Shown here piece by piece: positions 1 to 21,819 of a stretch of 21,819 nt of DNA; within the stretch, counting starts at the first letter, position 1; each line of letters begins with the position of its first letter. Position numbers and translations under genes: made by a program. Source of the DNA: a virus; IMG/VR virus record IMGVR_UViG_3300025286_000164, positions 1-21,819 of that record, one strand, 5' to 3'. The notes under the pieces are model-generated. The model did not search any database, was not told where the DNA came from, and saw nothing but the letters and a program-made list of their open reading frames with translations.

Positions 1-57
1 GTAATTGGTTACTAACTCTTGCAGCTCTTCAATTGTTTTTATTGAGCGAGGGGGCAT
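1..57 (-). CDS. 5' end of a gene running off the window, possibly terminase small subunit
   Basis: Only the first 19 codons are present (MPPRSIKTIEELQELVTNY), starting at ATG 57..55. AAGGA lies about 9 nt upstream, a good ribosome binding site. The basic N-terminus followed by a helix and the position (after NinB/NinG and early small genes, before the expected structural genes) suggest a small terminase subunit. That is inference from gene order; 19 residues cannot prove it. A TATAAT-like box lies about 35 nt upstream. Confidence 0.4.
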   Translation of the reverse strand, partial: MPPRSIKTIEELQELVTNY

Positions 58-90
58 TATTAGTAGTCCTTATGGTTATTGCTAGTAGGT

Positions 91-96
91 ATTATA
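91..96 (-). promoter_or_regulatory. possible -10 box (TATAAT) for the leftmost gene
   Basis: A perfect TATAAT reads leftward about 35 nt before the ATG at 57. The sequence 17 nt further upstream (TTTATG-like) is a poor -35 box. Useful only as a candidate start for a separate transcript of the possible terminase gene. Confidence 0.3.
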
Positions 97-102
97 CAGC
101 AT

Positions 103-192
103 TTAACTAAATACATAAAAGAACATAGAGCAGGCTAGAGCGCTCCACCACACTATCAACCCGATTACTATACAAGCAATAATCATTCTCAT
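103..192 (-). CDS. 29-residue single-span membrane peptide
   Basis: The frame starts at ATG 192..190 in a TAATGA overlap with the stop of the preceding peptide and ends at TAA 103. The protein is one hydrophobic stretch from about residue 3 to 27, including IIACIVIGLIVWW, with Arg2 as the only charged residue. Such peptides are common near phage lysis or packaging genes, but no family is recognised. The tight translational coupling to its upstream partner is the main support for a real gene. Confidence 0.45.
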   Translation of the reverse strand: MRMIIACIVIGLIVWWSALACSMFFYVFS

Positions 193-335
193 TACGTCAA
201 CCATGTAAATAAAAGTGCATAAACAGCAACTTCAAACATAAATAGAAGTATGTTTTGCGTGTTTACCAGTGTTGATACTGGTGTCTTTGGCTCTACAACC
301 CCACTACCTATTAAAAAAAATATAAAAGCTATCAT
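192..335 (-). CDS. 47-residue two-span membrane peptide
   Basis: The frame runs from ATG 335 to TAA 192. It shows two hydrophobic segments: residues 2-14 (IAFIFFLIGSGVV) and about 29-46 (ILLFMFEVAVYALLFTW), joined by a polar loop rich in Pro, Thr and Asn. Coupled by TAATGA to the 29-residue peptide downstream. The ribosome binding site is weak. The pair could be a small holin-like or membrane-stress peptide set, but nothing in the sequence proves that. Function unknown. Confidence 0.45.
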   Translation of the reverse strand: MIAFIFFLIGSGVVEPKTPVSTLVNTQNILLFMFEVAVYALLFTWLT

Positions 336-404
336 ATATATATCATCACTTTTTTTAAGTGTTTATCTAAAAAATACTGTCATAATACTTTCTCTCTATG
401 TGGG

Positions 405-737
405 CTAAACCACTAAACTTAACTTATTCCTAATATCTAGCGATGCATCAACCGCGCCAGCTCCTAGGCTATCCATGCTGACTGGTTTGTCAGTGCCGTA
501 TTCAGTCATAGACATTGTGAAGTCTTTTGCTCTCATAGTAATATCTTGAATAAACTTCTCAAGCGCAAAAAGACCACCATCAACCACCACACACCCAGCC
601 AACTCACCAATAACATTGGGATACGAATCTAGCGTTAATGTATTCTTTACAGGATCTATAGCGACTAACATTTCAACGCCAAAATGATTATCTATATAAT
701 AAATTTGTGTATCTAAAAACTCTTCATAATCTTTCAT
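405..737 (-). CDS. hypothetical protein, 110 aa
   Basis: Starts at ATG 737 with GGGAG about 8 nt upstream. The predicted protein is soluble and mixed alpha/beta, with no signal peptide, membrane span or motif I recognise. It is the first gene beyond the attC-like array: an attC-like site (812..871) and a terminator-like hairpin (about 755-802) lie just upstream, so its expression may be separated from that of the cassette genes. About 70 nt with no evident gene separate it from the small membrane peptides. Confidence 0.7.
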   Translation of the reverse strand: MKDYEEFLDTQIYYIDNHFGVEMLVAIDPVKNTLTLDSYPNVIGELAGCVVVDGGLFALEKFIQDITMRAKDFTMSMTEYGTDKPVSMDSLGAGAVDASLDIRNKLSLVV

Positions 738-750
738 TTCTTTCTCCCAA

Positions 751-803
751 TTAAAAAAGCACCCAAACCGTAAAGCGATTAGCCGTGGTTTTTGGTTGGG
801 TGC
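751..803 (-). terminator. leftward hairpin plus T-run between attC-like array and the 110-aa gene
   Basis: On the minus strand AGCACCCAA pairs with TTGGGTGCT across a loop of about 29 nt, and TTTTTTAATT follows directly. This is the order expected for an intrinsic terminator reading leftward, although the loop is large. It would reduce read-through from the cassette genes into the gene at 405-737, and the T-run sits just upstream of that gene's ribosome binding site. Confidence 0.5.
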
Positions 804-811
804 TGTAAATT

Positions 812-871
812 TTATAACACATGCCTTGAACGGGTCTGCGCTTTGCTTGCCCGTTAAGAGCGATGTTAGCT
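812..871 (+). repeat. attC-like site 1
   Basis: Plus-strand parse: TTATAAC box, 6-nt spacer, CTT, unpaired G, AACGGG arm, loop, CCCGTT arm, AAG, 6-nt spacer, GTTAGCT box. The right box supplies the TAA stop (866-868, minus strand) of the 71-aa gene. The strand given is the attC polarity deduced from the unpaired base in the left arm, as in the aadA1 attC; it is opposite to gene direction. Confidence 0.75.
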
Positions 872-1081
872 GTCACTATCTGCACATATCTCAGCAAATT
901 CTGGTATAGGTGTCATTTCAAAGCTTTGGTCGGGTTGCGGCTTGTCTGCAAGCATATCGCCAAATGATATTTCAAAGCCCTTGAATAATGGTCTTTGGCT
1001 GCTGTCCTGCATTGCTGCGTACTCAATTAAATCACTGCCAAGCTTTGTTGCCTGCTCTAATGTTAAATATAATTTTTTCAT
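866..1081 (-). CDS. hypothetical protein, 71 aa, cassette gene
   Basis: The longest frame begins at 1138, but its first 19 codons lie mostly inside attC-like site 2. ATG 1081 (MKKLYLTLEQA) has GGAGG about 8 nt upstream and lies just past that site's end box, so it is chosen as start. The protein is acidic towards its C-terminus, with no recognised domain. It is flanked exactly by attC-like sites 2 (upstream) and 1 (downstream), and its stop codon belongs to site 1. It therefore has the layout of a one-gene mobile cassette. Confidence 0.65.
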   Translation of the reverse strand: MKKLYLTLEQATKLGSDLIEYAAMQDSSQRPLFKGFEISFGDMLADKPQPDQSFEMTPIPEFAEICADSDS

Positions 1082-1096
1082 TGTCTTAGCCTCCAC

Positions 1097-1153
1097 AGCT
1101 AACAAATAAATGTTTCGGACTGCTTTCAGCATCCGCAAATTAAGGGGTTATGC
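1097..1153 (+). repeat. attC-like site 2
   Basis: Plus-strand parse: AGCTAAC box, 5-nt spacer, AAT, unpaired G, TTTCGGA arm, central hairpin (CTGC/GCAG type), TCCGCAA arm, ATT, 5-nt spacer, GTTATGC box. The right box carries the TAA stop of the 61-aa zinc protein at 1148-1333. Both spacers are 5 nt. Confidence 0.75.
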
Positions 1154-1333
1154 TTGACACCCGTGAGGGTTATACACTTTTGCTAAACTATCCGTGCATG
1201 GTTCGCAAACATACACAAAATCACCCTCATTATCTGAATACAGATCTTGCATATCCTCTTTTACGCAATTGTCGTGGCAGTGGTAACACTCATGTATTGA
1301 GGCATCTTTGCAGATTGCATTTATATTGCTCAT
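1148..1333 (-). CDS. small zinc-binding-type protein, 61 aa
   Basis: Starts at ATG 1333 in an ATGA overlap with the preceding gene. The protein contains CYHCHDNC near residues 16-23 and CEPC near residues 43-46, a spacing consistent with a small treble-clef or zinc-ribbon fold. No specific family is recognised. It ends in Ala-stop (GCA-TAA), where the codon pair is part of the GTTATGC box of attC-like site 2. With the 65-aa gene upstream it forms a two-gene cassette between sites 3 and 2. Confidence 0.65.
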   Translation of the reverse strand: MSNINAICKDASIHECYHCHDNCVKEDMQDLYSDNEGDFVYVCEPCTDSLAKVYNPHGCQA

Positions 1334-1527
1334 AAAATTTCACTCCTGTCGCAGTATTCAACAACAAACATAACATCAGGGTTTTCAGCCTCTTGCGTGG
1401 CCAAATCACCTCGCAATAATTCTGCATCTTTTGGGGCTTTAAAAAATCGTATGTTGTCATAAGTTTTGTTTTTAAAGTCTATTTTACAAACGCTATAAAC
1501 CATAAATGTCTTATATGGGTAACTCAT
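1330..1527 (-). CDS. hypothetical protein, 65 aa, cassette gene
   Basis: A longer frame opens at 1608, but residues 1-27 of it are encoded inside attC-like site 3. ATG 1527 (MSYPYKTFMVYSVC) has GGAGTT about 7 nt upstream and is preferred. The protein looks like a small beta-rich soluble domain and is not recognised. Its stop overlaps the start of the zinc protein by ATGA, so the two are translationally coupled. Confidence 0.6.
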   Translation of the reverse strand: MSYPYKTFMVYSVCKIDFKNKTYDNIRFFKAPKDAELLRGDLATQEAENPDVMFVVEYCDRSEIL

Positions 1528-1540
1528 ATCTATAACTCCA

Positions 1541-1594
1541 GCATAACAATTAAAAGCAGTCGGATTGTTCCAACCGCTGTTTACGTGGTTATTT
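1541..1594 (+). repeat. attC-like site 3
   Basis: Plus-strand parse: GCATAAC box, 5-nt spacer, AAA, unpaired G, CAGTCGG arm, 10-nt loop, CCGCTG arm (one extra unpaired T opposite), TTT, 5-nt spacer, GTTATTT box. The right box holds the TAA stop of the 66-aa gene. The site overlaps the longest-ORF prediction of the next gene, which argues for that gene's internal start at 1527. Confidence 0.75.
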
Positions 1595-1789
1595 GTAATA
1601 CCACTCATTATGTTTCCACACTGTAATAATCATTCTGTTTCTGTGGTCTTCAAAAGTCCTAAATGTTGCTGTTTCAGCATCATAAACTGTATTGCCTGCA
1701 TAACCATCCTCACCACTAATACGACTTACGCAAACGGACTTATCTTCTGGCCGTTCTCTATATATACTTTTCCATTCTTTGTGCTCCAT
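1589..1789 (-). CDS. hypothetical protein, 66 aa, cassette gene
   Basis: Starts at ATG 1789 with GGGAGGAG about 6 nt upstream. That leader is shared almost exactly with the genes at 2054-2251 and 2323-2547. The protein is charged, rich in Trp and Arg, with no recognised domain. It lies precisely between attC-like sites 4 and 3, and its TAA stop is in the GTTATTT box of site 3. Confidence 0.65.
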   Translation of the reverse strand: MEHKEWKSIYRERPEDKSVCVSRISGEDGYAGNTVYDAETATFRTFEDHRNRMIITVWKHNEWYYK

Positions 1790-1794
1790 AACTC

Positions 1795-1824
1795 CTCCCG
1801 TAACTCACACATAACAACCAGTTG
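1795..1824. repeat. 30-nt exact direct repeat, copy 1 (leader plus attC end)
   Basis: These 30 nt are identical to 2553..2582 and nearly identical to 2257..2279. On the minus strand they contain the attC-like end box GTTATGTGTG followed by the ACGGGAG ribosome binding region of the next gene. Shared sequence continues beyond the recombination box into the 5' leader. Confidence 0.85.
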
Positions 1825-1856
1825 CAGCGGATACCCGCTGAACAATCTGGTTATGT
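1809..1856 (+). repeat. attC-like site 4 (best-formed example)
   Basis: Plus-strand parse: ACATAAC box, 5-nt spacer AACCA, GTT, unpaired G, CAGCGG arm, 4-nt loop, CCGCTG arm, AAC, 6-nt spacer, GTTATGT box. End boxes are exactly complementary, and the 5/6-nt spacers plus one unpaired base match the known aadA1 attC layout. It supplies the stop of the 49-aa zinc protein. At 48 nt it is one of the two shortest intact sites. Confidence 0.85.
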
Positions 1857-2000
1857 GTCTTTAGCGTATTTATAAACGCCTACTAAATAATCCTTACATC
1901 TTTGGCAAATATGGTAAGCCTTTTCTGTCCACTTACCGTCTGTTTGCCTTAAATGCACTCTTGCTTCTGTCTTAACGTGTCTCATGCAGTAATCACACAT
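1851..2000 (-). CDS. small CxxC/CxxC zinc-ribbon-type protein, 49 aa
   Basis: Translating the minus strand between two attC-like sites gives a 49-residue protein starting MCDYC, with a second pair ICQRC at residues 31-35. It has two CxxC knuckles about 25 residues apart, as in zinc ribbons. The ATG (2000..1998) lies inside the end box of site 5, and the TAA stop lies in the end box of site 4, so both ends of the gene are made by the elements. No clear ribosome binding site is visible. Function unknown. Confidence 0.55.
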   Translation of the reverse strand: MCDYCMRHVKTEARVHLRQTDGKWTEKAYHICQRCKDYLVGVYKYAKDT

Positions 2001-2059
2001 AAAAATTCAATGCAGCGGATTCGTCGCTGCGCTCCTCTCAGCTGATTTCTGGGTTATGT
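1997..2059 (+). repeat. attC-like site 5
   Basis: Plus-strand parse: ACATAAA box (one change from TAAC), 5-nt spacer, AAT, unpaired G, CAGC arm, long central hairpin with its own GCAGCG/CGCTGC pairing, GCTG arm, ATT, 5-nt spacer, GTTATGT box. The right box supplies the stop of the 65-aa gene; the left box contains the ATG of the 49-aa gene. Confidence 0.7.
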
Positions 2060-2251
2060 GTCTTTCAGTGCGTCCGTTGCTTGCTGCATTTTGCAGTCAC
2101 TCAATTTACCACCATCAAAATTAATACAGTCATTAAGCAGGTCATTTAATGCGTACTTAAGCATCTCTATTCTGGTTGCCGCTTCAGCACTTGGCCTATA
2201 TGTTCCACTACTGTTATCACGTAACCACTTGCACAAATCTTTATCTTTCAT
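2054..2251 (-). CDS. hypothetical protein, 65 aa, cassette gene
   Basis: Starts at ATG 2251 after the shared GGGAGGAG leader. It begins MKDKDLCKWLRDNSSGTYRP, followed by a predicted helical segment (AATRIEMLKYALNDLLNDC). It resembles the short helical proteins found in many phage early regions but matches no family I can name. It ends DALKDT-stop, the Thr-stop codons being part of site 5. The 49-aa neighbour also ends KDT, through the same box. Confidence 0.65.
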   Translation of the reverse strand: MKDKDLCKWLRDNSSGTYRPSAEAATRIEMLKYALNDLLNDCINFDGGKLSDCKMQQATDALKDT

Positions 2252-2270
2252 TACTCCTCCCGTAATTCAC

Positions 2271-2321
2271 ACATAACAAGGCCATTAAAACGGACTAAAG
2301 CCGCTTATAACTGGGTTATGT
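2271..2321 (+). repeat. attC-like site 6
   Basis: ACATAAC and GTTATGT boxes are exactly complementary and flank an imperfect stem (AAAACGG against CCGCTTAT) with a 7-nt loop. The stem is less regular than in the other sites, and the position of the unpaired base is uncertain. The stop of the gene at 2323-2547 (TGA) lies just outside the box. The flanking sequence towards the 65-aa gene is shared with sites 4 and 7. Confidence 0.65.
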
Positions 2322-2322
2322 G

Positions 2323-2547
2323 TCAATATTGCTCTACATCAATAATCAAGCACATCTCTTTATCTTCAAGCTTTCCCTTATCCACAAAATCAGTTTCAAA
2401 GTTATCAGCATCAATATAGGCTCTCACGCCTTCCCATGTGGCCATCACTGGCATATTATCTGGGTACTTTTCAAGCTCGTTTTTAAGCTCTGAAACAGTT
2501 AATGTTTCCCCCGCTTCATGGCCTAACTCAAATCTAAATGTTTTCAT
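2323..2547 (-). CDS. conserved-looking small phage protein, 74 aa
   Basis: Starts at ATG 2547 after a GGGAG leader. The segment LKNELEKYPDNMPVMATWEGV is of a type seen in short phage proteins of unknown function, where a helix is followed by a PD(N/D)MPV strand. The remainder is acidic and ends in a beta-strand (MCLIIDVEQY). No catalytic motif is visible. It lies between attC-like site 6 and the half-site 7. Confidence 0.65.
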   Translation of the reverse strand: MKTFRFELGHEAGETLTVSELKNELEKYPDNMPVMATWEGVRAYIDADNFETDFVDKGKLEDKEMCLIIDVEQY

Positions 2548-2552
2548 AGCAT

Positions 2553-2582
2553 CTCCCGTAACTCACACATAACAACCAGTTG
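2553..2582. repeat. 30-nt exact direct repeat, copy 2
   Basis: Identical to 1795..1824. It precedes the 74-aa gene on the minus strand. A shorter third copy with one mismatch lies at 2257..2279 before the 65-aa gene. Three neighbouring cassettes therefore have the same translation leader. Confidence 0.85.
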
Positions 2583-2610
2583 GTGGGCTTTAACTCCCAC
2601 CGTACACACC
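2567..2610 (+). repeat. attC-like site 7, truncated half-site
   Basis: The left half is canonical: ACATAAC, AACCA spacer, GTT, unpaired G, GTGGG arm, 8-nt loop, CCCAC. The right AAC, spacer and GTTRRRY box are missing; unrelated sequence follows up to about 2,700, where a weak GTTATCA occurs beside the lipoprotein stop. It shares an exact 30-nt stretch with site 4 (see the direct repeat entries). It looks like a site that lost one end. Confidence 0.6.
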
Positions 2611-2702
2611 CCACAAGCCCATTACACACTTTACTCGCCTACCTGTTGCATAGGGTAATAAATCAATTAGATTAGGGCTGTAGTGGTTTCCGGCTATGGT
2701 TA

Positions 2703-2888
2703 TCATTTGCAAGCCTTTACAGTGCCATCTTGGTTATAAGCAACTGTTGCACCGCTAGTAAACTGCAAATATAAAACGCCATCATGGCAAGTTTTTGATG
2801 CGCCACCTGTTACCTTGGCGCTAAATCTATCCCAAGCACCGCAACCACTAAGCACTACACACATAAAAATCACTGATAAATATTTCAC
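2703..2888 (-). CDS. small outer-membrane-type lipoprotein, 61 aa
   Basis: Starts at GTG 2888, with AAGGAG about 7 nt upstream, overlapping the stop of the zinc protein (GTGA). The first 16 residues form a lipoprotein signal: Lys2, hydrophobic core SVIFMCVV, lipobox LSGC with Cys16. The mature part is about 46 residues with two further cysteines (CHDG and C-terminal ACK) that could form a disulfide, and a short beta-rich domain (GVLYLQFTSGATVAYNQDGTV) typical of small periplasmic lipoproteins. Phage lipoproteins of this size often act in superinfection exclusion or as Rz1-like spanins. The low proline content and the early-gene location argue against Rz1. The exact role is unknown. Confidence 0.7.
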   Translation of the reverse strand: MKYLSVIFMCVVLSGCGAWDRFSAKVTGGASKTCHDGVLYLQFTSGATVAYNQDGTVKACK

Positions 2889-3037
2889 TTCTCTACTCCT
2901 TTAAGCTTTTCTGCTTGTTTTACGTTACGGTAATTCTTTTGCTTACACGCCTTAGAACAAAACTTTTGCCATTCTTTGACTGGCTCAAATTTCTTTCTAC
3001 AACCCTTTAAGCTACATTTTGTCTTTTCATTTTTCAT
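2885..3037 (-). CDS. small zinc-finger protein, 50 aa
   Basis: Translated from ATG 3037 to TGA 2885. Cysteines are at 8 and 13 (CSLKGC) and 27 and 31 (FCSKAC), followed by a basic helix (KQKNYRNVKQAEKLK). This C-x4-C...C-x3-C layout with the FCS-AC signature is typical of short phage or bacterial zinc fingers that bind nucleic acid or fold a small adaptor. It is directly downstream of NinG and overlaps the lipoprotein start. No named family is claimed. Confidence 0.65.
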   Translation of the reverse strand: MKNEKTKCSLKGCRKKFEPVKEWQKFCSKACKQKNYRNVKQAEKLKGVEK

Positions 3038-3046
3038 GCTGTAAGC

Positions 3047-3072
3047 GTAACAAAGGGTTATGCATAACGCAA
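3047..3072 (+). repeat. attC-like site 8, stemless remnant
   Basis: GCGTAAC, a 5-nt spacer, then GTTATGC: both end boxes of an attC-like site are present, but the whole stem-loop between them is missing. A second GCATAAC overlaps the right box, forming a TTATGCATAA palindrome. It lies between the small zinc protein and NinG, exactly where an intact site would be expected, so it is read as a deletion product. Confidence 0.45.
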
Positions 3073-3086
3073 CAAATACTTTAGCT

Positions 3087-3668
3087 TTATTTATCGCCCC
3101 GAATCTTTTCTAGTACGCGCTTTTTCTTTCTGAATATTTTCTTTATTCGCTCATAGTAATATTTAGAAAAGTCTCGTTTATGTGTTTTCCAGTATTTAGC
3201 ATCGGCTTCAAATTGCTCAAACCTTTCAACGCCTAGCCTTTCCTTAAGATTATCTCGATAGTCGTGAATATAATCCTCCTGATGCTTATTGCTTGCCTTG
3301 GTTGCCTTGTGTACGTTTCTAAGGTCAAACCTCATAGCGTTATTAGCAGCTCTTGAGATAAAGTGGGCTGCATCACTGTCATTGCCATTCCAGTCAACAG
3401 GAGCGCCTGTATTGATACATGGCTTATCTTTATCCCTGTACCTTACATATTCATTAAAAGCTTTCTGAGCGTCTGCTTGAAGGGTATTCTTTGGCCTATC
3501 CTGCTTATTCCTAGCTTTTATTTCTTTGGTCTTGTTGTCGTAAGCCTTTTTCTTACCATAGCTATAAGCGCAATCCATTGAACACATATTACCTACAGGG
3601 AGCTTTATCATTTGCTCTCTAGGGAATCTATCTTTGCAGTTTGTACACTTAAGCGTTGCTGTTGGCAT
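3087..3668 (-). CDS. ninG: NinG / Rap-type recombination protein
   Basis: The 193-aa product matches the layout of lambda NinG (Rap), a structure-specific nuclease acting on recombination intermediates. It has an N-terminal zinc motif (CTNCKDRFP near residues 9-17, then CSMDC), a basic linker, and a C-terminal domain with HFISRAANNAMRFDLRNVHKATKASN, the HNH-like signature of the family. The length is close to lambda NinG. A GTG two codons upstream opens the longest frame, but ATG 3668 has GAGAGG at better spacing. It lies downstream of NinB, as in lambda, but here is flanked by attC-like site 9 and the remnant site 8. Confidence 0.85.
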   Translation of the reverse strand: MPTATLKCTNCKDRFPREQMIKLPVGNMCSMDCAYSYGKKKAYDNKTKEIKARNKQDRPKNTLQADAQKAFNEYVRYRDKDKPCINTGAPVDWNGNDSDAAHFISRAANNAMRFDLRNVHKATKASNKHQEDYIHDYRDNLKERLGVERFEQFEADAKYWKTHKRDFSKYYYERIKKIFRKKKRVLEKIRGDK

Positions 3669-3679
3669 CACTCACCTCT

Positions 3680-3732
3680 CTATAACCCTTACATGATACG
3701 GTCGCTTTGCGCCGCATATGTTTTTGTTATGC
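3680..3732 (+). repeat. attC-like site 9
   Basis: Plus-strand parse: CTATAAC box, 5-nt spacer, CAT, unpaired G, ATACGG arm, 10-nt central hairpin, CCGCAT arm, ATG, 5-nt spacer of T, GTTATGC box. The right box supplies the Ala-stop (GCA-TAA) of the 72-aa gene upstream of NinG. Confidence 0.8.
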
Positions 3733-3945
3733 GTCATAGCTGTTGTATTTTTCAATAGCTATCAGTGGATCTTGGTAACTGTTGCTTGTCTCGCTTTGTC
3801 CGTCATAATAGCGAACTCTATATCTAAGCTGTGCAGGGTTGAATTTTAGGTCTTTAGCTTTGTGCGTTTTTGCAGTACAGCTACTTGCTAAAACTATTTC
3901 TTGTTCCATTGCTGGCATAATTTCTTCAATGGTTACGGTGTGCAT
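3727..3945 (-). CDS. hypothetical protein, 72 aa, cassette gene
   Basis: The longest frame starts at 3978 with an ATG inside attC-like site 10. ATG 3945 (MHTVTIEEIMPAMEQ) has AGAGG about 8 nt upstream and clears the element, so it is preferred. The C-terminal half, with LRYRVRYYDGQSETSNSYQDPLIAIEKYNSYDA, looks like a small beta-sheet domain; no family is recognised. It is bounded by sites 10 and 9, and its last codon and stop are in the box of site 9. Confidence 0.65.
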   Translation of the reverse strand: MHTVTIEEIMPAMEQEIVLASSCTAKTHKAKDLKFNPAQLRYRVRYYDGQSETSNSYQDPLIAIEKYNSYDA

Positions 3946-3969
3946 TTTAATATCCTCTATCGTTTCAAC

Positions 3970-4055
3970 GCATAACAAGGCGCTGCACTGGATTCGTCAT
4001 ATCATTTTTCGTTTCACTCATCATTCATTCCTCACTCGTGAGCTTGGGGTTATCT
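3970..4055 (+). repeat. attC-like site 10 (long form)
   Basis: Plus-strand parse: GCATAAC box, 5-nt spacer AAGGC, GCT, unpaired G, CAC, a long central region of about 45 nt, GTG, AGC, 5-nt spacer, GTTATCT box. The central region contains a CTCACTCGTGAG palindrome. At 86 nt it is the longest site here; variable central length is normal for attC sites. Confidence 0.75.
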
Positions 4056-4083
4056 CTCACTATCTAGCATCTCACTATGTCTA

Positions 4084-4560
4084 TCAATCAAGCGCAAAGC
4101 GTAGTTCATCAGGAACCGTTAAACCCCATCCTTCACTTATTGCTAAATTCTGATAACTATCTAAGAATTCTTTATTCTGTTTAACCGTAAAGCTATTAGT
4201 TGTTATACCTGCAACAAAGGATTTCATACATTGCTGGTACTCCATTTGCATCCCTTGGGTTTTCAGGTTGCGGATAACATCAATGGTATCTGATGAATAA
4301 ACACCGTTAACTTGTATTCTGTCGCGGTAGAAAATAGGTACAGCTAGCTTAAGCATTATTCGATTTCTTATCTGGTCGTGCGTGTGTCCTGTCTGCTTTG
4401 CTACCTCACCATGCCACATATGACCTAATCGCCTTTGAGCTTGGCTTCTATCCTGTTTAACCTCTTGCACTATAATTTCTGTCTTTGAGTCCATATCGGC
4501 CTCTAGGATGTATTTAATAGCGTTACCGCGCACAGTTTCATTGGCTAATAGATAATGCAT
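4084..4560 (-). CDS. ninB: NinB-like recombination protein
   Basis: The 158-aa product has the NinB signature in its middle: a Gln/Arg-rich helix followed by HMWHGEVAKQTGHTHDQI and the KLAVPIF strand. NinB (lambda Orf) is a single-strand-DNA-binding mediator that supplies RecFOR-like function in phage Red recombination. The start at ATG 4560 has GAGGG about 9 nt upstream. The length is near the usual 145-160 aa. It lies between DnaB and NinG, as in lambdoid phages, and would cooperate with the YqaJ nuclease and SSB on the other arm. Confidence 0.85.
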   Translation of the reverse strand: MHYLLANETVRGNAIKYILEADMDSKTEIIVQEVKQDRSQAQRRLGHMWHGEVAKQTGHTHDQIRNRIMLKLAVPIFYRDRIQVNGVYSSDTIDVIRNLKTQGMQMEYQQCMKSFVAGITTNSFTVKQNKEFLDSYQNLAISEGWGLTVPDELRFALD

Positions 4561-4589
4561 TTGCTATTACCCTCTATTCTTATTCATGC

Positions 4590-4874
4590 CTATACTCCCT
4601 GCTCTAAATCTTTGATTCTGTTAAGTAAAACATTAACCTTAATCTTTAGGTCAATATTCTCTCTCTCGGCTAAATAAGATTTAGTAGCCTTTCTGCAAAG
4701 GTCTTGATATTCAAATAAATCAATAATCTCCTTAGCTAAAAAAATATCATTAAAGTTTGAATGTATGCCTCCTTTTTCAGGGATAAGCGATATAAGCATT
4801 TCACCATTTGCGGAGTTTTCTTGCCGCCACCCTAATACACCACAACTTCTCAATAGAGAATTAATATCCCTCAT
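4590..4874 (-). CDS. hypothetical protein, 94 aa
   Basis: Starts at ATG 4874 with GGGAGGT about 6 nt upstream, two bases after the stop of the 29-residue ORF. The C-terminal half is helical and probably coiled-coil (LAERENIDLKIKVNVLLNRIKDLEQ). The N-terminal half has a short beta segment (NGEMLISLIPEKGG). Not recognised. It sits in the leftward replication operon between DnaB and NinB. Confidence 0.65.
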   Translation of the reverse strand: MRDINSLLRSCGVLGWRQENSANGEMLISLIPEKGGIHSNFNDIFLAKEIIDLFEYQDLCRKATKSYLAERENIDLKIKVNVLLNRIKDLEQGV

Positions 4875-4875
4875 A

Positions 4876-4965
4876 TCAACCTCCCTTACGCACTAATAAC
4901 CACTCAGCAACAAGCTTGTTTATCTCGAAATCGCTTAACTTGGTATAATCGGTTTTTTCTTGCAT
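4876..4965 (-). CDS. 29-residue ORF resembling the N-terminus of a phage DUF2591-type protein
   Basis: ATG 4965 to TGA 4876 with GGAG about 6 nt upstream. The peptide reads MQEKTDYTKLSDFEINKLVA and continues to EWLLVRKGG. The D-Y-x-KLSDFEIN-x-x-VAE pattern is what I recall from the start of phage proteins of the DUF2591 group, which are normally much longer. This is therefore either a truncated gene or a stand-alone mini-protein. The ribosome binding site and the tight coupling to the next gene favour translation. Confidence 0.5.
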   Translation of the reverse strand: MQEKTDYTKLSDFEINKLVAEWLLVRKGG

Positions 4966-4984
4966 AAGATTCTCCAAAACATTA

Positions 4985-5019
4985 TCCAAACTTAAAGTAA
5001 AGCGCAGTGGTCGTTTGGA
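4985..5019. repeat. 7-bp inverted repeat in the 4,966-5,126 gap
   Basis: TCCAAAC (4985-4991) and GTTTGGA (5013-5019) form a 7-bp stem around a 21-nt loop, about 20 nt upstream of the 29-residue ORF. No T-run follows, so it is not a clear terminator. The rest of the 160-nt gap holds no gene I can support. Confidence 0.35.
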
Positions 5020-5126
5020 AACCGGATTAAGTAATTACTCAAAATCTTTTACTGCACCCATTTATATTAACACCCTATAGATATTATTCAAGGGGTTATC
5101 TCTCTACCCTCTAATAGTCGTTAAAA

Positions 5127-5324
5127 TTATCGCTTAGAATCTTCCACAGCTTTTTTAATGTAATCCTCAATCAGGTGGCTAGCCTTTCTATTTTTACCGC
5201 CTAGCTGGCCTCTATTGAACTTCTCTAAAGCCTCTTGAGCGCAGCTTCTAGCAATTGATGGCTTAGCTTTCTTGGCTGTAGCGCCGTTAAATACTTGCTT
5301 ATAAACAAAATCTTGTGGATTCAT
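5127..5324 (-). CDS. hypothetical protein, 65 aa
   Basis: Starts at ATG 5324, one base after the TGA of the upstream gene, with AAGGGCG as a weak ribosome binding site inside that gene. It is strongly basic and helical (residues 15-45 rich in Lys, Arg and Ala), which suggests nucleic-acid or nucleoprotein contact, but no domain is recognised. It is part of the DnaB-to-NinB operon. Confidence 0.6.
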   Translation of the reverse strand: MNPQDFVYKQVFNGATAKKAKPSIARSCAQEALEKFNRGQLGGKNRKASHLIEDYIKKAVEDSKR

Positions 5325-5325
5325 A

Positions 5326-5676
5326 TCAATGCGCCCTTAACGGTACGCCCTCCTCGCTTTTAACTGTTGTCACGCCTATTTCTTTTTCAGCACCCTCAAT
5401 ATCAATATTCATAGCCTTTGCAAGCAATATCACATCACGCGCTATGGCAGCCTTATAGTTTGATACTGTTATTTCTAGCTCAGGGAAAGACTCATCATTA
5501 AGCCATGCTGCATAACCTGTCTCATCACAAAACCCCATGCCTTCGCATTCCTCCATTTCGTGACCGCAGTGAAAGCACTCTTTTTCGCAGTCACATTCGA
5601 CCTCGCAGATATAATGATGCTCAACCTCTTCTAGCTGAAGCTTTGCCCACGTTTCAAAATCCACTATTGTTTTCAT
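5326..5676 (-). CDS. cysteine-rich phage protein, 116 aa
   Basis: Starts at ATG 5676, with AAGGAAAAT upstream. Residues 24-51 carry a dense cluster of Cys and His (CEVECDCEKECFHCGHEMEE, then CDETGY), enough to bind at least one zinc ion. The rest is acidic and helical. It is directly downstream of DnaB, so a role near replication is possible; the family is not recognised. Confidence 0.65.
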   Translation of the reverse strand: MKTIVDFETWAKLQLEEVEHHYICEVECDCEKECFHCGHEMEECEGMGFCDETGYAAWLNDESFPELEITVSNYKAAIARDVILLAKAMNIDIEGAEKEIGVTTVKSEEGVPLRAH

Positions 5677-5725
5677 CTCATTTTCCTTTTATTTAAATAA
5701 ATCTCTTAGCTGACTGATATTCTCG

Positions 5726-7099
5726 CTAGCTACTTGCACGCTTTGTTTTTTGGTATTGCTTAAACGGCGCTTCTTTTCTTGGCTCAGGTTCTGGCTCTCT
5801 TGGCTTTTCTCCAAATAAATTCTTAAACTTAGAGTGACCTAAATCAGAATTAAGAAAATCGATTCCTGTCTCACCATTACGGAACTTAGCTGTAATTAAT
5901 TCAGCAACGCCCTTTCTGTCTGTATTCTCGTTATAGACTTCATCACGATATAAAAACCAGATAATGTCAGCATCTTGCTCAATTGCGCCTGAGTCTCTTA
6001 GGTCGCTCATCATTGGTCGCTTGTCTGCTCTAGTTTCTAGTGAGCGGTTAAGTTGCGATAAAGCAATAACTGGGCAATTCATTTCTTTAGCTATCGCTTT
6101 TAAGCTGCGGCTAATCTCTGAAACCTCATTGGTACGGTTTTCGCTTTTGTTAGTTCGCATTAACTGCAAGTAATCAACAATAATTACATTTAGCTTTCCA
6201 TGTTTTCTCATCTCTCTTAATGCTCTAGCCCTAACCTGCTGAGGTGTTAAGGCGGGTCTGTCATCAATAATAACTGGATTATCTTTCACCCATTTTGTAG
6301 CACCTGCAAGCAATGGCCAATCTTCATTCTCCATAGTGCCTTTAGTTAATCGGTTAAGGTATATATTGCCCCTACTTGATAGCATTCTGGTCATTAATTG
6401 CTCAGCGCTCATTTCCATTGAAAATACTAGAGTTGCTCCCTCTTTGTTTTCCAGTGTGTTCTGAGCGATATTCATAGCTAGCGTAGTTTTACCCATTGAA
6501 GGGCGAGCAGCTAAGATGATCAAGTCTGTTTTGTTTAATCCTCCTATCCTTTCGTCTATATCCTTAAAGCCCGTAGGAAGCCCTACAGCGCTTTTTGAAT
6601 TACACCTAGCCTCTATATCAGAAATAACCGAAAGCATCACAGAATCGAATGAGCGCTCTTCTAGGGCTGTAAAATCTAACCCGCTTACATGAGATAGCGC
6701 GTTATTTATTTTTTTCTCACTATCAGGCTCGTCTGAGTAAATATCATTAGCCATCATTTGAGCGGCGGCTAGCACATTCCGCTCTTTGAATTTGTTGATT
6801 AGTATTTTAACGTATGACTTGAATTTTACAGAGGCTGGTGTGTTGGTAATAATCTCAGCAATGTAAGCCATGTTTGGGTTATCGCCTGCGCTGTTCATAG
6901 TGTCGGTTATGGTCATTGCGTCACACTCTATGCCGTTCTCATTTGCAAACAACATGGCGCTAAATATCTTCTGATGCTCAAGATCAAAGAAATGCTCTTT
7001 GGTTAATTGGCCAGCTGCATCAGCGATCAAATGATTATCTAGGAACAAAGCGCCTATAACGCCTTGCTCAGCTTCAATGCTTTTTGGTTGCTCAAACAT
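5726..7099 (-). CDS. dnaB: replicative DNA helicase, DnaB family
   Basis: This 457-aa hexameric helicase unwinds DNA ahead of the fork. The N-terminal DnaB domain spans residues 3-105 (EAEQGVIGALFLDN). The RecA-like ATPase domain has Walker A ARPSMGKTT (198-206), an ATPase-type acidic strand FSMEMSAEQL, Walker B IIVDYLQ (306-312), the arginine/sensor region IALSQLNRSLE (345-355), and the DLRDSGAIEQDAD motif (366-378). The length fits the family (about 450-470). The ATG overlaps the preceding gene by 8 nt, with GAGGG upstream. The loader-like gene immediately upstream is its probable partner. Confidence 0.97.
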   Translation of the reverse strand: MFEQPKSIEAEQGVIGALFLDNHLIADAAGQLTKEHFFDLEHQKIFSAMLFANENGIECDAMTITDTMNSAGDNPNMAYIAEIITNTPASVKFKSYVKILINKFKERNVLAAAQMMANDIYSDEPDSEKKINNALSHVSGLDFTALEERSFDSVMLSVISDIEARCNSKSAVGLPTGFKDIDERIGGLNKTDLIILAARPSMGKTTLAMNIAQNTLENKEGATLVFSMEMSAEQLMTRMLSSRGNIYLNRLTKGTMENEDWPLLAGATKWVKDNPVIIDDRPALTPQQVRARALREMRKHGKLNVIIVDYLQLMRTNKSENRTNEVSEISRSLKAIAKEMNCPVIALSQLNRSLETRADKRPMMSDLRDSGAIEQDADIIWFLYRDEVYNENTDRKGVAELITAKFRNGETGIDFLNSDLGHSKFKNLFGEKPREPEPEPRKEAPFKQYQKTKRASS

Positions 7100-7817
7100 A
7101 CTTACCCTCTAAAACTTTCACAAAGTTCTCTAATTTTGTCAGCCATTGAAAATCCGCTGACCAGTTTGACCCTAAAACCCTACCGCTAAGAAACTCTGAC
7201 TGATTAACGGCTTTGAAGTAAGTTAACCAAAATTCTAAGTTATCACAAGAAAAATCTTTATCTTTCCATCTGGCCTTGATTTGCTTTTTTCTTGTGTCAG
7301 TAAGTTTTGCCACCCTTGGGAGTTCAGGGCATTCTGTGTGATAAATATCTATCACTTGTTGATAGGGTATCTTTTCAATTACTGGTGCTTCATACAAGTC
7401 ATCTTCTGATGACGTAAGAGTATTATGTATCTGCTCTGTATCTGTATCTGTCTCTGGGGGCGTTACAGTAACAGTTTTGGAACGTTTCACTTTCTCCCTG
7501 TGTTTCTTGACTCTATCCGTAGAGGTATCTGATTTATATTGCTTTTTTCTCCATTGTGGAATACGAAACGTTTCACTATCCGTTGCAGATGAAACAAGTA
7601 ATTCGACCTCTTGAAACGCCATGAAACACGATGAAACATTCTCAATTGTTTCACGTAACGCGAATGCTGTTTCGTTTATCGTTCCAATATGACCATCTTT
7701 ATTAAGCATGGAAGCGTGGCAAAGTAGATTAATATAAATCTTAAATTCTTTGTCTGTGAGACTTTGAACAACTGGGTCATTCAATAGTTTGTTGTTGTGC
7801 AATCGTAACCATTGCAT
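7092..7817 (-). CDS. replication initiator / helicase loader-like protein
   Basis: The 241-aa product has an N-terminal winged-helix-like domain (residues 1-75: WLRLHNNKLLNDPVVQSL and LTDKEFKIYINLLCHAS). A basic linker rich in Ser, Thr and Lys follows (residues 88-125). The C-terminal segment reads WKDKDFSCDNLEFWLTYFKAV and ends NWSADFQWLTKLENFVKVLEGKY. The last stretch is the WL-KPENF-KVLEG-Y signature common to phage initiators of the lambda O / DnaT-like type that recruit DnaB. It overlaps dnaB, consistent with stoichiometric expression. The start is ATG 7817 with GAGAGGAA upstream. Confidence 0.75.
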   Translation of the reverse strand: MQWLRLHNNKLLNDPVVQSLTDKEFKIYINLLCHASMLNKDGHIGTINETAFALRETIENVSSCFMAFQEVELLVSSATDSETFRIPQWRKKQYKSDTSTDRVKKHREKVKRSKTVTVTPPETDTDTEQIHNTLTSSEDDLYEAPVIEKIPYQQVIDIYHTECPELPRVAKLTDTRKKQIKARWKDKDFSCDNLEFWLTYFKAVNQSEFLSGRVLGSNWSADFQWLTKLENFVKVLEGKYV

Positions 7818-7831
7818 TTATGTTCCTCTCA

Positions 7832-7870
7832 TGTAAATATTTAACCGATGCGGGTTGCAGCCCTACTCGG
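7832..7870 (+). terminator. hairpin with rightward T-run between loader and RHH genes
   Basis: AACCGA...TCGGTT with an inner GGG...CCC forms a hairpin, followed on the plus strand by seven T residues. As an intrinsic terminator it would stop rightward, antisense transcription; on the leftward sense strand the A-run precedes the hairpin. The adjoining ACATAAA box carries the stop of the 72-aa gene, as the attC-like sites do, so it may also be a highly decayed member of that set. Confidence 0.5.
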
Positions 7871-7875
7871 TTTTT

Positions 7876-8094
7876 TTATGTGTAATCAACACCAACTGAC
7901 TGAAGCATAAGCGCCTGTTCTAGTGTTAAATCTTCTCTCATCTCGTTAAGTACATTCTCAGCATTTTTAATTCCATGCGAGAAAGCTAACCTTAATAATT
8001 CAGAATGCTTTATGCCGCTATCGTGAGATATGGCCGCAGCTTTATCAGCTACAATAGTCGCTGTTCTAAAACTTACTTGCTTTGATAATTGCAC
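7876..8094 (-). CDS. small ribbon-helix-helix-like regulator, 72 aa
   Basis: First gene of the leftward arm. Starts at GTG 8094 with AAAGGAG about 8 nt upstream. The N-terminal strand SKQVSFRTATIV, followed by two helices (ADKAAAISHDSG and KHSELLRLAFSHGIKNA), has the size and order of ribbon-helix-helix DNA-binding proteins such as CopG/ParD types. It is preceded by a strong leftward promoter whose -10 box lies inside an inverted repeat, so self-regulation is plausible. That is inference; the fold call rests on sequence pattern only. Confidence 0.6.
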   Translation of the reverse strand: MQLSKQVSFRTATIVADKAAAISHDSGIKHSELLRLAFSHGIKNAENVLNEMREDLTLEQALMLQSVGVDYT

Positions 8095-8116
8095 TTATAA
8101 TTCTCCTTTGTTTGAT

Positions 8117-8136
8117 TTGGTTTCATTATAAACCAA
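8117..8136. promoter_or_regulatory. operator-like perfect inverted repeat over the leftward -10 box
   Basis: TTGGTTT and AAACCAA form a 7-bp perfect inverted repeat with a 6-nt spacer. The -10 hexamer of the leftward promoter overlaps its spacer and right half-arm. A dimeric repressor bound here would block the promoter. The ribbon-helix-helix-like protein just downstream is the nearest candidate ligand. Confidence 0.6.
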
Positions 8137-8154
8137 TACATATAGAGAATGCAA
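8125..8154 (-). promoter_or_regulatory. leftward early promoter (TTGCAT-18-TATAAT)
   Basis: On the minus strand TTGCAT is followed after 18 nt by TATAAT, a near-consensus sigma-70 promoter, about 30 nt upstream of the GTG at 8094. It would drive the whole replication arm. It sits back to back with the rightward promoter for the SLOG gene. Confidence 0.75.
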
Positions 8155-8176
8155 AGCCTTTTGTGTGGGTTTGTGG

Positions 8177-8182
8177 TAGAAT
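8177..8182 (+). promoter_or_regulatory. rightward -10 box (TAGAAT, extended by TGG)
   Basis: TAGAAT preceded by TGG resembles an extended -10 element; no good -35 box is seen. The expected transcription start falls at or next to the ATG at 8189, which implies a leaderless or nearly leaderless mRNA for the SLOG-family gene, in line with the absence of a ribosome binding site. Confidence 0.5.
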
Positions 8183-8188
8183 TGTTGG

Positions 8189-8512
8189 ATGAAATTAATC
8201 ATTGCAGGCGGCAGAAAATACGTTTTTACAAGGGGTGACGCTAAGAGAATTGATGCTATAAACCCTAGTGAAATTGTAAGCGGTGGCGCTACTGGAGCGG
8301 ATGCAGGCGGCGAAAAATATGCAAAGGTTAAAGATATACCGCTAAAGCTTTTTCCTGCTGACTGGAGTATAGGAAATAAAGCAGGGCCAATTAGAAATAC
8401 TGAGATGGCTAAATATGCCGATGCTGTCGCTTTGTTTAAAGGCGGCTATGGTACTGCTGATATGTATAAGAAAGCTGTAGCAAATGGATTAACTATTTAC
8501 GACTTTCGCTAA
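8189..8512 (+). CDS. SLOG-family protein (DUF2493 / YspA-type)
   Basis: The 107-aa Rossmann-like protein has the motifs of the DUF2493 branch of the SLOG superfamily: MKLIIAGGRKY at the start, IVSGGATGAD near residues 30-39, then a conserved KAGPIRNTEMA (65-75) and a terminal strand. SLOG domains bind nucleotide-derived ligands; stand-alone phage copies have no firmly assigned role. First gene of the rightward arm, with a likely leaderless transcript. Full length compared with single-domain members. Confidence 0.85.
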   Translation: MKLIIAGGRKYVFTRGDAKRIDAINPSEIVSGGATGADAGGEKYAKVKDIPLKLFPADWSIGNKAGPIRNTEMAKYADAVALFKGGYGTADMYKKAVANGLTIYDFR

Positions 8513-8585
8513 TCCCTAGCATGATCTAAACACCCTACATTTAATACCTATAATCCCTTTTTATTTTTAATTATTTTCTTTACTT

Positions 8586-8615
8586 TTGATTTTCAATCAT
8601 TAAACTAGATAGAAA
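8586..8615 (+). promoter_or_regulatory. weak rightward promoter candidate
   Basis: TTGATT, an 18-nt spacer and TAGAAA precede the gene at 8630 within an AT-rich gap (8,513-8,629) that otherwise holds nothing I can name. Confidence 0.25.
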
Positions 8616-8629
8616 TTAAGGAGAAAAAC

Positions 8630-8857
8630 ATGGGTAAATCAAATAAAGAATATAACGCTGAGCTAGATGTGACTTTGTTACTTCACGGCCTAAAGGCTGA
8701 TGATATTGACTTGCTAGATGTTCTGGGTTGGATTGGTGAAAGTGGCGGCAAGATGAGAGAAGAGATGCTAGAGATAGTATCAGAGGCTTTACGTAAATAT
8801 GATTACTTTCGGACTAATAGACTGCTAGAGGATGAGTTAGAATCTCATTTTGGATAA
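8630..8857 (+). CDS. hypothetical protein, 75 aa
   Basis: Starts at ATG 8630 with AAGGAG about 6 nt upstream. Mostly helical and acidic, with no recognised motif; it ends LEDELESHFG. Its TAA stop is part of the TAAC box of attC-like site 11, the first site on the rightward arm. Confidence 0.65.
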   Translation: MGKSNKEYNAELDVTLLLHGLKADDIDLLDVLGWIGESGGKMREEMLEIVSEALRKYDYFRTNRLLEDELESHFG

Positions 8858-8899
8858 CCCCGCTATTCAGCGGGAATCCGCTGCAATGAGTTGTTATGC
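8852..8899 (-). repeat. attC-like site 11
   Basis: Minus-strand parse: GCATAAC box, 5-nt spacer AACTC, ATT, unpaired G, CAGCGG arm, 4-nt loop, CCGCTG arm, AAT, 6-nt spacer, GTTATCC box. Its arms are almost the same as site 4, although that lies 7 kb away and points the other way. At 48 nt it has exactly the 5/6-nt spacers of aadA1 attC. It supplies the stop of the 75-aa gene. Confidence 0.85.
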
Positions 8900-8915
8900 T
8901 CCATTGGAGAAAAGA

Positions 8916-9128
8916 ATGATTAATTTTTTAAAAAGATTTTTTGGTAGGAATGTTATTGACGTTAAGAAGCTAACAAATACTAGTGGTAGTTTTTCATTAT
9001 TAGAGATAGAAGATGATAAGGATTATTTCATTATAGTTGATGATAGGGTTGTGAATATTGATGATATTTTGCGCCGCAAATCGGTACGTCAAAATCAGTT
9101 CACTATAGTTAGAACTAGAAGAACATAA
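8916..9128 (+). CDS. hypothetical protein, 70 aa, cassette gene
   Basis: The longest frame opens at 8850, inside the preceding gene and through site 11. ATG 8916 (MINFLKRFFGRNVID) has TTGGAG about 8 nt upstream and follows the element, so it is preferred. A basic amphipathic N-terminal helix is followed by an acidic beta-rich domain (LLEIEDDKDYFIIVDDRVVN). Not recognised. It ends RRT-stop, with ACA-TAA belonging to the box of site 12. Confidence 0.65.
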   Translation: MINFLKRFFGRNVIDVKKLTNTSGSFSLLEIEDDKDYFIIVDDRVVNIDDILRRKSVRQNQFTIVRTRRT

Positions 9129-9201
9129 CCCAAAGCTAAACGGTGAGGAAAGATGAGCGAAGCGAAGAAAGACGAGTCCGATTTTGAGCGCCTTGTTATG
9201 T
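9123..9201 (-). repeat. attC-like site 12 (long form)
   Basis: Minus-strand parse: ACATAAC box, 5-nt spacer AAGGC, GCT, unpaired C, AAA(AT)CGG arm, central region of about 34 nt, CCGTTT arm, AGC, 5-nt spacer, GTTATGT box. This site has C instead of G as the unpaired base. It overlaps the first 15 codons of the longest reading of the next gene. Confidence 0.7.
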
Positions 9202-9335
9202 TCGTTTGCCCTGTTTGTGGGTGCAGCAGGTGGGGCAATACAATTAGAGGTGGTGTTGATTACGGTTTATGTAATGGCTTTCGGCGCATGAATGATAAAT
9301 ACCTTAGATGCCAGTATAGCTGGAAAAGAACATAA
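9153..9335 (+). CDS. small zinc-ribbon-type protein, 60 aa (possibly 45 aa)
   Basis: The protein has CPVCGC at residues 19-24, then CNGF and CQY: a short zinc-ribbon-like arrangement with a VCPVCG knuckle. Two starts are possible. ATG 9153 has GAGG upstream but lies inside attC-like site 12. ATG 9198 lies in the end box GTTATGT and would give a 45-residue protein starting MFVCPVCGC, parallel to the 49-aa zinc protein on the other arm that also starts in a box. It ends KRT-stop using the box of site 13. Confidence 0.6.
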   Translation: MSEAKKDESDFERLVMFVCPVCGCSRWGNTIRGGVDYGLCNGFRRMNDKYLRCQYSWKRT

Positions 9336-9386
9336 CAAAACTATTAACGGGCAAGCTTGCTTGTCACGTTCAATGAAGGGTTATAA
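9330..9386 (-). repeat. attC-like site 13
   Basis: Minus-strand parse: TTATAAC box, 5-nt spacer CCTTC, ATT, unpaired G, AACG arm, central hairpin with an AAGC/GCTT core, CGTT arm, AAT, 6-nt spacer, GTTATGT box. The plus-strand GAAGGG in its right flank serves as ribosome binding site for the ATG at 9387, directly after the box, so the element provides both a stop codon and a translation start region. Confidence 0.8.
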
Positions 9387-9584
9387 ATGAATGATAAAGA
9401 CCTCAACTTACTTATAAACAAAGCTAGAGAGGCGGGGTATAAGCTAGGTAAGGAGTTTTGCGGGGTTGAGCCTAATATAGCGTTTTATGGTGAGGGCAAT
9501 CATCCTGATATAATTAGAGCGTTTGAGAATGCTTGGATTAAAGCAGCAAAAATTGAAATTGCAAAAGAAATAAAAAACCAATAG
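9387..9584 (+). CDS. hypothetical protein, 65 aa
   Basis: ATG 9387 directly follows the attC-like end box GTTATAA, with GAAGGG about 5 nt upstream inside the element. The protein is a short helical unit (LLINKAREAGYKLGKEF) plus a second helix (IIRAFENAWIKAAKIEIAKEI). Not recognised. It opens the seven-gene block that contains the YqaJ nuclease and SSB. Confidence 0.65.
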   Translation: MNDKDLNLLINKAREAGYKLGKEFCGVEPNIAFYGEGNHPDIIRAFENAWIKAAKIEIAKEIKNQ

Positions 9585-9599
9585 ATAGGAGTTACAAAC

Positions 9600-10112
9600 G
9601 TGACAAAGATAATCTACGAAACACACGCAAACGGCCACTGGAAGGAGCTTTTTAAAAGTAAAAATAAATTACTTGGTGGGCACAACTTAGTAGAGGGTGA
9701 AGAAATTTGTGCCACTATTGCCAATGTTGGTACAGATCAAGTTTATGACAAAGAAATGAAGGGCAATAAAGAGCTTGTTGTGCTGCATTTTGAGGGCGGG
9801 AAAATACCTCCTATGGCTTTGAATGTAACCAACTCTGAGACTATTGCTATGCTACATGGGAACACCTACCCGCAATGGCATGGTAAAAAAATACTCATTC
9901 ATACAGCAAAGGTTAAAGCTTTCGGTAAAGAGCATGATGCGCTACGGGTTAGGGCTAAGATCCCACGCGATGAGGACTATTCACAGTTTGAGAGTCAATT
10001 GCGCGACTGTAAGACCATGCAAGAATTACAAAAAATATTCTTGTCGTTTGATAAGCATATTCAGGGCGCTGTCACTAAAGTTAAAAACGAAATGAAGGTG
10101 AAGCTAGCATGA
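9600..10112 (+). CDS. conserved protein of phage recombination modules, 170 aa
   Basis: Starts at GTG 9600 with AGGAGT about 8 nt upstream and overlaps the nuclease gene by ATGA. Residues 40-125 look beta-rich and OB-fold-like, with VLHFEGGKIPPMALNVTN, then IAMLHGNTYPQWHGKKI and VKAFGKEHDALRVRAK. I associate this pattern with phage proteins of unknown function encoded next to recombination nucleases. The C-terminal 45 residues are helical. A single-strand-DNA-binding or annealing-accessory role is plausible from context; no RecT, Erf or Rad52 motif is visible. Confidence 0.65.
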   Translation: MTKIIYETHANGHWKELFKSKNKLLGGHNLVEGEEICATIANVGTDQVYDKEMKGNKELVVLHFEGGKIPPMALNVTNSETIAMLHGNTYPQWHGKKILIHTAKVKAFGKEHDALRVRAKIPRDEDYSQFESQLRDCKTMQELQKIFLSFDKHIQGAVTKVKNEMKVKLA

Positions 10113-10741
10113 GAGTAATAGATTGTGAGCAAGGCTCTCAGGAATGGCTAAAAGCTAGACTTGGTGTGATCTCTGGCACTCGCCTAGAGAATGCGTTTAA
10201 ACACTCCGAGGCACTTAGAAATCAATTGCTAGCTGAAAAAATGGTAACTTATGTTCAGCAAGAAGGCACAAGCAGAGATATGGATAGAGGCAACGCATTA
10301 GAGCCATTAGCCCGAAAAGAATATGAGCTGCAAATGGGATGCGATGTTGAGGAGGTTGGCTTTATCCTGCACCCTGAGCGTGATGATATTGGCCTTTCGC
10401 CAGATGGCATTATTAATAGTGGCGTTAAAGCTGTTGAGATTAAATGCCCTAAAAGCCCTACACATATCGAATATATGCGAAGTGGCACAGTGCCAAAGAA
10501 ATACCTCTTTCAATTGGCCGCGTACTTTCTAAATATTCCACAATTAGAAACAATTGATTTTGTTAGCTATGATGAGCTAAATGAGGTTAAATGCTTAAGC
10601 GTTGCAACACTTACGCTTGATGATATTTTAAAAATGGAGTATCTGAAAAATAAAACTATCGGCAGTATGGAAAACCTGAAAGAAAAAGTTTTCGATTTTG
10701 CTGATTCAATTCACACTGAATACAATAACTTAGTTTTTTAA
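10109..10741 (+). CDS. YqaJ / lambda-exonuclease-type recombination nuclease
   Basis: The 210-aa PD-(D/E)XK nuclease would digest 5' ends of double-stranded DNA to expose single strands for annealing. The hallmarks are in order: GSQEWLKARLGVISGTRLENA (residues 8-28), a conserved RGNALEPLARKEYE helix (51-64), catalytic Asp in LSPDGI (94-99), the E-x-K strand AVEIKCPKSP (107-116), and the Gln helix YLFQLAAYFL (132-141). The length is typical (200-220 aa). It is coupled to the upstream partner and followed by SSB, a standard phage Red-like module. Confidence 0.93.
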   Translation: MRVIDCEQGSQEWLKARLGVISGTRLENAFKHSEALRNQLLAEKMVTYVQQEGTSRDMDRGNALEPLARKEYELQMGCDVEEVGFILHPERDDIGLSPDGIINSGVKAVEIKCPKSPTHIEYMRSGTVPKKYLFQLAAYFLNIPQLETIDFVSYDELNEVKCLSVATLTLDDILKMEYLKNKTIGSMENLKEKVFDFADSIHTEYNNLVF

Positions 10742-10753
10742 GGAGCTATAAAA

Positions 10754-11197
10754 ATGAGAGGCGTAAATAAAGTAATAGTCGTAGGTAATTTAGGTCAAGA
10801 CCCTGAAAGCCGTTCTTTTCCCGATGGCGGCACTGTCACAAATATAAGTGTTGCTACTTCTGAATCATGGAAGGATAAGAATACAGGGCAACAGCAAGAG
10901 CGTACCGAATGGCATCGCGTAGTGTTTAAGCAGCGTCTTGCAGAAATTGCAGCTCAGTATCTTAAGAAAGGCTCTAAGGTTTATATTGAGGGTAAGCTCC
11001 AAACCCGCAAATGGACTAACCAACAAGGGCAAGATCAGTACACGACAGAAATACAAGCGCGTGAAATGCAAATGCTTGATAGTCGCGAAGGTGCAGGTGC
11101 TCAGGGTGGTTATCAGCAACAAGCACCACAACAACAGCAAGCCCCTCAAGCAGCCCCTCAAAGCGCTGACAACTTCGATGACGACATTCCATTTTAA
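10754..11197 (+). CDS. ssb: single-stranded DNA-binding protein
   Basis: The 147-aa protein starts at ATG 10754 with AAGGAG about 8 nt upstream. The OB-fold occupies residues 1-112: [19 protein letters not shown], an aromatic-rich middle with [32 protein letters not shown], and [15 protein letters not shown] Gln/Pro/Ala-rich disordered tail follows, ending DNFDDDIPF, the acidic tip that recruits replication and repair partners. It protects ssDNA during phage replication and strand annealing. Confidence 0.97.
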
Positions 11198-11208
11198 AGG
11201 TGAAACAG

Positions 11209-11613
11209 ATGATTGATGATAGTGAGCAAGCAGAGATTAATGCGCGAGTTGTAAGACTTGGAACTCAAGAAACAAAAACAAAAAAACGCCTTAAGGTTGT
11301 TGAGGAGCGTTTAGCGGTATTTGAAAAGACCGATGTAGAGGAGTACTTAGATCAAATAAGGGCTGACGTTGTAGAGGTACACAGCCAGTATCAAATGCTG
11401 ATAATGAAAACAACAACGCTTACAGAGCTACGTTACTTTCTAAAAGGTGATATAGAGCGCCAGAGTAGAATTATATCAGGCGCTATTTCTTGCTTTGATA
11501 TGCCTGATGAGTGGTGGCGAAACACAGAAGCTATGACATTACTTGACCTTTGCAATACTTTTGATAAGATAGGCAAAAACCAGTATGAAATAGCATCAAA
11601 AACATTAAATTGA
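11209..11613 (+). CDS. hypothetical coiled-coil protein, 134 aa
   Basis: A GTG at 11200 opens a slightly longer frame, but ATG 11209 has AAAGGTG about 6 nt upstream and is chosen. Residues 10-50 are charged and heptad-like (KTKKRLKVVEERLAVFEKTDVEEYLDQI), then come mixed helices. No enzyme motif is seen. Its place directly after SSB suggests an accessory role in the recombination block. Confidence 0.65.
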   Translation: MIDDSEQAEINARVVRLGTQETKTKKRLKVVEERLAVFEKTDVEEYLDQIRADVVEVHSQYQMLIMKTTTLTELRYFLKGDIERQSRIISGAISCFDMPDEWWRNTEAMTLLDLCNTFDKIGKNQYEIASKTLN

Positions 11614-11621
11614 GGTGATTT

Positions 11622-11822
11622 ATGGCAAGGCCAGATAATGATATTTTTAATAGGCATGGGTTTGTTGGTGAGACTGATAAAAAAGTAACACTTGATATTA
11701 ACGCACACACAGAGGCTTTTTTAGCTTCTGGTGGCGTTATTGAAGACTGCGGTAGTTACAATGATGATAATATTGTAACAATGGTTGACAGTAATGGTTG
11801 GTTTAACTGGGGTGAGGAATGA
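11622..11822 (+). CDS. hypothetical protein, 66 aa
   Basis: ATG 11622 follows GAGGTG. Small acidic protein (MARPDNDIFNRHGFVGETDK, ending DSNGWFNWGEE) with no recognised domain. It overlaps the following 52-aa gene by ATGA, showing translational coupling. Confidence 0.6.
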   Translation: MARPDNDIFNRHGFVGETDKKVTLDINAHTEAFLASGGVIEDCGSYNDDNIVTMVDSNGWFNWGEE

Positions 11823-11977
11823 AAAAAATTACTATACCTAGAGGCTGGCTTGGCATTAAGTACAACGCTAACCCTAAAGTAGGTGAGTTCTATATAACTA
11901 GTAAGGGGTTTGTTAATCAGTGTACGGTTAAAGGTGAGGCTGTGAATAAAACCATAGTAAAGCGTTTAAAGCGATAA
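11819..11977 (+). CDS. small basic protein, 52 aa
   Basis: Translated from ATG 11819 to TAA 11975-11977. The sequence starts MKKITIPRGWLGIKYNANPK, with VGEFYITSKGFVNQCTVKGE in the middle and a basic end (TIVKRLKR), consistent with a small beta-barrel. Not recognised. The stop is in the TAAC box of attC-like site 14, which closes the 2.6-kb block holding the nuclease and SSB. Confidence 0.6.
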   Translation: MKKITIPRGWLGIKYNANPKVGEFYITSKGFVNQCTVKGEAVNKTIVKRLKR

Positions 11978-12027
11978 CAAAACAATTAACAGGCAGCTAT
12001 GCTGTCACGTTCAATGAAGAGTTATAG
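11972..12027 (-). repeat. attC-like site 14
   Basis: Minus-strand parse: CTATAAC box, 5-nt spacer TCTTC, ATT, unpaired G, AACGTGACAGC arm, ATA loop, GCTGCCTGTT arm, AAT, 6-nt spacer, GTTATCG box. It shares its left half (TTCATTGAACGTGACA) with site 13, 2.6 kb away, so both ends of the recombination block carry related sites. Confidence 0.8.
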
Positions 12028-12045
12028 GCTGTTCACTACACTAAA

Positions 12046-12083
12046 CCGTACATTAGTAATGCACAACTAAAAATAATGTACGG
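12046..12083. repeat. 10-bp perfect inverted repeat in a gene-less cassette
   Basis: CCGTACATTA (12046-12055) and TAATGTACGG (12074-12083) are exact inverted copies separated by 18 nt. They lie in the 72-nt segment between attC-like sites 14 and 15, which has no convincing gene. Possible operator, hairpin regulator or remnant. Confidence 0.6.
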
Positions 12084-12099
12084 AGTATACTTATGATCA

Positions 12100-12170
12100 G
12101 TATAACCCTTAGCTCAGTTTTTGGCGTAAGCGCCAGCGAAACGACAATCAAATGCAGCGTTTTGTTATGC
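12100..12170 (-). repeat. attC-like site 15
   Basis: Minus-strand parse: GCATAAC box, 5-nt spacer AAAAC, GCT, unpaired G, CA-rich arm, central region with a GGCG/CGCC hairpin, TG, AGC, 5-nt spacer, GTTATAC box. The stem is weaker than at other sites, but boxes and spacers fit. It precedes the 80-aa gene at 12190. Confidence 0.65.
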
Positions 12171-12189
12171 GCTGCTACGGAGAATAGAG

Positions 12190-12432
12190 ATGGGAATACA
12201 GACGACTTATAGGGTGCATATTATGTACTCAACAGACCTTAGCGCACATGAAGATGATGAACTAGAGCGAAAACTAATGCTTGAGGGTGTAGCTAAAAAA
12301 TCAGATAGGATGGAACATTGCCTTATGTTTAACTATGTAGATGCCCTATTTACAGACCACGAGACAGCTAAAGAGTACCACCTACAAGCAACAAACATTA
12401 TTAAAAATGAGTTTGGCGGGGAAATTCTTTAA
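12190..12432 (+). CDS. hypothetical protein, 80 aa, cassette gene
   Basis: ATG 12190 has GGAG about 7 nt upstream, just after site 15. The first strand (YRVHIMYSTDL) and later helices (DHETAKEYHLQATNIIKNEF) suggest a small ferredoxin-like alpha/beta fold; no family is recognised. The TAA stop lies 2 nt before the box of site 16, so it is a one-gene cassette. Confidence 0.65.
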   Translation: MGIQTTYRVHIMYSTDLSAHEDDELERKLMLEGVAKKSDRMEHCLMFNYVDALFTDHETAKEYHLQATNIIKNEFGGEIL

Positions 12433-12434
12433 GC

Positions 12435-12490
12435 GCATAACAGGTATTAAACCGACAGCTTTAGCTGTTCGGTTCTAATCAGTGTTATGT
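12435..12490 (-). repeat. attC-like site 16 (last of the array)
   Basis: Minus-strand parse: ACATAAC box, 5-nt spacer, TTA, unpaired G, AACCGA arm, a perfect CAGCT/AGCTG central hairpin, TCGGTT arm, TAA, 5-nt spacer, GTTATGC box. It is the last site on the rightward arm; no further site is found between here and the right end. Confidence 0.85.
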
Positions 12491-12498
12491 ATAAAAGT

Positions 12499-12525
12499 TT
12501 GACTATTGTTTGTTGTGGGTATATT
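12499..12525 (+). promoter_or_regulatory. rightward promoter candidate (TTGACT-15-TATATT)
   Basis: A good -35 hexamer TTGACT and a -10 TATATT lie just after the attC-like array. The 15-nt spacing is shorter than ideal. It could start a separate transcript for the gene pair at 12555 and the TPR-sulfotransferase beyond. Confidence 0.4.
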
Positions 12526-12554
12526 CTTACTTGTAGAAATAAGGAGAAAGAAAA

Positions 12555-12827
12555 ATGTTACCTATTTATAAATGCAAAGCTTACTCAAAAAAAATAAGCA
12601 GAAAATATGAAGTAGCCAAACTCAAAGATTTTGTGAAATCAGCATACCCTGATGACAATGCAACCCTATCGGAGTTCATGGCATCTTTATTTGTAAGCAA
12701 AAAAAAGGCATCTGAAGCAATTAGCGATTTAATCTATATCGCTGAATGTCAGAGCGCTTACACGTTACACATTGCAAAACAGCCGCTTCTAGCTCATTGC
12801 GATCTTATGCACAAGGATGGTAATTGA
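12555..12827 (+). CDS. hypothetical protein, 90 aa
   Basis: ATG 12555 with AAGGAG about 9 nt upstream. A basic N-terminus (YKCKAYSKKISRKYEVAKL) is followed by helices (TLSEFMASLFVSKKKASEAISDLIYIAE) reminiscent of a small helix-turn-helix or winged-helix unit, but the match is not strong. It is coupled to the next gene by an overlap at TGATG. Confidence 0.6.
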   Translation: MLPIYKCKAYSKKISRKYEVAKLKDFVKSAYPDDNATLSEFMASLFVSKKKASEAISDLIYIAECQSAYTLHIAKQPLLAHCDLMHKDGN

Positions 12828-13015
12828 TGTACTTGCTTTTCCAGAGTATTGATGGGGTTATGGTTGCCACTCACTCTAGCTCAGACATAGAGAGTATTTT
12901 GGGTGAGTATAATGCCGCTATAGAGTCAGGTGTTACCTCTCTAAAGGTTGGTGAGTTTAGAGAGATTTATGATTTTAAAAACAAAAAAACAAAGTATAAT
13001 GAGAACCCCTTGTAG
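12827..13015 (+). CDS. hypothetical protein, 62 aa
   Basis: ATG 12827 overlaps the upstream stop; a TTG one codon earlier is not needed. The short protein has strand MYLLFQSIDGVMVATHSS, helix DIESILGEYNAAIESG and a charged end. Not recognised. Confidence 0.6.
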   Translation: MYLLFQSIDGVMVATHSSSDIESILGEYNAAIESGVTSLKVGEFREIYDFKNKKTKYNENPL

Positions 13016-13137
13016 CTCACTGCTATTGCCCTCTCCTCTTTAGTGGGTGGGCGCAAGGTTTTTAGAGGGTGGTCAACGACCTTCATACAAGTTTAGCCCG
13101 CTTGCCTCGAAAAGGGCCACCAACAATGGAGAGAGTT

Positions 13138-14550
13138 ATGAATATACACGAAAAAGCGTTGCAGTTAACCGTATCTGAGCGTTATGCAGAAGCAATACCT
13201 TACATCAAGCAAACCTTAAAACTTATACCTAAAAGCGCTGAGATGCACGCATCTTTAGCTATGTGCTACATGAATTGCAGCCAGTTAACCAAGGCTGAGA
13301 ACGCAATTTCAAAAAGCATAAAACTAAACCCCAGCAATGCTATAGCAAAACTGATACGCGCCGATATAGCCAAAAGAAAAGGGCTATTAAAATCATCCGA
13401 ACACAACATAAAAGAAGCGCTAAGATTAAGCCCTGATAATGCCTCTGTGCTAGCTTTCTACGCTAATTTGCTTATTGAGAAGGGCGATATGAAGGGTGCA
13501 GCGAAATACGCTGACAAAGCAGAAGAGGTAGACCCAGAGAAGGGCTTAGAGTGTGCAATACTAGCCTCAAACTTTCTTAAAGCCACAAAAGATAGCAAGC
13601 ATTTTAAAAAGCTACAAGATGAGTTTAATGAGGATCTTCCACAAAAAAACCTAATACCCGCAGCCTTTGCGCTTGGTAAGTGTTTTGATGAGGTTGGTGA
13701 GTATGATAAGGCTTTCAAATATTACGAGATAGGCAACACGCACAAAGCCGCCCAGCTTATCCTAAATAAAACACCAAGCGACCCAGAAGCTCACAGCGCA
13801 TACGTTAAAAGCATCATCAAGCTTATGCCTGATTATCTAGTCTCAAGCAATACAGGCAAGGGCAACAACTCACAAGAGCCTATTTTTATCGTGGGAATGC
13901 CTAGAAGTGGAACAACGCTAGTAGAGAGCATTATTACAGCTGGTGATGTGGTTGCGGGTGGTGAGCTACCGCACTTCTCAACAATTGCACACACATTCAA
14001 CTACCCTGATACAGATAATGAATTTAACTCATTTGATTTTGCTAAGCTTGGTAAGCAATACCTAGATAGAACGGGTTTAAGAGGTGCTAGATTCACCGAC
14101 AAACTACCAAACAACTTCCATTTTTTAGGGTTTATTCGCCTTTGCTTTCCTAATGCAAAGGTAATCCATGTAAAACGAAACCCTTACGATACATGCCTAA
14201 GTATGTATTTTAATAACTTTACATCACTAAACTACACAAACAACCTAGAGCATTTAGGTGTTTATTATAATGATTACATGGATATTGTGGAGCATTGGCG
14301 AGGCTGTGTTGATTTCTATGAAATTCAATACGAAACCCTTATAGAGCATCAGGAGGAGGAGACAAGAAACCTTATTAACTATTGCGGCCTTGAATGGAAT
14401 GATTGCTATATGGAGCCTCATAAAAACAATAGGCGAGTATCAACCGCAAGTATGCAACAGGTTAGAGAGCCTGTTTATAAAACAAGCAAACATAAGCACA
14501 AGAAATATGAAAAACATCTTGACTCTTTAATTGAAACAATTATGGTATAG
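13138..14550 (+). CDS. TPR-containing sulfotransferase
   Basis: A GTG at 13069 opens the frame, but ATG 13138 has GGAGAGA about 6 nt upstream and starts the first TPR helix. Residues 1 to about 215 form tetratricopeptide repeats (AEMHASLAMCYMNCSQLTKA, then NASVLAFYANLLIEKGDMKG). The C-terminal half is a PAPS-dependent sulfotransferase: the 5'-phosphosulfate loop VGMPRSGTTLVES at 252-264 and the 3'-phosphate strand VIHVKRNPYDTCLSM at 342-356. It would transfer sulfate from PAPS to a protein or glycan acceptor. It is intact at 470 aa and carries no obvious signal peptide. Such proteins are common in marine bacteria and rare in phages of this type, so it is likely acquired cargo, perhaps modifying host surface glycans. 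Confidence 0.9.
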   Translation: MNIHEKALQLTVSERYAEAIPYIKQTLKLIPKSAEMHASLAMCYMNCSQLTKAENAISKSIKLNPSNAIAKLIRADIAKRKGLLKSSEHNIKEALRLSPDNASVLAFYANLLIEKGDMKGAAKYADKAEEVDPEKGLECAILASNFLKATKDSKHFKKLQDEFNEDLPQKNLIPAAFALGKCFDEVGEYDKAFKYYEIGNTHKAAQLILNKTPSDPEAHSAYVKSIIKLMPDYLVSSNTGKGNNSQEPIFIVGMPRSGTTLVESIITAGDVVAGGELPHFSTIAHTFNYPDTDNEFNSFDFAKLGKQYLDRTGLRGARFTDKLPNNFHFLGFIRLCFPNAKVIHVKRNPYDTCLSMYFNNFTSLNYTNNLEHLGVYYNDYMDIVEHWRGCVDFYEIQYETLIEHQEEETRNLINYCGLEWNDCYMEPHKNNRRVSTASMQQVREPVYKTSKHKHKKYEKHLDSLIETIMV

Positions 14551-14571
14551 CTAAACCATAAGGAGAGAGAT

Positions 14572-14808
14572 ATGAAAACAACTTCTAACCTAGAACGATT
14601 AATAGCCGATAAGTTTAAAACAGGTAACTCAACACCTGTAGACCGTATAACCATTACGCGAGCAGAATATGAGGCCACAGACCAAAAGCTAACCGAGCAA
14701 AGCGATAGCTTTATATCAGGCCAAGAATTCTTAGACGCAATGAATGACATGTCTAATCATACTGATGAAATAGATAAGGCGCTGAATATCGAAGCACTGG
14801 AGCAATAA
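14572..14808 (+). CDS. hypothetical protein, 78 aa
   Basis: ATG 14572 with AAGGAGAGAG upstream. Polar and helical (LERLIADKFKTGNSTPVDRI, then EFLDAMNDMSNHTDEI). No domain recognised. It ends one base before the HNH gene, so the two are probably co-translated. Confidence 0.6.
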   Translation: MKTTSNLERLIADKFKTGNSTPVDRITITRAEYEATDQKLTEQSDSFISGQEFLDAMNDMSNHTDEIDKALNIEALEQ

Positions 14809-14809
14809 C

Positions 14810-15265
14810 ATGACAGATAAGAAGCTAAAGCCATGCATTGTTAAGGATTGCTGCAAGATTGCAAAGAAGGGCGATAAATATTGCTCAATGCATCGCGCAA
14901 GACTTACACGCACCGGCAGGCTTGATAAGAAATCTTTAGGCGAGAAGCTTACTGATAATATCAAGTTAGTTAATGGTTGTTGGGAGTGGCAGGGATTCAG
15001 GAATCGTGGCGGGTATGGTCGGCTAAGAGTCTCAGGCCGAAAAATGCTAGCTCACAGGGCTTCATACGTTGAGTTTGTAGGTGAGATTCCAGAAGATAAA
15101 ATTATATGCCATACATGCGATAACCCTTGCTGTATAAACCCTGCTCATTTATGGGTGGGTACACACAAAGAAAATTATGATGACGCTTTAGCTAAAGGTC
15201 GTGTTGACCCAGTTGCAAGAGCCTTGAGGAGATGGGAATTATGTCCAACATTCAAAAAAGCGTAG
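14810..15265 (+). CDS. HNH endonuclease, homing-type
   Basis: The 151-aa protein begins with a zinc knuckle (CIVKDCCKIAK and YCSMHRARL, residues 9-34). The HNH_3-type nuclease domain follows: GCWEWQGFRNRGGYGRLRV, then HRASYVEFVGEIP, and the core ICHTCDNPCCINPAHLWVGT with the His, Asn and His of the motif (about residues 98-117). It would nick or cleave DNA. Free-standing copies in phages are usually mobile homing nucleases inserted between genes. The C-terminus overlaps the next gene by 25 nt, so insertion may have trimmed a boundary. Confidence 0.92.
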   Translation: MTDKKLKPCIVKDCCKIAKKGDKYCSMHRARLTRTGRLDKKSLGEKLTDNIKLVNGCWEWQGFRNRGGYGRLRVSGRKMLAHRASYVEFVGEIPEDKIICHTCDNPCCINPAHLWVGTHKENYDDALAKGRVDPVARALRRWELCPTFKKA

Positions 15266-15819
15266 AGCTTGCTCCATGCCCGTTTTGTGGAGCAGATGCA
15301 GAAATTGCTGAATGCGCTGACACTCATGCAGGCGAAATTCAAAAAAAATGGTTCACGCCTAAATGCTTTTGGGATAACTGCCTAAGCTTAAATGGCATGT
15401 ATGGAAGCTATGATGATGCATTAGAGGCATGGAACACCCGCCAAGATACCAATAGCGATGAAGTGCGTGAAGTTTTAGAGCTACTAGAAATGGAAGCCAA
15501 AAAAGTAAAAGAGCTTAGGGCGCGAGAGCGTAAGTTACTTGGTGTGCTTGATGTTGCGCTAGGTGATTATCAGGAATACAAAGCAGCCGCAATTTTAAAT
15601 GAATTAAAAGCTTTAAACACCCTCCCCACTACTAAAAGCACTGAATGGATAGCAGTAAGCGAGCGATTGCCTGAGTACGATTTACCAACATTTTATGGCG
15701 TGATTGAAGATTTAAAAGACACTTATATCAAGAAGAAAATATACGATTTAAGTAACACAGAAATCACAATTATATTAAACGCTTTTTGGCAAGCGTCAAC
15801 CCCACCAGAGGCTAAGTAG
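15241..15819 (+). CDS. Lar-like zinc protein fused to a DUF551-like domain
   Basis: ATG 15241 has GGAG at about 9 nt; an in-frame ATG at 15232 has its ribosome binding site too close. The N-terminal 60 residues match the restriction-alleviation (Lar) pattern: LAPCPFCGADAEI (10-22), CFWDNC, and DDALEAWNTR. A charged coiled-coil linker (about 68-100) leads to a C-terminal WIAVSERLPEYDLPTFYGVI, the opening of DUF551 domains. Rac Lar dampens type I restriction. DUF551 has no firm function. The last residues TPPEAK and the junction are repeated in other genes nearby. Confidence 0.75.
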   Translation: MSNIQKSVELAPCPFCGADAEIAECADTHAGEIQKKWFTPKCFWDNCLSLNGMYGSYDDALEAWNTRQDTNSDEVREVLELLEMEAKKVKELRARERKLLGVLDVALGDYQEYKAAAILNELKALNTLPTTKSTEWIAVSERLPEYDLPTFYGVIEDLKDTYIKKKIYDLSNTEITIILNAFWQASTPPEAK

Positions 15820-15825
15820 ATGAGT
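15797..15825. repeat. gene-junction direct repeat C, copy 1
   Basis: The 29-nt junction (CCACCAGAGGCTAAGTAGATG core) encodes the end of one gene and the ATG of the next. It is identical to 16693..16721. A shorter 18-nt copy lies at 15991..16008. Confidence 0.85.
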
Positions 15826-16002
15826 ACAATATTATGTTGGCATAAATGGTCTAAATGGTCAGAGATTGTTTCTTGCAACGATCGCCCATATCAATTTGCA
15901 AGCTGTGATAAGTGCAATAAGATTATAAGAAGGGGTGTTTGCCTGACAAATAACGGCGTAAACCCTTCTTTATGGAATAAGAAACCAGAAGAGGCTAAGT
16001 AG
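15820..16002 (+). CDS. small zinc-binding-type protein, 60 aa
   Basis: ATG 15820 follows directly on the previous stop. The sequence begins MSTILCWHKWSKWSEIVSC and has CDKCNKIIRRGVC at residues 29-41, which could hold a zinc ion. It ends KKPEEAK, echoing the TPPEAK end of the previous protein through the shared junction repeat. Function unknown. Confidence 0.6.
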   Translation: MSTILCWHKWSKWSEIVSCNDRPYQFASCDKCNKIIRRGVCLTNNGVNPSLWNKKPEEAK

Positions 16003-16389
16003 ATGAGTGAATTAAAAGCAAAAGAACTAAAGTCAAAAATTGAAAGAAAGGATAGATACATTTTGGATATGTCTGACAAGCTACGTAAGTTTGGTGATGA
16101 GCTAATTAATTCCAGTGATGACATTGAAAGAATAAAAATGAAAATGAAGCGCAATAAACTTGAGTTTAGTGGAGATTTTCACGACATGAAGACCCTATGT
16201 TTACAGTTAATAGAGGCGGAAAAATTAAACGATATTCTTGATGCTATCGCTAACAATATTGGGTATGAGCTTACTAGCCAATATGTTTGCGGAGGTGCTA
16301 ATTGTTCAGCAGAAAATGGATTAGACCATTCTCCAGAGTGTGTTTTAGAGCATGAATTAACAGTAAAAGGAGTCAGCGATGAAAGTTGA
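16003..16389 (+). CDS. hypothetical coiled-coil protein, 128 aa
   Basis: ATG 16003 in the junction repeat. Residues 1-55 are a strongly charged helix (KAKELKSKIERKDRYILDMS and following). The C-terminal part has CGGANCSAENGLDHSPEC (about residues 97-114), a possible metal-binding cluster. Unknown role; it overlaps the next gene by 11 nt. Confidence 0.6.
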   Translation: MSELKAKELKSKIERKDRYILDMSDKLRKFGDELINSSDDIERIKMKMKRNKLEFSGDFHDMKTLCLQLIEAEKLNDILDAIANNIGYELTSQYVCGGANCSAENGLDHSPECVLEHELTVKGVSDES

Positions 16390-16711
16390 CTACAACGATG
16401 TTAAAGAAGATTACGCAAGGCTTAACGCTGAAATATCCTCACTAACCCAAGAGCTAGAAGAGGCTAAGGCTTTTCAGGAAATAGCAATAGCTGATAACGC
16501 TCGCATGATAGAGAAGTGCAATAAATACTATGCCGAAATCGAACAACTCAAACAATCCCCTGATGCTGTAGTTATGCCTGAAGTAATTACCGATGTTTTA
16601 CGCAATAGTTACAACGCAAAAGCACTAGCTTGTGAAATATGGACTGTAGACGATGCCTGTAGAGCCGTTGAGCAGTTTTGCAAAGCCCTTACCAACCCCA
16701 CCAGAGGCTAA
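16379..16711 (+). CDS. coiled-coil phage protein, 110 aa (paralogue A)
   Basis: ATG 16379 with AAGGAG about 6 nt upstream. Coiled coil through residues 12-60 (NAEISSLTQELEEAKAFQ and KYYAEIEQLKQSPDAVVMP), then a small helical domain. The segments SSLTQELEEAK and EIEQLKQSPDAVV also occur in the 144-aa protein that follows, encoded by exact 36- and 38-nt repeats. The two are a partial tandem duplication with different N-terminal and C-terminal parts. Confidence 0.65.
   Translation: MKVDYNDVKEDYARLNAEISSLTQELEEAKAFQEIAIADNARMIEKCNKYYAEIEQLKQSPDAVVMPEVITDVLRNSYNAKALACEIWTVDDACRAVEQFCKALTNPTRG
16434..16469. repeat. 36-nt exact direct repeat A, copy 1
   Basis: Identical to 16852..16887. It encodes SSLTQELEEAK in both coiled-coil paralogues. 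Confidence 0.9.
16535..16572. repeat. 38-nt exact direct repeat B, copy 1
   Basis: Identical to 16953..16990. It encodes EIEQLKQSPDAVV in both paralogues. Sequence between repeats A and B differs strongly between the copies. Confidence 0.9.
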
Positions 16712-16721
16712 GTAGATGAGT
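16693..16721. repeat. gene-junction direct repeat C, copy 2
   Basis: Identical to 15797..15825. Here the same bases are read in another frame: the upstream protein ends NPTRG-stop instead of TPPEAK-stop, while the downstream start MSE is kept. Confidence 0.85.
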
Positions 16722-17150
16722 GAAATATTCGAGACAGCTAAAAACCTAACAAAAGCAGAGTACGAGAAAGCTTTAGATTTCACTAATGATACTGACCATA
16801 TTTATTTTTTAATGCGTGTATGGGCTGAGAAGCAATCCTTAGAGCTTAGACTATCCTCACTAACCCAAGAGCTAGAAGAGGCTAAGGTTGAATCAAAAAT
16901 GTATGAAGATGCGTCAGTAGCATTTTATAACGACACGCTTGCTCTTGAAAAAGAAATCGAACAACTCAAACAATCCCCTGATGCTGTAGTGGCCATGCCT
17001 GAAGAAATTACAGCAGAAGCAAGCATCGCCTTAAATCACGCTATAGGTAATGCTAGAAGGGCAAGTAATACTACGTTACAAGAGGATATGTCGAATATTT
17101 ACCAAGCAATACGCAAAGCCCTAACCAATAACGCAGATAAGGAGAATTAA
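16716..17150 (+). CDS. coiled-coil phage protein, 144 aa (paralogue B)
   Basis: ATG 16716 in junction repeat C. An N-terminal helical domain (FETAKNLTKAEYEKALDF) is joined to a coiled coil that includes SSLTQELEEAK and EIEQLKQSPDAVV, shared with the preceding gene, then a helical tail ending ALTNNADKEN. No catalytic motif. Its mosaic structure suggests domain swapping by recombination at the repeats. Confidence 0.65.
   Translation: MSEIFETAKNLTKAEYEKALDFTNDTDHIYFLMRVWAEKQSLELRLSSLTQELEEAKVESKMYEDASVAFYNDTLALEKEIEQLKQSPDAVVAMPEEITAEASIALNHAIGNARRASNTTLQEDMSNIYQAIRKALTNNADKEN
16852..16887. repeat. 36-nt exact direct repeat A, copy 2
   Basis: Second copy of 16434..16469. Confidence 0.9.
16953..16990. 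repeat. 38-nt exact direct repeat B, copy 2
   Basis: Second copy of 16535..16572. Confidence 0.9.
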
Positions 17151-17151
17151 A

Positions 17152-17406
17152 ATGGGAATGGTTACAGATGTAGAATGGACTTGCCCTAAGTGCGAGACTA
17201 AAAATATAGCTCAGTTATACGATGACTGTTATCCCGTTGGCTATTTTAATAGAGATGGAAAGCCTGACCCGCTACCACATACAGCAATACCCTCTGACGC
17301 ATCACTAAAATGGAATCCACCTTGCGAGGGTTGCGGCGAGTACAAACTATCTAACCCTGTTGTGCGGTTAGTTGAATTTCCAATTATTTGGGCAGATAAG
17401 GAGTAA
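17152..17406 (+). CDS. zinc-ribbon-type protein, 84 aa
   Basis: ATG 17152 with AAGGAG about 9 nt upstream. CPKC at residues 11-14 and CEGC at 58-61 make a two-knuckle zinc ribbon, with PLPHTAIPSDASLKWNPP between them. It ends VEFPIIWADKE, with the last codons inside repeat D. Unknown role; one of several unrelated small zinc proteins in this window. Confidence 0.65.
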   Translation: MGMVTDVEWTCPKCETKNIAQLYDDCYPVGYFNRDGKPDPLPHTAIPSDASLKWNPPCEGCGEYKLSNPVVRLVEFPIIWADKE

Positions 17407-17413
17407 GACGATG
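17392..17413. repeat. gene-junction direct repeat D, copy 1
   Basis: The 22-nt sequence GCAGATAAGGAGTAAGACGATG holds stop codon, ribosome binding site and ATG. It is identical to 17783..17804; a partial copy precedes the gene at 17152. Confidence 0.85.
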
Positions 17414-17569
17414 GATAAGTGGGAGTGTTTGTTTTGGGTTGCAATATTCGTATTAATTGTAACCTACGGTGTGATGCTTGGCTTTTTAACAAAGGTTGCC
17501 CATGAAGAGTGCGGCGGATGGTCACAATGTTTTGAATTAGCAGATAAGGACACAACCAATGAAAGATAA
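17411..17569 (+). CDS. single-span membrane peptide, 52 aa
   Basis: A longer frame from 17372 runs through the preceding gene; ATG 17411 has GGAG about 7 nt upstream in repeat D and is preferred. Residues 5-27 (ECLFWVAIFVLIVTYGVMLGF) form one membrane helix. The C-terminal part has two Cys residues (EECGGWSQC). Possible early inner-membrane peptide; not recognised. Confidence 0.6.
   Translation: MDKWECLFWVAIFVLIVTYGVMLGFLTKVAHEECGGWSQCFELADKDTTNER
17545..17569. repeat. gene-junction direct repeat E, copy 1
   Basis: A 25-nt sequence with the AAGGA site and the ATG of the next gene, identical to 17973..17997. Both downstream proteins therefore begin MKD. Confidence 0.85.
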
Positions 17570-17774
17570 GAGTGAAAAGAACGAAAGATATTTAACGATT
17601 GAATCTGATGATGGCCGCATCAAAAGCGGAATAAATAGAATCTATGTAGGCGATGAAGATCAATTAAGCTTTAGATGGATGGACACAGGAGCTAAGGATA
17701 GTGAATTCCCTTGCCTGTATTACGCTATCGAGCGCATTGCAGAGCTAGAACAAAAGCTATCTGAATTCATTTAA
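17559..17774 (+). CDS. hypothetical protein, 71 aa
   Basis: ATG 17559 in repeat E. It has a beta-rich body (RYLTIESDDGRIKSGINRIY, then LSFRWMDTG) and a helical end IERIAELEQKLSEFI. The end is encoded partly by repeat F and shared with the gene at 17987. Not recognised. Confidence 0.6.
   Translation: MKDKSEKNERYLTIESDDGRIKSGINRIYVGDEDQLSFRWMDTGAKDSEFPCLYYAIERIAELEQKLSEFI
17746..17770. repeat. 25-nt exact direct repeat F, copy 1
   Basis: Identical to 18111..18135. It encodes LEQKLSEFI; in this copy a stop follows, in the other the protein continues PKAKLVEWL. Confidence 0.85.
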
Positions 17775-17782
17775 TCAATAAC

Positions 17783-17804
17783 GCAGATAAGGAGTAAGAC
17801 GATG
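17783..17804. repeat. gene-junction direct repeat D, copy 2
   Basis: Second copy of 17392..17413, directly before the 57-aa zinc protein. Confidence 0.85.
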
Positions 17805-17975
17805 TTAAGCGATAAAGAGGCAGGGATTGATTGTAGCGAGTGTGGACATAAAGAAACTGTTGACTCGCAAGACCAAATGGAAGCATTAAAGCAGAAGCTA
17901 GAGTGGAATGATTTTGGCGACCCTTTTTGCCCTGTGTGTGGTGATACTGTTTGGTTTGAAGATTACCTAGATTAA
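17802..17975 (+). CDS. zinc-ribbon-type protein, 57 aa
   Basis: Translated from ATG 17802 (GGAG about 7 nt upstream in repeat D) to TAA 17975. CSEC at residues 11-14 and CPVC at 43-46 form a zinc ribbon around a short helix (SQDQMEALKQKLEWND). It begins MLSDKEAGID and ends WFEDYLD. Function unknown; it may be a small adaptor or anti-host factor. Confidence 0.6.
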   Translation: MLSDKEAGIDCSECGHKETVDSQDQMEALKQKLEWNDFGDPFCPVCGDTVWFEDYLD

Positions 17976-17997
17976 GGACACAACCAATGAAAGATAA
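17973..17997. repeat. gene-junction direct repeat E, copy 2
   Basis: Second copy of 17545..17569. Confidence 0.85.
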
Positions 17998-18271
17998 TAA
18001 TGAAAAACCACAACACCAGATGGCTGCAATAGATTTAATAGTTACTAAAGGTGACGGAGTTGCACTACCGAACCAAAAACAAGCTATCCATGACTTTAAA
18101 GAACAGTGCTTAGAACAAAAGCTATCTGAATTCATACCCAAAGCAAAGCTAGTTGAGTGGCTAAAGGATGTTAAGAATACGCCTTGGGTACAGGTTGATT
18201 GGGAAAATAGTACTAAAGAGTCATTCGTTAAAGTCTCAGACCTACTACAAGCAATCGAATCGTATAGCTAG
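17987..18271 (+). CDS. hypothetical protein, 94 aa
   Basis: ATG 17987 in repeat E. The N-terminal half is variable and polar. The C-terminal half begins with the repeat-F segment LEQKLSEF and continues IPKAKLVEWLKDVKNTPWVQ. The IPK-x-K-LVEWLK helix looks like the true end of this small family, which would make the 71-aa neighbour a copy truncated at repeat F. Confidence 0.6.
   Translation: MKDNNEKPQHQMAAIDLIVTKGDGVALPNQKQAIHDFKEQCLEQKLSEFIPKAKLVEWLKDVKNTPWVQVDWENSTKESFVKVSDLLQAIESYS
18111..18135. repeat. 25-nt exact direct repeat F, copy 2
   Basis: Second copy of 17746..17770. Confidence 0.85.
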
Positions 18272-18282
18272 GGGGTGATTAG

Positions 18283-18354
18283 GTGAAATTAATAACATGG
18301 CAAGACATAGAAACAATAATCTTAATTTATGTAAATATCATAAAAACTAAATGA
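18283..18354 (+). CDS. possible 23-residue hydrophobic peptide
   Basis: GTG 18283 follows GGGGGTGATTAG and ends at TGA 18354, filling the gap before the A1-like gene. The peptide (MKLITWQDIETIILIYVNII, then KTK) is hydrophobic in its second half. Short size makes chance likely; kept because of the strong ribosome binding site. Confidence 0.3.
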   Translation: MKLITWQDIETIILIYVNIIKTK

Positions 18355-18364
18355 GGGTTTTACA

Positions 18365-19948
18365 ATGAGTGTAGGGAGAGGAAAAAAAGGTGTATGTGTT
18401 GTAAATGATGATAGCAGGCCAGAATGTGCCAAGTGTGGCGGGTTTTGCAAATCGAATGGGCATGAATGGAAGTGTACAGACTGTGGAAAGCGAATAAGAA
18501 AGAAAGCGAACCTTAAAAACATTGAAGAGGCTGGATTTGCTAAGGCTGGATATGATGTGGAAAGCGCCGAGCAAAGAGCAAAGAGCATTAAGGCTAAGTA
18601 TAAAAAGGGGTGTAGGTCGTTTGTTGTTACATCAGCTCAAAATAATACAGGTGAGTTTAAGGCGTTTCTCAAAGCTCTAAAAGTCTACTGCAAACAAAGA
18701 AAAGCCGAATTGATTGTAATACCCGTTCATTATAAAAATGCAAACTCATGGAATAAAGACACCGAAAAGCAATGGAGCGGCGAGCTAGAGCCTTATTTGG
18801 TTCATGGTGATATTAGCTTAGGACACGTATTAATACGCTCACACATCAAAATAGAAGCCCCTAGCATTAACCCCTTACAAGGCAAGCAGTCTCACGGCGG
18901 CAATAAGTGGACTGTGTTTGGTAATGCTCAGCACGCAATGGAGCCAGTAGCAACGCCTGCTGATTTAATGCCTAAGCGCATGTACACAACAGGCAGTGTA
19001 ACTAAGAGAAACTATTCTCAATCAGATAGGGGTGCTAAGGCTGACTTTAACCATGTTTTTGGTGCGCTTACAATCAACTTTGTTAAAGGTTCCGATATTC
19101 CTTTTATCAGGCAGTTAAACTCTGATGATATGGGTAACTTTTACGATTTAGATAAGCGATACACACCCAAGGGAATAACAAAAGATCACCGCATAAAAGC
19201 CTTAACAACAGGCGATGAGCATGTGATGCATAATATAGTAGCTAAGGAAACATACCTAGCTAAAAACTCAATAGCCAAAAAACTAAAACCAGAATACATC
19301 GTAAGGCATGATGTTTTAGATGGTTATGCTGGGAGTCATCACCATGAAAAAATGCCCCTTGTACAGTTTAAGAAATTTATTGAGGGTACTAATTGCTACA
19401 GATCAGAGCTTAATGAGTGCATACGATTCATCGATAAAACAACACCTGCTTACTCTACTAATATCCTTGTTGATAGCAATCACCACTCTCATCTTGACAA
19501 GTGGCTGGATAGGGCTAACCCTAATAAGGATTTTACTAATACCGAGCTTATACATGAGCTTAGGGCTTTGCAATTTGATAATATTAGGAATAAGATTGAT
19601 AAGAACGCATTTCAAATATACTTAGAGCCAAGGCTTAAAAGTAAGACGCGGTTTATAGGTAGGAATGAGCACTTTTTGATAGGTGATGTGGATGTGTCTC
19701 AACATGGCGATGTGGGCGCAAATGGTAGTAGAGGCTCAGCAAATGGCCTTGCTAAAAGCACCTACAAGATGACCATAGGACACTCCCATTCAGCCAGAAT
19801 AGTGAAGGGTGTGTATCAGGTTGGTACGAGTACAGGTAAACTGGAATACGAGCAAGGGCTATCAGATCACAGCAATACGCATTGCATCCAGTATAAAAAT
19901 GGCAAAAGGACTCTTTTAGATATAATCAACGGTAAATGGTGTGAGTGA
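18365..19948 (+). CDS. metallophosphoesterase-like phage protein, T5 A1-like, with N-terminal zinc ribbon
   Basis: This 527-aa protein starts at ATG 18365 with GAGGG upstream. Residues 21-40 hold a CxxC...CxxC zinc ribbon. Residues 75-130 (FVVTSAQNNTGEFKAFLKAL and LIVIPVHYKN) resemble a conserved phage segment. The rest has the ordered metal-ligand motifs of calcineurin-like phosphoesterases: GDEH (283-286), HDVLDGYAGSHHH (315-327), DSNHHSHLDKW (370-380), GDVDVSQHGD (440-449) and GHSHSARI (472-479). Phage T5 A1, needed for host DNA degradation, is of this size, and I infer a relationship. The likely role is a host-DNA-directed nuclease or phosphoesterase; this needs a profile search to settle. 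Confidence 0.7.
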   Translation: MSVGRGKKGVCVVNDDSRPECAKCGGFCKSNGHEWKCTDCGKRIRKKANLKNIEEAGFAKAGYDVESAEQRAKSIKAKYKKGCRSFVVTSAQNNTGEFKAFLKALKVYCKQRKAELIVIPVHYKNANSWNKDTEKQWSGELEPYLVHGDISLGHVLIRSHIKIEAPSINPLQGKQSHGGNKWTVFGNAQHAMEPVATPADLMPKRMYTTGSVTKRNYSQSDRGAKADFNHVFGALTINFVKGSDIPFIRQLNSDDMGNFYDLDKRYTPKGITKDHRIKALTTGDEHVMHNIVAKETYLAKNSIAKKLKPEYIVRHDVLDGYAGSHHHEKMPLVQFKKFIEGTNCYRSELNECIRFIDKTTPAYSTNILVDSNHHSHLDKWLDRANPNKDFTNTELIHELRALQFDNIRNKIDKNAFQIYLEPRLKSKTRFIGRNEHFLIGDVDVSQHGDVGANGSRGSANGLAKSTYKMTIGHSHSARIVKGVYQVGTSTGKLEYEQGLSDHSNTHCIQYKNGKRTLLDIINGKWCE

Positions 19949-20277
19949 TGGGCGAAATTATAGATATGAGCAAAAGGAGAGAGCTAGATATAATAGCAAA
20001 AGAATTAGCTGAGAAGCTTAATTACAACAACGTAAGTATTATAGCGAACGATGAAGAGTTCTCTGTGATTATAGAGGGAACTGATGTAAAAGTCTCTTTT
20101 TGGGATGATGATATAGTCTCTATAGAGTTCAATCCAGATCATGCAATAGTATTGCCAAGAGATATATTTGCAACGCTGGTTAGTGCATCAAGCCTTATTG
20201 CTGATATTGAGTATAGGTGGGGCTGGCCCGAAGAGCTTGAGCTACCCTTGGCAGAGTATAAAGAAGATTTAGAGTGA
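19948..20277 (+). CDS. hypothetical protein, 109 aa
   Basis: ATG 19948 overlaps the A1-like stop by 1 nt; a GTG one codon earlier is the longest-frame start. Helix RRELDIIAKELAEKLN is followed by a beta-sheet region (VSIIANDEEFSVIIEGTDVK) and an acidic end. Not recognised. The tight coupling suggests it works with, or is expressed at the level of, the A1-like protein. Confidence 0.65.
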   Translation: MGEIIDMSKRRELDIIAKELAEKLNYNNVSIIANDEEFSVIIEGTDVKVSFWDDDIVSIEFNPDHAIVLPRDIFATLVSASSLIADIEYRWGWPEELELPLAEYKEDLE

Positions 20278-20333
20278 TAATTCTAAAATAAGTGTGTATT
20301 ATTGCTCACCCAAACAAACACAGCGAGAATATT

Positions 20334-20462
20334 ATGATTTACTTTCCAGTTATAAAGCCAGTTAAGGGATATAAAGAGGGCGTGAAGCTTATAAAAGAGA
20401 ACTACCTATTGTTATTATCTTTAGTTTATATAGGTAGCGCTCTATACTTTATGGCTAGCTAA
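20334..20462 (+). CDS. small membrane peptide, 42 aa
   Basis: ATG 20334 to TAA 20462. A positively charged N-terminus (VIKPVKGYKEGVKLIKE) is followed by one membrane helix (LLLLSLVYIGSALYFMA), so it is likely oriented N-in. Last gene of the rightward arm; its stop overlaps the end of the converging minus-strand gene by 4 nt. The ribosome binding site is weak. Confidence 0.5.
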   Translation: MIYFPVIKPVKGYKEGVKLIKENYLLLLSLVYIGSALYFMAS

Positions 20463-20668
20463 GGTATTAAACTTTCCTTATTAGCCTTCTTATTGGCCTT
20501 GTAAGACTCTTTTAGCTGCTCAACGATGCGATCATCAAACTCAGTCTTAGAGTGTTTTACGGCCATTTCTAGCGTTTCAAACACGATGTATTCAATAATA
20601 GCCTCACCACAAGCCGCTAGTGCTATCTTTTTTAAGATTGATAATAGAACTTTTATTAGTATTTGCAT
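20459..20668 (-). CDS. small membrane-associated protein downstream of lysozyme, 69 aa
   Basis: The ATG overlaps the lysozyme stop (TAATG). Residues 2-28 (ILIKVLLSILKKIALAACGE) are an amphipathic or membrane-active helix, and the C-terminal part is highly charged (KESYKANKKANKESL). Short proteins of this form, with a hydrophobic N-terminus and DD-x-IVE helix, often follow phage endolysins; their role is not defined. It may help membrane disruption at lysis. Confidence 0.6.
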   Translation of the reverse strand: MQILIKVLLSILKKIALAACGEAIIEYIVFETLEMAVKHSKTEFDDRIVEQLKESYKANKKANKESLIP

Positions 20669-21105
20669 TATTTTAACCCTTTGTAGCTGTCTAAGTTTCC
20701 GCTCTTAATTATATCGCAAATGCGACGCCCACGGGATTTGACTTGACCATACCAGCGAGAATCAGCAGCCTCTAATGCCGCCAATTTATAATGACCATCA
20801 TCTAAAGCTTGCCACATCTTTTTAAACTTCTTAAGGGTGGGCACTCCCATATTGAAAGCCATATTAATTAAAGCTTGCTTTCTCTCTTCATTCATTTTGC
20901 CGAAAATATCACCCACATCCTTATCTGTTGATAAAGCTAATTGGAATTCATTAATATCATTAGTTAATAAGTACATAGCCTCAACCTCAGATAACCCCTT
21001 ATCATCTAAGTTTCGGCCCACACCAATCGTAGTCTTGCCGGATGTACACTCATAAGGCTTTAATCGCAAAGCCTCGTCAATAATTAGCATTTCTTTTAAG
21101 TTCAT
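20668..21105 (-). CDS. endolysin, T4-type lysozyme (glycoside hydrolase 24)
   Basis: This 145-aa muramidase cleaves the MurNAc-GlcNAc bond of peptidoglycan at the end of infection. It aligns with T4 lysozyme from residue 1. Catalytic Glu11 sits in MLIIDEALRLKPYE, Cys20 stands in the position of Asp20, and Thr26 is in GKTTIGVGR, giving the accepted E-8-(D/C)-5-T pattern. The NMAFNMGVPTLKKFKKMW region is the conserved C-terminal lobe. No signal peptide, so a holin-like partner is expected; the XhlA-like gene overlaps its start by ATGA. Confidence 0.95.
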   Translation of the reverse strand: MNLKEMLIIDEALRLKPYECTSGKTTIGVGRNLDDKGLSEVEAMYLLTNDINEFQLALSTDKDVGDIFGKMNEERKQALINMAFNMGVPTLKKFKKMWQALDDGHYKLAALEAADSRWYGQVKSRGRRICDIIKSGNLDSYKGLK

Positions 21106-21380
21106 AATTTACCAAGGCCATAAGTTATTAAAGGTGCACCAATAAATGCGGCTACGGTGAAGTAAGCGCTCATTCTTGTCATCCCTGTTTCCAGCTTTTT
21201 TAATGCGTTATCAGTATCCTTATCATGTATCTCATCGTGATTTATATGATTTGTAAGAGTTTCCTTAATAGGTTCAACAATTAAAGTAATCTCTTTTGTA
21301 ACGTCACTTTTAAGTTCGTCTATTTCTTCTTTGAACATTGTTCGTATTAATGAAAAATCTTCTACATCTAGGTTAGCCAT
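21102..21380 (-). CDS. XhlA-like membrane protein, holin-cassette candidate
   Basis: The 92-aa protein starts at ATG 21380 with AAGGA upstream. Residues 10-70 form a long charged coiled coil (DELKSDVTKEITLIVEPIKE, then DNALKKLETGM). A single C-terminal membrane helix follows (AYFTVAAFIGAPLITYGLG). That layout matches XhlA/hemolysin-type proteins that sit beside endolysins. Directly coupled to lysozyme, it may be the holin or a holin partner; no other multi-span holin is in the block. Confidence 0.65.
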   Translation of the reverse strand: MANLDVEDFSLIRTMFKEEIDELKSDVTKEITLIVEPIKETLTNHINHDEIHDKDTDNALKKLETGMTRMSAYFTVAAFIGAPLITYGLGKL

Positions 21381-21401
21381 TTTTTATTATCCTTAAATCA
21401 A

Positions 21402-21819
21402 TTAAACTGGCGTATTTACAGTTGTACCAACCGCATCAGCCCACACAGATCCAGCCGTTGCTCCTTGTGCGTAAACAGGCTTGTTAGCGTCAGTATTATA
21501 ATACATTTTACCCTCATATTTACCATACAGGTTTTCTTGTGCCGCTATATTATTAAGAGCTGAGTTTCTGACACCATCGTTCCATGTGTTGTTATCCTCA
21601 ATAAAAACACCTGTTACGGTTGTTGTTCCTTGTATAAGAATTCTTGCATCGCTAGCGACTGTCATTGTTGATGAGTTACCTAAGCATGTAATGTTTCTAA
21701 TACCAACAACATCACGCAAAAGAATAGCCCCAGAAACTGTTGCTCTAGTTTTGGTTGTGTCTAACTGATTATCCGATAACACTAAGTCTAGCGCTGTGGA
21801 TGTGAATCCTCTAATTGCT
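21402..21819 (-). CDS. tail fibre or tail spike protein, C-terminal part (runs off the window)
   Basis: The frame is open to the right edge, so only the last 139 residues are visible; the GTG at 21782 is unlikely to be the true start. Repeated short strands (ATVSGAILLRDVVGIRNITCL, MTVASDARILIQGTTTVTGV) are typical of a right-handed beta-helix, and the end (KYEGKMYYNTDANKPVYAQG) looks like a receptor-binding tip. The location before the lysis genes fits a distal tail protein. Identity is inferred from repeat pattern and context. Confidence 0.6.
   Translation of the reverse strand, partial: AIRGFTSTALDLVLSDNQLDTTKTRATVSGAILLRDVVGIRNITCLGNSSTMTVASDARILIQGTTTVTGVFIEDNNTWNDGVRNSALNNIAAQENLYGKYEGKMYYNTDANKPVYAQGATAGSVWADAVGTTVNTPV

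Follow-up and report, generated by a model that had tools for sequence, protein, structure and literature searches.

A palindrome over the leftward −10 of candidate divergent early promoters in an uncultured phage

Small repressors of the ribbon-helix-helix (RHH) type, such as Arc and Mnt of the P22 immI region, act at palindromic operators that lie in a promoter, and in P22 they control an antirepressor gene. Divergent phage genes are also found in the cI-cro immunity regions of PY54 and the N15-type telomere phages; for PY54, Cro is described as binding only one 16-bp palindrome, and the cI and cro mRNAs as beginning at AUG (PMC4488713). Autorepression is described for the RHH protein RelB, which represses the promoter from which its operon is transcribed (PMC2812701). 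For viral SLOG domains, one proposal is that they degrade or sense immune signals of the cADPR type (PMC9503650).

Here we describe a 21,819-base virus record from IMG/VR (the window), in which a 94-nt gap separates an orphan ORF for a 72-residue protein with an RHH-like pattern (7876–8094, minus strand) from an ORF for a SLOG protein (8189–8512, plus strand). With moderate confidence, we propose that the 72-residue protein acts at a palindrome in this gap to repress the leftward replication operon to which its gene belongs, and that the back-to-back promoter of the SLOG gene lies outside this operator. The best precedent appears to be the cI/cro region of PY54, which we offer as a functional parallel and with no claim of a sequence relation. 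Both genes of the PY54 and N15-type regions encode lambda-type repressors, whereas here an orphan RHH-like ORF that heads a replication operon faces a SLOG gene; in place of the divergent CI- and Cro-type HTH genes of a lambda- or PY54-like immunity region, we found SLOG on one side and a protein with no HTH match on the other. The likeness to Arc and Mnt is that of a small phage protein at a promoter palindrome, but the protein has no Pfam match at E ≤10 and its proposed target is a replication operon. Similarly, the proposed autorepression resembles that of CopG- or antitoxin-type RHH operons, although the next gene here is an O-like initiator and not a toxin gene. The SLOG protein has the PF10686/phrog_289 domain in common with viral YpsA-clade SLOG proteins, its placement in that clade coming from the Pfam name. 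Among the matches listed in open-licence PMC, none describes a divergent phage switch made of an RHH and a SLOG gene, which we do not take to mean that none is in print.

The gap between two opposite gene blocks

Both gene strand and base composition change at the gap. Among ORFs of at least 60 residues with a good Shine-Dalgarno (SD) sequence, those to the left of the gap comprise 13 on the minus strand and 0 on the plus strand, and those to the right 18 on the plus strand and 2 on the minus strand, one of which (21102–21380) belongs to a leftward block at the far right. Every kilobase up to 8000 has a negative GC skew and most of those between there and 20 kb a positive one, the sign changing at ~8 kb, at the gap. 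Because strand and skew both switch here, we take the gap as the point at which two gene blocks diverge, and the presence of a divergent control point there is supported. The leftward block is headed by the 72-residue gene, followed by a replication initiator or helicase loader (O-like; 7092–7817, minus strand; phrog_10469, DnaD-like helicase loader, 1e-32; phrog_345, O-like, 1.4e-30) and includes a DnaB-like helicase (5726–7099, minus strand; PF03796, 9.4e-98), NinB and NinG. From these replication and recombination genes we infer that the blocks are used early in infection. To judge from the sequence, the phage appears to begin its two opposite gene sets from one short stretch of DNA, which would be a control region of an ordinary kind for phages. 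We see an even chance that positions 8095–8188 hold, with the regulation proposed above, the divergent early promoters of an uncultured tailed phage.

A second record, G001, overlaps the window with at least 99.9% identity in long aligned pieces. It starts at window position 10325, leaving the gap uncovered, and extends ~10 kb past the right end, which identifies the window as a fragment. In the part past the window, G001 has a gene for a head closure protein, Hc3 (phrog_578, 2.8e-75), and a match to DNA ejection (phrog_598, 3.4e-7). In the window, the phage with this Hc3 gene also encodes a T5 A1-like 'DNA transfer protein' (18365–19948, plus strand; phrog_1745, E 1.7e-123), which has tblastn matches in 1123 phage records. 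Near 17770–17796, G001 is ~200 nt longer than the window. Repeated DNA at 15797–17011 is common to neighbouring genes of the right block, as seen from blastn of G001 against the window and from identical upstream sequences. The right block also contains a match to a Lar-like restriction alleviation protein in the N-terminal part of 15232–15819 (plus strand; phrog_599, 2.6e-10) and a 493-residue protein (13069–14550, plus strand) that matches only PHROGs of unknown function and, to our reading of its sequence, may consist of TPR repeats and, after them, a sulfotransferase-like domain.

The predicted leftward promoter and the palindrome

The gap contains a perfect palindrome, TTGGTTT-CATTAT-AAACCAA (8117–8136), the sole match of its pattern with 0 mismatches in the window, which we regard as a candidate operator. 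An initial annotation of this DNA had reported the inverted repeat, with its six-nucleotide spacer, and its overlap with a leftward −10; both were confirmed, the repeat being exact and a perfect TATAAT (8130–8125, minus strand) lying inside it, so that the predicted leftward +1 (~8118) is covered as well. The annotation went too far, however, in calling the leftward promoter near-consensus. Its −35 is weak, the best candidates being TTGCAT (8149–8154, minus strand; 3/6, 18-nt spacer) and, alternatively, TTTGCA (4/6, 19-nt spacer). Scans for sigma-70 promoters listed neither this promoter nor the rightward one in the gap, and over positions 1–20000 they returned 41 promoter-like sites compared to 58 expected, so they weigh little in either direction. 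No Rfam family was detected at E ≤1 across 7400–8800.

Around the palindrome an imperfect dyad, found by inverted-repeat search, extends over 8106–8147 and is predicted to form 15 pairs in the fold of 8105–8150. Its statistics bear on a simpler explanation, in which both promoters are real and constitutive and the palindrome arose by chance in a gap rich in A+T. Perfect 7+7 dyads with a loop of 0–10 occur 11 times in the window, so such a dyad is by itself not rare, and shuffling the gap 2000 times produces one in 7.15% of cases; ranked on fold energy only, this site comes 272nd among all 7258 46-nt windows. However, a dyad overlapping a perfect −10 arose in just 0.25% of the 2000 gap shuffles, and the extended dyad folds with a z of −3.72, with none of 200 shuffles as stable. 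When the comparison is restricted to A+T-rich 46-nt windows (GC ≤14 of 46), 4 of 1078 fold at least as well, at three places including this dyad. Half-sites with at most one mismatch also speak against chance: there are five in the gap, compared to a window average of 0.56, a density that no other 94-bp stretch of the window reaches, with three of the five overlapping each other within a T-rich run. All of these tests, including that of the extended −10 below, were devised once the sequence was known and give moderate support, and on balance we consider a chance dyad unlikely. That the dyad is no operator but part of a replication origin or DNA structure close to the O-like gene would fit the change of GC skew at the gap and the start of the O-like gene ~300 bp away, but gene strand by itself can account for the skew, the dyad is positioned on a promoter, and 7050–8200 holds no iteron array, its two two-copy repeats both falling within the O-like gene. 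This explanation seems highly improbable to us.

We also looked for the operator in other genomes. No relative of the region was found and nothing showing its conservation. An exact 18-mer, TTGGTTTCATTATAAACC, occurs in three IMG/VR contigs, in each case within open frames unconnected to this phage, and was taken as chance.

The SLOG gene and the predicted rightward promoter

The first gene to the right of the gap encodes a YspA/cpYpsA-like SLOG protein (8189–8512, plus strand), which matches PF10686 with 31.6 bits, above the curated cut-off of 28.2 (E 1.4e-7), and phrog_289 with an E of 2.6e-15, placing it in the SLOG superfamily. As the initial annotation had it, an extended −10 sets the start of transcription beside the ATG of this gene: TGG-TAGAAT (8174–8182, plus strand) puts the predicted +1 (8189) on the A of the ATG, seven bases past the −10 hexamer. 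No −35 scores above 2/6 at spacers of 15–20. An extended −10 with its +1 on the start codon was obtained in 0.41% of 20,000 shuffles. Among 43 hand-picked genes, a TGN-extended −10 is placed for a start at the codon only at the SLOG gene, and one other gene, 21102–21380, has a similarly placed GATAAT without TGN.

A leaderless SLOG mRNA, with its 5' end predicted at the AUG, is plausible because the ribosome site of this gene is among the weaker ones in the window; its SD (−2.8 kcal/mol) is weaker than those of 38 of the 43 window genes, 4 of the 43 having one as weak or weaker. To assess the start codon we used 13 SLOG relatives, namely 3 IMG/VR loci and 10 phage records picked from 40 listed of 298. 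Their start positions are the annotated ones or, at the IMG/VR loci, those given by the match or by a mechanical ORF. In all 13, the N-terminus [IV][IV]AG[GS] begins no more than three residues from the equivalent position. Together with an in-frame TAG within the rightward −10, this makes ATG 8189 very probably the true start. The relatives also qualify the argument from the ribosome site: their SD is −4.3 kcal/mol or stronger in 10 of 13 and weaker in 3, and as these 3 have weak sites despite a preceding gene, and other window genes have weak sites too, a weak SD alone is no proof of a leaderless mRNA. In all 13 relatives a same-strand ORF ends at most 200 nt upstream of the SLOG start or overlaps it, and in the 10 named phages this ORF is annotated as a gene. 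The SLOG gene of the window, in contrast, is the first of its block, a placement that is therefore particular to this phage within the small sample.

A second rightward promoter-like site, TAAACA-16-TATAAT (8527–8554, plus strand), follows the SLOG gene. It could feed the right block separately, although it is one of two sites in 7600–8800, where 4.1 are expected by chance, and so represents no excess.

The 72-residue protein and the proposed regulation

The 72-residue gene starts with GTG and is preceded by a strong SD, AAAGGAG (8103–8109, minus strand; −8.7 kcal/mol). The initial annotation had placed an RHH-like gene behind the leftward promoter. This is indeed the first gene downstream and it has an RHH-like pattern, but the profile evidence is weak, and we do not assert that the protein belongs to the RHH family. 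Our reading rests on features that we take to be typical of the family, a V-S-F-R strand, a helix and G-x-x-x-S-E-L-L-R. A motif composed from such features once the ORF was known, fitting DSGIKHSELLRLA of the protein, matched only this ORF (its own copies included) among 4000 mechanical ORFs. The CopG-like family phrog_7325 matched residues 7–47 with an E of 0.2 in a library-wide search. In a one-genome search its E was 7.7e-4 (13.5 bits), the sole match in 8 virus records; the family was chosen because of its library-wide match and also gives matches in 8 of 14 control genomes. PF01402 was silent across the window, no RHH match for the protein was found in NCBIfam or in PDB sequences, and no HTH model in Pfam, NCBIfam or PHROGs matched it. 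A single-sequence monomer model (mean pLDDT 71.7) contains helices at residues 9–26, 30–39 and 42–66 and no strand. Fold searches with this model gave weak matches throughout (Foldseek reached E 4.1 at best, and VIA-align a Z of 5.1, for a designed protein), and no recognised RHH chain is among the fold matches listed. Several other leads were followed and dropped: an NCBIfam match to a phosphorylase (E 0.12) is far under its own cut-off, phrog_14581 (E 0.028, residues 37–67) is a family of unknown function and leads nowhere, and the 'Arc-like repressor' of phage RcRhea, used as an RHH seed against PDB sequences, matched only a designed protein.

Relatives of the 72-residue protein were sought in four collections. 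None was found in viral_contigs, phages or genome_contigs, and plasmids returned one irrelevant match at E 2, which makes comparative footprinting of the palindrome impossible. Furthermore, tblastn of 23 window proteins against the collected loci (apart from L001, L054, L071 and L072) gave no relative of this protein at 1e-4. Relatives of other genes were sought as well. The O-like gene has no confirmed relative in viral_contigs or genome_contigs and matches 46 records in phages, all at <60% identity, of which we examined one region; the protein of 9600–10112 has no confirmed relative in viral_contigs. DnaB is found at 42 loci, and neither of the two with ORF lists that we examined (L008 and L009) has the layout described here.

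The occupant of a palindrome that covers the leftward −10 and start should block leftward transcription, and since the 72-residue gene is the first to the left, its product is the natural candidate, which would give autorepression of the replication operon. The palindrome could instead be the operator of another regulator, a host factor or a repressor encoded outside the fragment, with the 72-residue protein doing something else. The ~10 kb that G001 adds past the right end would leave room for such a gene, and the 72-residue protein has no significant family match, yet no integrase, named repressor or HTH-type repressor was found among 48 PHROG-scanned proteins (40 from the window, 8 from G001), a scan that covers only part of the ORFs of an incomplete genome and left many without any match. 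We regard another regulator as possible but doubtful.

Autorepression by the 72-residue protein could operate as follows, to judge from the positions of the elements. The leftward promoter, with its perfect −10 and weak −35, would drive the 72-residue gene together with the replication genes that follow (O-like, DnaB). The 72-residue protein, probably as an RHH dimer, would bind the palindrome over the −10 and +1, and once enough had accumulated its own operon would be repressed. From the rightward extended −10 promoter, a transcript beginning at the SLOG AUG would yield SLOG protein from a leaderless mRNA. With ~71 bp between the predicted starts and the two promoters adjoining at their upstream sides, polymerases bound to them probably compete and would hinder each other; closing the left one may then favour the right. 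Direct repression of the SLOG promoter from the palindrome is not expected, because 53 bp separate its end from the rightward +1, which leaves the palindrome outside the core of that promoter. The earlier description of the region as an early control point of both arms therefore agrees with the geometry, the gap being the divergence point, but control of both arms by one operator is not supported, given this distance and the further promoter-like site at 8527–8554.

If autorepression is confirmed, a compact early switch around an unstudied RHH-like protein would join the lambda/PY54 type. The predicted anti-immune SLOG gene would also become an early leaderless gene, hinting at when phages need SLOG proteins, and destroying or sensing cADPR-like immune signals, as proposed for viral SLOG domains, would suit such a gene. 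We can also imagine, as an improbable extension, a one-operator toggle without CI or Cro, in which the 72-residue protein, by blocking the leftward promoter, would both limit the replication operon and free the leaderless promoter of a counter-defence SLOG gene. Replication would thereby be traded against answering NAD-derived immune signals of the host, and the leaderless SLOG mRNA would still be translatable by 70S ribosomes under stress.

Two further features lie downstream of the leftward promoter. Within the O-like gene, 7427–7580 contains two two-copy direct repeats (14 nt and 15 nt), possible origin elements. Between the end of the 72-residue gene and the O-like gene, a hairpin AACCGA...TCGGTT is followed by a run of T on the plus strand (7843–7877). 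A terminator scan restricted to short loops did not list this hairpin, and no promoter for an antisense transcript was found nearby. Nonetheless, with a predicted −12.2 kcal/mol (2 of 200 shuffles as stable), it looks like the intrinsic terminator of a rightward antisense transcript over the start of the O-like gene, an arrangement that we take to be in the manner of lambda oop.
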